Positions 1 through 64,000 of a stretch of DNA of 64,000 nucleotides are shown here, one piece after another (the stretch's first letter is position 1; each line of letters starts with the position of its first letter). This stretch comes from Natrarchaeobaculum aegyptiacum (lineage in GTDB: Archaea; Halobacteriota; Halobacteria; Halobacteriales; Natrialbaceae). Both the position numbers and the translations under genes were made by a program. The notes under the pieces were generated by a model. It saw nothing but the letters and a program-made list of their open reading frames with translations, made no database searches and was not told the DNA's origin. The stretch covers positions 3,472,001 to 3,536,000 of the forward strand of contig NZ_CP019893.1 in assembly GCF_002156705.1 (NCBI RefSeq), read 5' to 3'.

Positions 1-210
1 CAGCGGGAGAATCACCAGGAAGTTCATCGGTCGAGGATTACACGCGTGATCGCAGCCCGTTCGTCGACGCTCGAGGTGTTCGGCTCACGGCGATGAACGA
101 CGCCGATCGAAACCGCGCGGTTCGAGCATCGGCGGTTGTTGCTATTGCTATAGCAGGAACACTCTTCATGCCATGGCAACGAGATTTTTCCACGACCGGT
201 ACTGACCGTC
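1..210. other. Left-edge stretch, possible 3' end of an upstream gene
   Basis: A plus-strand frame is open from base 3 to a TAG at 216-218 and encodes a hydrophobic run followed by a short polar tail. It could be the C-terminus of a gene starting before the window, or a 41-aa ORF from the ATG at 93. No family is recognisable and the opposite strand is also partly open, as is common in GC-rich DNA. I do not call a gene here. Confidence 0.2.
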
Positions 211-1065
211 TCACGTAGTTTTCTCGTCCTCGGACTCCTTCGCTGCTCCGGGCTCTGTGCCGGGTTCGTCTTCGTTCGGCACCTCTTCGTCGGGCTCGAT
301 GTCCACTTCGTCTGGAATGGAGTCCTCCGTGAGGAGGATCTCGAACGGTTCGTCGGCGGGTGCAGTATCTGGTTCGAGGTAGCCAATCGCGAACGCGGAG
401 TAGACGGTTCCGCCGGCGAGGGACACGTCGACTTCGAAGACGCTGGTCTCTCGGTCACCCGCCGGGTAGATGTCGATCGTATACTCACCCTCCGGGACTT
501 CGATGTAGCCCGATTCACCAAACGCGACGTTCTCGAACAGCGCCTCCCCGGTTTCACCGGCAACGACGTCCACTGCAGGCGCATCGGGTGAGGCGTGGAG
601 GACGCGAACGCGAGCGGTACCCGGATCGACCGGGCTGTTATCGTCGTCGAGAAACAGCGCCTCGAGGGGCTGGTTTTCGGCGGCCACTTCGCCGATCACC
701 GCGAGGAGACCGTCGACGGTGGGGTCCACGTCGCCGGCCTCGACGGTCTCCTCGAGCACTGCTTCGGCCGGGTCGACACCGGTGGGAACGACCTGGATTG
801 TGTACGTGCCAGGCGCGAGGTCGCGGTAGTCGGTGACCGTCCCGTACGAGATGCCCTCGCGGACCCGCTCTCCGTCGACGTAGATGTCGATGGTGGGTGC
901 GTCGGGTGAGAGGTGTGCAACTCGAGTCTGGAAGTCGGTATCGACTGGCTGGTCGTTCGGTTCGTGGTCACTCGAGGCGGCCGTGGTCTGTCCGACGCCG
1001 CTGACCACCACGATGCCGCCGCCGATCTGGATGATTCGCCGTCGGCTCACACCATTTTCAGTCAT
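211..1065 (-). CDS. Secreted DUF4397 domain protein (two domain copies, Tat signal)
   Basis: The 284-aa product begins with a twin-arginine signal (SRRRIIQ at residues 7-13, then a hydrophobic stretch ending near TTAA), so it is probably exported folded by Tat. Two DUF4397 modules follow, at about residues 46-150 and 150-235. Each opens with a V-x-H-x-SPDAP motif (AHLSPDAP, LHASPDAP) and continues as alternating beta strands with a P-E/G-x-Y-T-I-x-I/V turn. The last ~45 residues are a Glu/Asp/Pro-rich tail, as in many halophilic surface proteins. The family has no known catalytic role; an extracellular or cell-surface structural role is inferred. An A/T element at 1091-1098 lies 26-33 bases before the ATG, which fits a leaderless haloarchaeal transcript. 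Confidence 0.85.
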   Translation of the reverse strand: MTENGVSRRRIIQIGGGIVVVSGVGQTTAASSDHEPNDQPVDTDFQTRVAHLSPDAPTIDIYVDGERVREGISYGTVTDYRDLAPGTYTIQVVPTGVDPAEAVLEETVEAGDVDPTVDGLLAVIGEVAAENQPLEALFLDDDNSPVDPGTARVRVLHASPDAPAVDVVAGETGEALFENVAFGESGYIEVPEGEYTIDIYPAGDRETSVFEVDVSLAGGTVYSAFAIGYLEPDTAPADEPFEILLTEDSIPDEVDIEPDEEVPNEDEPGTEPGAAKESEDEKTT

Positions 1066-1189
1066 GCGGTTGTCACCAACGGCGATATCGATAATAGTGC
1101 ACCCACTTGCAGGCGTCGGCCGATGCAGTTCCGAAGCTCGATATCGAACGCGTTGGGCCTTCCGAGCGACATCAGGTTATAGGCTGAAC

Positions 1190-1690
1190 AGGCGCAATAC
1201 CACGGTCTTCAGGCCGTGGATACGCGCCGTCACATAGTGCCACGGTCCACCATCAAGAGCATGGCTGAGTTTCCGATCCTAACGTTCAAGTTACAGGATT
1301 TCCGATATGTTGGCAAGGTCAGGTCGGAACGGAGCGGATTCCGAACGACCTTCGGAGGCGGCCTGTCCGCCCATATAACAAGGCAGTATCCGAAAGACAG
1401 GTGATGAACACCGCATTCTAGACGAGTGCGGTCGCGTGTCTCTTGTTTCAGCAACCCACGATACCTCTGAGTCTGTTGACGCTGACTCGGTGTTCGCCGG
1501 GCAAAAACAACCACGAACGCCGACGACGCCGAGGATAGGAGTAACGGCGGTTTGGCACCGCCAGTCAGCCACCGACCACGACGACTGGGTTAAACGGGTT
1601 CCCGAGAAGTGGCGGCGTCCTTGGTTGGAAACCTGAAACTCTCACCGCTCGGGATTCCTCCGCGTGAACGCGGAGGAGGATGTCAATGGC
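1190..1690 (+). mobile_element. Possible decayed IS200/IS605 (IS1341, TnpB-type) element
   Basis: The stretch ends in an 8-bp hairpin (CCTCCGCG at 1657-1664 pairing with CGCGGAGG at 1669-1676, TGAA loop) followed by AGGATGTCAAT. This is the form I associate with the right end of haloarchaeal TnpB elements. Just upstream an ORF remnant (1436-1636) ends in ...WRRPWLET and lacks any catalytic part. At the left is another hairpin, 1200-1205 with 1214-1219. No intact tnpA or tnpB is present, so if this is an IS it is an internally deleted relic of about 500 bp. The rest of 1066-1786 shows no gene. Confidence 0.4.
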
Positions 1691-1786
1691 GACCGTTTTC
1701 GCGAAAGCAAGTTCCGTGTGGCGTTTCACCACGGCCAAGCAGTTGACTTCCGTCGAGAGGGTGTGGAACCTGAGAGCCAAAGAGCG

Positions 1787-2314
1787 TCACCTTGTCACTG
1801 CACGGGAGAAAATGACTGTCTCGTATGTCGTACCACCCGCTTCGAACTCGCCGGTACTTTCCCGTTCAAAATTGTGCTTTTCGTAGAAGCTCACCCCGAT
1901 GTCGTTTTGCGGCAACACCTCCAGTGAAACGGTTGTTGCGTCACTGGGCAAACGCTTGACGCCTGTTTCGAGGAGTTCGCTTCCGATACCCCGCCCCCAG
2001 TAATCGGGCTGGACATACAGCGACTGTAAAAACGCCTCGTTCGAAGACGTGCGATCGGGTGCGTGTTCACCCACGAGCAACTGGGCAAAGCCGACGATCC
2101 CATCTTTATCAGTGACCGCAACGGGGTGGATAGCCTGGTCGTCGTCCACCGTATATTCGAGCCATTCCTGAATCTGGTCGATCGTCGAGGGATCCTCCAT
2201 AGCATCAATTATTGAATGATCGTCCAGAACGTCGTAATATGCTGAACGACAGGACTGTGCCTGTACCTCGTAGATATCCTTTGCATCACTTGGCGATGCA
2301 GAACGGAACTCCAT
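1787..2314 (-). CDS. GNAT family N-acetyltransferase
   Basis: This 175-aa protein has the Gcn5-related acetyltransferase fold. The acetyl-CoA binding motif A is visible as L-Y-V-x5-W-G-R-G-I-G-x-x-L-L in the middle third, followed by a beta strand (VSLEVLPQN) and the F-Y-x-K-x-x-F motif B typical of RimI-like enzymes. The acceptor substrate cannot be predicted. The open frame extends far upstream, but the ATG at 2314 is chosen because the TATA-like AATATAAAAT at 2337-2346 sits 23-32 bases before it and the GNAT fold starts at once (MEFRSASPSDA). It is divergently arranged with the SDR gene, the two starts being about 140 bases apart. Confidence 0.88.
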   Translation of the reverse strand: MEFRSASPSDAKDIYEVQAQSCRSAYYDVLDDHSIIDAMEDPSTIDQIQEWLEYTVDDDQAIHPVAVTDKDGIVGFAQLLVGEHAPDRTSSNEAFLQSLYVQPDYWGRGIGSELLETGVKRLPSDATTVSLEVLPQNDIGVSFYEKHNFERESTGEFEAGGTTYETVIFSRAVTR

Positions 2315-2453
2315 AGTCTCACGCTGTCTACCCGGGAATATAAAATAGGTGTGCCCCTCCCCCAGACGGAGCAGGTAACGAACCACCATGGAGGACATTC
2401 TGTTGAAATACGGAGAATAGTTATTGATACAGTGGTGGGACGATACCTCGGCC

Positions 2454-3206
2454 ATGATTGACCTGACTGATCGCGTGGCACTCGTGACTGGCGCAAGCGG
2501 TGGTATCGGTGAATCGACAGCGAAGGTTCTTGCAGAGAACGGGGCCGATGTCGTCGTAACCGATGTCGTCGACGGTATCGAAGAAACGGCATCGACCATC
2601 GAGGAAACGGGCTCGAAAGCGATCGCCAGCGAGATGGACGTGACTGACGAAGACGAAGTCGAGGCAGTCGTTGAAGCGACTCTCGACGAGCTTGGCCGGT
2701 TAGACATTCTTGGGAACGTTGCCGGAATCTTCCCGACACACACGCTCGAGGAAATGACAAAAAACGATTGGGAGCAAGTCATCGATATCAACCTGACCGG
2801 GACGTACAATTGCACGCAGGCAGTGTTGCCTGCGATGCGAGAGCAAAACTACGGCCGGATCGTCAACGTTTCGTCGGCTTCAGGTGGGCACATCGGCTGG
2901 TCGAATGACCTCGCACACTACGCAGCCAGCAAAGGGGGCGTAATTGGGTTTACAAGGAGCGCCGCTCTCGACGTCGCCCAACACGGGATCACGATGAACG
3001 CAATCGTCCCGGGACTCATCGACACCGGCGCGCCACAGTCCGTCGCCGAGGAGGAGGAACTGGAAGCCGGCGTGCAAATGACCGCGTTCGGTCGGATGGG
3101 CGAACCGGAAGAAATCGCAAACGCCGTTACGTTCCTCGCCGCAGAGGAAGCCAGCTACATCACGGGCGCAAAACTCGTCGTTGACGGGGGCTATACGCTG
3201 GTCTGA
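2454..3206 (+). CDS. SDR family NAD(P)-dependent oxidoreductase (FabG-like)
   Basis: A classical short-chain dehydrogenase/reductase of 250 aa, the standard length. The dinucleotide-binding TGASGGIG motif is at residues 12-19, NVAG at 88-91, and the catalytic set is Ser 140/141, Tyr156 and Lys160 (YAASK). The C-terminus has the GAKLVVDGGYT signature of 3-oxoacyl-ACP reductase-like members. The protein should catalyse reversible reduction of a carbonyl or oxidation of an alcohol in the cytoplasm; the substrate is unknown. An in-frame ATG at 2424 exists, but 2454 is preferred since TTATTGAT at 2421-2428 lies 26-33 bases upstream and the Rossmann fold starts right there. Confidence 0.9.
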   Translation: MIDLTDRVALVTGASGGIGESTAKVLAENGADVVVTDVVDGIEETASTIEETGSKAIASEMDVTDEDEVEAVVEATLDELGRLDILGNVAGIFPTHTLEEMTKNDWEQVIDINLTGTYNCTQAVLPAMREQNYGRIVNVSSASGGHIGWSNDLAHYAASKGGVIGFTRSAALDVAQHGITMNAIVPGLIDTGAPQSVAEEEELEAGVQMTAFGRMGEPEEIANAVTFLAAEEASYITGAKLVVDGGYTLV

Positions 3207-3455
3207 CGTCTCCCACGAGTGTGACAGAAGAGTCTGGACTCCTCCGGCTCTGTTGAAACACCCGATGGTCGATACAGATGAAACACACCGGAGGTACGCA
3301 ACTTCCCGACCGAATTCTCGAGCGCGGTATCTCCCCAGACGTCGTGACCGCGAGTGATTAGCAGTGACCAGCACGTGATCGCCAGGGGTCCGATCGGCTC
3401 GATTATATCAGCAAATGTTCAATAGATTTAACTCTCGGTGCATGTAATTTCAGAA
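3207..3455. other. Non-coding stretch after the SDR gene
   Basis: I see only very short open frames here, the longest clean one being 27 codons from 3278, and no recognisable RNA. It leads into the structured element at 3456-3533. Confidence 0.5.
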
Positions 3456-3533
3456 TGGAAGCCACCTCCACTGGGACGCGGGGGCGTGCGGTGAAACGCC
3501 CCGGGTGGTGCAACACCCGAGGCCTGGCTTCCA
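3456..3533 (+). ncRNA. Candidate structured RNA or IS-end element (three-way junction)
   Basis: Three nested perfect helices can be drawn. The closing stem is TGGAAGCCA (3456-3464) with TGGCTTCCA (3525-3533). The first internal stem is GGGGCGT (3481-3487) with ACGCCCC (3496-3502), and the second is GGGTG (3503-3507) with CACCC (3514-3518). Together they form a compact branched fold. It lies between genes and is not inside any credible ORF. It may be a free ncRNA, or a leftover guide-RNA-like segment of an IS605/TnpB element. Orientation is not established. Confidence 0.35.
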
Positions 3534-3665
3534 CGCGACGAAAGCCATGTTGCAATTCCTCCTCACGAGATATAAACGTCTCGCACGATCAGTGTATCGC
3601 CAGCAGACCACCCAGCCACGGCCTCGAGCGTGGCCAGCCCACACCCGGTACCGGAGGGGCCGCCG

Positions 3666-3914
3666 ATGAGCGACGACGTCCCCGAGACCAGAAGCGGCTG
3701 TTTCTGGGCCGACGACCCGTTCGAACTCCCGGAGTACGGGCCTGACGTCACGCCCTGCCCGCGCTGTGGCACGCCGATCACTCACGTGACCTCGACCGGC
3801 CCGCTCGAGCACGTGGCCATCCCCTGTGGCTGTCCAGCACCGGGTGAACTCCTCGAGCAGTTCATCGATCAGTCCGAACCGGAGCGAGAATACGGCGAAG
3901 CCGACTCGAGCTGA
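3666..3914 (+). CDS. Small CPxCG-type zinc-finger protein
   Basis: The 82-aa acidic protein has CPRCG at residues 31-35 and a second cysteine pair, CGC at 54-56, which together could bind one zinc ion. It belongs to the many small zinc-binding proteins of haloarchaea whose individual roles are mostly unknown; some affect motility or biofilm formation. The start at 3666 (MSDDVPETRS) is preferred over the upstream in-frame ATG at 3630, because the added residues show nothing conserved. It converges with ychF, leaving 33 bases between the stops. Confidence 0.6.
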   Translation: MSDDVPETRSGCFWADDPFELPEYGPDVTPCPRCGTPITHVTSTGPLEHVAIPCGCPAPGELLEQFIDQSEPEREYGEADSS

Positions 3915-3947
3915 GACTGACTCCCGGCTCGAGGTCCTCCTGCGTTA

Positions 3948-5126
3948 TCAATTGGTGCTCACGATCTTGATCACGTCGCCTTCCTCGAGTTCGTAGCTGT
4001 CGCTGACTTCCCGGTTCGACTTCGCATCGACGGCGTGGAGGTAGCCCTCGCCGATGTCGGTGTGGACGGCGTAGGCGAGATCGACCGGGGTCGAGCCCCG
4101 CGGGAGGAGGTGGGCGTCCGGCAGAACGTTCCCGCTGCCGTCGGACCACTTCGCGGCGTCCTCGACGGGGTACGCAGTAACGTGATCGAGCAACTCGTAG
4201 ACGGCGTAGTCGAGGGCTGCCTGAACGCCGGTGCCGTCGTGCTCGGCCATCGCCTCCGACAGTCCCTCGAGGGCCTCACGCTGGGCGTCGCTGACGCCGT
4301 CGCCGATCTCGAGGGACTCGTCGCCGGGGTCGTAGTCGACGAGGTCGTTCTCGGCGGCCCGGCGCAGAGCGAGTTCGCCCTCGGCCGTCGTGGGAATCAC
4401 CGGTTTGTCGAGCGAGCGGAGTTTCTCGACGTGTTCTGCGGGGGCGACGTCGATCTTGTTCGCCGCGACGACGATCGGCTTGGTCTTCTGGCGGACCGAC
4501 CGGGCGAGTTCCTCGCGGAGGTCGTCGTCCCACTGGATCGGGTCCTCGGGGTACTCGAGGTCTCTGAGGACGGTCGCGATCTGGGTCGGTGAAGCGCCAA
4601 ACCCGGAGAGCATCTCCGCCAGCGATTCGTCGATATCGAAGTCTGGTGAGCGGGACTTGCGTTCGATCGACTCCCAGTTTCGCTCGACGACGTCGGCGAG
4701 CCAGAGGTCCATCTCCGCTTCGACGAAGTCGATGTCTTCCATCGGGTCGTGTTCGCCGATCTCGACGGGTTCGCCCTCCTCGTTGGTGCCGCCGGAGGCG
4801 TCGATCACGTTGACGATTACGTCGGCGTTGGTGAGTTCGTCGAGGAACTGGTTGCCCAGTCCCTTCCCCTCGTGGGCACCCGGAACCAGTCCGGCGACGT
4901 CGAGCAATTCGATCGGGACGTACCGCTTGCCGTCTTCGCAGTTGTCGGCGTTGCACCGCTGCTCGCGCTCGAGGCAGGGGCACTCGGTGCGAACGTAACT
5001 CACCCCCCGGTTGGCGTCGATCGTCGTGAACGGGTAGTTCGCGACGTCGACTTCGGCCATCGTCGCCGCGGTGTAGAACGTGGACTTGCCGGCGTTTGGC
5101 TTCCCGGCAAGTGCGATCGAGAGCAT
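3948..5126 (-). CDS. ychF: Obg-related GTPase/ATPase YchF (archaeal type)
   Basis: A 392-aa translation-associated P-loop NTPase. The G1 motif is GKPNAGKST near residues 8-16, the G3 region is DVAGLVPGAHEGKGLG, a G4-like NKID is near residue 226, and a TGS RNA-binding-type domain fills roughly the last 75 residues. Between G1 and G3 is a cysteine-rich insert (CPCLEREQRCNADNC) typical of archaeal YchF. The Ola1/YchF family binds ribosomes, often prefers ATP, and is linked to stress responses. The start ATG directly precedes the first strand (MLSIALAGKP). It is transcribed divergently from the sulfatase gene. Confidence 0.95.
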   Translation of the reverse strand: MLSIALAGKPNAGKSTFYTAATMAEVDVANYPFTTIDANRGVSYVRTECPCLEREQRCNADNCEDGKRYVPIELLDVAGLVPGAHEGKGLGNQFLDELTNADVIVNVIDASGGTNEEGEPVEIGEHDPMEDIDFVEAEMDLWLADVVERNWESIERKSRSPDFDIDESLAEMLSGFGASPTQIATVLRDLEYPEDPIQWDDDLREELARSVRQKTKPIVVAANKIDVAPAEHVEKLRSLDKPVIPTTAEGELALRRAAENDLVDYDPGDESLEIGDGVSDAQREALEGLSEAMAEHDGTGVQAALDYAVYELLDHVTAYPVEDAAKWSDGSGNVLPDAHLLPRGSTPVDLAYAVHTDIGEGYLHAVDAKSNREVSDSYELEEGDVIKIVSTN

Positions 5127-5252
5127 GCGTACGGCTACCGCAGTCTCGAGGAATTACCTTTCGATTCCGTCGGTCTCGTCCGGGCAGTTTCTGAACTGCC
5201 TGCACACTCCGGGCCGGTGACCATGCTCGCATACGGCGGACGTGTTCCAGTC

Positions 5253-6743
5253 ATGGCGGGTACCAACGGACGTGATCCAGAATCACATGGAACAGTTCGG
5301 AACGTGGTCGTGGTCGTCTTCGACACGGCTCGAGCGGTCAGCGTGAATCCCGAGACGACGCCCACGCTCTGTGAACTCGGCGCGTCGGGGACGACCGTCG
5401 AGAACGCGTTCGCGGCGGCGCCGTGGACGCTTCCCTCCCACGCGTCGATTTTCACGGGGACGTACCCCTCGGAACACGGCACCCACGGTGGGAACCTCCA
5501 TCTCGACTCGAGTTTGCGAACCCTGCCGGAGGCGTTCGCGGACGCAGGCTACGAGACCGTCGGTATTTCGAACAATACCTGGATCACCGAGGAGTTCGGG
5601 TTCGACCGGGGCTTCGATGAACTTCGCAAGGGCTGGCAGTACCTCCAGTCCGACGCCGACATGGGCGCGGTCGTCCGGGGGGAGGATCTCCGGGAGAAAC
5701 TCGCGGCGACCCGCCGTCGGCTCTTCGACGGTAATCCCGTCGTCAACGCGGCGAACATCCTCTACAGCGAGGTGTTCCAGCCGGCGGGCGACGACGGCGC
5801 TGCCAGAACGACCGAGTGGGTCACAGACTGGCTCCGCACCCGCGAGGCCGACCGTCCGTTCTTCCTCTTCTGTAACTACATCGAACCACACGTCGAGTAC
5901 GATCCACCGCAGGAGTACGCAGAACGATTCCTTCCAGACGACGCGAGCTACGAGGACGCGACCGCGATCAGGCAAGATCCGCGCGCGTACGATTGCGACG
6001 ACTACGAAATCACAGACCGGGAGTTCGACCTCCTCCGGGGCCTCTACCGCGCCGAACTCGCCTACGTCGACGACCAGCTGGGCGCGCTCAGAACGGCTCT
6101 CGAGGACGCCAGTGAGTGGGGAGAAACCCTCTTCGTGGTCTGTGGAGATCACGGCGAACACGTCGGCGAACACGGCTTCTTCGGCCACCAGTACAACCTC
6201 TACGACACCCTGTTGCACGTCCCGCTCGTGATCCACGGCGGCCCGTTCACTGACGGCGGCCGTCGGACGGATCTCGTCCAGTTGCTCGACCTCCCGGAGA
6301 CGCTGCTCGAGACGGCCGGGATCGAAGACCAGCCGCTTCGCGACCAGTCGTCGGGCCAGTCACTTCACCCCGACGCGTCCCACAGCGAGCGCGAGGCCGT
6401 CTTTGCCGAGTACGTTACCCCACAACCGTCGATCGAACGGCTCGAGGCCCGCTTCGGCGAGTTGCCCGACCGCGTCTACGAGTTCGATCGACAGCTCCGG
6501 GCCGTCAGGACGAGCGATTACAAGTACGTCTGCGGCGACGACGGCTTCGAGCGCCTCCACCGCATCTCCAGCGATCCGGACGAACGGGTCGACGTCGCCG
6601 ACGGGGAACCGGAGGCGGTTCGCGAACTGCGCGCACGGATCGAGGAGCGATTTGGCACGTTCGACCGGATCACTGCGGGCGACGCGACCGCCGGAATGCG
6701 CGAGGGGACCAAAGAACGACTGGCCGACCTCGGGTATCTCTGA
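5253..6743 (+). CDS. Sulfatase / alkaline phosphatase superfamily protein
   Basis: A ~496-aa protein of the alkaline phosphatase/sulfatase superfamily. Evidence is an N-terminal metal-ligand strand (VVVVVFDTAR), the nucleophile region APWTLPSHASIFTG, an internal DRPFFLFCNYIEPH segment and a late metal-binding CGDHGEHVGEHGFFGH. The nucleophile loop has no C/S-x-P-x-R sulfatase signature, so it is not obviously a formylglycine sulfatase; a phosphatase or phosphotransferase acting on polysaccharide or lipid groups is equally possible. No signal peptide is seen, suggesting cytoplasmic action. An ATG at 5223 would add ten residues; the frame stays open well upstream over ychF antisense, which I discount. 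Confidence 0.85.
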   Translation: MAGTNGRDPESHGTVRNVVVVVFDTARAVSVNPETTPTLCELGASGTTVENAFAAAPWTLPSHASIFTGTYPSEHGTHGGNLHLDSSLRTLPEAFADAGYETVGISNNTWITEEFGFDRGFDELRKGWQYLQSDADMGAVVRGEDLREKLAATRRRLFDGNPVVNAANILYSEVFQPAGDDGAARTTEWVTDWLRTREADRPFFLFCNYIEPHVEYDPPQEYAERFLPDDASYEDATAIRQDPRAYDCDDYEITDREFDLLRGLYRAELAYVDDQLGALRTALEDASEWGETLFVVCGDHGEHVGEHGFFGHQYNLYDTLLHVPLVIHGGPFTDGGRRTDLVQLLDLPETLLETAGIEDQPLRDQSSGQSLHPDASHSEREAVFAEYVTPQPSIERLEARFGELPDRVYEFDRQLRAVRTSDYKYVCGDDGFERLHRISSDPDERVDVADGEPEAVRELRARIEERFGTFDRITAGDATAGMREGTKERLADLGYL

Positions 6744-6824
6744 CCGACCGACGCGCCCGAGAGCCGCTCGACGCGCCTGCCGCTTTGCCCGTGCTTATCC
6801 GTGTGAGACGAAATCCTCCGGACA

Positions 6825-8054
6825 GTGACGAGTCGGCGACGCGCGTACGGACTGGTGGTGGCGGGGACGTTCAGTTACACCGCCCTGATGTTCGTCTGGT
6901 TCTCCCTGCCGGCGTACCTCTCGACGATCATCACGGAGGTCGGCCTCTCGAGCACGCAGGCGGGTGTTCTCGCGGGTGCCGTGCCGCTGACGTACATCCC
7001 GCTGGCGCTGTTTTCCGGGCTGGTCGTCGACCGGATCGGTCCCGGGAGAATCATCGGTGTCGGGGTCGTGATCTACGGACTCGCACAGATCGGCCGGAGC
7101 GTCGCGGGCGACTTCCCGACGTTACTCGCGACGACGCTCCTGATCGGCGTCGGGGCGACGACTATCACCTTCGGACTCCCGAAACTCGTCTCCGAACTGT
7201 TCCCGCCGGATCAGACCGGTCGCCCCTCGGCCATCTACCTCGTCGGGGCTTCGGCGGGATCGGCGCTGGTCTTCGCCGTCGGCCGTCCCGTTATCGGCCC
7301 AGCGCTCGGAGGGTGGCGACCGCTGTTCTTCTGGAGCGGCGTCGTCGCCGTCGTCTACGGGCTGTGCTGGCTCGCCGTGGCGCTGTGGACGGGAATCGAC
7401 GACCACACCAGCGACGCCGGCGACTCCTTCGCCCTCGAGTCGGTACTCGCCGATCTCCGGGTTGTGCTCACCCACCGGGACCTCCAGCTCGTGGTCGTCG
7501 TCGGGACGATGTACCTCCTGTTGAGCCACGGTGTGCAGGGCTGGCTCCCGACGATCCTCGAGGCACGGGGGCTCGAGCCAGCGCTGGCCGGACAGGCGAC
7601 GAGTCTGTTCGTCGCAGCCTACGTCGTCGGCATCCTCACCGTGCCGGAACTGGCCGACCGGTATCAGGCCCGAACCGTCGCCATCGTCGGCTGTGGCGCC
7701 GTCGTATTCGTCGGCATGGCAGGCGTCCTCCTCGGCGGGACCAGTCCGCTGCTCGCGGTCGCTATCGTCGTCGCCGGACTGGGCGGAGGTGGAATCTCGC
7801 CGCTCGTCCGGGCGATACCGCCGGCACTCGAGGGCATCGGTGCCCGCCTGACCGGTACGGCAGTCGGCTTCATCTTCGCGGTCGGCGAGATCGGCGGCTT
7901 CTTCGGCCCGATGCTGGTCGGCGTCTTCCACGACGTAACTGGCTCGTTCGTTCCCGGGCTCCTCATGCTCTCGGCTGCGGGGATCGTCGTCGCGCTCGCC
8001 GGTGCGACACTCCATCGTCGAACTGAATCGCGGGCTGCAGTCACGGACAGTTAA
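6825..8054 (+). CDS. MFS transporter (CynX/NimT-like)
   Basis: The 409-aa hydrophobic protein has about 12 membrane segments in two six-helix halves. The loop between helices 2 and 3 (SGLVVDRIGPGRIIG) carries the G-x3-D-R-x-G-x-R major facilitator signature. It resembles the cyanate/nitroimidazole (CynX/NimT) branch of exporters and organic anion carriers, but the substrate is undetermined. The start is GTG at 6825, just before the first transmembrane helix. It follows the sulfatase gene by 81 bases on the same strand and may be co-transcribed. Confidence 0.88.
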   Translation: MTSRRRAYGLVVAGTFSYTALMFVWFSLPAYLSTIITEVGLSSTQAGVLAGAVPLTYIPLALFSGLVVDRIGPGRIIGVGVVIYGLAQIGRSVAGDFPTLLATTLLIGVGATTITFGLPKLVSELFPPDQTGRPSAIYLVGASAGSALVFAVGRPVIGPALGGWRPLFFWSGVVAVVYGLCWLAVALWTGIDDHTSDAGDSFALESVLADLRVVLTHRDLQLVVVVGTMYLLLSHGVQGWLPTILEARGLEPALAGQATSLFVAAYVVGILTVPELADRYQARTVAIVGCGAVVFVGMAGVLLGGTSPLLAVAIVVAGLGGGGISPLVRAIPPALEGIGARLTGTAVGFIFAVGEIGGFFGPMLVGVFHDVTGSFVPGLLMLSAAGIVVALAGATLHRRTESRAAVTDS

Positions 8055-8078
8055 GGTCCCTGACTCGAATCGTGACGC

Positions 8079-8612
8079 ATGGTCTCCCGACGATCACTGC
8101 TTGCCACCGGCGGCCTCGCTCTCACCTGCACCGCAGGGTGTCTCGATTTCGGCGACGAAACGGCTGACCCGGCCGACGACGATGCCAGCGACGACACCGA
8201 CGGCGAGACGGCACTCGAGGCTCGCGATCCCGACGCCCCGCTCGTGACCACGATCGATCCGGAAGCGGCGGTCGACGACGACGTGGACGCCGAGGAAATC
8301 GTCCTCGCGACCTACGGCGACGTCGTGGACGTTGGATCGATGGACCACGACGACGCGGTCGGCCATTACGTCCCCGTCGAACTGACCGACGACGCCGCCG
8401 AGTCATTCGTCGACCGCCTCGAGTCCTTCGGCGGCCTCGAGCGGCCGATGGACGTCGAGTTGACCGTTCACGTCGACGACGAGGGAATCGGCTCGTACCT
8501 CCTCGGCCAGGACTTCGCCCAGTCGATGGCAGACGGCGAGTGGGACGGGTCGTTCACCGTCGTCGCCGACGACGAGTCACAGCTCGAGGACGTCCTCGAG
8601 CAGTTCGAGTAG
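8079..8612 (+). CDS. Tat-exported lipoprotein of unknown function
   Basis: The 177-aa precursor starts MVSRRSLLATGG and has a lipobox-like TAGC with the cysteine near residue 20, so a Tat-dependent lipoprotein on the outer face of the membrane is predicted. A Asp/Glu/Thr-rich linker follows the cysteine. The C-terminal ~110 residues form a small alpha/beta domain (...IGSYLLGQDFAQSM...) vaguely like the P1 region of SecD, but the match is too weak to name. It begins 24 bases after the MFS gene, so it probably belongs to the same transcript. Confidence 0.7.
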   Translation: MVSRRSLLATGGLALTCTAGCLDFGDETADPADDDASDDTDGETALEARDPDAPLVTTIDPEAAVDDDVDAEEIVLATYGDVVDVGSMDHDDAVGHYVPVELTDDAAESFVDRLESFGGLERPMDVELTVHVDDEGIGSYLLGQDFAQSMADGEWDGSFTVVADDESQLEDVLEQFE

Positions 8613-8736
8613 CCGCTTCCCAGATACCGCCAGTTCGAGACGGCGGCCGTGTTGCTGGGACGGCCGATACCCTCGAGTTGCGGGGCCGGTCGACCGCGAG
8701 CCGTGCATTCATGGTCGTCGCCGCGAACGCTCGAGT

Positions 8737-8910
8737 ATGGAACGAGACGTGTGGCTGATCGGTGCCGGCGTGTTCGGCCTGCTGGCAGGGCTCTGGGGTG
8801 TCGTTTTCTACGAACCGTACGCGGCGATCTGGCCGTTCAGCGCTGGCGTCGCCGCCTTCGGACTGGGAAGTCTGGTCGCCGGCGGCCTCCAGCGAGTCGG
8901 CGTCTACTGA
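8737..8910 (+). CDS. Small two-helix membrane protein
   Basis: A 57-aa ORF from the ATG at 8737 reads MERDVWLIGAGVFGLL and continues as two hydrophobic helices separated by a short YEPYAAIWPF turn, ending QRVGVY. The composition and the clean GC-rich codon pattern fit a real small haloarchaeal membrane protein. The function is unknown. It stands alone between the lipoprotein gene and the nuclease-like gene. Confidence 0.6.
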   Translation: MERDVWLIGAGVFGLLAGLWGVVFYEPYAAIWPFSAGVAAFGLGSLVAGGLQRVGVY

Positions 8911-9012
8911 GAAGCGTCAGTTCTCGAATCGCGATCCCTGCGCCGCCGGCGACGTCGATGGCCAGCGAACTGTCGCCGCAAGCATCATATTCCGGGTGTC
9001 CCATTCGAGCAC

Positions 9013-10248
9013 ATGGGGACGGCAGCGGCGTCGCTCTCGGAACCGGCGGTGCTCGCACACACCAAGCGGCGGCTCTTCGCTGACGACGAGCGCACGTACG
9101 CCGTCGCGGACACCCAGTTCGCCACGGAACGGTGGCTCGAGGATCAGCCGGTCGCCACGGAGATCCGGGAGGTGCTCGCCCCGTTCAACCACGTTCGCGT
9201 CGGAAGCGGCTATCCCGACCTCGTCGGCGTCGGTCGCCTCGAGTCTGACCTGCTCTCGGTCGAACGACTGGGCGAGGAGCCGCCACTCGTCGTCGTCGAG
9301 GCCAAAGGCTACGCGAGCGGGGGCGTCGACACTCGCCGGGGGATCGTCCAGGCCCACGATCGACTCCACGAGGCGAACGCGGCTTACCTCGCTGCGCCCG
9401 CTCCAGCGATCACCGAGGCGGATCGGACGCTCGCGCGCGAACTCAACGTCGGCGTCCTCGGCGTCGACGCAGACGGCGAAGTGACGCCGCTCGAGGTGCC
9501 GCGTCTCGTCGGCAACCGGACGACGACCGAAGCGAACGCGATCAGGTTTCAGGCGAGCGCACAGGGCGTAACCGATCAGTCCTTCAGCCTCAATCACCCC
9601 AAGAATTACCTCGGCTACCCGCTGGCCGCGTACGCTGACGGGGATACGACCGACCTCCTGTCGAGGTACAGCGTAGTGAGTGCCGTCGAATCCGCCAGAC
9701 GTGGCGCTGCCTTTCTCGGGCTCGTCGAGGACGGTCCGCAGGAACGACTGACGCCGCTCGGACAGGAGGTCGTCCGATTCGCGCTCGCACGCTGTGGTTC
9801 CGTCGAGGCCGCCCTCGAGGAGTTCGCCGACTGGTATCGCTCGCCGAAACGGTTCGTCGACCTCGCCCCGGCGTGGGGACGGCTCGCGCGACGAGTCGTC
9901 TTCGCGTATCCCGCGACGGAGCTCATCGTCACCGAACTGCAGACGATGCACGACGACTGGATCGACGAGCCGACGCTCGTCGACCTGCTCGAGCACCTTC
10001 ACGAACTCCACCCGACGTTCGCGGTCGAACTGTTTCTGAGGGGCGACGAGGCCGTCCGACGCCGTGTGCTCAGGAGTGATGGCGGTCTCCGGCGATCGGA
10101 ACTCGAGGACGGGACGATTTACCACGCACCGACGGTCTTCCAGCTGAAGGCGATGTGCTATCACACGGGCATCCTCACCGACCGCGGCGCCGAGCCCCAC
10201 CGACTCGAGCCGACCGAAGACGTCTGGGCGCTGCGAGAACCGTTGTGA
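9013..10248 (+). CDS. PD-(D/E)XK nuclease-like protein with C-terminal helical region
   Basis: The 411-aa protein has an N-terminal restriction-endonuclease-like fold. Asp69 sits in GYPDLVGVGR, and Glu96 and Lys98 in VVVEAKGY give the D...E-x-K active site. A following Q-A-H-D-R-L helix (Gln113) resembles the RecB-family motif III. The C-terminal half (about residues 190-411) is mostly helical, contains segments that look like winged-helix units, and ends in ALREPL. A DNA-cleaving role is inferred, for example repair, defence or decay of foreign DNA. No methylase or helicase is adjacent. The start is ATG at 9013, the N-terminal helix beginning soon after. Confidence 0.7.
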   Translation: MGTAAASLSEPAVLAHTKRRLFADDERTYAVADTQFATERWLEDQPVATEIREVLAPFNHVRVGSGYPDLVGVGRLESDLLSVERLGEEPPLVVVEAKGYASGGVDTRRGIVQAHDRLHEANAAYLAAPAPAITEADRTLARELNVGVLGVDADGEVTPLEVPRLVGNRTTTEANAIRFQASAQGVTDQSFSLNHPKNYLGYPLAAYADGDTTDLLSRYSVVSAVESARRGAAFLGLVEDGPQERLTPLGQEVVRFALARCGSVEAALEEFADWYRSPKRFVDLAPAWGRLARRVVFAYPATELIVTELQTMHDDWIDEPTLVDLLEHLHELHPTFAVELFLRGDEAVRRRVLRSDGGLRRSELEDGTIYHAPTVFQLKAMCYHTGILTDRGAEPHRLEPTEDVWALREPL

Positions 10249-10341
10249 CGGCCACTGCTGACGCTCGGCGGGAGTGGTATGTTCACTCGGGGAAAGCCGA
10301 CGCTCGAGGAGACGGTCGTCGAACGGGGTGGAGAAGGTTCC

Positions 10342-10659
10342 CTAGAGCGACGGTTCGCCGCCGGTGGTGGTATTCGGCCCCGTGGCCGGCGTCGCGGCGT
10401 CGTCGATCGTGACCGCGAGTTCGTCTCCGACAGACCGGAGCGTGACGACGCGACCGCAGTAGGTAAACTCGAGACTCGTGAAACCGGGTGCCGCACAGGC
10501 CGAATCCAGGACGTCAGGGTCGATGGTGTCGTAGAGCGGGTCGAGGTCGAGCGGATCGACGCCCTCGAGGCGTGCACAGCGTTCGATAACGACCATGCTT
10601 GGCCGCCGGTCTTCCGAGACGGTCTCAGTCACGGCCTTCGTACCCGTGGTTGCATCCAT
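10342..10659 (-). CDS. HalOD1 output domain protein
   Basis: The 105-aa product is almost entirely one HalOD1 domain: an N-terminal helix (VVIERCARLEGVDPLDLDPL), then Y-D-x-I-D-P-D-x-L-D and strands with F-x-Y-C-G-x-x-V-T. HalOD1 is a haloarchaeal signalling output domain that also occurs alone, as here; the mechanism is unknown. The start MDATTGTK at 10659 is chosen over upstream frame extensions lacking domain character. It is divergent from katG, with about 320 bases between them. Confidence 0.8.
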   Translation of the reverse strand: MDATTGTKAVTETVSEDRRPSMVVIERCARLEGVDPLDLDPLYDTIDPDVLDSACAAPGFTSLEFTYCGRVVTLRSVGDELAVTIDDAATPATGPNTTTGGEPSL

Positions 10660-13122
<2,463 letters not shown>

Positions 13123-13238
13123 TCTCTCCCGCACCACCCCGTCCGGCCACGACGACCGAACCGATCCGTTTTTTCGCCCGTTTCGAACGACCTCGAGCAA
13201 CGAGCTTTTGCTCTCTCGCACCCACCCTATCGATCCGA

Positions 13239-13850
13239 ATGCCGGTCGAACCAGACGCGAGCGCCGACGACCCCCACACCGTCCTCCGAACCGATCCCGT
13301 GATGGCCGACCTGCTCGAGCGCCACGACCTCGAGCCACTCGATCCCGAAGTCGACGAGTTCGAACGGCTCTGCGTCTCGATCGTCAACCAGCAGCTCTCG
13401 ACGGCCAGCGCGACCGCTGTCCGAAAGCGCGTCTGGGACGTCCTCGACGACACCGTCACTCCCGAGCGAGTACTCGAGGCGTCGACCGACGAACTTCGGG
13501 AGGCCGGCCTCTCGAGGACGAAAGTCGAGTACGTGAGGAACGTCGCCAGCGCGTTTCAGGAGCGCGACCTGACTCGAGCGGGGCTCGCCGATAGGTCGAA
13601 CGAGAGCGTGATCGACGAACTGACCCGGATCAGGGGCGTCGGCCGGTGGACGGCGAATATGTACTGCATCTTCGTCCTCCAGCGGCCCGACGTGCTCCCG
13701 CTCGGCGACCTCGCCGTCCGTCGCGGGATCGAGCAACTGTACAACGACGGCGACGATCTATCGCGAGCCGAGATGCAACAGATCGCAGCGCCCTGGCGGC
13801 CCTATCGCAGTCTCGCGACACGGTACGTCTGGGCCGAGTACGAGTCCTGA
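13239..13850 (+). CDS. DNA-3-methyladenine glycosylase, AlkA/HhH-GPD family
   Basis: The 203-aa base-excision repair enzyme removes alkylated bases from DNA. The helix-hairpin-helix is RIRGVGRWTANMY at about residues 130-142. It is followed by the Gly/Pro-rich loop with catalytic Asp157 in VLPLGDLAVRRG. Upstream, SIVNQQLS at 47-54 is the usual substrate-pocket helix of this group. The length corresponds to the HhH-GPD core without the N-terminal AlkA beta domain. It follows katG on the same strand after 116 bases; both act on damage (peroxide, alkylation), but a shared transcript is not shown. Confidence 0.9.
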   Translation: MPVEPDASADDPHTVLRTDPVMADLLERHDLEPLDPEVDEFERLCVSIVNQQLSTASATAVRKRVWDVLDDTVTPERVLEASTDELREAGLSRTKVEYVRNVASAFQERDLTRAGLADRSNESVIDELTRIRGVGRWTANMYCIFVLQRPDVLPLGDLAVRRGIEQLYNDGDDLSRAEMQQIAAPWRPYRSLATRYVWAEYES

Positions 13851-13965
13851 AATCGACTGGCGTCCAGCGTTGGTCGAGAGTGGAGTCGACACCGACACAG
13901 ACACACGCCAGACTGGACGAGACTGGCCCCGTCGCTTTTCGACCTCGAGACCGTAGCACCGACCG

Positions 13966-14502
13966 ATGCAACCGGTCGTTCACCTGGCGGTCGGCTACCT
14001 GTGCTACGCCGGGTACTCCCGGGCGAGAACGGGGAGCGCCCCCGCGGAACTGCCGGCGCTCGTCGCGGTTGTCGGTGCGGCACTCCCCGACCTCATCGAC
14101 AAGCCACTGGCGTTCGCGGGCATCGTCGACGTCGGGCGGACGATCGGTCACTCGCTGTTGTTCGCACTCCCGCTGGTCGTCGCCGTCTGGGTCCTCGCTC
14201 GAGCGTGGAACCGCGAGCTCCTCGGCGTCGCGTTCGCCATCGGCTACCTCTCGCACATCACGACCGACGTGCCGTGGCACGTCGTCTCGGGCGACTACCA
14301 CGAACTCGGCTTTCTGCTGTGGCCGATCACGCCGATGCCGGAGTACACCGGCACGAAATCGCTTGGAACCGTCGCCGGCCTCGAGGTCACGACGCTCTGG
14401 CTCGAGGCCGTCATCCTCGTCGCTGGCGTCGCGCTCTGGTGGGTCGACGGCCGACCGGGACTCGAGCCGATCCGTCGCCGGTTCAGAGCGTCCCGACGGT
14501 GA
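13966..14502 (+). CDS. Membrane-bound metal-dependent hydrolase (YdjM/DUF457-like)
   Basis: The 178-aa integral membrane protein has about five helices. Conserved polar motifs of this family lie between them: an early His (VVHLAVGY), LPDLIDKP, GHSLLFALP and the His-Asp cluster YLSHITTDVPWH. In the family these residues are proposed to bind a metal for hydrolysis of an unknown lipid or peptide bond. It ends one base before the stop of the convergent P-type ATPase gene. Confidence 0.8.
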   Translation: MQPVVHLAVGYLCYAGYSRARTGSAPAELPALVAVVGAALPDLIDKPLAFAGIVDVGRTIGHSLLFALPLVVAVWVLARAWNRELLGVAFAIGYLSHITTDVPWHVVSGDYHELGFLLWPITPMPEYTGTKSLGTVAGLEVTTLWLEAVILVAGVALWWVDGRPGLEPIRRRFRASRR

Positions 14503-17055
14503 TCACTCCTCGTGTGTGGGCGGCGTCTCGGGTTCGACGTTCGCCAGCCGCATCGCGTTCCCGGTCACGCCGAGGCTCATCCCCATGTCGCCGATGACGA
14601 CCGCGTGGATGACCGTCACGATCCCCACCGGGGCACCCGCCGCGAGGACGGCCTTGACCGCCAGACTCGACCAGATGTTCTGGCGGATCACGCCGTTTGC
14701 CTTCTCCGAGAGTTCGAAGAGGTACGGGAGGCGCGTGAGGTCGTCGCCCATCAGCGCGACGTCGGCCGTCTCGAGTGCGGTGTCGGTCCCCGCCGCGCCC
14801 ATGGCGATGCCGACGGTGGCGGTCGCGAGCGCGGGCGCGTCGTTGATACCGTCGCCGACCATGGCGACGTGGCCTCCGTCGCCGGCGTCGCCCTCGAGTC
14901 GGCGGATCCACTGGAGTTTCTCCTCCGGCAGGAGTTCGGCGTGGTACTCGTCGATGCCGACCGTCTCGGCGATGGCGCGGGCGGTGCCCTCGTTGTCGCC
15001 GGTGAGCATCACGACGCGGACGCCCTGCTCCTGGACCCGCGAGATAGCCCACGCGGCCTCGGGGCGAACCTCGTCGGCGACGCCGATCACGCCGATCGGT
15101 CGGTCCTCGGTGCCGACAACCACGACGGTCTTGCCCTGTGCTTCGAGGTCCGGGACGACGCTCTCGAGGACGTCGAGACAATCCGCTCGGCTACACTGGG
15201 GTGTCGTCTCGTAGCCCATCGCCGCCAGCGAGACGCCGCCGTCGGTCGTCGCGTGGACGTGCGCCAGATCCGCGAGGCCGTCGAACAGGTCTGGTTTGCC
15301 GACGTACCAGGTGTCGCCGTCGACGTCGGCACGGACGCCCTCGCCGGCCAGCGCCTCGAAGTTCGAGACTGCGAGGTCGCTGGCGGTGCCGTGTTCGTCA
15401 CCGTCATCGGCGCCAACATCCTGCTCGTCGGCGTAGCCGACGATCGCCCGACCGACCGGGTGTTCGCTGCGTCGCTCGACGGCGCCTGCCAGTTCCAGCA
15501 CCTCCTCCTCGTCGGCCCCCTCGAGCGGGATCACGTCGGTCACCGAGAGGTCGCCCTCGGTGAGCGTCCCCGTCTTGTCGACCGCGAGGACGTCGGTCTC
15601 GCCCGCGGCCTCGAGGTGACGGCCGCCCTTGACGAGGACGCCGTTTCGCGCGGCGCTGGTGATCCCCGAGACGACGCTAACCGGCGTCGAGATGACGAGT
15701 GCACACGGACAGGCGATCACGAGGAGCGTCAACCCGACGAGGAACCAGTAGCTCCACGACCCGCCGAAGACGAGCGGTGGGACCACCACGAACGCGGCGG
15801 CGAGGACGACCACGATCGGCGTGTAGACGCTGGCGAAGCGATCGATGAACTGCTCTCGGTCGGTCTTCTCACGTTCGGCGTCTTCGACCAGCTGGACGAT
15901 TCGGGCGATCGTCGACTCCGCCGCCGGCGAGTCGACCGTAACCTCGAGGTAGCCGGAGTCGGCGATCGTCCCGGCGTAGACCTCGTCGCCTGCCGTTTTG
16001 TCGACGGGGACGCTCTCGCCGGTGATCGGCGACTGGTCGACGGCGCTCTCACCGTCCCGCACGGTGCCGTCCGCGGGGATCTTCTCACCGGGTCGGACGA
16101 CAACGCGGTCACCGATCTCGAGCTCGGAGACGGGGACCGTCTCTTCGCTGCCGTCTCCGTGTGTGACCGTCGCGGTCTCCGGCGAGAGGTCCATGAGCTC
16201 CCGGAGAGAGTCACGCGCGCGGTCCATCGAGAACCGCTCGAGTAACTCGGCGACCGAGAAGAGGACGGCGAGAAGCGCCCCTTCTTTCGGGTGGTGGGCG
16301 ACGACCGATGCGACGATCCCGATGGTCATCAGGAAGTCGATGTCCAGACTGCGGTTGCGGGCCGAGTAGTAGCCGTTGCGCAATATGGGCGCGCCGGCGA
16401 TCGCGGCGGCGATGACGAACAGGACGTGCGAGAGCGCGTACTCACGGCCGAGGGCGGTCGCGAGCGTCGGATCGAGCCCCGGGAAGACGAACTCGAGTGC
16501 GAGTCCGATGGCCACGAGGACACCCCCGAGAGCCGTCCCACCGCCACGAGGTGTCGCCCACACCGCGCGAGCCCGGGCCACCGGCTCGTCGGTGCTATCC
16601 TCGAGCGAGTGTGCCTCGTATCCCGCCGATTCGATCGCGTTCCGAACCGTGTCGGCGTCGACGTCACCGTCTCCCGTGACCGTCACACGTCCGGACGTGG
16701 GACGCGTCTCGATCGTCTCGACCCCGTCGACGCCCTCGAGGGCGTTCTCGACCTTCGTGGCACACGAGGCACAGTCCATCCCGGGGACCGAAAACGTCCG
16801 TTCGCCGTCTTCGTCTGCAACCTCGTAGCCCGCTGCGCGAACGCGCTCGCGGATCGCCGCGTCGCTGGTCGCGGTGGGGTCGTAGGTCACCGCGAGGCGC
16901 CCGCTCGTCACGCGGGGCTCGATGGCCTCGATTCCCTCGAGTCGGTCGACGCTCCGCTCTACTTTGCCCGCACAGGAGGGACAGTCCATCTCGGGGACCG
17001 AGAGCGTGAGCGTCCGTCCCTGCTCGCCTGACTCGTCGACACCGACATCGCTCAT
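14503..17055 (-). CDS. Heavy-metal P1B-type ATPase, Zn2+/Cd2+ class
   Basis: The 850-aa metal exporter starts with two heavy-metal-associated domains, each with its metal-binding pair (Cys25-x-x-Cys28 in MDCPSCAGK, Cys95-x-x-Cys98 in MDCASCATK). The transmembrane CPC motif lies in IACPCALVISTPVSVVSG; the ST-P-V-S/A-x-V-S-G continuation and a late GDMGMSLGVTGNAMRL with Asp match the ZntA/CadA (P1B-2) class rather than copper pumps. The phosphorylation motif DKTGT, a SEHPVGRAI nucleotide-binding motif and MVGDGINDAPAL are present. It should expel zinc, cadmium or lead at the cost of ATP. The HTH regulator gene lies immediately upstream (33 bases), and the two are probably co-transcribed. Confidence 0.93.
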   Translation of the reverse strand: MSDVGVDESGEQGRTLTLSVPEMDCPSCAGKVERSVDRLEGIEAIEPRVTSGRLAVTYDPTATSDAAIRERVRAAGYEVADEDGERTFSVPGMDCASCATKVENALEGVDGVETIETRPTSGRVTVTGDGDVDADTVRNAIESAGYEAHSLEDSTDEPVARARAVWATPRGGGTALGGVLVAIGLALEFVFPGLDPTLATALGREYALSHVLFVIAAAIAGAPILRNGYYSARNRSLDIDFLMTIGIVASVVAHHPKEGALLAVLFSVAELLERFSMDRARDSLRELMDLSPETATVTHGDGSEETVPVSELEIGDRVVVRPGEKIPADGTVRDGESAVDQSPITGESVPVDKTAGDEVYAGTIADSGYLEVTVDSPAAESTIARIVQLVEDAEREKTDREQFIDRFASVYTPIVVVLAAAFVVVPPLVFGGSWSYWFLVGLTLLVIACPCALVISTPVSVVSGITSAARNGVLVKGGRHLEAAGETDVLAVDKTGTLTEGDLSVTDVIPLEGADEEEVLELAGAVERRSEHPVGRAIVGYADEQDVGADDGDEHGTASDLAVSNFEALAGEGVRADVDGDTWYVGKPDLFDGLADLAHVHATTDGGVSLAAMGYETTPQCSRADCLDVLESVVPDLEAQGKTVVVVGTEDRPIGVIGVADEVRPEAAWAISRVQEQGVRVVMLTGDNEGTARAIAETVGIDEYHAELLPEEKLQWIRRLEGDAGDGGHVAMVGDGINDAPALATATVGIAMGAAGTDTALETADVALMGDDLTRLPYLFELSEKANGVIRQNIWSSLAVKAVLAAGAPVGIVTVIHAVVIGDMGMSLGVTGNAMRLANVEPETPPTHEE

Positions 17056-17088
17056 TGCTCACTCGTACGACCCCGATCGTGATACGCC

Positions 17089-17856
17089 TTATTTGGCGTG
17101 CGCCAACTCACTCGCCACGATCGCCTCGAGCGACTCGTCGGCCTCGACGTAGGTCCGTGCGAGCGTCGCCTCGGCGCGCCGGAGACGGTACGAAAGGGTC
17201 GAGCGTGGAATTGCAAGCCGGTCGGCAAGGTCGCCGAGTTCGACCTCTCGCGGGGTCTCGTAGTAGCCGTGTTCGACGGCCGCCCGGAGCGCCTCGCGCT
17301 GTTCGGCGGGCAGGGCCGGTCCGGTGCCGGAATCGACGTCGTTCCGGTCGGGATCCAGTTCGGTCAGTCGGAGGACCTCCATTCCGGTGCAGGCGTCGAC
17401 CTCGCGTCCGAGTGCGTCGAAGAACTCGTGGACGGGCGCTTCGCTCCCGAGGACGATCCGCCACCGGTATCGGCGACCCTCCCGGTAGGTCTCGAACAAC
17501 AACCCCTCACCCAGTTGTTCGAGAGCGACGTGGGGAACCGAGGTACAGACGTCGGTCCGGTCCCAGTAGGTGTAGACGACCAGCGCGTCACTCGAGCGAT
17601 CGAGCACCTGTACCTCGCAGTCGGCCCCACAGTCGTCTTTCACGAGACAGTCAGCGTAATAGTCTGCCGTCTCGTACGCTTCCTCGAGTTCTGCGAGCGC
17701 CTCCGAGGGCCCCTCGGCGTGATCGACCCGCCAGAGACTATCGGCGGTGACGTGACACGATAGCGAGCGGATCGACGCCCCCGGGTGCTCGGCGAGTACG
17801 TCGGCAACCGGATTCGTTTCCGGCTCGTACTCGAGGGCGAAGACGAACTCTCTCAT
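17089..17856 (-). CDS. HTH_10 (bacterio-opsin-activator type) regulator with cysteine-rich sensor
   Basis: The 255-aa protein ends in an HTH_10 domain (EVELGDLADRLAIPRSTLSY, then LRRAEATL) seen in the Bat-like regulators of haloarchaea. The N-terminal ~190 residues hold an unusual set of cysteines: CHV near 34, CLVKDDCGADC near 69-79, DVCTSVPH near 102 and DACTGM near 155. Its location 33 bases upstream of a Zn/Cd ATPase on the same strand suggests a metal-responsive activator, with the cysteines as sensor ligands. That function is inferred from context. The start is ATG at 17856 with no closer alternative. Confidence 0.85.
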   Translation of the reverse strand: MREFVFALEYEPETNPVADVLAEHPGASIRSLSCHVTADSLWRVDHAEGPSEALAELEEAYETADYYADCLVKDDCGADCEVQVLDRSSDALVVYTYWDRTDVCTSVPHVALEQLGEGLLFETYREGRRYRWRIVLGSEAPVHEFFDALGREVDACTGMEVLRLTELDPDRNDVDSGTGPALPAEQREALRAAVEHGYYETPREVELGDLADRLAIPRSTLSYRLRRAEATLARTYVEADESLEAIVASELAHAK

Positions 17857-17982
17857 GGTCGGAGACAGGGGATGAACCGATAAAGGCGTTCCCGACCACG
17901 GGCCGGCACTGACACCCCGACATGCGACGGGACCAATCTGTTTTGGCGGCAGGTATAGGACTACCCGGGTTCAGGTACTGGT

Positions 17983-18351
17983 ATGACCCAGTCGAAGAGC
18001 GCCCGCATGGAAGCGGCCTGTTCGTTACTTGCGGCGCCAGAACGTCGCTATCTCCTCTATCAGCTCGCCGATCGCGGAGACGCCCCTCTCGACGACCTCG
18101 TGACCCAGATCGCCGCCTGGGAAGACGAGTCGACCCCGGGCAGCGTCGAACGCGAGACGCGACAGCGCGTCTACGTCTCGCTGGTCCACAACCACCTTCC
18201 GCGACTGGCCGACTACGACATCGTCGACTACGATCTGCGCAGCGGCGACGTCGTCCTCACCGACGGCTACGCAGACGTCGAACCGCTGCTCGAGCAGTTC
18301 CGCCAGACCGAGTCGATCGACGAGATCCGCGACCTGCCGGCACTCTGTTGA
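17983..18351 (+). CDS. DUF7344 winged-helix protein
   Basis: The 122-aa protein looks like the haloarchaeal DUF7344 family: a winged-helix fold opening with ACSLLAAPERRYLLYQL, a second helix rich in acidic residues, then VYVSLVHNHLPRLADYDIV and a wing ending DLRSGDVVLTDG. Such proteins are thought to be DNA-binding regulators. It is divergent from the HTH_10 regulator gene (about 126 bases apart), and a regulatory link to the metal pump is possible but not shown. A start at 18007 is an alternative. Confidence 0.75.
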   Translation: MTQSKSARMEAACSLLAAPERRYLLYQLADRGDAPLDDLVTQIAAWEDESTPGSVERETRQRVYVSLVHNHLPRLADYDIVDYDLRSGDVVLTDGYADVEPLLEQFRQTESIDEIRDLPALC

Positions 18352-18529
18352 GTCCGACGATTCAATTTTGATCTCCACCGGTTGCTGCGGTGGCAGACGT
18401 AGTTCTGTCACACTCGAGGCAGCGAGCTGGCGTTGTGCTGGCGGCACGCTATCGGCGTCACAGCAAATAGACGATCAATATATAAAAACTGAAACTCCCG
18501 CAGTGTGAAATTAATAGCGATTCCAGCGC

Positions 18530-20179
18530 ATGCGCGTCTCCTATCAACATGCGAACGTCCACAGCGGTAACGAGTCGACACTCCTGCGATTTACGACTGC
18601 AGATGGCACGCGTGCGTGTCTGCTCGTCGATGCCGGCGCTGGCGTCGACGTCGAATCCATGCTCGGCGACGACGAGTATCTGAACGCGATTTTGCTCACC
18701 CACGCTCACATCGACCACTACCAGACGCTCGCGAGAAACGTCCACCACAGTGCCCCGATTTACGCCTCACCGGCAACAGCGGCGATCCTCGAGCAGGCGT
18801 TACCCGAGGCCCAGAAGGACAACGACCTTGGCGACGTGTCAATCGCACTCGAGGCACTCGAGCCACTGGAGGAGTGGACATCGATCCTTCCACCACTCGA
18901 GATTCGACCGGTTTCTGCCGGACACACGCCTGGGGCAGCCGGGTTCGCCATCAGATTCCGCGACGAGAATTCGGGTGACGGCCCGCCCACCAGTGAGCAA
19001 CATCTCCTCGTTACCGGCGATTTTACGACGCGACCGTGTGCCGGATACGCTGGCCTCGAGACCTCCTACCCGTTCGATATCGACTGTCTGTTGTTGAACG
19101 CCTCGAACGACAACTCTTACACGGACTCGCTCAACGAGTCACTCGAAACGGTACTCGAGCGTGCGCTCGCCGGGTCGCGAGTCGTGGTTGCAACGAGTTC
19201 GCTCACCGGGGTCCACTACGCAACGGTACTCGCCCGCGTCGCGACGGAACTCGACTGCAGGTTGCCGATCACCCTCGTCGGCCAGGCTGCCAAACTGTAC
19301 AACGCACTCGAATACGACGAGCCAGAGGTCACACCCTGTGAAGTGTTCGACTGCCCTGACGAGGTACTCGACGACGGTGGCGTGACGATCACGGGACCTG
19401 AGTCGCCGACGACCGGGAGTTCCCGCCGCCTGCTCACAGCAGTCGGTGACGATCCTGGCGCGCTGTTCGTTCAGCTTTCGACAGGTTCCGGTGACGGTGT
19501 CCCGAACACACAGTGTACGACGCAGTCAGTTCGGCTGTCTAACCATCCGACACTCGAGACGATCGACGACGTCGTCCGCTCACTCGCTCCGATCGAGGTC
19601 GTCATCAAACACGCGGGAGGTGGTAGGCTCAGCCGGTTTCAGCGTCGGTTCGATCGGTGCTTCACGTGGGGGACGAACGACCACGACGTCCACCGACTCT
19701 ACGAAGACGGAAGCTGGAACGCTCCCGGATGGATCGCGGAGGAAACTGCGAGACGGATTCGGAGACGTCGGTGGGAGGCGGTACAAGAGCAGCCACTCGC
19801 AGCTGATACCACACTCGAGGTCGGCCGGCACGACCCCATCGACCTCGAGTCCGAGGGCGTCGACCTCGACACCCTCGAGGCGACGTTTGCACGGACTGCG
19901 CCAGACCCATATACGTCCACGGCCACCGATACCGGGGCCACCGACGGAGTAGAGCCTGCGTCCGGGATTGAATCACTCGAGGATCGATCGCTCGAGGAAG
20001 AACTCCTCGCTCGACTCGACGCGATCGACGCGAAACTCGACCGCTCCGACGAGACTGTCAGAGCCCGTGTGTTGAGTGGAGGGGAAGGCGAGCAATTTCT
20101 CCAGCTTCTCGACCGGACAGCACTCGAACCCGGAACGATCATCGAGATAACGATCACGACTGATCCGCACAGCGAGTAA
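18530..20179 (+). CDS. MBL-fold (metallo-beta-lactamase) protein, possibly beta-CASP-like
   Basis: The 549-aa protein has the metallo-beta-lactamase motif HxHxDH (LTHAHIDHYQTL) preceded by LLVDAGAG, a downstream SAGHTPGAAG and TGDFTT, so a two-metal hydrolase centre is likely. The middle part (about residues 190-320), with NASNDNSY, VVVATSSLTG and a long insertion, resembles a beta-CASP cap of nucleic-acid-processing members. The last ~120 residues are an acidic linker and a helical segment. RNA or DNA processing is a reasonable guess. TATA-like runs at 18478-18487 and 18510-18517 precede the gene. Confidence 0.72.
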   Translation: MRVSYQHANVHSGNESTLLRFTTADGTRACLLVDAGAGVDVESMLGDDEYLNAILLTHAHIDHYQTLARNVHHSAPIYASPATAAILEQALPEAQKDNDLGDVSIALEALEPLEEWTSILPPLEIRPVSAGHTPGAAGFAIRFRDENSGDGPPTSEQHLLVTGDFTTRPCAGYAGLETSYPFDIDCLLLNASNDNSYTDSLNESLETVLERALAGSRVVVATSSLTGVHYATVLARVATELDCRLPITLVGQAAKLYNALEYDEPEVTPCEVFDCPDEVLDDGGVTITGPESPTTGSSRRLLTAVGDDPGALFVQLSTGSGDGVPNTQCTTQSVRLSNHPTLETIDDVVRSLAPIEVVIKHAGGGRLSRFQRRFDRCFTWGTNDHDVHRLYEDGSWNAPGWIAEETARRIRRRRWEAVQEQPLAADTTLEVGRHDPIDLESEGVDLDTLEATFARTAPDPYTSTATDTGATDGVEPASGIESLEDRSLEEELLARLDAIDAKLDRSDETVRARVLSGGEGEQFLQLLDRTALEPGTIIEITITTDPHSE

Positions 20180-20257
20180 CCACCAGCTATTCACCCCCCG
20201 ATAGACTCTCGAGAAGCCGATCGAAACCTATAGGAACGGCTGAGGGAGACGGTCGAT

Positions 20258-21190
20258 GTGAGTCGGTATCGAAACTTCGGCCTCTTCATTGCACTCGCTG
20301 CCATCTGGGGGTCGGCGTTCGTCGCCATCAGTGCGGGACTCGAGTACCTGCCGCCGGTGCTGTTTGCGGCGCTTCGCTACGACGTCGCCGGCGTTCTGAT
20401 GCTCGCGTACGCCGTTGTGGCGACCGATCACTGGCGTCCCCACGGTCGAGACGAGTGGCTCACCGTCGCCGTCGGCGCCGTCCTGCTGATCGCGGCCTAC
20501 CACGCGTTCCTGTTCGTCGGCCAGCAACACACGACGGCAGCCGTGGCCGCGATCGTCGTGAGCCTCTCGCCCGTCCTGACCACCGGGTTCGCGCGCCTGC
20601 TGGTTCCGTCCGACGCGCTGTCGGTCGTGGGCCTCGTCGGCGTCTTTCTCGGGCTCGTCGGCGTCGCGATCATCTCCCAGCCCGATCCCACGAACCTGCT
20701 CTCGACGGATTTCGTCGCCACCTTCCTCGTCTTCTGTGCCGCCGCGTCGTTCGCCCTCGGGGGCATCCTCACGCGACGAATCGACTCGGGCATGCCAATC
20801 GAGACGATGGAGGCCTGGTCGATGCTCGGCGGCGCACTCGTCATGCACGGTGTGAGCCTCGCGCTCGGCGAACCGATCGACCCGTCGGCCTGGCTCCACC
20901 CCGAAGCACTCGGCGCGCTCGTCTATCTCTCGATCGTCGCCAGCGCACTGGGCTTTCTGCTGTACTTCGACCTCCTGGAGCGTCTCGGGGCTGTCGAGAT
21001 CAACATGGTCTCGTACGTCGCGCCGATCTTCACCGCCGTGGTGGGCTGGCTCTACCTCGGCGAAGGGATCGACGTCCCAACGCTCGTCGGCTTCGGGTTC
21101 ATCGTCGCCGGCTTCGCGCTCGTCAAGCGACGGGCCATCCGCGAGGAGTTCGCCCTCCGAGGCGTCGGCCGCTCGAGGCCCGGCGATTGA
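20258..21190 (+). CDS. DMT superfamily transporter (EamA domains)
   Basis: The 310-aa membrane protein is made of two EamA repeats of about five helices each: the first begins FIALAAIWGSAFVAIS, the second FCAAASFALGGILTRR. The AIWGSAFVAI signature is typical of drug/metabolite exporters. The substrate is unknown. The start is GTG at 20258, just before the first helix; a short basic N-terminus (SRYRNFG) follows. It ends well short of the convergent small membrane protein gene. Confidence 0.88.
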   Translation: MSRYRNFGLFIALAAIWGSAFVAISAGLEYLPPVLFAALRYDVAGVLMLAYAVVATDHWRPHGRDEWLTVAVGAVLLIAAYHAFLFVGQQHTTAAVAAIVVSLSPVLTTGFARLLVPSDALSVVGLVGVFLGLVGVAIISQPDPTNLLSTDFVATFLVFCAAASFALGGILTRRIDSGMPIETMEAWSMLGGALVMHGVSLALGEPIDPSAWLHPEALGALVYLSIVASALGFLLYFDLLERLGAVEINMVSYVAPIFTAVVGWLYLGEGIDVPTLVGFGFIVAGFALVKRRAIREEFALRGVGRSRPGD

Positions 21191-21280
21191 GGCGGTACGC
21201 TGTACTCCCTGACGGATACAGGATTCGTTTCCGGGGACGGTGGTGACGTCCAGCGGACAACACGAGAGGACCGTCGACAG

Positions 21281-21565
21281 TCACCGTCGATAGGAGTGTC
21301 CGACGTACAGCGCCAAGAGGTTACACCCTAACAGAAGGAGAAACGCCGTCGACTCGAGACGCGATCCGAGCCCCACTGCGAGCAGCGGCAGGTAACACAC
21401 CGGGAGCACGATCGCCGCCCAGAAACTCGTCTTGCGGATCGACTCGGCGAGGTGTGGAATCTGCCGCTCCAGAAATGGGTGGTCCGGCTCCTGTGCGCTC
21501 GAGTCGCTTCTCCTCGCGGATGGCTCGTTTTGCGTCGCTGGCGTTTGCTGTGATCGGTCTGACAT
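21281..21565 (-). CDS. Small two-helix membrane protein, unknown
   Basis: The 94-aa protein has a polar Ser/Gln/Pro-rich N-terminal third and then two hydrophobic helices (FWAAIVLPVCYLPLLAVGL and a Leu-rich helix ending LYVGHSYRR). No family is recognisable. The start at 21565 fits the codon bias. It is convergent with the DMT transporter. Confidence 0.55.
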   Translation of the reverse strand: MSDRSQQTPATQNEPSARRSDSSAQEPDHPFLERQIPHLAESIRKTSFWAAIVLPVCYLPLLAVGLGSRLESTAFLLLLGCNLLALYVGHSYRR

Positions 21566-21973
21566 TACTGACGGAACGTCAGCATCGTACTCCAGGGTCG
21601 AACGACATTACCGTTCCGACAGTTCCGGATGTCTACGTACGGTTCACGAATCGGTCGGTCCCTGCCTGAACCGGGCCCCGTCGACGTGCTGGCGGTCCGG
21701 GTCACCGGCCTCCGGTCGAGAACCAACGTGGCGCTCACGGCGGGAGCCTGCGCCACCCGACGTCAACCGACGGTCCAAGTGCCGCTTACCGATTCGTAAC
21801 AGATGCTTACTCGTCGATTCGGTGGAAGATTCGCGCCCAGTCGTCGGTGGGTGCAACTGCTCGAGGCGAGCAACTGCTGAGGACAGGGACGTGGTGGCTC
21901 GCCGAGTCACTCGCCAGAGACCGCGACCCAGCGATCGGCACGCGAAACGAAAATCCGAAAACAGGTCGACGCG
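21566..21973. other. Intergenic region, no gene seen
   Basis: Only overlapping shadow frames are present, no conserved protein and no tRNA. It lies downstream of the cdc48 stop and upstream of the small membrane protein gene, both on the minus strand. Confidence 0.5.
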
Positions 21974-24202
21974 CTACTGGAACCCGATGCGGCTGCCGCG
22001 GCGGCCACCCACGTCGGGACCGGTCTGCCCGCCCTGGAACTCCTCTTCGATCCGTTCGTAGTACTCGAGGATGTCGTCGGTGATCGTCGGCCGGACGTTC
22101 TCCATCGCCTGGCGGAAGTGGCGCATCTCCACGATATCGGCCTCGTGGTCCTCACGAAGGGCCTCAATCGCCGCCTCGCGGGCGATCGACTCGAGGTCGC
22201 TACCGACGTAGCCGTCGGTGATCTCGGCGATTTCACGCAGGGTGACGTCCGGGGCCAGCGGCGTGTCCTCGGTGTGAATCTCGAGGATTCGCTCGCGGCC
22301 GTCGACGTCGGGTTCGCCGATCATGACGAGGCGGTCGAACCGGCCCGAGCGCAGGAGTGCGGGATCGATCATGTCCGGACGGTTGGTCGCGCCGATGACC
22401 ATCACGTTCTCCATCTCCTCGAGTCCGTCGAGTTCGGTCAGCAGCTGGTTGACGACGCGCTCGGAGACGTTCGAGCCGACCTCGCCGCCGCGGCCGGGCG
22501 CGAGGGCGTCGAGTTCGTCGAAGAAGATGACCGTCGGCGAGACCTGCCGCGCCTTGCGGAAGGTCTGGCGGATGGCCTTCTCCGATTCACCGACCCACTT
22601 GCTCAGCAGTTGCGGGCCGCGCACGGAGATGAAGTTCGCGTTCGTCTCGTTGGCGACGGCTTTCGCCATGAGCGTCTTTCCGGTGCCCGGTGGGCCGTAG
22701 AGCAGGACGCCTGCCGGCGGGTCGATGCCGAGGCGGTCGAACCGCTCGGGGCTCGAGAGCGGCCACTCGACGGACTCCTGAACCTGGTCTTTGGCCTCGT
22801 GGAGGCCACCGACGTCGTCCCACGAGATCTTCGGGAGTTCGACGAGGACCTCCCGCATCGCCGAGGGCTCGACCTCGTTGAGCGCGCCGCGGAAGTCCTC
22901 GCGCTTGACGATCATCCGGTCGATCAGGCTCGGCGGGATGTCCTCCTCGTCGAGATCGATCTCGGGGAGGTATCGTCGGAGGGCCTTCATCGCAGCCTCC
23001 TTCGTCAGGCTCTCGATGTCCGCGCCGACGAAGCCGTGGGTTTCGTCGGCCAGGTGGCCGAGGTTGACGTCGTCAGACAGTGGCATCCCGCGGGTGTGGA
23101 TCTGGAGGATCTCCTCGCGACCCACCTCGTCCGGGACGCCGATCTCGATCTCGCGGTCGAATCGGCCCGGACGCCGGAGTGCAGGGTCGACGCTGTCGAC
23201 GCGGTTCGTCGCCGCGATGACGATGACCTGGCCTCGAGCCTCTAAGCCGTCCATCATCGTCAGCAACTGGGCGACGACGCGGCGTTCGACCTCGCCGGTG
23301 ACGTCCTCGCGTTTGGGTGCGATGGAGTCGAGTTCGTCGATGAAGATGATCGCCGGTGACTCCTCGCTGGCGTCCTCGAAGATCTCCCTGAGTTGCTGTT
23401 CGGACTCACCGTAGTACTTCGAGATGATCTCCGGACCGGCGATGGAGAAGAAACTCGCGGAGGTCTCGTTGGCGACGGCCTTCGCGAGCAGCGTCTTCCC
23501 GGTCCCCGGTGGGCCGTGGAGCAGGACGCCCTGTGGCGGTTCGATCCCCAGTTTCTTGAAGATCTGGGGGTGTTTCATCGGCAACTCGACCATCTCGCGG
23601 ACCCGCTGGATCTCGCTCTGGAGCCCGCCGATGTCCTCGTAGGTGATGCCACCACCGGTCTTTTCGAAGCCGCTGATCGGCTCCTCGCGGAGTTCGACGT
23701 CGGTGTCCTCGGTGATGAGCACGACGCCTTCGGGTTCGGTTTCGACGGCGATCAGCGGAATCGCCTGGCCCGGCGACCGCATGAACGGGTGGTTCGTCGA
23801 GGACATGACGGGGACGATGTCCCGGCCGACGACGGGCCGTTTGAGGATCTGGCGTTTGACCATCCCGGCTGCGTCGGAGCCGAACTGGACGGAGGCCTCC
23901 TCCGGCGGGGCGAGTACGAGGCTCTCGGCTTTCGTCGCCTCGGCTTTGCGGATCGTGACTCGCTCACCGATACCCACGTCGGCGTTCTGCCGGGTGAAGC
24001 CGTCGATACGGACTGTATCGGTGTTCCAGTCCTGCCGGTCGGCGCGCCACACCTTCGCGGCGGTGGTGTCTGCGCCTTCGATTTCGATGATGTCGCCCGG
24101 ACTCAGCTTCAGATGCAACAGCGTGTCCGGGTCGAGTCGGGCGATACCACGACCCGAGTCGTTCGGGTACGCCTTCGCAACCTCCAGTTGAACTTCGTTC
24201 AT
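21974..24202 (-). CDS. AAA+ ATPase of the Cdc48/p97 (VCP) family
   Basis: The 742-aa protein has the full archaeal Cdc48 layout: an N-terminal double-psi barrel domain (about residues 1-190), then two AAA modules. D1 has Walker [15 protein letters not shown] and Walker [17 protein letters not shown]2 has [15 protein letters not shown] and [15 protein letters not shown]. The C-terminus lacks the hydrophobic HbYX proteasome-docking tail; the end is [10 protein letters not shown]. It acts as a hexameric unfoldase that pulls apart proteins or complexes for the proteasome. It is divergent from larC. Confidence 0.95.
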
Positions 24203-24395
24203 ATTTCGGGATGGGCGGGAATGTCTGTGACTCCGTTTCCGGGTCGGATAGGTTTTGCGCTCGTCCTCACAGTGCTAGATGCTACCACCCCAATCTCGGA
24301 GGGGGGAATACAAAGACGTGTCGGCAGCGGTCGCTTTTGGGACGACCCACGAGGGAGTGAACGACTTTTTACTCCTCGGCATCGCCAACAGATTC

Positions 24396-25748
24396 ATGAA
24401 CTACCTCGCGTTCGACGGCCGGATGGGCGCAAGCGGCGACATGATCCTCGGGGCGCTGCTCGACGCCGGGGCCGACCCCGACGCCCTCGAGCCAATCACC
24501 GACTCGGACGTCCTCACCCTCGAGTACCGGCTCGAGGAGACCGTCAAGGCGGGGATCTCGGGGACGAGCGTGGACGTGGTGCTCGAGGACGCGTCCGGTG
24601 ACGGGGGCTCGAGCGGCGGGTCGTCCGAAGACGACGGTGGGCACGAGCACGATCACGGCGACCAGTCCCACGAGCACGCACAAGACGACCACAGCCACGG
24701 TGGCGACCATGATCACGGGGACCACAGCCACGGCCACGACCACGTCCACGCCGAGGGCCACGGTCCCCACCGGAGCTACCGCGAGGTCTGCGACATCGTC
24801 GAAGAGATGGCCCTCCCCACAGCCGTCGAACGCGACGCCCTCGAAATCTTCGAACTCCTCGGCGAAGCCGAGGCGAGCGTCCACGGCGAATCGCTCGAGG
24901 AGATTCACTTCCACGAGGTCGGGGCCGACGACGCCATCGCCGATATCGTGGGCGCGGCGCTGTTGATCGACGACCTCGAGCCGGACCGGATCGTCACCAC
25001 CTCGCTCGCGACGGGCGGTGGTACGGTCTCGATGAGCCACGGCGAGTATCCCGTTCCGACGCCCGCGGTGGTCGAAATCGCCGCCCGCGCCGACTGGACG
25101 CTGCAGGGTGGCCCCGTCGAGCGGGAACTCCTCACGCCCACGGGCGCGGCTATCCTGGGGCACTACGCCGACGGCGTCGAAACCCTCCCTGCGCTCGAGG
25201 TTTCGGCCGTCGGCTACGGCGCGGGTGGGTACGACCTCGAGCCCCACCCGAACGTGCTCCGGGTCCTCGTCGGCGACGGCGGGGGCGGCCTCCGCAAGGA
25301 GGACATCGCCGTTCTCGAGACGAACCTCGACGACGCCACCCCCGAGGTTCTCGGCGGCCTGCAGGAGACGCTCACCGACGCGGGCGCTCGAGACGTCTCC
25401 ATCCTCCCGGCGACGATGAAGAAGTCCCGGCCCGGCCATCTGGTGAAGGTGATCTGCCGGCCAGCGGATCGGGAGCGCGTGGCTCGAGCGTTAGCGGAGG
25501 AGACGGGCACACTCGGCGTCCGGGACGCTGGGGTGACCCACAGGTGGGTTGCTACTAGGGAATTTGAGACGGTGAGACTCGAGATTGACGGCGAGGAGTA
25601 CGAGGTGACCGTGAAGGTGGCGAGCGACGCCGACGGTGAGGTTTACGACGTTAGCGCGGAATTCGACGACGTTCAGTCTGTGGCGCTCGAGACCGGAACT
25701 CCCGTTCGAGAGGTGCGAAGACAGGCTGAGCAGCAGTACGTCGGATAA
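24396..25748 (+). CDS. larC: LarC-like nickel-pincer cofactor biosynthesis protein
   Basis: The 450-aa protein starts FDGRMGASGDMILGALLDAG, the LarC N-terminal signature, and later has ETNLDDATPEVLG and SILPATMKKSRPGHLVKVI, both hallmarks of the family. LarC inserts nickel into the pincer nucleotide cofactor in a CTP-dependent step. At about residues 75-130 is a very His/Asp/Glu-rich insertion (many H-D/E-H repeats) that probably stores or feeds nickel. The start at 24396 is chosen because the conserved part begins there; an upstream in-frame ATG at 24279 adds a non-conserved stretch. No larB or larE is adjacent. Confidence 0.9.
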   Translation: MNYLAFDGRMGASGDMILGALLDAGADPDALEPITDSDVLTLEYRLEETVKAGISGTSVDVVLEDASGDGGSSGGSSEDDGGHEHDHGDQSHEHAQDDHSHGGDHDHGDHSHGHDHVHAEGHGPHRSYREVCDIVEEMALPTAVERDALEIFELLGEAEASVHGESLEEIHFHEVGADDAIADIVGAALLIDDLEPDRIVTTSLATGGGTVSMSHGEYPVPTPAVVEIAARADWTLQGGPVERELLTPTGAAILGHYADGVETLPALEVSAVGYGAGGYDLEPHPNVLRVLVGDGGGGLRKEDIAVLETNLDDATPEVLGGLQETLTDAGARDVSILPATMKKSRPGHLVKVICRPADRERVARALAEETGTLGVRDAGVTHRWVATREFETVRLEIDGEEYEVTVKVASDADGEVYDVSAEFDDVQSVALETGTPVREVRRQAEQQYVG

Positions 25749-26045
25749 TTCATGTTCCACTGATTCGATGCCGACGGTGACCGGGTCTAAGCCGCGAATG
25801 TACGTCGATTCCTGGCACCAACCGCGTCAGAATCCTCACGGTAGTTGTGTCGCTAATTATCCACCGACCGACGTGGCACGTGTGCGTCGTCCTCGAGGTA
25901 TTGCGGTCGGGAAATTCGGTTACTCGCTGCGGGGTTTCTCGTATCGAGGTTTCAATTCTGTTGTGGTCCGCCACTGCCGCCGGTTGGTGCAGACCTCGTG
26001 CAGTATCGTTGTAAAATAGGAATAACGGAGGTAGTTACAGCTGCG
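25749..26045. other. Intergenic region, no gene seen
   Basis: It lies between the convergent larC and the first Q/N-rich secreted protein gene. No gene or RNA is recognised. Confidence 0.5.
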
Positions 26046-26507
26046 TTAGCCGATTACGTTGGTCGCAGTGGAGGTGCCGTCCTGGACTGCGATGTTGTTC
26101 TGCACGTTCGACTGGTCGATTTCCGCGGTCTGGGTCTGCTCCACGTCTTCAGCGAAGCCAACGCCAATAGCGGTAGCAGTAGCGTCACCAGCCGAGAAGG
26201 CACCAGTATCGCCGTTGGTATTGCCGTCATTCAGGGCCCCAATCTCACCTTCTTCACCAGCGACGTTCACCTCGAAGGTCCAGTCGCCACCGGTGGCCTC
26301 AGCCGATGCAAGGCCAACGCCAGCAGCCTGGCCCTGGTTGATCTCGGCTTCAGGCTGGTTGACGTTCACCTGATCACCTTCCTGAACCTGGACCATGTTA
26401 GAATCAGCGTCCTGGGTGGTCTGTGCTGCTGCTGTTCCGGCGAGCCCCATAAACGCGAGGGCCCCGATCATCGCTACCGTCAGTGTAATTGCGAATGCGC
26501 GCTTCAT
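26046..26507 (-). CDS. Secreted Q/N-rich protein, paralogue 1 (candidate fibre subunit)
   Basis: The 153-aa precursor has a Sec-type signal peptide (MKRAFAITLTVAMIGALAF, cleavage near GTAAA) shared almost identically by the next two genes. The mature part has VQVQEGDQVNVNQ, then a strand-rich stretch, a variable acidic Gly/Asn loop, and a C-terminal EIDQSNVQNNIAVQDGTSTA block. Regular Gln/Asn positions resemble the ladders of curlin-type beta-solenoids. No enzyme motif is present. It lies in a tandem of three on the minus strand, next to the large divergent repeat protein. A role as minor subunit or nucleator is inferred. Confidence 0.7.
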   Translation of the reverse strand: MKRAFAITLTVAMIGALAFMGLAGTAAAQTTQDADSNMVQVQEGDQVNVNQPEAEINQGQAAGVGLASAEATGGDWTFEVNVAGEEGEIGALNDGNTNGDTGAFSAGDATATAIGVGFAEDVEQTQTAEIDQSNVQNNIAVQDGTSTATNVIG

Positions 26508-26716
26508 GTTTGATAGTCACGAGGCACGCATCACCCCGGGGGGTACGCTCCGTAACGGATTCGGCGACCATCGCATGGCCGCCGCTCGTCACGGGAGTAT
26601 CATCCGACTCCCTGTGTCCCCGCTGTGACGCGTTGCCCAGTCCGGTCTCATCACGGTGTCCCACTTCAACCCGATAAACGGTTTCAGAGTCCAGAGCCGG
26701 ATTTCGTCGTTTGAAA
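26508..26716 (-). repeat. Conserved ~210-bp leader, copy 1
   Basis: Upstream of paralogue 1 and repeated with few changes before paralogues 2 and 3. It runs from the start codon to a TTTCAAACGACGAAAT-like block at the far end (read on the minus strand). Conservation beyond what a core promoter needs suggests a long 5' UTR or an upstream regulatory site. No other gene is seen up to 26943. Confidence 0.6.
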
Positions 26717-26943
26717 ATCGTCTAAAGGCGGGACGTTCGACCTCGGTTCGGATCATTCGGACCCACAGTCCAGTGAGCATATGCCGCCTTCGGGTTACCG
26801 TTATCGGCGAGTTCGATTACTCATTGGGATGGCTCTTGTTGACGTCTTGGTTCGGTACTGACCAACCTTTATCGACGATGGTTGAAGGCGTCTCTCGGAC
26901 TCGCTGTAAAAAAGAGAAATAACGGTCAATGATTACGGCCGCG

Positions 26944-27480
26944 TTAGCCGAGGATGTTGGTCGCAGTCGAGGTACCGTCCTGGACTGCGATGTTGTTCTG
27001 CTCGTTCGACTGGTCAATGGTCGCGTCCTGCGTTTGCGTCACGTTGTCAGCGACACCGATGCCAACAGCGGTTGCGGTAGCGTCACCAGCTGAGAAGGCT
27101 CCACCATCGCCATTGTTATCAGGCTCACCAAATTCGATAATGGGTGAGTCATTTGGTGGTTCCTCACCGTCACCATCGAAGGTCACCTCAACGGTCCAGT
27201 CGCCACCGGTGGCCTCAGCCGCTGCGAGACCAACGCCAGCGGCCTGGCCCTGGTTGATCTCGGCTTCAGGCTGGTTGACGTTCACCTGATCGCCTTCCTG
27301 AACCTGGACCATGTCAGAATTCGCAGTCTGGCTGACCTGTGGCTGCTGCTCGACGACTACCGGCTCTGCTTTCTCGACTGGCTCTGCTTTCTGGTGTGCT
27401 GCTGCTGTTCCGGCGAACCCCATAAACGCGAGGGCGCCGATCATCGCTACCGTCAGTGTAATTGCGAATGCGCGCTTCAT
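26944..27480 (-). CDS. Secreted Q/N-rich protein, paralogue 2
   Basis: The 178-aa precursor has the same signal peptide as paralogue 1 and an extra spacer with two KAEPVEKAEPVV-like elements plus VEQQPQVSQTAN before the shared VQVQEGDQVNVNQ block. The central loop is longer and acidic (PPNDSPIIEFGEPDNNGDGG), and the C-terminus is the shared IDQSNEQNNIAVQDGTS block ending ATNILG. It is about 436 bases from paralogue 1, with a full leader between them. Divergence is concentrated in the middle loop, as expected if ends and ladder strands are structural. Confidence 0.7.
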   Translation of the reverse strand: MKRAFAITLTVAMIGALAFMGFAGTAAAHQKAEPVEKAEPVVVEQQPQVSQTANSDMVQVQEGDQVNVNQPEAEINQGQAAGVGLAAAEATGGDWTVEVTFDGDGEEPPNDSPIIEFGEPDNNGDGGAFSAGDATATAVGIGVADNVTQTQDATIDQSNEQNNIAVQDGTSTATNILG

Positions 27481-27693
27481 GTTTGATAGTCACGAGGCAC
27501 GCATCACCCCGAGGGATACGCTCCGTAACGGATTCGGCGACCATCGCATGGCCGCCGCTCGTCACAGGAGTATCATCCGACTCCCTGTGTCCCCGCTGTG
27601 ACGCGTTGCCCAGTCCGGCCTCATCACGGTGTCCCACTTCAACCCGACAATCGGTTTCAGGGGCCAGAGCCGGATTTCGTCGTTTGAAACCGT
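27481..27693 (-). repeat. Conserved ~210-bp leader, copy 2
   Basis: The same sequence as copy 1 with scattered substitutions, directly before the paralogue 2 start codon. The remaining bases to 27919 show no gene. Confidence 0.6.
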
Positions 27694-27919
27694 CATGTAT
27701 TGTGACACACGCCACTGATCCGTAACAATTGGACGTCCGAATCAATGAAGATACGCCGTCCTCGAGTTGGCGTGGTCCACGAGTTCTGTTACTCGTCGCA
27801 TCGGCTTTGGGATTTACGTCTCGGTTTGGTACTAATCTGGCCCCATCGCCGATCGTTCAAGCCGTCGCTCGCTACCGGTACACAAAAAGGAAGAAATAAC
27901 GGAAGTCGTTACGGCCTCG

Positions 27920-28444
27920 TTAGCCGAGGATGTTGGTCGCAGTGGAGCTACCGTCCTGGACTGCGATGTTGGTCTGCTCGTTCGACTGGTCGATGGTCGC
28001 GTCCTGCGTCTGCGTCACGTTGTCAGCGATGCCGATGCCCAGAGCGCCAGCGTCGGCGTCACCAGCCGAGAAGGCACCATCATCGCCGTTGTCATTACCA
28101 TTGCTCTCAAAGACTTCGACTGGTTCACCGTTTTCACCATCGACGTTCAGTTCGAAGGTCCAGTCGCCACCGGTGGCTTCAGCCTCGGCAGCGCCAACGC
28201 CAGCGGCCTGGCCCTGGTTGATCTCGGCCTCGGGCTCGTTGATGTTCACCTGATCGCCATCCTGAATCTGAACCAGGTCAGAGTTCGCAGTCTGGCTGAC
28301 CTGTGGCTGCTGTTCAACGACTACCGGCTCTGCTTTCTCGACTGGCTCTGCTTTCTGGTGTGCTGCTGCTGTTCCGGCGAACCCCATAAACGCGAGGGCG
28401 CCGATCATCGCTACCGTCAGTGTAATTGCGAATGCGCGCTTCAT
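27920..28444 (-). CDS. Secreted Q/N-rich protein, paralogue 3
   Basis: The 174-aa precursor is closest to paralogue 2: same signal peptide, same KAEPVEKAEPVV spacer, a VQIQDGDQVNINEP variant of the Gln/Asn block, a different acidic loop (EVFESNGNDNGDDG) and the C-terminal IDQSNEQTNIAVQDGSS block. The Ala/Gln ladder positions are kept while the loop is changed. It is the promoter-proximal copy nearest to the divergent five-repeat gene. Confidence 0.7.
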   Translation of the reverse strand: MKRAFAITLTVAMIGALAFMGFAGTAAAHQKAEPVEKAEPVVVEQQPQVSQTANSDLVQIQDGDQVNINEPEAEINQGQAAGVGAAEAEATGGDWTFELNVDGENGEPVEVFESNGNDNGDDGAFSAGDADAGALGIGIADNVTQTQDATIDQSNEQTNIAVQDGSSTATNILG

Positions 28445-28655
28445 GTTTGATAGTCACGAGGCACGCATCACCCCGGGGGTACGCTCCGTAACGGATGCGA
28501 CGACCACGCATGGCCACCGCTCGTCACGGGAGTACCATCCGACTCCCTGTGTCCCCGCTGTGACGCGTTGCCCAGTCCGGTCTCATCACGGTGTCCCACT
28601 TCAACCCGCCAAACGGTTTCAGAGGCCAGACCTGAATTTCGTCGTTTGAAACCGT
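28445..28655 (-). repeat. Conserved ~210-bp leader, copy 3
   Basis: The third copy of the leader, slightly shorter because of a small deletion about 50 bases from the start codon. From here to 29113 no gene is seen; this stretch carries the two divergent promoters of the locus. Confidence 0.6.
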
Positions 28656-29113
28656 CTACGGGCGAGATAGGGACAGGATGAAAGATCCGTTGGGCGTCGC
28701 TTAATAACCATACGGAGCGCCTATTCACAACCCACCCCCACCCGTAACCGATCTCCGACCACCCGAGACACTGTCGAACAGTTCACCCCAGTGACTGATT
28801 CGGTCACCGAGGAGTGGGATAGTTGTACTTTCGAGGCCGCTCGAGCGGTTTCGCCGCTCACCAACGTGTTGCACTCCGGGCTACTCGTGATCGGCTGGGC
28901 CCGCACCTGCCGTCGAGACCTCGATCGTCGACCGGCCATCTCGAGCCGGCGTCGGAAGTCACCGCATTCGAGTTCGAAGGTGACCGCTTCTGATCGGTAG
29001 GCGACTGCATCCGCTATGCAACTGACAGATAACAAAGTCAGTCATCAGGAAATGAAGGTTCACGCCGTGGAGTTCCGGAAACAAAGACTCTCACGGTCTA
29101 CGTCAAACGAATC

Positions 29114-30691
29114 ATGACCAACACGACGACCATACGTTCACAGTGTACGACGATTTTGATGGCCTGCATCGTCGCCGTCGCGATGCTCGGCGCCGGTGCC
29201 GCCGGCGCCGCCGCTCAAGAGGATCCCGCGAGCGAAAGCGCATACGCACTCGAGAACGACGAGGGACTCTACCTCGTCTTCGGTGCTGATCTGGGCGACG
29301 ATATGACCCTGGAGGAGTACATCGAGGCTCACGCCTCCGGTGATCAGGTTGCAGACGCAGAGGTCACCCAGTACTCGGACGTCGACCAGGTGAATATCAA
29401 CCAGCAGGGTAACGCCACGTCGATTTCGATCGACGGCGGTGAGGCCACCGCGGTTCAGGAGGCCAACCAGCTGAACTCCAACGAACAGTTCGCCGATGCA
29501 TCAGCTGACAACGTCCAGGGTGACGTGGTCCAGTTCGACGACGTCGGTGACGTCACCATTATCATCGGTAACGGTGACGGCCAGAGCTTCGACGGCTGGG
29601 GTATCGCCGACAAGAAAGGTGACAAAGCCGAAGTTGACGGCGACCAGGAAGCCGAAGCGGTCGTCACCCAGGTCCAGGAAGTCGGCCAGCTGAACTACAA
29701 CGAACAGAACACCGCGTTCGCGATCGCCGAGAACGGTAGTACGGCGACCGCTATCCAGCAGTCCCATCAGTCTAACCAGAACCTGCAGCAAGGAATTGCA
29801 AACGCGACGAACGTCTACGTCGGTGGCGGTGAGTTCGTCGACAAGACCGGCGACCACACGAAATCCGGTGACTCCGGATCCGGCGTCGATCAGGTCGCCG
29901 AGGCCGAGGTCGCCCAGGGACAGGCCGGTGACCAGTTGAACGTCAACGAACAGGACGGTGCCGTTGCCATCGCCGTCGGCGAAGACAGCGTGGCGACCGC
30001 CATCCAGTTCACTGACCAGACGAACCTCAACGAACAACTCGCCGATGCCAGCGCCCAGAACATCGTCGCTGGAATGGCCGGGATGGACGTCGCCACTGCT
30101 GGCTTCGACGGCAGCAACGATGTCCTCGAAACCGACGAAGTCGTCGATACCTTCGGCGACGAGAAAGACGACCACCACAAGAAAGCCGACAAGGACGAGA
30201 TCCAGTCGGCGACCTCTGAAGTGACCCAGGAGCAGGCTGTCGAGCAGATGAACGTCAACCTGCAAAACACCGCGTTCGCGTACGCCACCAACGGCAGCGA
30301 AGCGACCGCGGTGCAGCTCGCCTACCAGAGCAACATCAACGCACAGGTCGGCTTCGCCGATGCGCTGAACGTCTACGCCGGCCCGAGCCACCAGTACGAG
30401 AACGCGATGGTCACCTCGACCATGAGCGTCACCGTTGGTGGCGAGGACGTCGACGGCCTCGAGGGGCTCGCCTACGACTACGACGCGCTCCAGACGAACG
30501 ACCCGAGCCAGCACGCGACCGCACAGCTCGAACAGGTCCAGTTCATCGACCAGCAGAACGTCAACGAGCAGCAGGCTGCCATCGCCGTCGCCGAAAACGG
30601 TGAGAGTGCAGACGCTGCCCAGGTGAGTCTGCAGGAGAACGAGAACATCCAGTTCGGCTCCGTCGCAGCGACGAACGTCTGGGCCGCGTAA
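29114..30691 (+). CDS. Secreted five-repeat Q/N-ladder protein (candidate curli-like fibre subunit)
   Basis: The 525-aa precursor has a Sec signal (about residues 1-34, ending GAAAQ). Five units follow at about residues 77-135, 178-237, 259-319, 362-422 and 466-525; the last unit ends the protein exactly. Each unit has two Q-x-N-x-N-x-Q motifs, ten in all with no exception (for example QLNYNEQ, QTNLNEQ, QENENIQ), joined by AxAIAxNG and ATAxQ segments and closed by ANV/TNV. Units are separated by acidic linkers of ~25-45 residues. The pattern resembles curlin repeats (S-x5-Q-x-G-x2-N-x-A-x3-Q) without being the same. I infer a beta-solenoid or amyloid-like surface fibre. There is no cysteine in the mature protein and no sortase or lipid motif. 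Confidence 0.75.
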   Translation: MTNTTTIRSQCTTILMACIVAVAMLGAGAAGAAAQEDPASESAYALENDEGLYLVFGADLGDDMTLEEYIEAHASGDQVADAEVTQYSDVDQVNINQQGNATSISIDGGEATAVQEANQLNSNEQFADASADNVQGDVVQFDDVGDVTIIIGNGDGQSFDGWGIADKKGDKAEVDGDQEAEAVVTQVQEVGQLNYNEQNTAFAIAENGSTATAIQQSHQSNQNLQQGIANATNVYVGGGEFVDKTGDHTKSGDSGSGVDQVAEAEVAQGQAGDQLNVNEQDGAVAIAVGEDSVATAIQFTDQTNLNEQLADASAQNIVAGMAGMDVATAGFDGSNDVLETDEVVDTFGDEKDDHHKKADKDEIQSATSEVTQEQAVEQMNVNLQNTAFAYATNGSEATAVQLAYQSNINAQVGFADALNVYAGPSHQYENAMVTSTMSVTVGGEDVDGLEGLAYDYDALQTNDPSQHATAQLEQVQFIDQQNVNEQQAAIAVAENGESADAAQVSLQENENIQFGSVAATNVWAA

Positions 30692-31095
30692 AGACGATTC
30701 CCCGCTGGCATCGATATCGTCGATTTCCCGTTTCGGGACATCGTTGTCGGCCAACGACTGCGGTTGAGAGTCGATGATCGACCCAGACTGACTATTCCGT
30801 ATCGCCACCGCAACGTTTCTTACTGTTTGTTTTGCCACGACACCCGAACGGCTATAGTAACAACTGCAACGATTCACACACTGATCACCGATCCGTCTGG
30901 CGATCAGGTGTGCACTGACGTGCAGTGGCTACTATACCAGTTGGTCCGTCAGTTCGGTTATCCAACCAGGGGAACCGGGTAGAAGTTCGAACCGGGCGCA
31001 GGTCGTACGTCCCGGTGGTAGCTCACGGTGGCCGCACCGTCACATTGAGGGACGACGCTACCACTCGTGATTTTCGGCTCAGCCTAACTGAGGAG
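30692..31095. other. Intergenic region, no gene seen
   Basis: Only short shadow frames are present. It separates the five-repeat gene from a convergent small secreted protein gene and may hold the terminators of both. Confidence 0.5.
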
Positions 31096-31491
31096 TCACG
31101 GCCTCAGGTCTTCTTCAGCCGGCAGTGTATCGTCGAGAATGTCGTCGACAAGGTCATCGTTCACGTCGTCACCAGGATCGGTGTCGACATCGTCGACGAT
31201 GTCTGAACCAGTATCATTGAGCCCAAGGTCGAGATCTAGATCAGGGAGCTCGTAATCTAACTCATCTTCCTGGACATCCGTTTCCGATTCCTCCTGGATT
31301 ACGACCGATTCGGTCGTCTCTTCCTGTGTTTCGGTTTCGGTGATCGTTTCGTCGAGGTCGAGTTCGACCCAATCGGTGTCGCCGTCTTCCTCTGCAGCCA
31401 CCGCACCGGCCGCGAGTGTAAGCGTCAGTGCAGCCAGTCCGACGACGAGTGCGATCGTTATCGTCCGTCGACCGAGTGTTGTACCTGTCAT
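31096..31491 (-). CDS. Small secreted acidic protein
   Basis: The 131-aa precursor has an N-terminal hydrophobic signal (TITIALVVGLAALTLTLAAG) followed by a very acidic Thr/Glu-rich segment and a C-terminal part with LPDLDLDLGLNDTG and Asp-rich repeats. No domain is recognised. It lies at the edge of the Q/N-repeat locus and could be an accessory surface factor, but the link is only positional. Confidence 0.55.
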   Translation of the reverse strand: MTGTTLGRRTITIALVVGLAALTLTLAAGAVAAEEDGDTDWVELDLDETITETETQEETTESVVIQEESETDVQEDELDYELPDLDLDLGLNDTGSDIVDDVDTDPGDDVNDDLVDDILDDTLPAEEDLRP

Positions 31492-31681
31492 ACTGGATTG
31501 CCTCGAGCGGCAGCGAGGGGGTCGACAGTGACGGGTATAAACGCCGGAAATCGTTGGCCTCTCAAATTTCGGGTTGGAAGCCTGTAGTCCGCCGTTTGCG
31601 TCAGGACCAACGGGTTCGCCATCCGAACACTCCCGGAACCCTGAGAAAGTGGCTTGACGCTCGGTGCGCTCTCACTCTGAC

Positions 31682-32290
31682 ATGGATCGACGAAGGTTCC
31701 TCCTGGTGGGGGCGAGTATCGCCTCGGTCTCGAGTGCGATCGCCGGCTGTCTGGGCGACGCTTCGCCTGCGGCCGACGTGGCGAACGTGGTCGGCGGAGA
31801 CGACGCGGGATCAGAGACGGACGAGCGAGGTACCGAAGACGATACCGGCCCGGACGTAGCCGACTGGGTCGAGTTCGAGCACGTCGACGAGGCGTCGATC
31901 GAACGAGTAGAAGCGATCGATCTCGAGGCCGAACTCGACGACGACGCGGACGAAGCCATCGACGAGTTCATCGACGACCGCGATCACGACGGCGTCCACG
32001 ACTGCTGGCTCGTGAACGAGGCGGACGAGGCCCTCGAGGCGACGATGGATATCGTCACCGGGGACGAGACCGTTCTCGAGGGCTCGGTGTCGCTCCCTGC
32101 CGGTGGCGCACTCGAGATGATCCTCTCCGAGGAAGGGGCCTACGAAACGACGGTCGCCGCCGAATCTGACGGCACGACCACCGAAACGACGACCACTGCG
32201 ACCCCGGATCCCTCGTGTACGGTCTCACGGACGGTGCTTGCGTTCGGGGACGGTGGAAGCGTCAGCACGCACACCGAGTCGAGATGCTGA
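31682..32290 (+). CDS. Tat-type lipoprotein, unknown function
   Basis: The 202-aa precursor starts MDRRRFLLVGASIASVSSAIAGC in sequence terms: twin arginines, a hydrophobic core and a lipobox cysteine. It continues with acidic linkers, a ~110-residue domain including DRDHDGVHDCWLVN, and ends in a Thr-rich stretch and a C-terminal cysteine. The D-x-D-x-D-G-like run could bind calcium. No family was recognised. The start at 31682 was chosen over an in-frame ATG at 31664 because the Tat motif begins there. Confidence 0.6.
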   Translation: MDRRRFLLVGASIASVSSAIAGCLGDASPAADVANVVGGDDAGSETDERGTEDDTGPDVADWVEFEHVDEASIERVEAIDLEAELDDDADEAIDEFIDDRDHDGVHDCWLVNEADEALEATMDIVTGDETVLEGSVSLPAGGALEMILSEEGAYETTVAAESDGTTTETTTTATPDPSCTVSRTVLAFGDGGSVSTHTESRC

Positions 32291-32418
32291 CGAACGGCCA
32301 GTCCGAGTCTCACGACGGCAGACAAAACCAGTTCAAGCCGGGTAACGAGGACCTACGCCGTTCTTCGAGCGAACTGACCGGCTCGAGTATTTGCAACTGA
32401 ACGTCGACGGCAGCAGTT

Positions 32419-33174
32419 TCAGGAGTCCTCTCCCGACAGCCGACGGTGCTCGGCCAGCGCTTCCTCGATCGTCAACTCGCCGGCGGCGACCCGGCGGGCG
32501 AGCTCCTCGTCGATCGTCCGGTTCGTCTCGCTTTGCTCACGAGAGCGATCCTTGATCACCTGTAACTCGCCCGCCGTCGGCTCGACGTCGCGGGCCTCGA
32601 TCGGCTTGCCCTCGAGTCGAGCGATGTTGACCGCGGCGAGGACGTCACCCATCCCGCGAGCGCCGGTGCCGAGGTAGGGCGTCGTTCCGGTCTCGTCGAC
32701 GAGTTCGACGCGAACCCCCTCGAGATCGTTGACGATCGTCGACCCCTGGAGGCGGGCCCCGTCGCCGATGCGGACGACCGGGTCGGCGGCGTCGCGAACC
32801 TCGCGCTGGATGCGCTCGACGGCGTCGGCGAGCGGGACCTGAAAGGCGGCGACGACGGTCTCGCCGGTGAGGACGGCGATTCCCGGCCGACGCCCCGGAT
32901 CGACGCCGACGGTCGTCCGGCCGCCGTCGCCGCGAAGCGCGGTCAGCGCGCGGTCGACCGCGCTCCGTGACTCGCCCGGTTCGGCGACGATCGTCGTCAC
33001 GGTTGGCTCAGCGTCTGCGAACGCATCGACGTGCTCGGCGTCGGTCACCACGACGGTCGTCCGCTTCGGAAGCGGCTGATCGGGCTCGAGTGTCGTGAAC
33101 GTGGTCCCCCGATCCCGGAGTTCGTTGACGACGCCGTGGTAGACCTCGAAGTCGGCGGTTGCGACGACGATCAC
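32419..33174 (-). CDS. Conserved haloarchaeal protein with a RuvC/RNase H-like strand
   Basis: The 251-aa protein starts with an alpha/beta domain (VIVVATADFEVYHGVV) and has TTVGVDPGRRPGIAVL near residue 100, which resembles the first strand of RNase H-fold nucleases (G-x-D-P-G). The C-terminus is helical (IDEELARRVAAGELTIEEAL). I do not see a complete set of catalytic acids. The frame extends further upstream, but the GTG at 33174 is chosen because AATAAA at 33199-33204 (TTTATT on this strand) lies 25-30 bases before it, right for a leaderless start. It is divergent from radB, so a recombination or repair role is plausible. Confidence 0.7.
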   Translation of the reverse strand: MIVVATADFEVYHGVVNELRDRGTTFTTLEPDQPLPKRTTVVVTDAEHVDAFADAEPTVTTIVAEPGESRSAVDRALTALRGDGGRTTVGVDPGRRPGIAVLTGETVVAAFQVPLADAVERIQREVRDAADPVVRIGDGARLQGSTIVNDLEGVRVELVDETGTTPYLGTGARGMGDVLAAVNIARLEGKPIEARDVEPTAGELQVIKDRSREQSETNRTIDEELARRVAAGELTIEEALAEHRRLSGEDS

Positions 33175-33358
33175 GTCCGATCGTTGGAGGGCGGCCCGAA
33201 TAAACGTATCCGACGCTGGCCGTCGATCCTCACGCCGAGTGGGGCACTCGAGTCGTCCCCTCGACAATCGGGGTAGTCGATCGATCGTCGTCGGACCGCG
33301 TTCTCGACCGTTCGTGCCGTTCCGGGGCCTTTTTGCACCGAGCCTTCCAAGGGCGACC

Positions 33359-34189
33359 GTGAAGGACGAGGCGATTCCGACGGGCTGTGAGGCCGTCGAC
33401 GAGTTGCTGGGCGGCGGCTTCGAGCGTGGAACCGTCACCCAGATCTACGGTTCGCCCGCCGCGGGCAAGACGAACGTCGCGCTGTCTGCCGCCGTGGAGA
33501 CGGCTGCTGCCGGCGGCACTGCCGTCTATATCGACACCGAAGGCGTCTCCGTCGACCGGTTCGAGCAACTGCTCTCGGCACGGGCCGACGAGAATCGCAC
33601 TCGTGGACCAGACGACCGGTCGACCGACGTCCTCTCGAGCGGCGTCGAGGAGACGGACGTCCCGAGCGGGGACGAGTCGCCGAGAGACGAGTCCGCGGAA
33701 ACCGACGTCGAGACGCTCGCCTCGCGAATCGTCGTCGAGGATGCCCTCGACTTCGAGGAGCAGGCCGAGGCGGTCCGGGACGCCGAGGCGTTCGCGGAGG
33801 GGGCCGACCTGATCGTCCTCGATAGCGCAACCGGGTTCTACCGCCTCGAGCGCGGCCCGGGGGGCGGCGACGGGACGGGCGACGGGGGCGAGGCCCTCCG
33901 GTCGGTCGCCCGGCAGGTGACCCACCTGCTCTCGCTGGCGCGCAAACACGACCTCGCCGTCGTCCTGACGAATCAGGTCTTCGCCGACCCAGACTCCGAT
34001 CGGACGCGCGCACTCGGCGGGAACACCTTAGAGCACTGGACCGGTGTCGTCGTCCGCCTCGAGCGCTTCCGCGGGGGCAATCGGCGGGCGACGCTCGAGA
34101 AACACCGGTCGAAGCCGGCCGGCGAGTCGGTGCAGTTTCGGATCACGGAGACCGGACTCGAGAGCGGTGGCGGGATGCCCGAGCCCTAA
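33359..34189 (+). CDS. radB: RadB recombinase paralogue
   Basis: The ~276-aa RecA-fold protein starts TGCEAVDELLGGGFERGTV and has the Walker A GSPAAGKTN and a VLTNQVF segment typical of archaeal RadB, a RadA paralogue that assists homologous recombination. Walker B is DLIVLDSATGFYRLE. A long acidic insertion (about residues 70-120, with DVLSSGVEETDVPSGDES) makes it longer than most RadB proteins, which are ~220-240 aa. The start is GTG at 33359; CCTTTTTG at 33328-33335 lies 24-31 bases upstream. Confidence 0.92.
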   Translation: MKDEAIPTGCEAVDELLGGGFERGTVTQIYGSPAAGKTNVALSAAVETAAAGGTAVYIDTEGVSVDRFEQLLSARADENRTRGPDDRSTDVLSSGVEETDVPSGDESPRDESAETDVETLASRIVVEDALDFEEQAEAVRDAEAFAEGADLIVLDSATGFYRLERGPGGGDGTGDGGEALRSVARQVTHLLSLARKHDLAVVLTNQVFADPDSDRTRALGGNTLEHWTGVVVRLERFRGGNRRATLEKHRSKPAGESVQFRITETGLESGGGMPEP

Positions 34190-34256
34190 CGAGAGCCTTC
34201 GACCCGGCTGAGACGGCTGGGGCTACCCATGGAGTTCGGCGTCGTTTCGAGAACGA

Positions 34257-34901
34257 TCAGTTTTCGGGCTGGACCGCGGTGTCGATAGGCGTCTCCCCCC
34301 CGAAGAGCCTGATCGTCTCGCCGACGGTGTCCTCGTTCTCGAGACTCGCGACGACCGCCTGCGCCACGTCGGCACGCGGGATCGACGCACCGCTTTCACC
34401 GGGATACTCGAAGGCCGACGACACGTGACCGGTCCCCTCGTCGTCTGTGAGCGCGGTCGGTCGGAGGATCGTCGCCTCGAGCGGCGACGCCTCGAGGAAG
34501 TCGTCGGCACAGCGCTTTGCGACCCAGTACGGACGCATGGCTTCTGGCTCGCCCAGTGGCTCGCTCGCGTTGAACGAACTGATCATGACGAAGCGATCGA
34601 TGCCCTGCTCGACGCAGGCGTCGATCGATCGTCGTGCTCCCCAGAGGTCGATCAGGAGCGTCTTCCCCCAGTCGGTGTCGCCGCCGGAGCCCGCGGTGAA
34701 GACGACGGCGTCGCACGCCTCGAGTGCGTCGGCGAACTCCCCCTCGAGGTCGCCCAGCCGTGGTTCCCCGCCGCGGTCGCGAATCTCGTCGAACTGGGAT
34801 TCGTCCCGGACGATTCCGATCGGGTCGTGGCCGGCATCGTCGAGTCTGGGGAGCAACTCACGACCAATTCCGCCGTTGGCACCGATCACTGCGACGTTCA
34901 T
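34257..34901 (-). CDS. NAD(P)-binding SDR_a5-like protein
   Basis: An atypical short-chain dehydrogenase of about 214 aa. The GxNGGIG dinucleotide motif is at residues 7-13 (VIGANGGIGRELL). Then come an acidic-tipped second strand region, AVVFTAGSGG, MISSFNASEP, and Y-W-V-A-K-R-C, the Tyr-x3-Lys-like site. It resembles the YwnB/YhfK group of NAD(P)-binding epimerase-like proteins. The substrate is unknown. The start is ATG at 34901, five codons inside the longest frame, directly before the first strand. Confidence 0.88.
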   Translation of the reverse strand: MNVAVIGANGGIGRELLPRLDDAGHDPIGIVRDESQFDEIRDRGGEPRLGDLEGEFADALEACDAVVFTAGSGGDTDWGKTLLIDLWGARRSIDACVEQGIDRFVMISSFNASEPLGEPEAMRPYWVAKRCADDFLEASPLEATILRPTALTDDEGTGHVSSAFEYPGESGASIPRADVAQAVVASLENEDTVGETIRLFGGETPIDTAVQPEN

Positions 34902-35023
34902 CGTGCCCGTCTCCACGGCGGCACGGTCAAAAGGTGCTGGGGGTTTCGCCTGTCCCTGGCCGATCTGAACTTCCTCGGCGAGAGGAGACAGTCAGAGAGT
35001 CGGGCTGGGACTCGAGGCCCGTG

Positions 35024-36181
35024 TTATAGCTCGTTCAACTTCCGCAGGAGCTGTCCGCGGTACTCTTCGTCGCTGGTAATGCCTTTCAGTTCGAGGACGT
35101 TGCGCTCGAGTTTCTCGAGAGCGACGCGGAAGGCGTTCTCTGCGCCGTAGCCTTCGCCGGTACCGGCGACCTGCCCCTTGTTGGTCCGAAGGCGGACCTG
35201 ACAGTGGATCAGTGGCGTCCCGCGGAGTTTCTCCTTGTGTTCTTTGAACCGGACGTGCGCGTGGAGCACCTGCATCTCGGCGTACTTGTCTGCGACCTCC
35301 TGGATGTCCTCGACGATCGCCTCGCGGGTGATGGTGTCGAGCATCGAGATGTTCGTGATCTGGACGTCCATGCGCTCTTCCTCGGTGAGCGTCAGCGCCC
35401 GCAGGACGTCCGTCTTCGTGACGACGCCGAGGACCTCGCGATCGTTTCCGTCGGGCGTGACCATCAACCCGGCGTAGTCGAGCTCGAGCATCTGTTCGAT
35501 CGCTTCGCGGGCGGTCGCGTCGAGCGTGGTCGTCTCGACGGGGCTGTTCATGATGTCGTAGACGGGAACGTCGAGCATCCGCTGGCTGTCGCCGACGCGG
35601 TCGCCGGTCGTCGTCGAGTACTCCTGACGGATGACGAAGTCGGCGATATCGTGAGTGGTGACGACGCCCGTGAGCACGCCGCTGTCGTCTAACACCGGGA
35701 GTCGCGAGATGCCGTGTTCGCGAAGCTGGTTGATCGCCCGGCCGATGCCGTCGTCCTCGTTGAGGGTCACGGGATCGGACGAGTAGACGTCCTCGACGGT
35801 TAGCGTGTCGAGGTTCTCGAGAACGGCCTCGAGGATGGCGTCGTCGCTGATGACGCCCCAGAGGTCGCCGTGTTCGAAGACGGGTGCGACCTTCGCGTTA
35901 CTCTCGATCAGCATCCGGGCGGTCTCGCGAACGTCCTCGTCGCGGTCGATCTTCGGTGCCGGGGAGTTCCGGCTGGGCTTGATGAGCGCGGCGACCTTCG
36001 CGTCGTCTTCGACGTGCGACTGGAGGACCTCGCGTTCGCTGATCACGCCCTCGTACTCGCCGTCGTTGGTGACGATGATCCCCTTCGGGTTCCCGTTCTC
36101 GAACATCGAACGGACTTTCCCCATTCGCTCGCCGACTCCGACCTCGATATACTCCTGCGTCGCGATATCAGCAATATTCAT
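35024..36181 (-). CDS. Four-CBS protein fused to an HPF/RaiA-like ribosome domain
   Basis: The 385-aa protein has four CBS motifs in two pairs (about residues 1-120 and 125-270), each pair ending in GVVTTHDI- or GVISDDAI-like strands. CBS pairs bind adenine nucleotides and act as energy sensors. The last 115 residues (271-385) have the length and strand-helix order of ribosome hibernation factor HPF/RaiA: MDVQITNIS, then HAHVRFKEH, a basic strand IHCQVRLRTNKG and a final helix NAFRVALEKLERNV. A nucleotide-gated ribosome-binding protein is inferred. Similar long CBS proteins are known in haloarchaea, but the C-terminal assignment is my own reading. Confidence 0.8.
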   Translation of the reverse strand: MNIADIATQEYIEVGVGERMGKVRSMFENGNPKGIIVTNDGEYEGVISEREVLQSHVEDDAKVAALIKPSRNSPAPKIDRDEDVRETARMLIESNAKVAPVFEHGDLWGVISDDAILEAVLENLDTLTVEDVYSSDPVTLNEDDGIGRAINQLREHGISRLPVLDDSGVLTGVVTTHDIADFVIRQEYSTTTGDRVGDSQRMLDVPVYDIMNSPVETTTLDATAREAIEQMLELDYAGLMVTPDGNDREVLGVVTKTDVLRALTLTEEERMDVQITNISMLDTITREAIVEDIQEVADKYAEMQVLHAHVRFKEHKEKLRGTPLIHCQVRLRTNKGQVAGTGEGYGAENAFRVALEKLERNVLELKGITSDEEYRGQLLRKLNEL

Positions 36182-36304
36182 CGTTCTATCAGTACCGTTC
36201 TGGCTCAGAGGGTTTGAAGATACTGCCTCACTCTCGCAGGGCCCTCTGGATCAGCAACGGCCCACGACGCCAAGACTCTTTGAGCTTCCCGTGGCCGTGC
36301 GCCC

Positions 36305-36769
36305 ATGGGACTCGCTGCACCACCCGACGACCCCACTCGAGTCGACGCGCATCCGGGGTCCGACGATTCGACGCCAGACACTGGTCCGTCCGAGCCCGAT
36401 CCGGAACGCGAGGGCGATCGGACTCGAGGAGACGACGCGACGAATCGAGACGAGGGAACGGTCCTGCCCGACATCGGCGTCTTCGGTCGGTACACCTACC
36501 TCGCGACGGAGGTCTTCTGGGGGGCGATCGCGTTCGCCCTGTTACGCCGCGCGGGTGCACTTCGGAAGGCGGCGGTGACCATCCTCGCACTGTATCCACT
36601 CGCGTACGCGTGGGACCGGTACACCCTCGAGGTCGGCGTCTTCGACATCAGAATGCGAACCGGGATCGACGTCGCGGGCATCCCGCTCGAGGAACACCTG
36701 TTCATGGCCGTCGTCCCCGGGCTCGTACTGGGTGTTCACGAGACGATTTTCGGTAGTGGGGATGAGTAA
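36305..36769 (+). CDS. Lycopene cyclase domain-containing protein
   Basis: The 154-aa protein has an acidic, disordered N-terminal third (residues 1-55) and then one lycopene-cyclase-type domain of about three helices: YTYLATEVFWGAIAF, a helix ending LYPLAYAWDRYTLEVGVF, and GIPLEEHLFMAVVPGLVLG. The P-L-E-E-H-L-F motif is the family hallmark. Full heterodimeric cyclases contain two such domains; this is a single one. Carotenoid ring formation or membrane pigment metabolism is possible, but no partner gene is next to it. Confidence 0.75.
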   Translation: MGLAAPPDDPTRVDAHPGSDDSTPDTGPSEPDPEREGDRTRGDDATNRDEGTVLPDIGVFGRYTYLATEVFWGAIAFALLRRAGALRKAAVTILALYPLAYAWDRYTLEVGVFDIRMRTGIDVAGIPLEEHLFMAVVPGLVLGVHETIFGSGDE

Positions 36770-36865
36770 CAACAGCGTGTGACCATACCGGCCTCACTCC
36801 CTACCAGACGGTTTCCTGTACACCTATATGAGTATCGATCGAATGCAATCGACGAGTGAGAGCCG

Positions 36866-37075
36866 ATGCCAGGAGACGATGCTCACGATGGCCTCGAGGA
36901 CCAACCCGGTGCGCGGTGGGACAGCGGTCGTTGTCCTCCCGGATCCGAGGTAGCCGATGACGATCCACTCTTCAGTGCGCCATCAGTGAGTGCCGACGAA
37001 CCGATCGATGAAGTCGATATCGACGACGTTCTGTACGGCGAAATTGCGGTCCCGAACGATAACGATCGGAACTGA
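36866..37075 (+). CDS. Small acidic protein, unknown
   Basis: The 69-aa hydrophilic protein is rich in Asp, Pro and Ser (MPGDDAHDGLEDQPG..., ending ...IAVPNDNDRN). No domain is seen. A TATA-like CTATATG at 36824-36830 lies upstream. The codon pattern is compatible with coding, but this is a weak call. Confidence 0.4.
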   Translation: MPGDDAHDGLEDQPGARWDSGRCPPGSEVADDDPLFSAPSVSADEPIDEVDIDDVLYGEIAVPNDNDRN

Positions 37076-37112
37076 CGAACCAGCAGTACAGCGATCTGGA
37101 ACGTTCCGACTC

Positions 37113-37778
37113 CTACTCGAGCCTCTCGAGCACGGCCGGAAGCTCGGTCGCGATGTCGTGCTGTGACACGTGCGCGACGGCCCGCGGATCCGGCTCGGGA
37201 CCGTCCTCGAGCAACACCTGAACCACGGCCATCCCCGCGTTCGTCGCCCCGCGGACGTCGGCGTCGACCTCGTCACCCACGTAGACCGCCTCCGCGGGCT
37301 CGACGTCCAGTTCCGAAGCGATGGCCTCGAAGGCGCGCGGATCGGGTTTGCCGGCCTCGAGTTCGCCGGTGACGAGCGCGGCGTCGAAGGCCTCTTCCCA
37401 GCCCAGCGTCTCGAGTTTGTCCCGCTGGGCGACGATGGGGCCGTTGGTGAGCAGCCCCACGTGGTAGGACTCCCGCAGTGAGGCCAGCAGCTCTTCGACG
37501 CCGGGCAGGGGCTCGAGTGCGTCGGCGATCGTCTCCCGGTAGGCGGTCGCGAGTGTGGCGGGGTCGACTTCCGCGTCGGCGTCGTGGTCATCGAGCAGGT
37601 CCGCGAAAATCGGCTCGCGGGTCTCCCGGGTGAGGTTCCGGCGATGGGCCTCGAGGTAGGCCTCCCGGGAGAGCGACGGCGCGTCCGCAGCGGCGGCGGC
37701 CTCCTCGAGGATGGTCGCCCGGTCCCGCGTCGGAACCGCGAGTGTGTAATCGAGGTCGAAGACGACCGCCTGTGGCAT
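37113..37778 (-). CDS. HAD family hydrolase
   Basis: The 221-aa protein has the HAD motif I VFDLDYTL with nucleophile Asp8 and acid Asp10, a C1-type helical cap (about residues 20-90), motif II LLTNGP, and motifs III-IV GKPDPRAFEAIASEL and VYVGDEVDADV. It should dephosphorylate a small phosphate ester. The long frame extends upstream, but the ATG at 37778 is adopted because motif I follows it within eight residues. Confidence 0.92.
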   Translation of the reverse strand: MPQAVVFDLDYTLAVPTRDRATILEEAAAAADAPSLSREAYLEAHRRNLTRETREPIFADLLDDHDADAEVDPATLATAYRETIADALEPLPGVEELLASLRESYHVGLLTNGPIVAQRDKLETLGWEEAFDAALVTGELEAGKPDPRAFEAIASELDVEPAEAVYVGDEVDADVRGATNAGMAVVQVLLEDGPEPDPRAVAHVSQHDIATELPAVLERLE

Positions 37779-37980
37779 AGTCGGAGGAGGGGACTCGAGG
37801 GGGTTGAAGTTATCTGTTCGTCCCAGCGGTTGCAGCGAACGGAGGACCGGACCGCTCGAGGAGTCGTCGAGGTGATCGTGCGCGGCTCGGATGATCCCCG
37901 AGGGGGTCGACCGGGTGGCCGACCGAGGACGGGTTTCGACACTGTTAATTGACGACCCCAAATAGAATCGGCCGAACGCA

Positions 37981-39735
37981 ATGGTCTCCGAGGTAGCTCT
38001 TTCGCCCGATCTCGCCGTCATCCTCCTCTGTGCGACGGCCGTTGGCTTCCTCGCGAAACAGACCGGCCAGCCGACGATCATCGCCTACATCGTCACCGGT
38101 GTCGTAATCGGGCCCGCTGCTCTCGGGATCGTGGAAGTCAGTGAACTCACCGAGTTGCTCTCGGAACTCGGCCTCGCATTCCTGTTGTTCTTGCTCGGGA
38201 TCAAGATGCGCCTCGACGAGGTCGAGCACGTCCTCGCACCGATCGTCAAGATCTCGATCCCGCAGATGGCCGCCGTCGCAGTGACCGGGATCGTCCTCTC
38301 GCTCGCCCTCGGATTCGACATCTGGGCCGCCATCATCATCGGTCTCGCGCTCATGTACAGCTCGACGGCGGTCGTCATCAAGATGCTGACCGACAAGGAC
38401 GAGGCGACGTCCTTGCACGGCAAAATCGACGTCGGCGTGTTGCTCGTCCAGGACATCGTCGTCGTCATCTTGCTCGCCGTGCTCGCTGCCGGCCAGCCCG
38501 ACGACCTCGCCGAAGTTGTGACCACCCTCGGCGTCGTCCTCGTGCTGGTCGCGATCATCACCGTCGCCGCCATCGGTGCCTCTCGGACCGTCTTGCCCGT
38601 CGTCTTCCGTCGAATCGCCGACAACAAGGACGTCTTCTTCCTGCTGGCCATTTCGTGGGCGTTCCTCTTCGTCTTCGTCTCTGACAACGTCAACCTCTTT
38701 CTCGCCCCACTCGGCATCGAAGCCTACCTCTCGATCGAGATGGGGGCGTTCCTCGCCGGTCTCGCCATCGCTCAGCTCCCCTACAGCAAGGAACTACAGG
38801 ACCGTGTCAACCCATTGACTGACCTGTTCGTGATGATCTTCTTCGTCTCGGTCGCGCTCGACCTCGATGCAACCCAGCTCTTTGCCCACACCTGGGAGGC
38901 GATCGCCGCAGCACTGATCCTGATGCCTGCGAAGTTCGTCATCTTCTTCCTGTTGATCGACTGGCAGGGATTCGACCTCGAGACGACGTTCCTCGGGAGC
39001 ATCAACATGATGCAGATCAGCGAGTTTGGTATCATCGTCACCGCCGTCGCCGTCGAGGGTGGGTTCGTCGAACCGGAAGTACTCGGCTTCATCACGCTCA
39101 TCGCGCTGTTCACGATGAGCGTCTCCGTGTACTTCATCGAGTACAACCACCAGCTGTTCAAACGCGTCGAGCCCTACCTCTCTCGCTGGGAGGGTGACGA
39201 CGACTTCGAGGGCGGAAAACGTGAGTACCGTGACCACGCGGTCGTCATCGGTTACGACGAGGTGACCCGGAACGCGGTCCCCCTCCTTGCCGACCACTAC
39301 GAGGACGTCGTCGTCGTCGACCGGACCGTCTCTCACGTCGAAACGCTCGAGGACGAGGGCTACGACGCGGTGTACGGTGACTTCCGGAACTACACGATCC
39401 GCAAGGACGTCGCGCTCAAAAAGGCCGATTTCGTCCTCTCGTCGTCGGTCGAGCCCGACGTGAACAAAGCGCTGCTCAGGGAGGCCGGGGAAGACGCCAC
39501 GGTCTTCGTCGAGGCCGAACACGTCGACGACGCACGCGAACTCTACGACCGCGGTGCACACTGCGTGATCATGACCACCCACCTCGCTGGCGACCGACTG
39601 GCAGACTACCTCCGGGCGTACTTCGAGGACGAACCGGCACTCGAGGAGGCGATCGAACTCGACGTCGAACAGCTCGGCAGTACGGATCCGTTCCCGGCGA
39701 CGCCGGAACGCATGGGAGGTGCCCTCGATGACTGA
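37981..39735 (+). CDS. CPA2 cation:proton antiporter with altered RCK domain (pair A, first gene)
   Basis: The 584-aa protein has a CPA2-type membrane part of about 12-13 helices (residues 1-~395) and a C-terminal RCK_N-like domain. The transport helix has the Gln-Asp motif (GVLLVQDIVVV), as in the KefB/KefC line of K+/H+ antiporters. In the RCK the Rossmann loop reads IGYDEVT instead of G-x-G-x-x-G, so nucleotide binding is probably weakened or changed. The last eight bases (ATGACTGA) overlap the start of the next gene. The neighbour has an intact RCK, and the two may form one heteromeric transporter. Confidence 0.85.
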   Translation: MVSEVALSPDLAVILLCATAVGFLAKQTGQPTIIAYIVTGVVIGPAALGIVEVSELTELLSELGLAFLLFLLGIKMRLDEVEHVLAPIVKISIPQMAAVAVTGIVLSLALGFDIWAAIIIGLALMYSSTAVVIKMLTDKDEATSLHGKIDVGVLLVQDIVVVILLAVLAAGQPDDLAEVVTTLGVVLVLVAIITVAAIGASRTVLPVVFRRIADNKDVFFLLAISWAFLFVFVSDNVNLFLAPLGIEAYLSIEMGAFLAGLAIAQLPYSKELQDRVNPLTDLFVMIFFVSVALDLDATQLFAHTWEAIAAALILMPAKFVIFFLLIDWQGFDLETTFLGSINMMQISEFGIIVTAVAVEGGFVEPEVLGFITLIALFTMSVSVYFIEYNHQLFKRVEPYLSRWEGDDDFEGGKREYRDHAVVIGYDEVTRNAVPLLADHYEDVVVVDRTVSHVETLEDEGYDAVYGDFRNYTIRKDVALKKADFVLSSSVEPDVNKALLREAGEDATVFVEAEHVDDARELYDRGAHCVIMTTHLAGDRLADYLRAYFEDEPALEEAIELDVEQLGSTDPFPATPERMGGALDD

Positions 39736-41392
39736 TCTTCTCACGACGGTCTCGATCCTGTTCATCGTGCTCGGGCCGTTCCTGTTCGTGGCCAACCGAT
39801 ACCGGCTGCCGACGGTGCCGGCGCTGATCGTCGCGGGTGTCGTCGCCGGCCTCTTCGTCGACGAAAGTCTCACCCTCGAGCTCGCCCAGTACGGTATCGC
39901 ACTACTCGTGTTCACGTTCGGCGTCAGGGTCGAGTTTACCGGCGTTCGGACGGTGCTCGTCGACAGCGAAGTCGTTGCGCTCGGCCAGATCCTCGTCGTC
40001 GGGAGTCTCGGGTTCGTGTTCGGACTCTGGCTCGGCATTCCCCAGTCGGAGGCGATCTACCTCGGTGTCGCCGCGGCGTTCTCCTCGACGATCGTGGGAA
40101 CGGCGCTGATGCAGACCGAGATTCGACGGGAGCTCGTTCGCGGTCGGCTGGCAGAGTCGATCCACTTCGTCCAGGACATCGTCGCAGTGGCGTTCATCCT
40201 GCTGATGGGCGCAGGTGTACTCGGCCTCGAGGCGATCGGAACCCAGCTCGCCGCCGGTGTCGGGCTCGTCGCCGCCGCGTACCTCGTCAACCGGTACCTC
40301 TTCGACGTGATCGGACGACTGGCCGGTGGGTCATCAGAACTCATGATCGTCGGCGTCGTCTCGGTGCTCGTCGTCTTCGTCGGTGCGGCCGAGCTCGCTG
40401 GCGTCTCGGTCGTGGTCGGCGCGTTCGCTGCCGGACTCGCCGTTCGCCACGACCCCGTCGAGTACCTCGGCCTGTTCAACGGGCTCCAGTCGGTCCGGGA
40501 CTTCTTCGTCGCTATCTTCTTCGTGACGATCGGCGCGCTGGTGGCCGCCCCGACCATCGAAAAACTGGTCATCGTCTCCGGGATCGTGATCCTGACCGTC
40601 GTCGTCAAACCGGTGGTCACGACCGCGATCTTGCTATACAAAGGATACGATCCACGAACCGCGACCCTGACCAGCCTGAGCACCGATCAGGTCAGCGAGT
40701 TCGCACTCATCATCGCGATCGAAGCGCTCGTCATCGGCCTGATCACCCAGTCGGTGTTCGACGCGATCATCTTCGCCGCCGCCATTACGATGATCACCTC
40801 GAGTCTCACCCAGCGCTACGACGAGGCGATCTATCGCTCGCTCGCCGATCGCAGCGTGTTCCCGGTCCGGACCGGACGACTCGAGGAGTGGAGCAACGTC
40901 CCAGACGACGTCTCCGACCACGTGATCATCGCTGGATTCGGCCGACAGGGCCACCAGCTGGCCCAAACCTGTCGTGAAATCGATCAGCCGTTCGTCGTGA
41001 TCGAGAACGACCCGACGGTCCGGAAAGATCTAACGAACGAGTGCGACGCCTACGTCTTCGGCGACGCGATGGAACGGTCGACCTGGGAGCGAGCGAACGT
41101 CGAGGACGCTCGAGTGGTCGTCTCGACGATCGACTCCGAACTCGTCTCGAAACGGCTCCTCTCGTTCGACTTCGAGGTCGACCTCACCCTCCGGGCCAGC
41201 GAGGAAGACACCGCCCTCGAGTTGCTCGAGGCCGGGGCGCTGTACGTGAGCGTCTCCGAACTCCTCGCGGGAGATCAGCTGGTCAAACACGTTCGTGGAC
41301 TGCTCGAGGGCGACCAGACGCCCGATGAACTTCGGGCTGAACGACGGGAGGCACTCGACGAGTACGTGACGTTCCATCCAGCAGACGACTGA
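39728..41392 (+). CDS. CPA2 cation:proton antiporter with intact RCK domain (pair A, second gene)
   Basis: The 554-aa partner of the preceding gene overlaps it by 8 bases, starting at the ATG inside the stop region. The membrane part has the Gln-Asp motif in IHFVQDIVAVAF. The C-terminal RCK_N domain has a canonical GFGRQG loop (DHVIIAGFGRQGHQL), then VVIENDP, so NAD(H) binding is likely. KefC-type antiporters are gated through such domains. The tight overlap and shared architecture indicate translational coupling and a stoichiometric complex. Confidence 0.85.
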   Translation: MTDLLTTVSILFIVLGPFLFVANRYRLPTVPALIVAGVVAGLFVDESLTLELAQYGIALLVFTFGVRVEFTGVRTVLVDSEVVALGQILVVGSLGFVFGLWLGIPQSEAIYLGVAAAFSSTIVGTALMQTEIRRELVRGRLAESIHFVQDIVAVAFILLMGAGVLGLEAIGTQLAAGVGLVAAAYLVNRYLFDVIGRLAGGSSELMIVGVVSVLVVFVGAAELAGVSVVVGAFAAGLAVRHDPVEYLGLFNGLQSVRDFFVAIFFVTIGALVAAPTIEKLVIVSGIVILTVVVKPVVTTAILLYKGYDPRTATLTSLSTDQVSEFALIIAIEALVIGLITQSVFDAIIFAAAITMITSSLTQRYDEAIYRSLADRSVFPVRTGRLEEWSNVPDDVSDHVIIAGFGRQGHQLAQTCREIDQPFVVIENDPTVRKDLTNECDAYVFGDAMERSTWERANVEDARVVVSTIDSELVSKRLLSFDFEVDLTLRASEEDTALELLEAGALYVSVSELLAGDQLVKHVRGLLEGDQTPDELRAERREALDEYVTFHPADD

Positions 41393-41597
41393 TACGGTTT
41401 CCTGTCCGTCAGTTCCGACCCACCCACGACCCGGGCGGCGGTTGCGCCGGGACATCGGTACAGGAATCCGTATGGGAATTTCACCGTCGCCTGTCGTTCT
41501 GAGAAGCCGATCACCGCGTTGCTTGCACTGGAATCCTGCAACACGCTGAAGGCCGACGGCCGAGTGATTCGGGTACCGTCCCGTCGGTCGTCGGCAG

Positions 41598-43355
41598 ATG
41601 TCTGAAATCGCACTCGCTGCGGACTTCGCGCTCATCGTCGTGGTCGCGACAGCGATCGGGCTGGTCGCCCGCCAGACCGGGCAACCGACGATTATCGCCT
41701 ACATCCTGACGGGGATTCTCCTCGGACCGGTCGTCTTCGACGTCGTCACCGACGAGGGACTCGTCGACCTGCTCTCGGAACTGGGCTTTGCGTTCTTGCT
41801 GTTCTTGCTCGGACTCAAGATGCGCTTCGAGGACATCCGCGAGATCCTCCCGGCGGTGACCAACGTCGCGTTCGGACAGACCGTCCTCCAGACGGCACTC
41901 GCCTTCCTCGTCGCCTGGGCATTCGGCTTTCAGACGACCGAAATCCTCGTCATCGCGCTGGCGACCGTCTTCGGTGCCACGCCGATCATCGTCAAGATCC
42001 TGACCGACAAGGACGAGATCACGAACCTCCCGGGGAAGATCGACGTCGGCGTCCTCATCGTTCAGGACATCTACCTCGTGGTCGTCCTCGCGCTGTTCGC
42101 CGCCGACGACCTCAGTGGCGGGGCCGAGATCGCCTCCACGCTCGCCGTCATCGTCGTCATGATGTCCTTTATCGGCATCTTCTCGCTGCTCTCTTCCCGA
42201 TACGTCCTTCCAGAACTGTTTCGCCGCGTCGCCGACAACAAGGACGTCTTCCTCATCGTCGCGATCGGCTGGGCGTTCCTGTTCATCGCAATCGCCGAGG
42301 GGACTGATCTGGATCCGAAAGTCGGGGCCTTCCTCGCGGGCATCAGCCTCGCCCAGCTCCCCTACAGCAAGGAACTCGAGGACCGGATCACGCCGATCAC
42401 CGACTTCTTCATCCTCATCTTCTTCGCGAGTATCGGCCTCCAGATCGAGGGGCTCTCGAGCCTGCTGGCCTACTGGTGGCAGGCGATCGTCGCCTCGATC
42501 GTCCTGATGATCGGGAACTTCTGGATCATGTTCTACCTGATCGACCGCGAAGGGTTCGCCGTCGAGACCTCCTTCCTCGGCTCGATCAACATGATTCAGG
42601 TCAGTGAGTTCTCGCTGATCGTCGGCGCGCTGGCGATCGATCAGGGCTACATCGGTTCCGACATTCTCGGCTATCTGAGCCTGATGGCGCTGTTCACGAT
42701 GAGCATCTCGACGTACGTGATCACCTACAATCACTGGCTCTACGCCCAGGCAGAGCCGTGGTTCGAACGATTCGACTCGCGAGAGAAACAGGACGCAGAC
42801 CTCGGCGGGTACGAGAGACACGCCGTCGCGATCGGCTACGACGAGATCACCGAACGTGCCCTCCCGCTACTCGCTGAGCGCTACGACGACGTCGTCGTGA
42901 TCGACCGCCGGACTGACCACCTCGAGGCGCTCGAGGCCGCCGGGGATTACGAGTACGTCTTCGGTGACTTCCGCCACGAGGAAGTGCGAAAGGAGGCAGC
43001 GCTCGGGGACGCCGCGTTCGTCCTCAGTTCGACGGTCGAACGCGAGGTAAACGACGCGCTGCTCGCCGAAGTCGACGACGACGCGACGGTCTTCGTCGAG
43101 GCAGAGCGAATCGACCACGCCCGGGCACTCTACGACGCCGGAGCGACCTACGTGATCATGAGCACCCACCTCGCGGCCGAAAAGATGAGCGAGTACGTCG
43201 ACCTGTACGTAACCGATCCCGACGCCTTCGAGACGGCGATCGAGAGAGACGCAGCCAGCCTCGAGTCGGCTCGAACGGGCCGGTCGCTTCCGACGGAATC
43301 GGGTGTCGACGTCGGTACCGACGATCGATGGACGGGGGGTGACGACCGTGCCTGA
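41598..43355 (+). CDS. CPA2 cation:proton antiporter with altered RCK domain (pair B, first gene)
   Basis: A 585-aa protein, close to the first gene of pair A over the whole length. The transport motif is Gln-Asp (GVLIVQDIYLVV). The C-terminal RCK-like domain again carries a changed loop, IGYDEIT, at the same place as IGYDEVT in the pair A protein, so the loss of the glycines is conserved rather than random. The stop overlaps the next GTG start by 8 bases (GTGCCTGA). Confidence 0.85.
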   Translation: MSEIALAADFALIVVVATAIGLVARQTGQPTIIAYILTGILLGPVVFDVVTDEGLVDLLSELGFAFLLFLLGLKMRFEDIREILPAVTNVAFGQTVLQTALAFLVAWAFGFQTTEILVIALATVFGATPIIVKILTDKDEITNLPGKIDVGVLIVQDIYLVVVLALFAADDLSGGAEIASTLAVIVVMMSFIGIFSLLSSRYVLPELFRRVADNKDVFLIVAIGWAFLFIAIAEGTDLDPKVGAFLAGISLAQLPYSKELEDRITPITDFFILIFFASIGLQIEGLSSLLAYWWQAIVASIVLMIGNFWIMFYLIDREGFAVETSFLGSINMIQVSEFSLIVGALAIDQGYIGSDILGYLSLMALFTMSISTYVITYNHWLYAQAEPWFERFDSREKQDADLGGYERHAVAIGYDEITERALPLLAERYDDVVVIDRRTDHLEALEAAGDYEYVFGDFRHEEVRKEAALGDAAFVLSSTVEREVNDALLAEVDDDATVFVEAERIDHARALYDAGATYVIMSTHLAAEKMSEYVDLYVTDPDAFETAIERDAASLESARTGRSLPTESGVDVGTDDRWTGGDDRA

Positions 43356-45042
43356 GGCGTTGATCATCGCGCTGGCGGTCGTCTTCGTGACCGCTGCGAT
43401 CCTCTCGCTGGTCGCGAACCAGCTCGGCTTCTCGCCGATTCCGTTCTACATCATCGCCGGGCTGATCGCCGGCCGGTTCGTCACCGAAGCGGAGATCCTG
43501 TTGCTCGCCCAGTGGGGGATCGCCTTCCTCGTGTTCGCCTTCGCTATCCGCGTCGACTTCGGCGACATCGAGTCGGTGCTCCGGGACGCCGAGGTCGCTG
43601 CACTCACCCAGCTCGCCGTGGTCGCTCCCGTCGCGCTGGCGATCGGCTACCTGTTCGGAACCACCTTCGGGTTCGAGGAACCGGTCCGCAACGCCGTCTA
43701 CTTCAGCGCGGCCGTCGTCCTGAGTTCGTCGCTGGTCGGTAGCGTCCTCCTCGGCGAGGAGATCAGGGAGAACCTGGTCCACGGCCGGCTGGCCGCCTCG
43801 ATCCACCTCGTCGACGACGTCGTGGCCATCGTCGCACTGTTGATCTTGAGCGTCGAGGTCGTCACCGCCGACGCGGTCGCCGCCCAGATCGGGTACGCGG
43901 TCTTGCTCGTCGCGGCCGGACTGGTGATCTATCGACACGGGTTTCCGCTGCTCGTCCGACTGGCCGACGGCGACAGCGAACTCGTGCTCGTCGGGAGTAT
44001 CTCGATCCTCATCGCGTTCATCGCCGCAGCCGAGTACGTCGGCCTCTCGATCGTCGTCGGCGCGTTCGCAGCCGGCATCGCCATCCGCAGCGACGGGACT
44101 CAGGCACTCGAGGTCCAGAACGGGATCAGTTCGATCACCGACTTCTTCGTCGCCATCTTCTTCGTGACCGTCGGCGCGCTCGTCGCGATCCCCTCGCTCG
44201 AGGTGCTCGTCATGGCGCTGACGCTCACCGTCCTCGTCCTCGCGTTGAATCCGCTCGTCCACGTCCTCTCGTTCGTCTACGAGGGCTACGACGCCCGGAC
44301 GGCGTTTCTCGCCGGCTCGAGTCTGAACCAGGTCAGCGAGTTCGCGCTGATCATCGCCATCCAGGCGCTCCTGATGGGGACGATCGCTCCGCCGCTGTTC
44401 GACGCGATCATCCTCGCGGCCGCAGCAACGATGCTGCTCACGTTCGTGACCCGGAAGATCGAAGACACCGTCTACGAGACCGTCGTCGCCCGACTCTTCC
44501 GGCGGCGACGAACGCGCAAGGTCGACGAACGGAGTCAGGTCGACGACCTCACAGACCACGTGATCGTCGTCGGATACGGCCGCATCGGCCGGCAGGTCGT
44601 CGAACGACTCGAGGAACGCGATCGCCCCTACGTCGTAATAGAGAACGACCCGATCCTCTGGGAGGAACTCGACGCGGAGTGTCAGAACTACGTGCTGGGT
44701 GACGCGCTCTCGGCGTACCCCTGGCAGAAGGCACAGGCCGAGGACGCTGCCCTGATCTGTTCGACGATCGATCACCGCCCCGTCTCGACGGCGATCCTCG
44801 AGAGCGACCTGCCGGCCGACGTCCTCCTGCGAGCCGCGTCGGCAAACGAGGCGACCGCGTTGCTCGAGGCCGGCGCGACCCACGTCGCCGTCCCTGACGC
44901 GCTCGTGGGCGAACAACTGGTCGAAACGGTCGAGAAGCTCTTCGCAGACGAACTGGCCGCGGAACAACTCCAGGAGAATCACCTCGATTACCTCGAGCGA
45001 CTCGAACGCTACGGATTTGCGACCCGTGACGCTCGTCTGTGA
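43348..45042 (+). CDS. CPA2 cation:proton antiporter with intact RCK domain and Asp-Asp motif (pair B, second gene)
   Basis: The 564-aa protein starts at the GTG overlapping the previous stop. The transport helix reads SIHLVDDVVAIVA with Asp156-Asp157. Two adjacent aspartates are the mark of electrogenic CPA2 members such as NapA/NhaA-like Na+/H+ antiporters, unlike the Gln-Asp of the other three genes here. The RCK_N domain has an intact loop (DHVIIVVGYGRIG-like, GYGRIG) followed by VVIENDP. The ion may be Na+ rather than K+; this is inferred. Confidence 0.83.
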   Translation: MPEALIIALAVVFVTAAILSLVANQLGFSPIPFYIIAGLIAGRFVTEAEILLLAQWGIAFLVFAFAIRVDFGDIESVLRDAEVAALTQLAVVAPVALAIGYLFGTTFGFEEPVRNAVYFSAAVVLSSSLVGSVLLGEEIRENLVHGRLAASIHLVDDVVAIVALLILSVEVVTADAVAAQIGYAVLLVAAGLVIYRHGFPLLVRLADGDSELVLVGSISILIAFIAAAEYVGLSIVVGAFAAGIAIRSDGTQALEVQNGISSITDFFVAIFFVTVGALVAIPSLEVLVMALTLTVLVLALNPLVHVLSFVYEGYDARTAFLAGSSLNQVSEFALIIAIQALLMGTIAPPLFDAIILAAAATMLLTFVTRKIEDTVYETVVARLFRRRRTRKVDERSQVDDLTDHVIVVGYGRIGRQVVERLEERDRPYVVIENDPILWEELDAECQNYVLGDALSAYPWQKAQAEDAALICSTIDHRPVSTAILESDLPADVLLRAASANEATALLEAGATHVAVPDALVGEQLVETVEKLFADELAAEQLQENHLDYLERLERYGFATRDARL

Positions 45043-45125
45043 CCGACGGTCGTGGGGCTGTCTGCACCCACGCGATCGGTCCTGAACCCGAGACGCGCCC
45101 AAACGCATTTCGGACTCCCAGCCGA

Positions 45126-45329
45126 ATGACCGCCATGTTCGAGTCGATCCAGCCGCTCGAGGTCGGCCGGAATCTCGTGGTCTACGCGATTGGCGTCGCC
45201 ATCCTGGTCGTCGCCGCGCTCGGTCTCGCCGACGCGATCGATCTCTCGACCCAGATTGCAATTCCGCTGTTTGCACTCGGTCTGATTCTCGTCATCGTCG
45301 TTCACGAAGTGTTCGACGGCCCGTTCTGA
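45126..45329 (+). CDS. Small two-helix membrane protein
   Basis: A 67-aa ORF from the ATG at 45126 has two hydrophobic helices (LVVYAIGVAILVVAALGLA and IPLFALGLILVIVVH) around a short polar loop. It follows the antiporter pair by 83 bases on the same strand. The function is unknown; an accessory subunit is possible. A start at 45135 is an alternative. Confidence 0.55.
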   Translation: MTAMFESIQPLEVGRNLVVYAIGVAILVVAALGLADAIDLSTQIAIPLFALGLILVIVVHEVFDGPF

Positions 45330-45390
45330 AGGTTCGATTGATCCTTCGTACCGCGTGAGCGTCCTGACCGTCGTCGAGTGCGCCCAGCCC

Positions 45391-46050
45391 TCAGTCGATC
45401 GTCACCTCGAGCTCGAGCAGCCCGAGGTAGGAGGGAGCGTTGCCGCCGCTGGTTCGGAACGAGGTGGGCGTCGAGTCGACGAACTGGTAGAACTCGGACT
45501 GCGTCTGGGGGAGGTGGACCGTCCCGTCTTCGGATTGCAGGTACGCCGGTGCGTTCGTGGACTGAATGCGTTCGACCTGCTCGTCCCAGCTTTCGCCGGT
45601 GTGCAGGAAGATACCGAACGAAAAACGGCCGGCGACGACGGCCTCGTCTTTCGACGGGAAGTGCTCTTCTTCCTCGATGCGATACTCTTCGTCGCTCAAC
45701 CAGGCCAGCGCAGCCAGTCCCCGGGTCCGCAGGAGGTAGACGTCCCACGAGAGCGTGTCGTCGAACTTCGCCCACGTGTTTCGCGGCCCGACGGTATCGA
45801 CCTCGACGCTCCAGGCCGGCCGTCCACGCGCACCAGCGGGCTCGTGGACGAACGTCGCGTTGTAGCCCGGCACCCGAATCCCACGGTCGTGATAGACGAC
45901 GCCGTCGGCTTCGACGCCGAAGTCGGCCTGCTCGTTCAGATCGGAGAGCAACTCGAGGACCGGGACGGCACCGGTCTCCTCGAGCTGGTCGATAAAGTCG
46001 GGGAGGCGGGTCGCGTCCTGCCACCCGCGCCTGTCTGTCGGTGCGCTCAC
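45391..46050 (-). CDS. Conserved haloarchaeal protein, unknown function
   Basis: The 219-aa cytosolic protein has a mostly beta-stranded middle (GVVYHDRGIRVPGYNATF), a YLLRTRGLAALAWL helix, and an acidic C-terminus. No catalytic motif is recognised. The GTG at 46050 is chosen because upstream residues are basic and unlike halophilic sequence. It is convergent with the small membrane protein. Confidence 0.65.
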   Translation of the reverse strand: MSAPTDRRGWQDATRLPDFIDQLEETGAVPVLELLSDLNEQADFGVEADGVVYHDRGIRVPGYNATFVHEPAGARGRPAWSVEVDTVGPRNTWAKFDDTLSWDVYLLRTRGLAALAWLSDEEYRIEEEEHFPSKDEAVVAGRFSFGIFLHTGESWDEQVERIQSTNAPAYLQSEDGTVHLPQTQSEFYQFVDSTPTSFRTSGGNAPSYLGLLELEVTID

Positions 46051-46171
46051 GGGTGACGACCTCCGTGGCCGTGGTTCATACCACACAGGTGGGTGACGAC
46101 GCGGATTATGTGTTGCGACTCTCTTGCTAGTCGACGGCCGATCTGGTAAGCGTTTGCTCGATTCGGATGAT

Positions 46172-46437
46172 ACCACCACGAAAGCCCCCGACTCGTTCGA
46201 CCATCCGCGACTCGCTGCGCGCTTCGCTGCAGTGCTTACGTCGTCGGGGATGGTCGAGCGGGTCGCCCCCTTTCATTCCCACCCGTGTCTCCAGGCCGGT
46301 CAAGCCGCAGTCGGGTGGGAATGAAAGGGGCTGCCAGCGTCCGGAAAGACGGGCGACGAAAGCACTGGAGGGAGCGAAGCGACCGAAGGGCGCAGCGAGC
46401 CCATCGACCGGACGCTGGCAGGGGCTTTCGTGGTGGT
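46172..46437. repeat. Nested inverted-repeat element (MITE-like)
   Basis: An outer perfect 17-bp inverted repeat (ACCACCACGAAAGCCCC at 46172-46188, complement at 46421-46437) encloses an inner perfect 19-bp one (CCCCTTTCATTCCCACCCG at 46267-46285, complement at 46312-46330). Between them are further imperfectly complementary blocks (CGCTGCGCGCTTCGC-like and GCGAAGCGACCGAAGGGCGCAG-like). The 266-bp stretch can fold into one long hairpin. It is not coding; I consider it a non-autonomous mobile element or a haloarchaeal intergenic repeat. 46051-46171 and 46438-46528 show nothing else. Confidence 0.6.
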
Positions 46438-46528
46438 TACACCCCCGCCAGAACAGACGCCGTCGAATTCACGCACAGAGACGACTCGGAGCGACACGTC
46501 TTTTTGACAGGGCCGGGCACTGATTGGT

Positions 46529-48682
46529 ATGGACCCAAAGCGGGAACTCACGAGCGTCGACCTCGCCGCCCTCGTCAGGGAACTCGAGTCCCTCGAGGGG
46601 GCGAAAGTCGACAAGGCCTACCTCTACGGGGACGACCTCCTCCGGCTGAAGATGCGGGACTTCGACCGGGGGCGGGTCGAACTCCTCGTCGAGGTCGGTG
46701 AAGTCAAGCGCGCCCACACGGTAGCTCCCGAGCGGGTGCCCGACGCGCCGGGACGACCGCCGCAGTTCGCGATGATGCTCAGGAATCGCCTCTCCGGCGC
46801 GGACTTCGCCGGCGTCGAACAGTTCGAGTTCGACCGCATCCTCGAGTTCGTCTTCGAACGTGACGACGGCACCACCCGGATCATCGTCGAACTGTTCGGG
46901 CAGGGCAACGTGGCCGTCACCGACGGCGAGTACGAGGTCATCGACTGCCTCGAGACCGTCCGGCTGAAGTCCCGCACGGTCGTCCCCGGCTCTCGCTACG
47001 AGTTCCCCGAGACCCGGACCAACCCGCTGTCGATTTCCCGGGAGGCCTTCGGCCACGAGATGGACGACTCCGATACGGACGTCGTACGAACGCTGGCGAC
47101 CCAGCTCAACTTCGGTGGGCTCTACGCCGAGGAGGTCTGTACCCGCGCAGGCGTCGAGAAGGCGATGGACATCGACGACGCCGACGAGGACGTCTACGAC
47201 CGACTCTACGGGGCGGTCGAACGGCTCGCGATCGACATCCGGACCGGGAACGTTGACCCACGGCTCTACGTCGAACGAGAGTCCGACGACCACGATGACG
47301 ACAGCGACGACAGCGACGACGCCACCGAACGCGTCGTCGACGTCACTCCCTTCCCGCTCGAGGAGTACGCCGAAGTGGCCGCCGAACCCGCCGACTCGTT
47401 CCTCGCAGCCCTCGACGACTACTTCTTCCGCCTCGAACTCGAGGAGGAAGGCGAACCAGACCCGACCGAGCAGCGCCCGGACTTCGAGTCGGAGATCGCC
47501 AAGTACGAACGGATCATCGAACAGCAGGAAGGCGCAATCGAGGGCTTCGAACAGGAAGCCGACGCCTTACGCGAGCAGGCCGAGTCCCTCTACGGGAACT
47601 ACGGACTGGTCGACGACGTCCTCTCGACGATTCGCGACGCTCGCGAGGCAGGCCACTCCTGGGAGGAGATCGATGCTCGATTCGAGGAAGGCAGCGAGCG
47701 TGGCATCGAGGCCGCCGAGGCCGTCGTCGACGTCGACGGCAGCGAGGGCGTCGTCACCCTCGAGATCGACGGTGAACACGTCGACGTGATCGTCGACCAG
47801 GGTGTCGAGCAAAACGCCGACCGACTCTACCAGGAGGCCAAAACCGTCGAGGAGAAAAAAGAGGGTGCCCTCGCCGCGATCGAGGACACCCGCGAGGACC
47901 TCGAGGACGCGAAACGGCGCCGCGACGAGTGGGAACTCGAAGACGAACCGGCCGAGCAAGCCGAGGAAGACGGCGAAGACCGCGACTGGCTCTCGATGCC
48001 CTCGATCCCGATTCGCGAGAACGAACCCTGGTACGACCGCTTTCGCTGGTTCCACACCAGCGACGGCTACCTCGTCATCGGCGGCCGGAACGCAGACCAG
48101 AACGAGGAGTTAGTGAAGAAGTACCTCGAGCCCGGTGACAAAGTCTTACACACCCAGGCCCACGGCGGTCCCGTTACTGTGCTGAAGGCGACCGATCCCA
48201 GCGAGGCCGCCTCCGCAGACATCGAGTTGCCCGAGACGAGCATCGAGGAAGCCGCCCAGTTCGCCGTCACCTACTCGTCGGTCTGGAAGGACGGTCGCTA
48301 CGCAGGCGACGTCTACGCCGTCGACGCCGACCAGGTCACCAAGACCCCCGAAAGCGGCGAGTACCTCGAGAAAGGCGGCTTCGCCGTTCGCGGCGATCGG
48401 ACCTACTACTACGATACGCCAGTGGGCTCGGCCGTCGGAATCCAGTGTGAACCCTACACGCGCGTCATCGGCGGGCCACCGTCGGCTATCGGGGGCCAGG
48501 CGGCGACGACGATCGAACTCGAACCCGGCCGATATGCGCAGGCCGACGCCGCGAAGCGACTCTACCGACGGTTTCGCGAACGGTTCGAAGACGACTCGTT
48601 CGTAAGAAAGGTCGCGAGTCCCGATCGCATCCAGCACTTCATGCCACCGGGTGGGAGCCGCCTCGCCGACGACTCGTCGTAA
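46529..48682 (+). CDS. rqcH: Ribosome rescue factor RqcH (Rqc2/NEMF family)
   Basis: The 717-aa protein has the NFACT-N domain at the start (MDPKRELTSVDLAALVREL, with DDLLRLKMRDFDRGRV), two HhH-like segments, a long coiled coil at about residues 310-480 rich in Glu and Arg, and the NFACT-R domain near residues 490-600 (FRWFHTSDGYLVIGGRNADQ). RqcH binds obstructed 50S subunits carrying peptidyl-tRNA and marks the stalled nascent chain. The acidic coiled-coil insertion is larger than in bacteria, as usual in haloarchaea. TCTTTTTGA at 46499-46507 lies 22-30 bases before the ATG. Confidence 0.93.
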   Translation: MDPKRELTSVDLAALVRELESLEGAKVDKAYLYGDDLLRLKMRDFDRGRVELLVEVGEVKRAHTVAPERVPDAPGRPPQFAMMLRNRLSGADFAGVEQFEFDRILEFVFERDDGTTRIIVELFGQGNVAVTDGEYEVIDCLETVRLKSRTVVPGSRYEFPETRTNPLSISREAFGHEMDDSDTDVVRTLATQLNFGGLYAEEVCTRAGVEKAMDIDDADEDVYDRLYGAVERLAIDIRTGNVDPRLYVERESDDHDDDSDDSDDATERVVDVTPFPLEEYAEVAAEPADSFLAALDDYFFRLELEEEGEPDPTEQRPDFESEIAKYERIIEQQEGAIEGFEQEADALREQAESLYGNYGLVDDVLSTIRDAREAGHSWEEIDARFEEGSERGIEAAEAVVDVDGSEGVVTLEIDGEHVDVIVDQGVEQNADRLYQEAKTVEEKKEGALAAIEDTREDLEDAKRRRDEWELEDEPAEQAEEDGEDRDWLSMPSIPIRENEPWYDRFRWFHTSDGYLVIGGRNADQNEELVKKYLEPGDKVLHTQAHGGPVTVLKATDPSEAASADIELPETSIEEAAQFAVTYSSVWKDGRYAGDVYAVDADQVTKTPESGEYLEKGGFAVRGDRTYYYDTPVGSAVGIQCEPYTRVIGGPPSAIGGQAATTIELEPGRYAQADAAKRLYRRFRERFEDDSFVRKVASPDRIQHFMPPGGSRLADDSS

Positions 48683-48728
48683 CAATCGAACGGCATCGAG
48701 ACATCCGTTTCTCGTCGCGAACGAAGAC

Positions 48729-49172
48729 TCAGAGCAGGTACTTCTGGGCGACCGGTGTGACGACCGGGATGTGCACCACATCACCCTGGTAGGCTTTGAA
48801 CACGAGGAACAGCCAGGCGAGAAACACGCCGAGCCAGAGGACGAGCGATACGAGGAGGCTGACGAGCCACAGGAGCATCTCGAGGGCGACGCCGAGGACC
48901 GGAATCGCGCCAGCTACGACACCGAGGACGAGCATGACGACCGTGAGGGCGACGTAGAGACCGATCACCGACAATCCGAACACGACGCTCTGTGCGCCGT
49001 GATACCTCGCGAATTCGTTGTCCTGCTCGAGGAAGTACACGAGAACGCCCGTCAGCGGCGAAAACAGGTACGCGATCAACGCGATCACGTTGCCGTTCGG
49101 ACCGAGGCTCGTCTCTGACGATGATGCCGATTCGATAGCCGCCGTACTGGGTTGTGTAGCCATCTCTGTCAT
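48729..49172 (-). CDS. DUF4870 membrane protein
   Basis: The 147-aa protein has a polar Ser/Ala-rich N-terminus and three or four hydrophobic helices. The first holds the DUF4870 signature (ALIAYLFSPLTGVLVYFLEQDNEFARYHGAQS in sequence, key residues Ser-Pro and Arg-x-His-x-x-Gln-Ser). The function is unknown; some members are membrane-stress or transport accessory proteins. It is convergent with rqcH. The start at 49172 is used; 49163 is a close alternative. Confidence 0.85.
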   Translation of the reverse strand: MTEMATQPSTAAIESASSSETSLGPNGNVIALIAYLFSPLTGVLVYFLEQDNEFARYHGAQSVVFGLSVIGLYVALTVVMLVLGVVAGAIPVLGVALEMLLWLVSLLVSLVLWLGVFLAWLFLVFKAYQGDVVHIPVVTPVAQKYLL

Positions 49173-49399
49173 GATTGCAGGCACCACTAATAGTATTTCA
49201 GTGAACTTTGTTACAGCAAGATACCCGACATATCCGACCCTGATGAGGTAAGAGACGGTGCGACTCGACTGGGATCGCCTATCGGCCGACGCGATTCCGA
49301 ACTGATACACACGTGGGTCAGCGGCTAGCGCTCTCGAGTGTGACAACAGATGCTAGTAGACCTGCAAACGCATCAGCAATACAATAGTTGGATTGCTCC

Positions 49400-49681
49400 T
49401 CAAACGATATCTTCGACGTACTGATCCTCCCAGGACCGACGGTCCTCGAGTTCGCGCTGGCCGCGCCGAGTTACCGTATAGAAGTTGGTTCGCCGGTCTC
49501 GGGTCCCCTTCTCGACGAGCCCCTTGTCGACGAGCGTGTCGAGGTTCGGATAGAGCCGACCGTGGTGGATCTCCTTCTCGTAATAGTTCTCGAGTTCCTC
49601 CTTGATCGCGAGTCCGTGTGGTTCATCGAGGCCGGCGATGACGAACAACAGATCGCGCTGAAATCCGGTCAGATCGTACAT
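49400..49681 (-). CDS. PadR family transcriptional regulator
   Basis: The 93-aa winged-helix regulator begins YDLTGFQRDLLFVIAGL and contains the PadR motif E-I-H-H-G-R-L-Y-P-N-L-D-T-L-V-D-K-G-L-V-E with the wing KGTRDRRTNFYTVT. The ATG at 49681 is chosen, not the one at 49699, since the TATA-like ATAAATAAATAT at 49703-49714 lies 22-33 bases upstream of it. It probably controls a nearby envelope or transport gene; the target is unknown. Confidence 0.9.
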   Translation of the reverse strand: MYDLTGFQRDLLFVIAGLDEPHGLAIKEELENYYEKEIHHGRLYPNLDTLVDKGLVEKGTRDRRTNFYTVTRRGQRELEDRRSWEDQYVEDIV

Positions 49682-49997
49682 CTTCGAGTGCAGATACATA
49701 AGATAAATAAATATATCTGTCGGAGTAGTACATCGTGTGAGACATTCGCTCTGAGTGCCCGTAGCCGTCTAAAACCAGCCCTCTGACGAAATGTAACCTG
49801 ATTCCTCCACGTCAGGTATGTGGGAATCGTGTCCAGACCGAGAGACAGGTTCCACCGGAGGCCAGACTCGAGAGCGGGTCGGAGGCTCGCGTTCGAACGT
49901 CGCCTCGAGAAGAACGAAACGGGACGGGACTGAACACTCAGTCGACGATCACCGAACGTCAAACGGTGATTGTGGAGTCCGGATTGCTGTGCTGTGG
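49682..49997. other. Intergenic region between padR and the Tat protein gene
   Basis: The part next to padR holds its promoter (49703-49714). The rest shows no gene. Confidence 0.5.
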
Positions 49998-50528
49998 TTA
50001 CTTTTTGGTACGTTTACCACCCTTCCTGGTGTCGTGTTTTTTCTCCCGTGGTTTTTTGTCATCGCCAGCCGGCTCGACAACCGTGTGGTGGTCGTCGCCC
50101 GCCCGTCCATCGTACTCACACACCGGCTGGCCGTTTTCCGTTCGGACGGCGTCAGGGTGGGAGGCTGCCGCGCCGACGGGTCGCCCCTTGTAGTACAACG
50201 TGACCGTCGCGACACCTTTCGGAGCCTTCACCCAGAAAGTCCCGGCTGTAGCGAGGCTATCTTCGACCGTTATCGTCCCCTTTTCGCCGGTCTCGGAGAC
50301 GTAGTAGGTGAACGTCAGATCCGTATCCCGCGCGTGGTGGACGTAAAACTCCGCCATCTCGGCGCACGGATCGAGACGCTCGAACGAAAACACGACGTCG
50401 TCTTCGATTCCATCTCCGTCGTCGGCACTCACGCCGCTGGCACCGAGTGCCACACCGCCAAGGAGGGCACTGCTCGCCGCGATACTCTTGAACCACGCTC
50501 GCCTGGAGAGTCGGTGTTCGTCTGTCAT
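49998..50528 (-). CDS. Tat-exported protein of unknown function
   Basis: The 176-aa precursor begins LSRRAWFKSIAASSALLGGV with twin arginines, so it is a Tat substrate. The mature domain (about residues 40-150) has alternating strands with a possible Cys pair (DPCAEM, QPVCEY) and ends in a Lys/Arg-rich tail (KKPREKKHDTRKGGKRTKK). This basic tail is odd for a secreted haloarchaeal protein. No family was identified. Confidence 0.65.
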   Translation of the reverse strand: MTDEHRLSRRAWFKSIAASSALLGGVALGASGVSADDGDGIEDDVVFSFERLDPCAEMAEFYVHHARDTDLTFTYYVSETGEKGTITVEDSLATAGTFWVKAPKGVATVTLYYKGRPVGAAASHPDAVRTENGQPVCEYDGRAGDDHHTVVEPAGDDKKPREKKHDTRKGGKRTKK

Positions 50529-51151
50529 GGCTTTCCCCCCGGTCCGAACGGCGCCGCCGTCGAACCGGTGAGTACCGATCACTCCATCTGCCGTACATTT
50601 TGTTATCAGTGAACTACCGAATTCGACCGAACTACGCCCTTCTGAACTGTTCACGAACGAACACGGTACGATCGGACAGAATGCCATAATCTGATCAGAG
50701 AAACCCTCTCTCCTCCAATCGACCGGCACAACCGAACAGCCACCTCACCCGATCTCTACCGACAATTTCACCCTCCGATCTCGAGCTGTATGGTCGACAT
50801 ATCACTGATAGGTTCCGACAATCCCCGTAACGGGATCCGTACAGCGCGACACAGACGACCATCCAGTCAACCGCCCCGGGATCAAGCCCCAGGACACTCC
50901 CCTTGCCCATCTGTAGACCATCGCGACGGATTGGGAACTGACATCCCCCCGGCAGCAGCCCAGCACGCTGTGAAAGGGAAAGACGTGACGGGGTCGAGCG
51001 AGCGTCACTCGACGGATCCGAACGGAAGACTCGAGCGAGTCCGGCGATCAGTGAGCACTGACGGTACGTTGACCCACGGTCGTTCCACTTCCTGTTCGAA
51101 CCCACGCACCGTGAGGAAGTTACTGCTCGCGTGGTCACCCACAGCAAAATC
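50529..51151. other. Non-coding stretch left of tRNA-Val
   Basis: Short frames on both strands look like shadows; none resembles a known protein. It borders a duplicated tRNA end and may be remains of an integrated element. Confidence 0.45.
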
Positions 51152-51174
51152 AGTGGGTTGGGGCAGATTTGAAC
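51152..51174 (-). repeat. Duplicated tRNA-Val 3' end (possible att remnant)
   Basis: AGTGGGTTGGGGCAGATTTG and the next three bases repeat perfectly at 51263-51285, where they are the 3' end of tRNA-Val. The two copies are 111 bases apart. A second copy of a tRNA 3' end is the usual trace of integration by a tyrosine recombinase at that tRNA. Confidence 0.6.
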
Positions 51175-51264
51175 CACGGTCGTTCCGCTTTGCTCCACTC
51201 CCTGATTCAACTCTGCCCAACGTAGCGATTCTGTCGCCCGCGGGTTTGCTCGCGACAGAAGTAG

Positions 51265-51339
51265 TGGGTTGGGGCAGATTTGAACTGCCGACTTCCTCCG
51301 TGTGAAGGAGGTATCATAACCGGACTAGATCACCAACCC
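51265..51339 (-). tRNA. tRNA-Val (anticodon CAC)
   Basis: Read on the minus strand it is a 75-nt cloverleaf: acceptor stem GGGTTGG with CCAACCC plus discriminator A, anticodon stem CCTCC/GGAGG around the loop TTCACAC (anticodon CAC), and a T arm with GCAGTTCAAATCTGC. No intron. Its 3' end is duplicated at 51152-51174. Confidence 0.93.
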
Positions 51340-51404
51340 GCACGCGTTGGTATCCGTGCGTTCGACTTAAGACTTCCTTTCGTCGGTTGATCCCAACCCG
51401 CCCG

Positions 51405-51938
51405 TCAGTACCGCGGCTCCTCCTCTGGCTCACCATCTCGAGCGTTCACCACACGCGCCAGCGTGAACAGCCCATCGGAGAGTCGATTCAGGTACTGGAT
51501 CGCCTGCTCGTTGATCGGCTCCTCGTTCGCCAGCGACACCGCACGACGCTCCGCGCGTCGACAGACCGTCCGCGCGTGGTGAAGCTGTGATCCGTGTTCG
51601 CTCCCCGTCGGGAGGATGAACGACGTCAACGGCTCGAGTTCGTCGTCGTACTCGTCGATCCACGCTTCGATCGTGTCGACGTGCTCGGCGCGGACGACAG
51701 GATCGTCCTCGTCAGGATCGGGATTCGCGAAATCAGCGAGCACCACGTGCAAGTGGTTCTGGACCGTCCGCAATCGCTCGTCGACGTCGTCGTGTCCAGT
51801 CGGTCGGATGCGTCCAACGAGCGCGTTCAGTTCGTCGACGGTGCCGTACGCTTCGATCCGGGCACTCGCTTTCGACACGCGAGTCATGTCCCGGAGGTCG
51901 GTCTTGCCCTCGTCACCGCGACCGGTATAGATCGACAT
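51405..51938 (-). CDS. Cob(I)yrinic acid a,c-diamide adenosyltransferase (PduO type)
   Basis: The 177-aa enzyme transfers the adenosyl group of ATP to cobalt(I) corrinoids to form adenosylcobalamin. It begins MSIYTGRGDEGKTDL, the ATP-binding N-terminus of PduO-type enzymes, continues IEAYGTVDELNALVG, and ends with the trimer-helix motif HHARTVCRRAERR and YLNRLSDGLFTLAR. The ATG at 51938 is chosen because these conserved residues start there. It is divergent from the zinc-ribbon gene with 152 bases between the starts. Confidence 0.94.
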   Translation of the reverse strand: MSIYTGRGDEGKTDLRDMTRVSKASARIEAYGTVDELNALVGRIRPTGHDDVDERLRTVQNHLHVVLADFANPDPDEDDPVVRAEHVDTIEAWIDEYDDELEPLTSFILPTGSEHGSQLHHARTVCRRAERRAVSLANEEPINEQAIQYLNRLSDGLFTLARVVNARDGEPEEEPRY

Positions 51939-52090
51939 ACTCGTTCCGACGACCAGGGCGTACTTAATTCCACACGGGCATTCCCCGGCTGAGAGCACGC
52001 TCTCAGATCCCGTGCCCCAGCACTCACTCGGCGGAAGATTGCCACAGACCAGTACGTTAAACACCTCCCGCCACCAACGCTCGACCAATC

Positions 52091-52267
52091 ATGGAACTCG
52101 AGCACCACTGTCCCGAGTGCGGGGGAGAAAAGACGTTCTACCGAGCAGCAAGTACGACCCTCCACCTCGGCGAGAAGGTCAAGTGGCACTGTCCGGACTG
52201 TGACTACGGGTTCGTTCGGATCAACGGCGACGGTGCTGGAGTCGATACGAGCACCGCCGACGCCTGA
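52091..52267 (+). CDS. Small zinc-ribbon protein
   Basis: The 58-aa protein has two cysteine pairs, CPECG near residues 8-12 and CPDCD near 34-38, separated by a basic-aromatic stretch (TLHLGEKVKWH). This spacing forms a zinc beta-ribbon of the kind common in haloarchaeal small proteins. A role in RNA/DNA or protein contact is inferred. TACGTTAAAC at 52053-52062 lies ~30 bases upstream as a likely promoter element. Confidence 0.75.
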   Translation: MELEHHCPECGGEKTFYRAASTTLHLGEKVKWHCPDCDYGFVRINGDGAGVDTSTADA

Positions 52268-52594
52268 TCGACGCTTCTGCACCACCGTCTTTGCGAACCA
52301 CGTACACTGCGATCGGTCCAGAGAGGTCTCACGCGCGATCGCACGACTACGATCGACCTCGTTTTCCCAGCCACGTCAGCTCCTGTCGGGTCCCCCCGGA
52401 TCGAATCGCTGCCGCGTGACTCCCGTCACTCGAGTCGTCACCGACTCGCGACCGAATCGAGACCTCGAGCGACGCCAGATGGCCTGCCGACAGTGGTCAT
52501 CGGTGACGAGGACCGTCGAATTCCTGTCGTATGCCGAGCATCGCACTAGTACAGGCCGATTAGCTGGGCTGTCGGGAGTGAATTGCAGTGAGGA
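52268..52594. other. Intergenic region left of tRNA-Trp
   Basis: No gene is seen. Frames on the plus strand continue from the zinc-ribbon region but look like shadows. Confidence 0.5.
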
Positions 52595-52769
52595 TGGGGT
52601 CGGAGGGATTTGAACCCCCGATCGACTGATATCTCCGGTGCGCCTCGGAACTCCAGAGGGTCATCACACGGACACTGATCAGGTGTCCGATCAGTATATC
52701 AGTCTGGAGTGTCGTCCCGGGCGCGGTGCCTCTGGAGTCAGTCGCCATGCCTGGCTTGGCCACGACCCC
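52595..52769 (-). tRNA. tRNA-Trp (anticodon CCA) with a ~101-nt intron
   Basis: The 5' exon (52732-52769, 38 nt) ends after the anticodon loop ...ACTCCAG, and the 3' exon (52595-52630, 36 nt) starts ATCAGTC and ends CCGACCCCA. Spliced, they give a 74-nt cloverleaf with acceptor GGGGTCG/CGACCCC and anticodon CCA. The intron sits between positions 37 and 38, the usual archaeal bulge-helix-bulge site. Confidence 0.93.
52631..52731 (-). ncRNA. tRNA-Trp intron with box C/D-like guide RNA
   Basis: On the minus strand the intron has a TGATGA box C-type element (complement of 52661-52666) and CTGA box D-type elements further upstream (ACTGATATACTGATC). In Haloferax volcanii the equivalent intron guides 2'-O-methylation of its own tRNA; I infer the same here. 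Confidence 0.7.
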
Positions 52770-53175
52770 TCGTCGTCCACTTGGTCGATCCCCCCTAAAG
52801 TGGTTTCGATTCGCGAGGTCGATCATCCCTGCTCCTCGAGGGTGGTCGGTAACGATGGGACCGAATCACTGACTCCCCGGGTTCCGGCACCGGCCCGTTG
52901 GGACCGGATTCCGTGAGTGGAATCCAGTGATCGGTCTCGGTCAGCTGGTGGAAGTTGACCGTAGTCCCTCGAAACTAGACACTGGTCAACAGCAGCTCCC
53001 AGAATATAATACACCCCGCTCACGTCCTCCAAATCCTAACCGTCTGAAAATCGGATGGGCGCTGCAGGCGATGCAGAGAAATGAGGATGGGCGCTACAGG
53101 CGTTCGGTATCTACCACGCGATTTAACGCAAAACCAACACGAGGGGCGGTTACAGTGCGATGGCCAATACTAGCC
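52770..53175. other. Intergenic boundary of the mobile island
   Basis: No gene is seen. Composition shifts from GC-rich to AT-richer towards 53000. A 17-18-bp direct repeat with one mismatch (GGATGGGCGCTGCAGGCG at 53053-53070 and a close copy at 53085-53102) lies just before the integrase and might be a recombinase arm site. Confidence 0.5.
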
Positions 53176-54195
53176 ATGCACACTGACCTCAAACCCATCG
53201 AACCAAGAAAAGCACTGGAACTGTATTTAGATGACCGACGTGGTGACTTAGCAGACTGGACACTACGGTCGCACCGCTCTCGACTCTCCACTTTCATCGA
53301 CTGGTGTGAGGAAGAAAGAATTGGAAATCTGAACGAACTCACAGGTCGTGACATTCATCGGTATAAGGTTTGGCGGCGAAATGACGGTGATCTGTCGAAG
53401 GTGACAGTCAAGACGCAGATAGATACGGTCAGAGTATTCGCAAAGTGGTTAGCCAGTATTGAAGGCTGTGACCCAGAACTACCCGCAAAAATCAAATCTC
53501 CTTCATTGGCGAAGGGCGAGAATGCACGATCTGTCGAACTTCATAGCGATGAAGCGACGAAGATCCTAACATACCTCGAAAAATACCACTACTGTACTTT
53601 GCCTCATGTCACTTTATCTTTATTATGGCACGGGCTAATGCGCCGAGGTGCAGTAAGAGCAATCGACCTTCGAGACTACTATCCAGATGAACAGTATCTT
53701 GATCTCAAACATCGTCCCGAATCAGATACGCCGCTAAAGAATGGAACTGGTGGAGAACGGCCAATCGCTGTGTCTGAGTCTGTCTGTGAACTACTAGATG
53801 ACTGGGTTGCAGATAAGCGGCCCAATTCTACCGATGAATATGGACGAAAACCACTTCTCGCAACATCACAAGGCAGAATCCATCTGACTACAATTCAACA
53901 GTACGTCTATATGTGGTCTCGTCCTTGCAAGTATGGTGCTGATTGTCCACATGATCGAGACCCCGACGACTGTAGCTCGGCCAATGAGCGTTATTCTGCG
54001 TCCGAATGCCCATCAAGTATCTCACCGCACGCTGTACGGCGAGGAAGTATAACGCACTGGCTACGTGAGGAGATTCCCCAACCGGTCGTAAGTGACCGTG
54101 CAGACGTTTCAGCCGACGTTCTTGACGCTCATTACGATGAACGCACGTCTCTCGAAAAAATGGAACAAAGAAGGAAGTTCTTAGACAATATATGA
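53176..54195 (+). CDS. Tyrosine recombinase / integrase 1
   Basis: The 339-aa recombinase has an N-terminal SAM-like DNA-binding domain (about residues 5-100, TLRSHRSRLSTFIDWCEEE) and a catalytic domain. The active-site arginine lies in LLWHGLMRRGAVRAIDL, the HxxR box is HAVRRGSITHWL, and the nucleophile tyrosine is in DAHYDERT. A Cys-rich insert (CKYGADCPHDRDPDDC, then more Cys) precedes the HxxR box. AT-rich codon use marks it as acquired. The ATG at 53176 is used because the conserved domain begins a few residues later. It likely mediates integration or excision of the island. Confidence 0.9.
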   Translation: MHTDLKPIEPRKALELYLDDRRGDLADWTLRSHRSRLSTFIDWCEEERIGNLNELTGRDIHRYKVWRRNDGDLSKVTVKTQIDTVRVFAKWLASIEGCDPELPAKIKSPSLAKGENARSVELHSDEATKILTYLEKYHYCTLPHVTLSLLWHGLMRRGAVRAIDLRDYYPDEQYLDLKHRPESDTPLKNGTGGERPIAVSESVCELLDDWVADKRPNSTDEYGRKPLLATSQGRIHLTTIQQYVYMWSRPCKYGADCPHDRDPDDCSSANERYSASECPSSISPHAVRRGSITHWLREEIPQPVVSDRADVSADVLDAHYDERTSLEKMEQRRKFLDNI

Positions 54196-54210
54196 AATAA
54201 AGAGGCTTAC

Positions 54211-55509
54211 CTAACGGTAGTTTTTAATATTTTCATTCTTACTACCGAAGAACCCATTGAATGGATTTCTAGTTCCAGTAGAACGCTTATTCCGCTTTTT
54301 CTTCCGTTTCTTTTTCCTTCGACTCTTTTTCCGACCGCTGTTCTTTCGCTTTGTCGCCTCAACCGTTCCTTTCGCAACCTCACCATCTATATTCGTGATT
54401 CTTACAGTCAACTGATATCCCTTTTTAACATCGCCATCTAATTCGATTCGTTCAATGTTATAGCCATTAAGATGTATAACTGGTCTTTCTTTCGGAACAA
54501 TCACTGGATCAGGGATTTTTATTAGATCATTTTCTTTGAGTATGAGATCGGTTTCAGGCGAATAGTTTCTTGCAGCATCTTCCACAGAATCGAAAGGTAC
54601 ATTCGGATATTGTAATTGGTTTGAATACATCGAGGAATCGGAACCAAGGAAGACTATAACCTTTTCTCCCTTCTGACCATGAGATATATGTAGGTGATCT
54701 TTGGGAATATTTTCTGAAAATGTAAGGAGATTCCCCTTACCATTCACTTTCTCTATCTCTACTTGTGCGAATTTCTCAAGTGGATAATTGTATTCCAATT
54801 CATTACTATCATTATCTTCTTCAGATATGGTTTCTAACTGTTGTGAATCTTCTAATTCTTTTGCGTATTTGAATAGCGATTCATTATACTCCTCTCCATC
54901 TTCGCCATGATGAACACGGAAGTGGCAGTTTGGACAGAGGGCGACAACAGTGTCAGGTTTGTCAGATCCCTTATCACTGAGTTCATGAATGTGATGGGCA
55001 TGAAGATAGGGTTCGCCCGTTTTGCTCGTAAATGGAGCTGGATTTCCGCAACCTTCGCAATTTCCGTTCGCCCGTGCTTTCACATACTCACGTACAGCAG
55101 AGGATCGTGTATACTCTTGTGTTGTTCTTTGTGTAGTCTGTACACTGATTTCATCAACGGATTCTTCAATCGCTTGATCTCGTAGTTCAGACAAATACGT
55201 TGATGTTGTCTCCGACCTGCTCTCTTTTTCTGATTTCTCCTGTGATTTCCCTGAGTCACTTGGTTGCTCCTTCTCAGACAAATTGATCTTAGGAGTGGTA
55301 GAACTCTTCCCGGCCGACGCTTCATCATCCATCCTTCTTTTCCCAATAGACAGTATTTCCTTGCCTCGAACAACCATACTGTCCAACTCAATGTTCATGT
55401 GGTGATCATAACTAGAAAGTCGTCCAGAAATTGGTTTAGATTCTTTTCGATATACAGTCACCTCCTCTCCTAGCATACTCTCTAATGCTTCAAGTGGAGT
55501 GTCAGCCAT
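54211..55509 (-). CDS. LSm-HNH fusion: Sm-like domain joined to an HNH endonuclease
   Basis: The 432-aa protein begins (residues 5-57) with an apparent LSm domain like the haloarchaeal Sm protein: PLEALESMLGEEVTVYRK, then the Sm1-type G-R-L-x2-Y-D-x-H-M-N-I-x-L and Sm2-type V-V-R-G-K-x-I-L-S-I. A Ser/Glu/Lys-rich linker (60-130) follows, then an HNH nuclease: Cys151-x2-Cys154, His170/172/173 (HAHHIHEL), Cys192-x2-Cys195 and His200, giving a zinc ribbon plus catalytic His. The C-terminal half has two stretches (about 247-288 and 343-386) with a TRAM-like beta-barrel look, then a Lys/Arg-rich run (389-408). It is convergent with integrase 1 (15 bases) and upstream of integrase 2. It is not a member of any published system I know; RNA or nucleic acid targeting is inferred. 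Confidence 0.82.
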   Translation of the reverse strand: MADTPLEALESMLGEEVTVYRKESKPISGRLSSYDHHMNIELDSMVVRGKEILSIGKRRMDDEASAGKSSTTPKINLSEKEQPSDSGKSQEKSEKESRSETTSTYLSELRDQAIEESVDEISVQTTQRTTQEYTRSSAVREYVKARANGNCEGCGNPAPFTSKTGEPYLHAHHIHELSDKGSDKPDTVVALCPNCHFRVHHGEDGEEYNESLFKYAKELEDSQQLETISEEDNDSNELEYNYPLEKFAQVEIEKVNGKGNLLTFSENIPKDHLHISHGQKGEKVIVFLGSDSSMYSNQLQYPNVPFDSVEDAARNYSPETDLILKENDLIKIPDPVIVPKERPVIHLNGYNIERIELDGDVKKGYQLTVRITNIDGEVAKGTVEATKRKNSGRKKSRRKKKRKKKRNKRSTGTRNPFNGFFGSKNENIKNYR

Positions 55510-55691
55510 ACCCTCATAACAGTTAGAAAATGGTTTAAACCCATCCTATAAAATTGCGATGAGTACCATTAATTGAGGAGAAACAGGTTTAGAATATATC
55601 CGAATACGTTGTAGTCTGCTATTCACCGTGAGTGGACGATACAGAGTGTGACACCCGTTATTGTAGGTCTCGATCTATGCTGAGACTGGAG

Positions 55692-56801
55692 TCACTCAAA
55701 GTCATCTACAACCTCTGTCAGTATTGTGGCATGCAATTTGCGTTTCTTTTCTTTATCTGTTTTATCGTAGTGTCGGTCGATAACATCGGCCGAGGCATCT
55801 ACATTATCAGACAGGGTTGGTCCATCCCATCCATTTTGGCGCATATATGTAATATATCCTTTACGAAGGTCATGCGGAGAACGTTTACTTGGACAATTCA
55901 TGTCTCCAGCAACTGTTGCTGGGCGGCAGGTATCTGGGTTCCTACCGTGAGGGCAATCTCCGATCAAACACGGGGCAGACCATTTATTAATTCGTGTCCG
56001 AACCGCTGACGCTGAAATCCGTCCCTGCTCAGTAGCGATCAACGGTTCCCGCCCATAACGATCAATCGTGTCTGGGCGTCTATGCTCAATGTAATCACTA
56101 AGCACCTCACATGTGCTAGACGAAATCGGAATCTGGCGTTCACTAGCAGTTTTGTTCTTCAATCGAGTTCCAGTCTTTGGTCGATGCTCTAGGTTAAGAT
56201 AGCCGGTACCATCTTCCAATTCTACGAAGTCGTCAATGTCCAGAGACCTTAATGTACAAGTCCGAATCCCAGTGTCGGTGAGTAGTAGCCATAGTGCATG
56301 GTCCTGAGAGGCGTAATTAAATCGTGAAAGGTGTGATACGACCTCTTTTGCTCGTTCTCGTGTCATGTACCGATCTCTGCTCTTGTCTTCCTCTGCTACC
56401 TCTATTTCCGGTACTTCAACCGAAAGTGCAGGCTTGACATAACCCTGTGATTCACAGTATCGAACAAAGACGCTGAGAGTCTGAAACTGAGTTTCGAGTG
56501 TTCGAGGCTTTACCTTCTTTTCCCTCTTTTCTCTGTACGCTTCCAAATCCTCTTTGGAAAGGTCATTCATATACTCGATTTCGTTATCATCACACCAATC
56601 AACAAATATTCCTAACCGCGACTCGTGGGATCTCATAGTCGATTCGCCGTTGCTCTTCGGGTTGACATCAAGGTATTCGGCCACTGCTTCTTCTGGAGTA
56701 ATTAGACTAAGGTTGAGTTCACTATCATCAATCTTACCTGTTCGGTAGAGGGCGCGGATAACCGCGTTCTCAACGTCTCCAGACGGGTTTTTCGATAACA
56801 T
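55692..56801 (-). CDS. Tyrosine recombinase / integrase 2
   Basis: The 369-aa recombinase is similar in plan to integrase 1: an SAM-like domain with MRSHESRLGIFVDWCDDNEI, catalytic Arg in LLLTDTGIRTCTLRSLDI, HDLRKGYITY as the HxxR box, and Tyr in DRHYDKTD. The Cys-rich insert before HxxR (CLIGDCPHGRNPDTC...) matches that of integrase 1 in spacing. AT-rich codons. With integrase 1 it frames the LSm-HNH gene. The two may belong to separate elements or act in tandem. Confidence 0.9.
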   Translation of the reverse strand: MLSKNPSGDVENAVIRALYRTGKIDDSELNLSLITPEEAVAEYLDVNPKSNGESTMRSHESRLGIFVDWCDDNEIEYMNDLSKEDLEAYREKREKKVKPRTLETQFQTLSVFVRYCESQGYVKPALSVEVPEIEVAEEDKSRDRYMTRERAKEVVSHLSRFNYASQDHALWLLLTDTGIRTCTLRSLDIDDFVELEDGTGYLNLEHRPKTGTRLKNKTASERQIPISSSTCEVLSDYIEHRRPDTIDRYGREPLIATEQGRISASAVRTRINKWSAPCLIGDCPHGRNPDTCRPATVAGDMNCPSKRSPHDLRKGYITYMRQNGWDGPTLSDNVDASADVIDRHYDKTDKEKKRKLHATILTEVVDDFE

Positions 56802-57019
56802 CGTGAATTAACAGAAGAGTTTCACTATAAAAGCTAATATGGTTACTACCTTGCCGCAAACAAAGTCTGTTAACACACACCAATGATGTGCCCAACAGAC
56901 TCTGGCCAATATGACCTAATATTGACTCCTAGAGTTGGATTTTACAAAAAATCCGTTCATTTATTCACAGGCGTCGCTATTCCGTCTAAAGATCACATAG
57001 AAGACTTGATAGGGAATAC

Positions 57020-57190
57020 TTAGTCTTCGTCTTCAAACCACACTTCGGCTTCTTCTTCGTACTCAAAGGTTTGCGCTCGACCATCCTGCGGGATGCCTGT
57101 ACTTTCCCCAGTCGTGCCCGGTGCAGAGTCACCAACATCATGACTTTTGTCAGGGCGACGACCTTCTCCGCAAGCATCTTTCTTACCCAT
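57020..57190 (-). CDS. Small acidic protein in the island
   Basis: The ATG at 57190 opens a 56-aa ORF (MGKKDACGEGRRPDK..., then SHDVGDSAPGTTGESTGIPQ and an EYEEEAEVWFEDED end). A longer overlapping frame exists (56986-57177), but it is basic and unlike haloarchaeal proteins, so this one is preferred. No domain is recognised. Confidence 0.45.
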   Translation of the reverse strand: MGKKDACGEGRRPDKSHDVGDSAPGTTGESTGIPQDGRAQTFEYEEEAEVWFEDED

Positions 57191-57376
57191 ACTGTCCTAT
57201 AGGGTGGACAGTATAATAAATATATGTATAATCGTAGTCAGTCATCCAAAAGAAGTTGTTGATAAAGATAGGATTGTGCAGGTCGATTACCCAACTAGCT
57301 TATTTTAGCAGTACAGACGTTCGCTCACCATTCGTGGCTAACATCTGGGTCATATGTTTCATCATCATATTCACTC

Positions 57377-57867
57377 CATCCGTTCTAGCTTAGCGACTAA
57401 CTGAGACGGTGATCACGCCGAAAATGCGTCGAGTCTCACCGCAATCATACCGAGATAGCTGCTGCTCAAGCAAACCAGCCGGTTCTTGGTCATGTCTCCC
57501 GTCGAAGGCGGCGCACTCGCAGTCGTGAGTGCGCCGCCGTTCCAGAGCCGTCGCTGACCAGCCTGGGCGATCCAGCCCGTCTCGTCAGGCGAGTTCGTTA
57601 CCAGAACTCGCCTGACTCCACCTGTTCACGTAACCTCGGACGGTGTGGATTTGGATCTCGTGACGACCACAGCAACAACGAATCGAGATCCGGTAGCTCG
57701 TACCCCAGATCCAACATCAGGTACAACTGGATCAGATGAGCGTGGCGTTCGACAGCGTGTGAACATCGTCGTCGAGGAAGCCGCGTCGACGACGCCGCGG
57801 CGTCGTCGGCGCAGTCTCGCTGCTTTGCGTCCAGTTTCTGGAGTTCGTCGACGATAACCCGGCTCAT
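57377..57867 (-). repeat. 491-bp IS-end repeat, copy 1
   Basis: Runs from the IS terminus CATCCGTTCTAGC to ...CGGCTCAT, an internal point of the transposase gene. It is directly followed by copy 2 and matches the corresponding part of the full IS (58359-58849). It contains the terminal inverted repeat and the hairpins CAGGCGAGTT/AACTCGCCTG and GGCGGCGCACTC/GAGTGCGCCGCC. Confidence 0.88.
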
Positions 57868-57870
57868 CAT
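57598..57870 (-). pseudogene. Truncated transposase 3' end, copy 1
   Basis: A 90-codon ORF identical to the C-terminal ~89 residues of the full transposase (SRVIVDELQKLDAKQRD... to ...VESGEFW). Its apparent ATG is made by the junction with the next copy. It lacks every catalytic residue. Confidence 0.85.
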
Positions 57871-58358
57871 CCGTTCTAGCTTAGCGACTAACTGAGACGG
57901 TGATCACGCCGAAAATGCGTCGAGTCTCACCGCAATCATACCGAGATAGCTGCTGCTCAAGCAAACCAGCCGGTTCTTGGTCATGTCTCCCGTCGAAGGC
58001 GGCGCACTCGCAGTCGTGAGTGCGCCGCCGTTCCAGAGCCGTCGCTGACCAGCCTGGGCGATCCAGCCCGTCTCGTCAGGCGAGTTCGTTACCAGAACTC
58101 GCCTGACTCCACCTGTTCACGTAACCTCGGACGGTGTGGATTTGGATCTCGTGACGACCACAGCAACAACGAATCGAGATCCGGTAGCTCGTACCCCAGA
58201 TCCAACATCAGGTACAACTGGATCAGATGAGCGTGGCGTTCGACAGCGTGTGAACATCGTCGTCGAGGAAGCCGCGTCGACGACGCCGCGGCGTCGTCGG
58301 CGCAGTCTCGCTGCTTTGCGTCCAGTTTCTGGAGTTCGTCGACGATAACCCGGCTCAT
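57868..58358 (-). repeat. 491-bp IS-end repeat, copy 2
   Basis: The same 491-bp unit as copy 1 with the same junction on both sides. It is followed without gap by the full IS. Confidence 0.88.
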
Positions 58359-58361
58359 CAT
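58089..58361 (-). pseudogene. Truncated transposase 3' end, copy 2
   Basis: The same 90-codon truncated frame as copy 1, with the same artificial start from the IS terminus. It has no catalytic residues. Confidence 0.85.
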
Positions 58362-59987
58362 CCGTTCTAGCTTAGCGACTAACTGAGACGGTGATCACGC
58401 CGAAAATGCGTCGAGTCTCACCGCAATCATACCGAGATAGCTGCTGCTCAAGCAAACCAGCCGGTTCTTGGTCATGTCTCCCGTCGAAGGCGGCGCACTC
58501 GCAGTCGTGAGTGCGCCGCCGTTCCAGAGCCGTCGCTGACCAGCCTGGGCGATCCAGCCCGTCTCGTCAGGCGAGTTCGTTACCAGAACTCGCCTGACTC
58601 CACCTGTTCACGTAACCTCGGACGGTGTGGATTTGGATCTCGTGACGACCACAGCAACAACGAATCGAGATCCGGTAGCTCGTACCCCAGATCCAACATC
58701 AGGTACAACTGGATCAGATGAGCGTGGCGTTCGACAGCGTGTGAACATCGTCGTCGAGGAAGCCGCGTCGACGACGCCGCGGCGTCGTCGGCGCAGTCTC
58801 GCTGCTTTGCGTCCAGTTTCTGGAGTTCGTCGACGATAACCCGGCTCATCAGCAGCGAGAGTGCTGCCATGATGATCAGCGCCTCGATGATGTAGGCGTC
58901 GGTCGTGTTGATCTCGTCCAGACCGAACCGTGATTTGAGTTCTTTGAACAGCAGTTCGATCTCCCAGCGCGCCCGATAGAGCTGTGCGATATCGGGCGCG
59001 CGGTAGTCGTCTCTCTCCAGATTCGTCAGGTACAGATGATACTCGCCGCTGTCATCGTTGCGAACGCCGACTAATCGGAAGGTTCGGGTCGCGCTGGCGC
59101 CCGACCCTCGTTTGCGGTCGAACGAGAGCGTGATCTGTACGTCAATTTCCTGTCGCTTCAGGTCGTCGAGGACGGCCTGCAGCGACTGGCCTTCTAGCGG
59201 AATGCTGTTCCCTCGCCACGTCCGGAGTTCTTCGACGATTTCGAAGTCTGCGTTTTCTTTGACGCGAGAGACGAACCAGCCATCATTGGCGTCAATGCGG
59301 TCGAACAGCCAGAAATCGTAGTAGCCGAGATCGAACAGAATGAGGGCGCCAGCTACCCACTCGCCGGTGGGTAGCTGGCTCCGTTCATGGGTGCTCGCGT
59401 CGGTCGTCCGAAATCGCGTTGGAAGTCCCGTTGAGAGCGATTCGGTGAGATGGAGTTTCGCCCCGGCTCGGTCATCATCGAGTGCGTAGACATCTTTGGC
59501 GTCTTGGTAGAGCGAGATGATCGTCGCGTCGACGATGAGGACGTCTCGAAATCGTTCGAGACGTCCGCTCAGCTCGGTTTGGCCGGTGTCGAGATTCTCG
59601 ATGGCCTCATCGAGAATCTCTCGAAGGAGTGCGACGAACCCTGGTTTGAACCAGCCGTGAAACGTCGCATACGAGAGTTCGTCGCAGTCAGCCATCTCGA
59701 CGTAGCGTTCGAGAAACGCCTGAATGGATCGATCAGAACCAGCGGCAAAGCCGAGGGAGAGCGTGTAAAACAACGCGACGACGTCGAGTTTCCGCTCTCG
59801 CTGGATAAGATTCGTTGCGCGAGCACGCTCGCGCAACTCATCGGATGGAAACGCTCTTTGAATTCGGTTCACAACTACTGAATCCGGTGGTTTGTACACA
59901 CTTCCCACCGGATTCTCACATTCCTAGTTACTGACGATTCTAGCTTGGCGTCTCTGGATACCCCGACCTGTTAAACTAGAACGGATG
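58359..59987 (-). mobile_element. ISH8-like (IS4 family) insertion sequence, full copy
   Basis: About 1.63 kb bounded by imperfect terminal inverted repeats CATCCGTTCTAGCTTA (58359 onward) and CATCCGTTCTAGTTTA (ending 59987, other strand). The transposase gene at 58580-59908 fills most of it. Flanking bases (CATATTCACTC on the left of the array, GTACTCAACTA on the right) show no clear target duplication, which fits a rearranged insertion. Confidence 0.82.
58580..59908 (-). CDS. IS4-family (ISH8-like) DDE transposase
   Basis: The 442-aa transposase has the DDE pattern of IS4: first Asp in RFRDVLIVDATIISLYQ, second Asp in ALILFDLGYYDFWLFDRI, and the catalytic Glu in YRARWEIELLFKELKS (Y-x3-W-x-I-E-L-x-F-K form). 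The C-terminal ~89 residues are repeated in the two upstream fragments. The ORF appears intact and could be active. It starts at 59908, close to the IS end. Confidence 0.9.
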   Translation of the reverse strand: MGSVYKPPDSVVVNRIQRAFPSDELRERARATNLIQRERKLDVVALFYTLSLGFAAGSDRSIQAFLERYVEMADCDELSYATFHGWFKPGFVALLREILDEAIENLDTGQTELSGRLERFRDVLIVDATIISLYQDAKDVYALDDDRAGAKLHLTESLSTGLPTRFRTTDASTHERSQLPTGEWVAGALILFDLGYYDFWLFDRIDANDGWFVSRVKENADFEIVEELRTWRGNSIPLEGQSLQAVLDDLKRQEIDVQITLSFDRKRGSGASATRTFRLVGVRNDDSGEYHLYLTNLERDDYRAPDIAQLYRARWEIELLFKELKSRFGLDEINTTDAYIIEALIIMAALSLLMSRVIVDELQKLDAKQRDCADDAAASSTRLPRRRCSHAVERHAHLIQLYLMLDLGYELPDLDSLLLWSSRDPNPHRPRLREQVESGEFW

Positions 59988-60261
59988 GTACTCAACTAAA
60001 CGAATACAGCATCAAAATATCCCACCTCATCGGGTTCTCCGAAGGCACCTCAAAATCAGACAGTTTAGTTCCAATATTAAAATTGGGTAAAATCCATGCT
60101 ACTAACCACTGCTAAAACGGGAGATATGTACCGGATACCGGAGTAAGCGGGAAATGTTGAAAATTTGGGAAAAGATCCATAGAGAATCTATATAACTTCC
60201 TCTTTTTGTCTGGGAATTATTTGAGAACCATTCTTGTGGTGTGTTAATATACGCACCACCG
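59988..60261. other. AT-rich stretch between the IS and the Rep gene
   Basis: No gene is seen in this AT-rich non-coding DNA, which may hold the origin of the Rep-bearing element. Confidence 0.5.
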
Positions 60262-60288
60262 TTTCCAGTCTTTCCAGTCTTTCCAGTC
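60262..60288 (+). repeat. Short direct repeats (possible iterons)
   Basis: Three perfect tandem copies of TTTCCAGTC (60262-60270, 60271-60279, 60280-60288) followed by a partial one (CTTCCA). They sit ~165-190 bases before the Rep start and are candidates for Rep binding at an origin. 60289-60453 is otherwise non-coding. Confidence 0.5.
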
Positions 60289-60453
60289 CTTCCATTTAAT
60301 CTTAAGTATCACCCGTAGTAATGCCTATGTATACAAGTCAGAAATACGATATAGGTTGCCAATTCACACTAATTGGGTGAAGGCCGGGAAAAGGGCGTGA
60401 AGCACTCTTTTCTTAGGTTTGAGTGATCTTAGTATTTCCGACTATACCCATAT

Positions 60454-61896
60454 ATGTCCATATCTAAACATACTCAAAACCGTTCGACCGAGGATTCCGA
60501 ATGTAAAACATCCAGTACTAACCACCCACCCACCTTGTGCGGTATCGAGATTCCTTGGGAGGGTGAGAAAGATGAGGAGAAAAAAACCGAATTTGCCCGC
60601 AAAGTAAGGTACAACCCCGAGGGGTTGGCGTTATCGCAGGTAGTACGTTGGGTTTGGGGTGGCCTCGGCAGTAACAGAAAACACTATCGGATGGGTAAGC
60701 GCCTCTGCGAACGGTTTGATTTGCTGAAATTGGAGGATCGTGGTGATGAGGAGAGGTCTGACTATTGGGTCTATCCGTCGGTAGAACTGCGGAAGACGGC
60801 TGCTCTTGATATGGGTAGGGAACGGACAAGATCGCAATACGGCGGTGGGTCCAAGAGTAAAACGGGTGAGATACAATCTACGTTTGGTTCGGGAGACTGG
60901 AAAAATGATAATCGAGTCCACTACCCGAAGGATCGAGCGGTCCAGACTCCTAAGATGTTTAGTACGATTGACAATGAGGCAACTCGTGAGTACTTGGCCG
61001 GAGAACTAATGAACGAGATCGAGCATAAGAGGAATACAACACAAGTTCTCAGGCGGGAAAGTTTGGCGGGGGAGGACTTTGGACCGGAGTATATTTTGAA
61101 GCCAATGACAGATCGTTTTAGTGATGACTTTGAGGCTAAGTCGTCGTATGCATCGTTTTGTGGGGCTTTCGAGAAGGCTTCTGAATTATACATTATTGGA
61201 CAAATGATTACGTTGACGACGGACCCGAAGCGGTTTGATTCGATTGAGGAAATGTATGAGTCGTTGATGAAGAATAAGACCCGGTTCATGCAGTGGCTCA
61301 AGGATAAATTGGGGCGAGATACGGTCCCGACGAATCTTCACGTTGTCGAGTTTACTGATACTGGACTCCCTCACTTGCATTTGTGTGTGTTTGGGGTGCA
61401 TGTATCAGAGGTTCCGTCTGAGGCAGATGTTTCGGAATATTGGGGCGAGACGAGGGATCAAGGCTCTGAAGTTGATTGTCAGAGGATTCAATATTCTACT
61501 GGTCGTGACCGTTGGATTATGGGGAGTGGAGCTGATTTACAGTATTACTTGGCCAAGACGTATAACGATATGATGGCGGTGGCGAGTGGTGAGACGGAGC
61601 CAGAAAACTTTACTCATGGGTGGAAACTCGCCCTATATTGGTGTATGGAAATACAGGTCCACAATGGCAGTCAGGTGTTAATGGGCAACAGTCGTGATGA
61701 CGATGAAAATGGAGACAACGTGAAATTTTATTCGTATGAATTTGTGGGGGCGGCAAATATTATTGACATACCCGCCCACATAACCAATAAAGCCACATGG
61801 ATTAGTGATTTGGAGGTCATTGATAAAACAGAGTCCGATCCGCCGCCGTGTAGTTCGCGGTACATAGGGCATCCGCTGGAAGACCAGCGACGTTAG
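60454..61896 (+). CDS. HUH-type rolling-circle replication initiator (Rep)
   Basis: The 480-aa protein has the three HUH motifs of rolling-circle initiators in order: motif 1 MITLTTDP at residues 251-258, motif 2 His307-x-His309 in GLPHLHLCVFG, and motif 3 Tyr365-x-x-Lys368 in YYLAKTYN, the relaxing tyrosine. The N-terminal ~110 residues look like a winged helix (VVRWVWGGLGSNRKHYRM). Such Reps drive haloarchaeal plasmids and pleolipoviruses. The codons are AT-rich compared with the chromosome. The exact start is uncertain; ATG at 60454 is used. Confidence 0.82.
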   Translation: MSISKHTQNRSTEDSECKTSSTNHPPTLCGIEIPWEGEKDEEKKTEFARKVRYNPEGLALSQVVRWVWGGLGSNRKHYRMGKRLCERFDLLKLEDRGDEERSDYWVYPSVELRKTAALDMGRERTRSQYGGGSKSKTGEIQSTFGSGDWKNDNRVHYPKDRAVQTPKMFSTIDNEATREYLAGELMNEIEHKRNTTQVLRRESLAGEDFGPEYILKPMTDRFSDDFEAKSSYASFCGAFEKASELYIIGQMITLTTDPKRFDSIEEMYESLMKNKTRFMQWLKDKLGRDTVPTNLHVVEFTDTGLPHLHLCVFGVHVSEVPSEADVSEYWGETRDQGSEVDCQRIQYSTGRDRWIMGSGADLQYYLAKTYNDMMAVASGETEPENFTHGWKLALYWCMEIQVHNGSQVLMGNSRDDDENGDNVKFYSYEFVGAANIIDIPAHITNKATWISDLEVIDKTESDPPPCSSRYIGHPLEDQRR

Positions 61897-62155
61897 TTAC
61901 AACGTCGAGGACGCCCGATTATTCAGTCTCTGGTTAGGACCCCCCACCATTTCAAGTGTTCAGCGACGGAGTAAGAATGAATAGTGAGGACAACAAAAGT
62001 ACAATTGGGCTTCTCCATGTCCTTCACCGGGGCGCTGCGGGCGCAACTTACGTCCGCACCCCAATTTGAGCAAGTGAGTAGCACCTGTTGTTATTGCACC
62101 CCCGCCCGCGAACGCTACCGCAGAGCATATGAGACCTGCATAGAACAGTAGTGAT

Positions 62156-63658
62156 ATGCCCATCTCGCTTGACGAACTGGAATCTCATCTGTTCAAGTGC
62201 GCCGATATAATCCGAGACGCCGTTGACCCGACCGACTACAAGGAATACATTCTCCCACTCGTCTATTACAAGTCCATCTCCGACGAGTTCGAGAAGCAGT
62301 ACGCCGAGAACGTTGAGGAGTACGGCGAGGACTTCGCACGGCGGAACAACCTCTACGACATTCCAGTCGTCCCCGAAGGCTATCTGTGGGAGGACATTCG
62401 CGCAGTGAGCGACAACGTGGATCAAGCACTCAACGAGGCGTTCGATGCGCTCACCGAGGAAAATCCCGAACTCACGGGGGTCTTCCGCGCAGACTACATC
62501 GACGCCGACGCGCTTGATGACGACCGGCTCGGGAAACTCGTCGAACACCTCTCAAAACACGACCTTGACCGAGACAGCGTACCACCGGATATGCTCGGAG
62601 AGGCGTATATGGACTTGGTTCGCCACTTTGCGGAGGAGGAGGGCAAGTCTGGCGGGCAGTTCTTCACGCCACCGCACATCGTCAATCTCTGCGTGCGACT
62701 GGTCGATGAGTTCGAGGACGGCCACACATTCCACGACCCGACCGTTGGCTCGGGTGGGATGCTCATCGAGGCCGCACGCTACTACCGCGAGGAGCAGGGC
62801 GGCGACCCGACAAAGATGACCTTCACCGGGCAGGAAGTCAATCCAGACATTTCGGCCATCGCCAAGATGAACCTCTCCATTCATGGACTGGATGGGGAGA
62901 TCGAGCGCGAGGACTCTCTTTCGAGTCCCGCGTTCACCGACGACGACTCGAACGAACTCACACGTTTCGACCGTGTATTGGCGAACTTCCCGTTTAGTGC
63001 TAACTGGGCGAAAGATGATCTCCAAGATGATCCGTATGGACGCTTTAACTGGCACGAGAAACTGCCGCGTGCCGACCGAGGGGACTACGCCTTTATTATG
63101 CATATAGCGGAGCAGTTGAAGCGCCCCGGGCGCGATGAGACGGGGGGCAAGGCCGCCGTTGTCATTCCTCATGGCGTGCTGTTCCGCAAGCGCGAGGGGA
63201 AATACCGGGAACATATGTTAGAGGAGGATATAGTAGAGGCTATCGTCGGGCTTCCTGAGAGTCTATTCCAGAATAATTCAATTCCCTCCGCAATCCTTGT
63301 GCTGAACACGGGCAAGCCCGCTGAGCGCGAGGACGAGGTGCAGTTCATCCACGCCGCAGACGAAGCGTTCTACGAAGAGTTGTCGAATCAAAATGAACTA
63401 ACTGAGGACGGCCTCGACCACATCGTCGAGAACTTCCGCGAGTGGGCGACCGAGGAGCGGGTGAGTCGCACAGTATCGCTCGATGAGATTCGAGAGAACG
63501 ACTACAACCTCAATATCGCGCTGTACGTGGACACGACTGAACCGGAAGAGGATATTGACGTGGAGGAGGAACTGGTGAAGTTACGTGAGCTGCAGGCAGA
63601 GCGTGAGGAGATAGAGGCGACGATGACGGAGCATATGGAGGCGTTGAACTATGAGTGA
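62156..63658 (+). CDS. hsdM: Type I restriction-modification DNA methylase (HsdM)
   Basis: The 500-aa methyltransferase starts with the HsdM N-terminal helical domain (about residues 1-145), then motif I DPTVGSGGMLIEA, which binds S-adenosylmethionine, and motif IV ANFPFS (N-x-P-F), which binds the target adenine. It makes N6-methyladenine with HsdS and HsdR. The 3' end overlaps hsdS by 8 bases (ATGAGTGA). No hsdR is in view, so the restriction subunit may lie beyond the window. 61897-62155 shows no gene. Confidence 0.95.
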   Translation: MPISLDELESHLFKCADIIRDAVDPTDYKEYILPLVYYKSISDEFEKQYAENVEEYGEDFARRNNLYDIPVVPEGYLWEDIRAVSDNVDQALNEAFDALTEENPELTGVFRADYIDADALDDDRLGKLVEHLSKHDLDRDSVPPDMLGEAYMDLVRHFAEEEGKSGGQFFTPPHIVNLCVRLVDEFEDGHTFHDPTVGSGGMLIEAARYYREEQGGDPTKMTFTGQEVNPDISAIAKMNLSIHGLDGEIEREDSLSSPAFTDDDSNELTRFDRVLANFPFSANWAKDDLQDDPYGRFNWHEKLPRADRGDYAFIMHIAEQLKRPGRDETGGKAAVVIPHGVLFRKREGKYREHMLEEDIVEAIVGLPESLFQNNSIPSAILVLNTGKPAEREDEVQFIHAADEAFYEELSNQNELTEDGLDHIVENFREWATEERVSRTVSLDEIRENDYNLNIALYVDTTEPEEDIDVEEELVKLRELQAEREEIEATMTEHMEALNYE

Positions 63659-64000
63659 GCAAGTTGACATCACTGACTACGTAGATTCGGAATCCAAACA
63701 GGATTCTGCATGGGTTGAGAAACGTCTCGGTGAAGTCTTTAATTCCATTTATAGCGGAGGAACTCCAAAGAAAGGGGTAGATGAGTACTATGGCGGGAAC
63801 ATACCATTTGTCAAGATTGAAGACCTGAACGAACAGAAAGGGGAAGGAGTTTCGACAGCAGAAGACTATGTTACCAAACAGGCGTTAGAAGAAACAAGCA
63901 CAAGAGCGTTTGACTCAGGGACGCTTCTACTAACTATCTATGGGAGCCTCGCTGAGACAGCAATAGTTCAGAGCCGTGTGGCTACAAATCAGGCTATTCT
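63651..64000 (+). CDS. hsdS: Type I restriction-modification specificity subunit (HsdS), cut off by window end
   Basis: The frame from the ATG at 63651 runs to the window end without a stop. It starts MSEQVDITDYVDSESKQDS and soon shows the HsdS target-recognition start (WVEKRLGEVFNSIYSGGTP, then YYGGNIPFVKIEDL), typical of the first recognition domain. It picks the DNA sequence methylated by HsdM. The 8-base overlap with hsdM indicates coupled translation. About a quarter of the usual length is seen. Confidence 0.88.
   Translation, partial: MSEQVDITDYVDSESKQDSAWVEKRLGEVFNSIYSGGTPKKGVDEYYGGNIPFVKIEDLNEQKGEGVSTAEDYVTKQALEETSTRAFDSGTLLLTIYGSLAETAIVQSRVATNQAI

Follow-up and report, generated by a model that had tools for sequence, protein, structure and literature searches.

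Does the group of one large and three small genes between positions 26046 and 30691 of the window (the whole stretch of 64,000 nucleotides analysed here) encode an archaeal counterpart of curli, as the initial annotation proposed? We lean, by a narrow measure, towards P0001, the large protein, being the principal subunit of a fibre or matrix outside the cell, on the stacked-rung principle of functional amyloids, fibre formation being suggested by its sequence pattern, by structural models and by analogy.

The large protein holds ten Q/N motifs in five units of fixed length

The large gene is laid out as follows (fractions give aligned orthologue rows).

29114..30691, plus strand: large secreted protein P0001, 525 aa, with five Q/N-laddered units of two predicted strands, a Sec-type signal and no C-terminal anchor
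29234..29353, plus strand: N-terminal segment of P0001, residues 41-80, LYLVFGAD; F56 and G57 invariant in alignment A1, mean identity 0.49
29354..29515, plus strand: unit 1, residues 81-134, predicted strands E81-106 and E110-134; length 54 in 35/39, 53 in 4/39
29642..29821, plus strand: unit 2, residues 177-236; length 60 in 39/39
29891..30070, plus strand: unit 3, residues 260-319; length 60 in 39/39
30200..30379, plus strand: unit 4, residues 363-422; length 60 in 38/39
30512..30685, plus strand: unit 5, residues 467-524, reaching the end of the protein; length 58 in 36/39

The first claim about P0001, that all ten half-units hold Q-x-N-x-N-x-Q, was borne out: ten strict motifs start at residues 92, 119, 192, 219, 274, 302, 378, 405, 480 and 507 and form five pairs with 27-28 residues between pair members. 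When the mature protein was shuffled 20,000 times with its composition kept, 19,389 shuffles held no motif, 604 held one and 7 held two, the maximum reached. The motifs are also retained in homologues. In alignment A2, composed of P0001 and 38 of 57 related loci that were hand-picked against near-duplicates and cut ends (19 being left out), each of the ten positions is complete in 31-39 of the 39 rows and every second motif is complete in all 39.

Unit lengths are fixed at 54/60/60/60/58 aa across the 39 orthologues while linkers range from 3 to 75 aa, and as P0001's own linkers measure 23-44 aa, its units are not arranged end-to-end. Identity of the orthologues to P0001 amounts to 0.57-0.66 in units versus 0.18-0.43 in linkers. 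Within units, conserved and variable residues strictly alternate along each strand (conservation 0.89 and 0.86 at inward, 0.31 and 0.26 at outward positions), and the pooled inward-outward difference was equalled in none of 20,000 permutations. This pattern is as for two long β-strands per unit that would share one buried Q/N/A face.

Unit 5 stops at residue 524 of 525, in agreement with the earlier remark that protein end and unit end coincide. P0001 therefore ends one residue past its last unit and has no PGF-CTERM tail (PF18204 absent), which sets it apart from archaeal PGF-CTERM surface proteins; the likeness to these lies in 5 of 30 large orthologues that match PF18204, and a TIGR04125 archaeosortase is encoded in the own genome. 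LMAC in the signal of P0001 was considered as a lipobox and rejected, since it is not conserved in the alignment.

Both ends of the protein bear on a different and rather unlikely reading, in which P0001 is a monomeric β-solenoid surface stalk or adhesin, its five units stacked in one molecule and capped at both ends, its linkers and tails binding and no polymer being formed. PGF-CTERM anchors in those five orthologues would suit such a tethered monomer, and the conserved LYLVFGAD segment could be the N-terminal cap. By contrast, unit 5 reaches the C-terminus in most Sec-type orthologues, with only 1-4 residues beyond it, and the last rung would thus stay uncapped.

The P0001 family lies outside the curlins

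P0001 resembles the curli subunits CsgA/CsgB (PDB 8c50) in having five repeats, as in the E. coli subunit, of two strands each (predicted ones in P0001), in its Gln/Asn ladders and in the occurrence of major and minor subunits. It differs in the repeat itself: the curlin kernel is N-$-Psi-$-Psi-$-Q-x-G-x-x in a repeat of about 23 aa (in the accessible text of PMC10192328), whereas the P0001 units of 54-60 aa, about 2.5 times as long, carry QxNxNxQ. Consistent with the initial statement that the repeat is not the bacterial curlin consensus, PF07012 (Curlin_rpt) gave no match in P0001-P0004 up to E 10, none among 30 large orthologues up to E 1 and none in the own genome, while the E. coli positive control was positive. 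Curlin membership of the P0001 family was rejected in the absence of a PF07012 match, and, judged by sequence, the P0001 system is not curli. Of the accompanying remark that no CsgEFG-like genes are adjacent, the CsgG part stands, and for whole genomes: PF03783 was found in 0 of 37 genomes including G000, with four control genomes positive.

One relative, G030, encodes a true curlin-repeat (PF07012) protein; a distant homology of the large protein to it was tried and rejected (hhalign probability 0.5%, 4 columns). The available part of PMC3521004 mentions, without a name, one archaeal protein that has curli-like repeats.

Structure models predict two-strand units

AlphaFold2 predicted five two-strand units both for P0001 and for a compact orthologue, with two strands of about 25-30 residues per unit, so that the stacked strands expected by the initial annotation do appear in the prediction. 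Neither of the two refuting conditions checked, a structure prediction lacking stacked strands and motifs lost in homologues, thus came true. The window P0001 model is mediocre (mean pLDDT 59.7, pTM 0.52); that of the compact orthologue reached a mean pLDDT of 74.3 and a pTM of 0.69, with 196 of its 404 residues scoring at least 90 and the units at pLDDT 88-97. AlphaFold2 favours solenoids for repeat sequences.

In Foldseek searches, CsgA ranked first (E 0.27-0.31) and FapC 9nqd second with both models, neither being significant, and FapC 9u4u ranked fourth with the window model and third with that of the compact orthologue, whose best three matches were thus CsgA and FapC at a non-significant E of 0.27-0.99. 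With TM-scores of 0.05-0.15 and probabilities of at most 0.02, these matches provide a ranking only. VIA-align superposed 92 residues of the window model, scattered between residues 84 and 514, on CsgA (Z 3.3, rmsd 2.1 A), and its Z of 3.0-3.3 to CsgA for both models lies within the range that the tool calls common; it matched the window model with CsgA only and the compact orthologue with CsgA and NeuO, FapC being absent from both. The A2 profile, searched against PDB sequences, returned a single chance match, PhoQ (E 0.057).

Among the window model's six Foldseek matches is an antifreeze β-helical protein (3p4g, two chains), as would be expected if flat Q/N/A/T ladders bound a crystalline or polymeric surface such as halite or polysaccharide, in the way antifreeze β-solenoids bind ice, and the halophile habitat would suit such a role. 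We hold this reading to be very improbable: the 3p4g match reached only rank 3 and E 3.5, and the two strands of a unit present mirrored copies of the conserved Q/N face, which is how a packed core would look.

Rungs and linkers resemble those of FapC

Stacking into a fibre, the reading we prefer, finds a closer analogue in Pseudomonas FapC/FapB (PDB 9u4u, 9nqd). FapC has fixed-length repeats that each form one cross-β layer, with linkers of very different lengths between them (PMC12392863, as far as its text was accessible), and the combination of fixed-length repeats and variable linkers recurs in the 39 P0001 orthologues. Further likenesses are the conserved Asn/Gln arrays, buried in the FapC core and presumably so in the P0001 family to judge from its sequences, and the presence of major and minor repeat proteins in one locus. 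The accessible text of the same paper gives FapC mostly three repeats of ~38-39 aa with another printed motif, unlike the five P0001 units of 54-60 aa, and Fap is encoded by a six-gene fapABCDEF operon, whereas the P0001 cassette has cdc48, larC, orf339, radB and a CBS protein as neighbours. By analogy, fixed rungs with variable linkers resemble FapC better than curli. The curli-like arrangement of large and small genes seen in the initial annotation is upheld as an arrangement, conserved across Natrialbaceae, with FapC as the better fit for its units and linkers.

The sheath proteins of Methanospirillum and Methanosaeta are likewise archaeal, extracellular and amyloid-like in the portions available of PMC10593813 and PMC6242892; they differ in forming a cylinder around methanogen cells and are likened here by description alone. 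A literature search, covering sources available in part, found no description of the P0001 family.

Small proteins are probable divergent partners of the large protein

Three small genes lie on the opposite strand.

26046..26507, minus strand: small secreted protein P0002, 153 aa
26944..27480, minus strand: small secreted protein P0003, 178 aa
27920..28444, minus strand: small secreted protein P0004, 174 aa, in divergent orientation to P0001

P0002, P0003 and P0004 have a common signal peptide, one Q/N block near the N-terminus and another at the C-terminus. Relatives' small proteins, some of which are exactly one unit, match the unit HMM (best E 3.5e-19), and matches to it occurred in 31 of 4145 neighbouring ORFs versus 0 of 4145 shuffled ORFs. 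Because of these matches, the window's small proteins look like a single unit interrupted by a loop insertion rather than two separate blocks, a chained argument in that they themselves score few bits against the unit HMM (P0002: 5.6 and 1.8). The shared signal, shared leader and end blocks described initially were thus confirmed, and the two separate blocks are better read as one loop-split unit.

The five units of the large protein are conserved among Natrialbaceae and in a few further groups of haloarchaea, and the small partner family goes with it in a chromosomal cassette of fixed layout. A divergently paired partner gene is present at 30 of 38 Sec-type loci, and the cassette is missing as a whole from an otherwise syntenic larC-orf339 junction at three syntenic sites. 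In this tally, L140 and L141 were left out (no full-length large ORF), and L097 and L098, on the plasmid and the chromosome of one organism and with the same readings, were counted as two loci. To judge from the sequences, the small proteins look like a conserved divergent family of single-unit partners. That the large and small genes adjoin with no functional relation, and with nothing but low-complexity composition in common, is improbable: the very variable bodies of the small proteins and the low scores of the window's own would fit it, and the pairing, the HMM matches that shuffled ORFs never gave and the absence of whole cassettes argue against it.

Among Tat-type paralogues, a partner lies nearby in 1 of 17 loci and in none of the other 16; the large protein therefore does not always need a partner encoded next to it. 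The same 16 loci would suit the solitary stalk or adhesin considered above, for which the one-unit secreted partners elsewhere are awkward, being more sensible as co-assembling layers. The solitary Tat-type genes (20 loci) showed no convincingly recurring neighbour; besides the large gene, two clusters, which we read as transcription-regulator-like and ABC-ATPase-like, each occurred at 4/20 in scattered positions. Near the loci, no gene recognisable as serving secretion or as a chaperone recurred. PHROGs gave nothing better than E 0.03, and thus no viral origin is suggested.

A model for fibre assembly

On the fibre reading, P0001 would leave the cell unfolded via Sec, and outside it the five units would stack in register through ladders of Q and N side chains, with the free-length linkers looping out at the fibre edge and the exposed last rung templating the next molecule. 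The small one-unit proteins may nucleate, cap or decorate the fibre, a structured leader would control their genes, and archaeosortase (PGF-CTERM) would tether some relatives, others apparently being released or bound by other means. We put forward, tentatively and as somewhat short of an even chance, that haloarchaea have an extracellular functional amyloid system of their own, unrelated in sequence to curli and Fap, with a five-rung main subunit, double-length Q/N rungs, one-rung divergent partners, export through the general pathways and no dedicated pore, archaeosortase tethering in some species and a structured RNA leader dedicated to the partner genes.

If fibres form, archaea would have come to the stacked-rung amyloid design with rungs over twice as long as those of curli and with no recognised pore for export. 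Such an independent arrival at the curli/Fap design would bear on what it minimally needs and would put a name to a candidate gene for the amyloid of haloarchaeal biofilms. In 2014, Haloferax volcanii biofilms were described as staining with amyloid dyes, the gene candidate being only a tentative one, according to the accessible part of PMC4180959. As the 57 named loci include no Haloferax locus, that stain is not directly explained by the P0001 system; what the locus offers is a well-delimited gene pair, conserved widely and belonging to a different haloarchaeal family, that is open to deletion, expression and imaging.

A separate observation concerns the Tat-type class. The Tat pathway normally exports folded protein, and such export, together with the partner absent at 16/17 loci, counts against the fibre model of P0001.

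Conserved non-coding DNA at the locus

Both the large and the small genes are preceded by conserved non-coding DNA.

29020..29113, plus strand: non-coding DNA ahead of P0001, conserved in an alignment of 10 orthologues' upstream DNA and holding a GCCGTG/CACGGY hairpin
28445..28653, minus strand: conserved 5' leader of P0004, upstream limit approximate
27481..27689, minus strand: conserved 5' leader of P0003, upstream limit approximate
26508..26716, minus strand: conserved 5' leader of P0002, upstream limit approximate

Folding of the stretch before P0001 did not differ significantly from shuffles (z -1.13). The leader upstream of each small gene, ~210 nt long and near-identical across the three window copies, is probably a structured RNA. 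An Rfam search of 25700-31700 at E 1 gave no match. We aligned 36 of 42 candidates (3 window copies and 39 nhmmer matches, the search having taken in several genomes twice), dropping 3 as duplicates and another 3 in which no start codon was recognised. RNAalifold on the whole alignment yielded only 3 pairs with no compensatory change. For a long helix, its covariation score, the cells paired (89.1% versus 86.9%) and the cells with both-side changes (14 versus 5.3) each exceeded all 500 shuffles and the 4 pairs with both-side changes did not (137 of 500 reach 4), counts that are not independent data because the helix had itself been picked out visually in that alignment and in window folds. This predicted helix, GGGCAACGCGTCAC/GTGATGCGTGCC, is a candidate regulatory RNA element.

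A secreted protein built of length-locked units

The window (C1:3472001-3536000 of the 3.93-Mb haloarchaeal genome under study) encodes a large secreted protein, P0001, preceded by a conserved non-coding stretch:

29114-30691, + strand: P0001, 525 aa, with ten QxNxNxQ motifs
29020-29113, + strand: conserved non-coding stretch that precedes P0001; it is kept in ten orthologues and contains a short hairpin, GCCGTG...CACGGY

The motifs of P0001, whose signal peptide looks by eye to be of the Sec type, form five pairs with a spacing of 27-28 residues within each pair, and 20,000 shuffles of the mature protein yielded at most two motifs per shuffle versus the ten in P0001. Searches of Pfam and NCBIfam returned no family match for P0001 or the three small paralogues, and public plasmid records annotate the large protein as 'hypothetical protein' or 'PGF-CTERM sorting domain-containing protein'. 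When P0001 was aligned with 38 orthologues hand-chosen from 57 loci, unit 1 measured 54 residues in 35 of the 39 proteins and 53 in four, units 2 and 3 measured 60 residues each in all 39, unit 4 measured 60 in 38/39 and unit 5 58 in 36/39, with linkers of 3 to 75 residues between them: the repeat is a length-locked layer. Mean identity to P0001 was 0.57-0.66 in the units versus 0.18-0.43 in the linkers. The units of P0001 are on average just 48% alike among themselves, and recent expansion is therefore excluded as the origin of the repeats. The second motif of every unit is intact in 39/39 rows and the first motifs in 31-36/39. Across the pooled 195 units conservation alternates residue by residue (0.89 and 0.86 at inward positions, 0.31 and 0.26 at outward ones), and none of 20,000 permutations gave as large a difference; this is the pattern expected of a pair of long strands that pack through a single Q/N/A face.

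Predicted fold and relation to known fibre proteins

Two long strands per unit were also predicted by AlphaFold2, which modelled P0001 (mean pLDDT 59.7, pTM 0.52) as five pairs of 25-30-residue strands with disordered linkers, the top ten-residue blocks of the units reaching pLDDT 86-92. For the corresponding region of a short-linker Halogranum orthologue the mean pLDDT was 74.3 and pTM 0.69, with unit cores at 88-97. Foldseek against 350,542 PDB chains gave a significant match for neither model. CsgA (8c50) heads both non-significant lists (E 0.31 for P0001, 0.27 for the Halogranum model), followed by FapC 9nqd (E 0.40 and 0.59, respectively); a further FapC structure, 9u4u, ranks fourth of six (E 5.3) and third of seven (E 0.99). 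VIA-align placed 92 residues of the P0001 model, spread across the five-unit stretch 84-514, on CsgA 242-355 (2.1 A, Z 3.3) and 98 residues of the Halogranum model on CsgA (3.5 A, Z 3.0). These alignments are taken as a hint, weak by the tool's yardstick, that the model stacks its units at rung spacing.

The initial annotation had likened the arrangement of the locus to major and minor curli subunits, noting that the repeat departs from the bacterial curlin consensus. Membership of curli is rejected, the P0001 family failing on repeat profile, repeat length, motif and CsgG. Its design is closer to that of FapC, for which PMC12392863 describes fixed-length repeats of one layer each, linkers of ~30 to 260 residues and buried conserved Asn/Gln; the two differ in motif and locus as well as in the length of the unit and the number of repeats. 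Judged by its sequence, a 245-aa secreted protein of a same-family genome (G030; L142:7052-7789, - strand) is a genuine curlin-repeat protein, with about eleven 19-aa repeats (DADVDQRNxAxVxQDGKNN) and a score above the PF07012 cut-off; G030 carries both this protein and a large QxNxNxQ protein. According to PMC4180959, biofilms of H. volcanii stain with Congo red and thioflavin T, the gene being only tentative; Haloferax is not among the 57 named loci from our one-genome-per-species scan. We found no earlier description of the P0001 family among the openly licensed papers searched.

Small partner genes

Three secreted proteins paralogous to one another (153, 178 and 174 aa) are encoded upstream of P0001 on the opposite strand. 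A small MKR-type secreted protein gene with a divergent start at most 2.5 kb from the large gene was present at 30/38 loci whose large protein has a Sec-type signal (at three of the other eight the sequence available on the relevant flank is shorter than 2.5 kb) and at 1/17 Tat-type loci. An HMM of the unit, built from large proteins, matched 31 of 4145 other ORFs in related loci versus none of 4145 shuffled ORFs, and small partner genes make up the majority of these matches. Several Haladaptatus small proteins (a pair from L122, others from the tandem genes of L140) consist of about one unit beyond the signal, with E values reaching 3.5e-19. At L140:7896-9852, on the Haladaptatus salinisoli chromosome, there are five tandem small secreted genes, most of about one unit, and no large gene in the stretch. 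The three window proteins score a few bits and miss the unit-HMM cut of E 0.01; their link to the unit runs through relatives, L088, L086 and L093 among them (E 8e-5 to 4e-4). With a first half-unit near the N-terminus, a second at the C-terminus and a long insert separating them, each is, with moderate confidence, one split unit. The cassette unites a length-locked, Q/N-laddered five-unit secreted protein and a conserved small partner family.

We propose that, after export through the general pathway, units would stack in register inside and between molecules to form a fibre from which the linkers loop out, that the one-unit small proteins may seed or cap it, and that archaeosortase might tether the fibre protein in some species.

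Distribution and locus organization

At E 1e-3 the large protein was detected in 28/61 related genomes, comprising 28/37 of the own family and 0/24 of other families; when 391 genomes sampled from the class were searched with a profile, 84 had it (79 own family, five outside). The 57 loci belong mainly to Natrialbaceae, together with Haladaptatus, Halegenticoccus, Halogranum and Halomicrococcus, and several are plasmid-borne; among named records, LKMK01000237 (Natrialbaceae archaeon, 80% identity) is nearest to the window. In Natronorubrum bangense (L097 and L098) the cassette has identical readings on the chromosome and an 828-kb plasmid, which reflects either true duplication or an artefact of assembly. 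By regular expression, 38 loci carry Sec-like signal peptides and 17 a Tat-like twin-arginine motif, a tally that omits L140 (small genes only in the stretch) and L141 (no ORF). The C-termini vary, stopping at unit 5, ending in PGF-CTERM (5/30) or mostly bearing lysine-rich tails (Tat-like class); the genome under study encodes a PGF-CTERM archaeosortase, and P0001 is without a PGF-CTERM tail.

In 34/38 Sec-type loci, and in 0/17 Tat-type loci, the genes follow wholly or partly one order: cdc48, larC, small gene(s), large gene, orf339, radB and a CBS-domain gene. Family searches confirmed CDC48, LarC and RadB, gave no match for orf339 and placed the CBS protein below every curated cut-off. Five of seven own-family genomes without the large protein have a larC match: in L156, L157 and L158 larC adjoins orf339 with the cassette absent (gap between the ORFs ~60 bases in L156), and in the other two orf339 lies outside the stretch examined. 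The cassette behaves as one unit, present or absent.

Leaders of the small genes

26508-26716, 27481-27689 and 28445-28653, - strand: candidate 5' leader RNA before the three small genes, in which one helix shows some compensatory changes

About 210 nt ahead of each small gene are near-identical among the three copies, which differ by single-base indels that argue against a coding function. No further copy was found in the same genome at E 0.01; nhmmer found 39 matches in related loci (E as low as 1.9e-38), with the small-gene start codon recognised in place at 36. Folding was better than in shuffles for two of the window copies (z -3.25 and -2.82); for the remaining one z was -1.82. The closing helix GGGCAACGCGTCAC/GTGATGCGTGCC is paired in 85% of cells, and the two tested helices, the long one drawn by eye from the same alignment and the window folds, show 14 cells changed on both sides versus 5.3 in shuffles (0/500 reach it). 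The number of pairs with both-side changes was not unusual (137/500 shuffles reach it), and an unguided RNAalifold run on the alignment did not recover the closing helix. The leader is a candidate structured RNA, not an established one.

Other features of the window

Downstream of P0001 are genes for a 131-aa acidic secreted protein (31096-31491, - strand) and a 202-aa probable lipoprotein (31682-32290, + strand), neither with a Pfam or NCBIfam match or a counterpart in the searched loci. At 54001-64000 G+C drops to 0.42-0.58 versus ~0.64 across much of the remaining window, which suggests an acquired island.

What the first reader, a model, noticed from the sequence alone, without database searches (positions are those of the whole stretch)
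54211..55509. LSm-HNH-TRAM-like fusion in an integrase-flanked island
An Sm-like domain (RNA-binding, normally a stand-alone small ring-forming protein) is joined to an HNH nuclease and to a C-terminal half with two TRAM-like stretches and a basic tail. It sits in acquired AT-rich DNA, between two integrases, near a Rep gene and a type I RM system. Domain order suggests a ring-forming or RNA-guided nuclease, possibly a defence or element-control factor. I know of no described system with this fusion.
Basis: partly seen in the sequence, partly recalled or inferred. Interest (0 to 1): 0.85.

Follow-up and report, generated by a model that had tools for sequence, protein, structure and literature searches.

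The report
Haloarchaeal LSm-HNH nuclease in defence island
A gene on an acquired DNA island of a salt-loving archaeon joins an RNA-binding, normally ring-forming LSm domain to a DNA-cutting domain of the kind used in restriction enzymes; its relatives carry other RNA-binding-type domains in the same place, which points to an undescribed branch of anti-invader nucleases that may read RNA or single strands instead of modified DNA bases.

Summary
The ORF at 54211-55509 (-, 432 aa) is real. Its N-terminus is a complete LSm domain: both Sm motifs, and five of the six uridine-pocket residues. Residues 126-214 are a zinc-containing HNH nuclease of the EcoKMcrA (type IV restriction) kind with catalytic residues intact. 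The C-terminal "TRAM-like" claim is only partly supported: residues 249-293 reach TRAM profiles at borderline significance, the second stretch does not, and a strongly basic tail is present. The AT-rich island, two related tyrosine integrases, an HUH Rep and a type I RM operon are all confirmed. No other LSm-HNH fusion turned up in 125 family, 391 class and 345 phylum genomes (overlapping samples) or in collection scans. The HNH core belongs to a haloarchaeal clade in which the SRA reader of the wider family is absent and TRAM-like arrays, uS10-like, zinc-ribbon, HEAT or LSm domains take its place. These genes sit near restriction and defence genes more often than expected. I file it as a new variant of a known kind: a McrA-type HNH defence nuclease whose reader looks RNA- or single-strand-binding. 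An RNA-guided IscB/Cas9-like reading is not supported. Ring formation, RNA binding and substrate are inferred, and n = 1 for LSm itself.

The parts
54211..55509 (-). LSm-HNH fusion gene, 432 aa (P0001)
   Evidence: open in one frame, GC 0.41
55339..55509 (-). LSm domain, residues 1-57; K22, D35, H37, N39 and R48 of the uridine pocket kept, the Asp of the Sm2 RGD replaced by K50; loop 4 very short
   Evidence: PF01423 E 1e-8; PDB 5mki/6tfl; alignment A4; pocket residues as listed in PMC10779274
54868..55134 (-). McrA-type HNH nuclease, residues 126-214; zinc cysteines C151/C154/C192/C195, H172/H173, N194, H196, H200
   Evidence: PF01844, EcoKMcrA 5e-18, invariant columns over 29 sequences, AF2 pLDDT > 90 and Foldseek 6ghc 6e-7
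54631..54765 (-). TRAM-like beta stretch, residues 249-293 (borderline)
   Evidence: TRAM-family HMM, E 0.025 in about 22,000 ORFs
   Evidence: low-confidence AF2 strands; hhalign not significant
54283..54351 (-). strongly basic tail, residues 387-409 (KRKNSGRKKSRRKKKRKKKRNKR)
   Evidence: sequence
55534..55539 (-). TATA-like box TTTAAA, 25-30 nt upstream of the ATG
   Evidence: sequence; inference
52927..54195 (+). tyrosine integrase A, convergent with the fusion gene (16 bp apart)
   Evidence: PF02899; 36% identity to integrase B
55692..56801 (-). tyrosine integrase B, upstream of the fusion gene in the same direction
   Evidence: PF00589 2e-11
52595..52769 (-). intron-containing tRNA gene (read as tRNA-Trp) at the left edge of the island
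   Evidence: Rfam RF00005; sequence
60454..61896 (+). HUH Rep-like protein
   Evidence: PF23343 3e-6
62156..63658 (+). HsdM of a type I RM operon (HsdS, HsdR and a YgjP-like protein follow beyond the window end)
   Evidence: PF02384/PF12161; 85% identical to the HsdM 110 bp downstream of a TRAM-HNH gene in G154/L216

Best explanation
The gene is a mobile-island-borne defence nuclease of the McrA (type IV-like) HNH kind in which the DNA-modification reader has been replaced by an LSm domain. Proposed working: the LSm domain makes the protein a hexamer or heptamer and binds a U-rich RNA or single strand in its pore. The flexible linker, the C-terminal TRAM/OB-like segment and the basic tail hold nucleic acid. 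The ring thereby brings several HNH domains, whose monomers nick, together on invader DNA (or its transcript or an R-loop). Shown: LSm and HNH domains with intact key residues, the acquired island, a clade with swapped nucleic-acid-binding modules, and defence-gene neighbours of relatives. Inferred: ring formation, RNA binding, DNA as the substrate, and defence as the role.
For: LSm with K22, D35, H37, N39 and R48 kept (pocket from PMC10779274). HNH nearest to EcoKMcrA and ScoMcrA by sequence and fold and to PADLOC mREase_IV 7e-19, with zinc and catalytic residues kept across 29 sequences. HNH tree: a haloarchaeal clade (90/86) without SRA members holds LSm 1, TRAM-like 6, uS10-like 2, zinc-ribbon 1 and HEAT 1, plus one core of unassigned architecture; the LSm row is sister (95/80) to a protein with six TRAM-like repeats. 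The repeats match true TRAMs of the same genome by profile (prob 89, E 2e-6) and fold as a five-stranded barrel (pLDDT 83) whose best PDB matches are RNA-binding OB folds, among them the RlmCD-RNA complexes 5xj2 and 5zq0 and 1yez. The uS10-like N-terminus finds archaeal uS10 first. Four of 12 clade loci have an N6-methylase within 10 kb against about 0.14 expected. In G154 a TRAM-HNH gene lies 110 bp upstream of an RM operon like the window's.
Against: Only one LSm-HNH protein is known, so selection on the fusion cannot be measured. No experiment bears on substrate, ring or RNA. The Sm2 Asp that braces the pocket is Lys here. AF2 could not model the LSm or C-terminal parts (no homologues in the alignment; pLDDT < 50). 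Defence islands collect unrelated genes, so the neighbourhood is weak evidence, and the enrichment test was post hoc and includes the window itself.
Confidence: 0.5

Rival explanations
1. It is an ordinary modification-dependent (type IV) restriction enzyme: the LSm domain and C-terminal barrel serve only as an oligomerisation platform and DNA-binding surface, and modified DNA is the target, as for SRA-HNH, EVE-HNH and wH-HNH enzymes.
For: Nearest structures and PADLOC model are type IV enzymes. In the sampled loci most HNH cores of the wider family carry an SRA-like domain (124 of 171 distinct cores). [quoted passage not shown]).
Against: No modified-base reader (SRA, EVE, wH) was detected in the protein. 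LSm, TRAM and uS10 are RNA-binding folds with no known modified-DNA-reading members (own knowledge).
Confidence: 0.25
2. It is an element-control or DNA-processing factor of the integrative element: an HNH nuclease serving integration, transfer or replication, with LSm and the basic tail for RNA or DNA handling and no role in defence.
For: It lies between two related integrases, with a Rep gene nearby. Relatives L054 and L218 also have integrases of this family nearby, as does the more distant EVE-HNH plasmid locus L034.
Against: Most relatives lack a nearby Rep or integrase of this kind, and several sit beside RM, GmrSD, BREX-like or Hma-like genes instead. The HNH subfamily is the restriction one.
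Confidence: 0.15
3. A recent accidental chimera with little or no function: an LSm gene joined to a TRAM/HNH gene by rearrangement in an island full of mobile DNA.
For: Single occurrence; rearranged surroundings with a 491-bp tandem triplication.
Against: LSm and HNH key residues are intact, the ORF is 432 aa without stops, and a TATA-like box is placed for a start at the LSm.
Confidence: 0.1
4. An RNA-guided nuclease of the IscB/Cas9/OMEGA type, with LSm holding the guide RNA.
For: NCBIfam IscB model hits the HNH (37 bits); IscB appears weakly in the fold search.
Against: No RuvC, bridge helix or other IscB region; score far below the 175-bit cut-off; HNH much closer to EcoKMcrA. The 182-nt upstream spacer folds no better than shuffles (z -0.24) and Rfam finds only tRNAs in the window.
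Confidence: 0.03

Closest known systems
EcoKMcrA (PDB 6ghc), 5-methylcytosine-dependent type IV enzyme
   Same: Zinc-containing HNH domain, about 40% identical over residues 125-215; reader domain N-terminal to the nuclease
   Different: The EcoKMcrA modified-DNA reader is absent; LSm, a long linker, and a C-terminal extension of about 215 aa with a basic tail instead
SRA-HNH and PUA-wH-HNH modification-dependent enzymes (TagI PMC6212794, ScoMcrA PMC3009677, HhiV4I PMC10101028, HtuIII PMC11037411)
   Same: Same nuclease superfamily and modular logic (swappable reader + HNH); common in haloarchaea and their viruses
   Different: No SRA/PUA or winged helix here; tree places it in a separate clade without SRA members
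Archaeal LSm/SmAP proteins (PDB 6tfl Halobacterium, 5mki)
   Same: Complete Sm fold signature and most uridine-pocket residues; short loop 4 as in 6tfl
   Different: Normally a stand-alone protein of 60-75 aa; here fused to a nuclease, and the Sm2 Asp is Lys
TRAM-HNH, uS10-HNH and HEAT-HNH proteins of haloarchaea found here (L037/L054, L055, L035, L038, L004, L005, L039/L057, L060, L127, L036)
   Same: Same HNH clade or close to it, same linker start (ELR.A....V), same kind of island
   Different: Other modules in place of LSm, N-terminal to the HNH; no C-terminal extension seen in the members read
CoCoNuTs (PMC11090510)
   Same: Type IV-related systems predicted to use RNA-binding modules
   Different: McrBC GTPase-based; no HNH, LSm or TRAM mentioned in that paper
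WYL-HNH fusions (PMC4012209)
   Same: An Sm-like barrel (WYL) fused to an HNH nuclease, reported in a defence context
   Different: WYL is a ligand-binding regulator domain, not a true LSm

Membership tests
LSm/Sm superfamily | Sm1 and Sm2 motifs | tested here: met
LSm/Sm superfamily | Uridine pocket (K22, D35, H37, N39, R63, D65 in P. abyssi numbering) | tested here: met
   Five of six kept; D65 equivalent is K50
LSm/Sm superfamily | Hexameric or heptameric ring that binds RNA | not testable with these tools
   needs purified protein
McrA-type HNH nuclease | C-x2-C...HH...C-P-N-C-H...H zinc beta-beta-alpha-Me core | tested here: met
SRA-HNH / PUA-HNH modification-dependent enzymes | SRA/PUA reader domain | tested here: not met
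   no SRA profile match in P0001
Type IV (modification-dependent) restriction | Cleaves modified DNA only | not testable with these tools
   needs enzyme assay
TRAM domain proteins | TRAM profile match in the window protein | tested here: inconclusive
   residues 249-293 borderline E 0.025; Pfam none; hhalign not significant
TRAM domain proteins | TRAM-like repeats in the clade's other members | tested here: met
   hhalign prob 89; five-stranded barrel, PDB matches RlmCD and 1yez at weak E-values, TM about 0.5-0.6
IscB/Cas9 RNA-guided nucleases | Split RuvC around HNH | tested here: not met
   only the HNH matches, 37 of 175 bits
CoCoNuT / McrBC | McrB-type GTPase partner | tested here: not met
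   no GTPase in P0001; none recognised when reading the flanking ORFs, which were not all profile-scanned

The most novel reading that the evidence does not exclude
The haloarchaeal clade (LSm-, TRAM- and uS10-HNH) is an undescribed class of defence nucleases in which a restriction-type HNH is controlled by RNA binding: RNA-binding or ribosome-derived folds replace the modified-base reader. The enzyme would be a ring- or RNA-activated DNase (or RNase) that senses foreign transcripts or R-loops.
Probability: 0.27. Interest if true: 0.88.

Novelty: new variant of a known kind. Interest (0 to 1): 0.64.

Why it matters
All characterised readers named in the papers read here on McrA-type HNH nucleases recognise modified DNA. 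The LSm case adds a possible ring nuclease. It also offers a simple search rule: HNH cores of this clade with an unexplained N-terminus.

Tried and rejected
Close full-length homologues: none in viral contigs, genome contigs, plasmids or phages, nor in 125 family, 391 class and 345 phylum genomes, which overlap. LSm in viral contigs: none. Att repeats of the tRNA region within 31 kb downstream: none beyond chance. Structured RNA upstream of the gene: no; Rfam: tRNAs only. Direct hhalign of the two C-terminal stretches to TRAM profiles: not significant; a broader TRAM-family profile gave borderline support for the first only. AF2 on the full protein: informative for the HNH only. IscB/RNA-guided reading rejected for lack of RuvC. 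Paper searches for LSm/TRAM with HNH found no description.

Full report
What is there. The ORF 54211-55509 on the minus strand encodes 432 aa without interruption. A TTTAAA box lies 25-30 nt upstream of the ATG, as expected for a leaderless haloarchaeal start (own knowledge), so the LSm domain begins at the natural start of the protein. GC is 0.41 against 0.61-0.65 in neighbouring host DNA. The genome is that of a haloarchaeon: relatives in the same order include Natronomonas and Halorubrum, and two genomes of its family have contigs of the same lengths as the Haloterrigena turkmenica (413,648) and Natrinema sp. DC36 (320,393) plasmids, which suggests Natrialbaceae.

LSm domain. Residues 1-57 match Pfam LSM at 1e-8 when searched alone, the NCBIfam archaeal snRNP model at 4e-8, and solved archaeal SmAPs at 2e-8 and 8e-7 with both Sm1 and Sm2 aligned. 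According to PMC10779274 the uridine pocket of P. abyssi Lsm is His37, Asn39 and Arg63, supported by Asp35, Lys22 and Asp65. The window protein has K22, D35, H37, N39 and R48 (= R63); the Asp65 equivalent is K50 (alignment A4). Loop 4 is almost absent. The domain is intact enough to be called a true LSm; ring formation is inference.

HNH domain. Residues 126-214 are a zinc HNH closest to EcoKMcrA (6ghc, 5e-18), then ScoMcrA; PADLOC assigns mREase_IV at 7e-19. The zinc cysteines and catalytic His/Asn positions are invariant or nearly so in 29 diverse relatives. AF2 predicts this region and its flanking helices above pLDDT 90, and Foldseek returns EcoKMcrA and ScoMcrA. An IscB assignment fails: the match is confined to the HNH at 37 of 175 required bits.

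C-terminal half. Pfam finds nothing and single-sequence hhalign comparisons with TRAM profiles are not significant. A profile of haloarchaeal stand-alone TRAM-like proteins plus RlmE/FtsJ-type TRAMs ranks residues 236-300 directly among genuine TRAM segments, at a borderline E of 0.025 in about 22,000 ORFs. The second stretch is only predicted beta-rich at low confidence. The tail 387-409 is almost entirely Lys/Arg.

Relatives. No full-length homologue exists in the searched sets. The HNH core with its preceding 'ELR.A' segment is shared with a haloarchaeal set whose N-terminal halves differ: TRAM-like repeats (one to six copies; L004, L005, L035, L037/L054, L038, L039/L057, L040, L055), a uS10-like domain (L060/L042 from Halohasta and the viral contig L127), a zinc ribbon (L006) and HEAT repeats (L036/L056). 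The repeats match four true TRAMs of the window's own genome by profile (prob 89, E 2e-6, 56 columns). Modelled with their own alignment they form a five-stranded barrel at pLDDT 83, and the best PDB matches are RNA-binding OB folds (S1, IF1, cold-shock proteins, the RlmCD-RNA complexes, 1yez). These matches are weak in E-value, with TM-scores about 0.5-0.6. The L127 N-terminus finds archaeal ribosomal uS10 first, at 0.003, and seven of nine hits are uS10. Across 171 distinct HNH cores held, 124 carry the SRA-like domain, 9 TRAM-like, 2 uS10-like, 1 LSm and 35 other. The numbers reflect how the loci were collected.

Tree. In an HNH-core tree of 102 rows the LSm, six TRAM, both uS10, the zinc-ribbon and the HEAT proteins, with one core of unassigned architecture (L033), fall in one clade (90/86) without SRA members; the LSm protein is sister to the six-repeat TRAM protein (95/80). 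Three further TRAM rows fall outside that clade at unresolved or long branches, and the core is short, so the tree is rough.

Neighbourhoods. In the window the order is tRNA-Trp with intron, integrase A, LSm-HNH, integrase B, a DDE transposase with a tandem triplication, HUH Rep, then HsdM-HsdS-HsdR-YgjP. In G154 a TRAM-HNH gene lies 110 bp upstream of an HsdM-HsdS-HsdR-YgjP operon whose HsdM is 85% identical to the window's (HsdS, HsdR and YgjP of G154 by similarity of their starts, not profile-scanned). Others lie near DUF6884, TGT/DpdA-like, HATPase, GmrSD and GIY-YIG genes (L212), a type IIG RM (L215), a BrxHII helicase and Eco57I-type methylase (L056), an HmaC/DUF499 gene and GmrSD (L057), or an Mrr nuclease (L213). 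As a control, about 24 N6-methylase genes occur in 41.7 Mb of the 11 genomes. Four of 12 loci have one within 10 kb where about 0.14 is expected (Poisson about 1e-5). Leaving the window out gives three of 11 against about 0.13. The test was chosen after seeing the loci, and islands cluster such genes, so I use it as support, not proof.

Function. The most economical reading is a type IV-like defence nuclease whose reader slot holds an RNA- or single-strand-binding module. The literature read here describes SRA, PUA, EVE, SBD and wH readers for DNA modification on HNH nucleases (PMC6212794, PMC7461809, PMC11037411, PMC10101028), a WYL-HNH fusion (PMC4012209) and RNA-directed McrBC relatives (PMC11090510); paper searches found no LSm-, TRAM- or uS10-HNH protein. 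This is absence from one open-access library, not proof of novelty.

Limits. The LSm version is a single case; selection, expression, oligomeric state, ligand and substrate are all untested.

Noticed in passing
window 57377-58851: Three perfect tandem copies of a 491-bp unit that includes the 3' end of the DDE transposase gene: a very recent triplication or an assembly artefact.
   Followed up: partly
window 57020-57190 (-): A 56-aa ORF upstream of integrase B resembles the N-terminal part (HDVGDSAPGT.GES) of the haloarchaeal stand-alone TRAM-like family (L248-L251) but lacks the TRAM part.
   Followed up: no
L212:18564-18821 (-): A stand-alone island-encoded LSm protein (PF01423 8e-14) about 8 kb from the TRAM-HNH gene of G068, a possible kind of donor for the LSm fusion.
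   Followed up: partly
L127:14961-15239 (+) and L056:2484-2924 (-): Stand-alone TRAM-like protein near the uS10-HNH gene on a viral contig, and a protein with a true TRAM match near the HEAT-HNH gene.
   Followed up: no
L060:249-1046 and L127:7524-8348: HNH nucleases with an N-terminal domain resembling archaeal ribosomal protein uS10.
   Followed up: partly
L034:5065-6291 (Halobacterium hubeiense plasmid): An HNH of the wider family joined to an HTH and what I read as an EVE-like domain, with a second SRA-HNH gene 3 kb away.
   Followed up: no
L212:2739-8126 (+): TGT/DpdA-like, HATPase and GmrSD genes with DUF6884 genes: looks like a compact 7-deazaguanine-type modification/restriction island in a haloarchaeon.
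   Followed up: no
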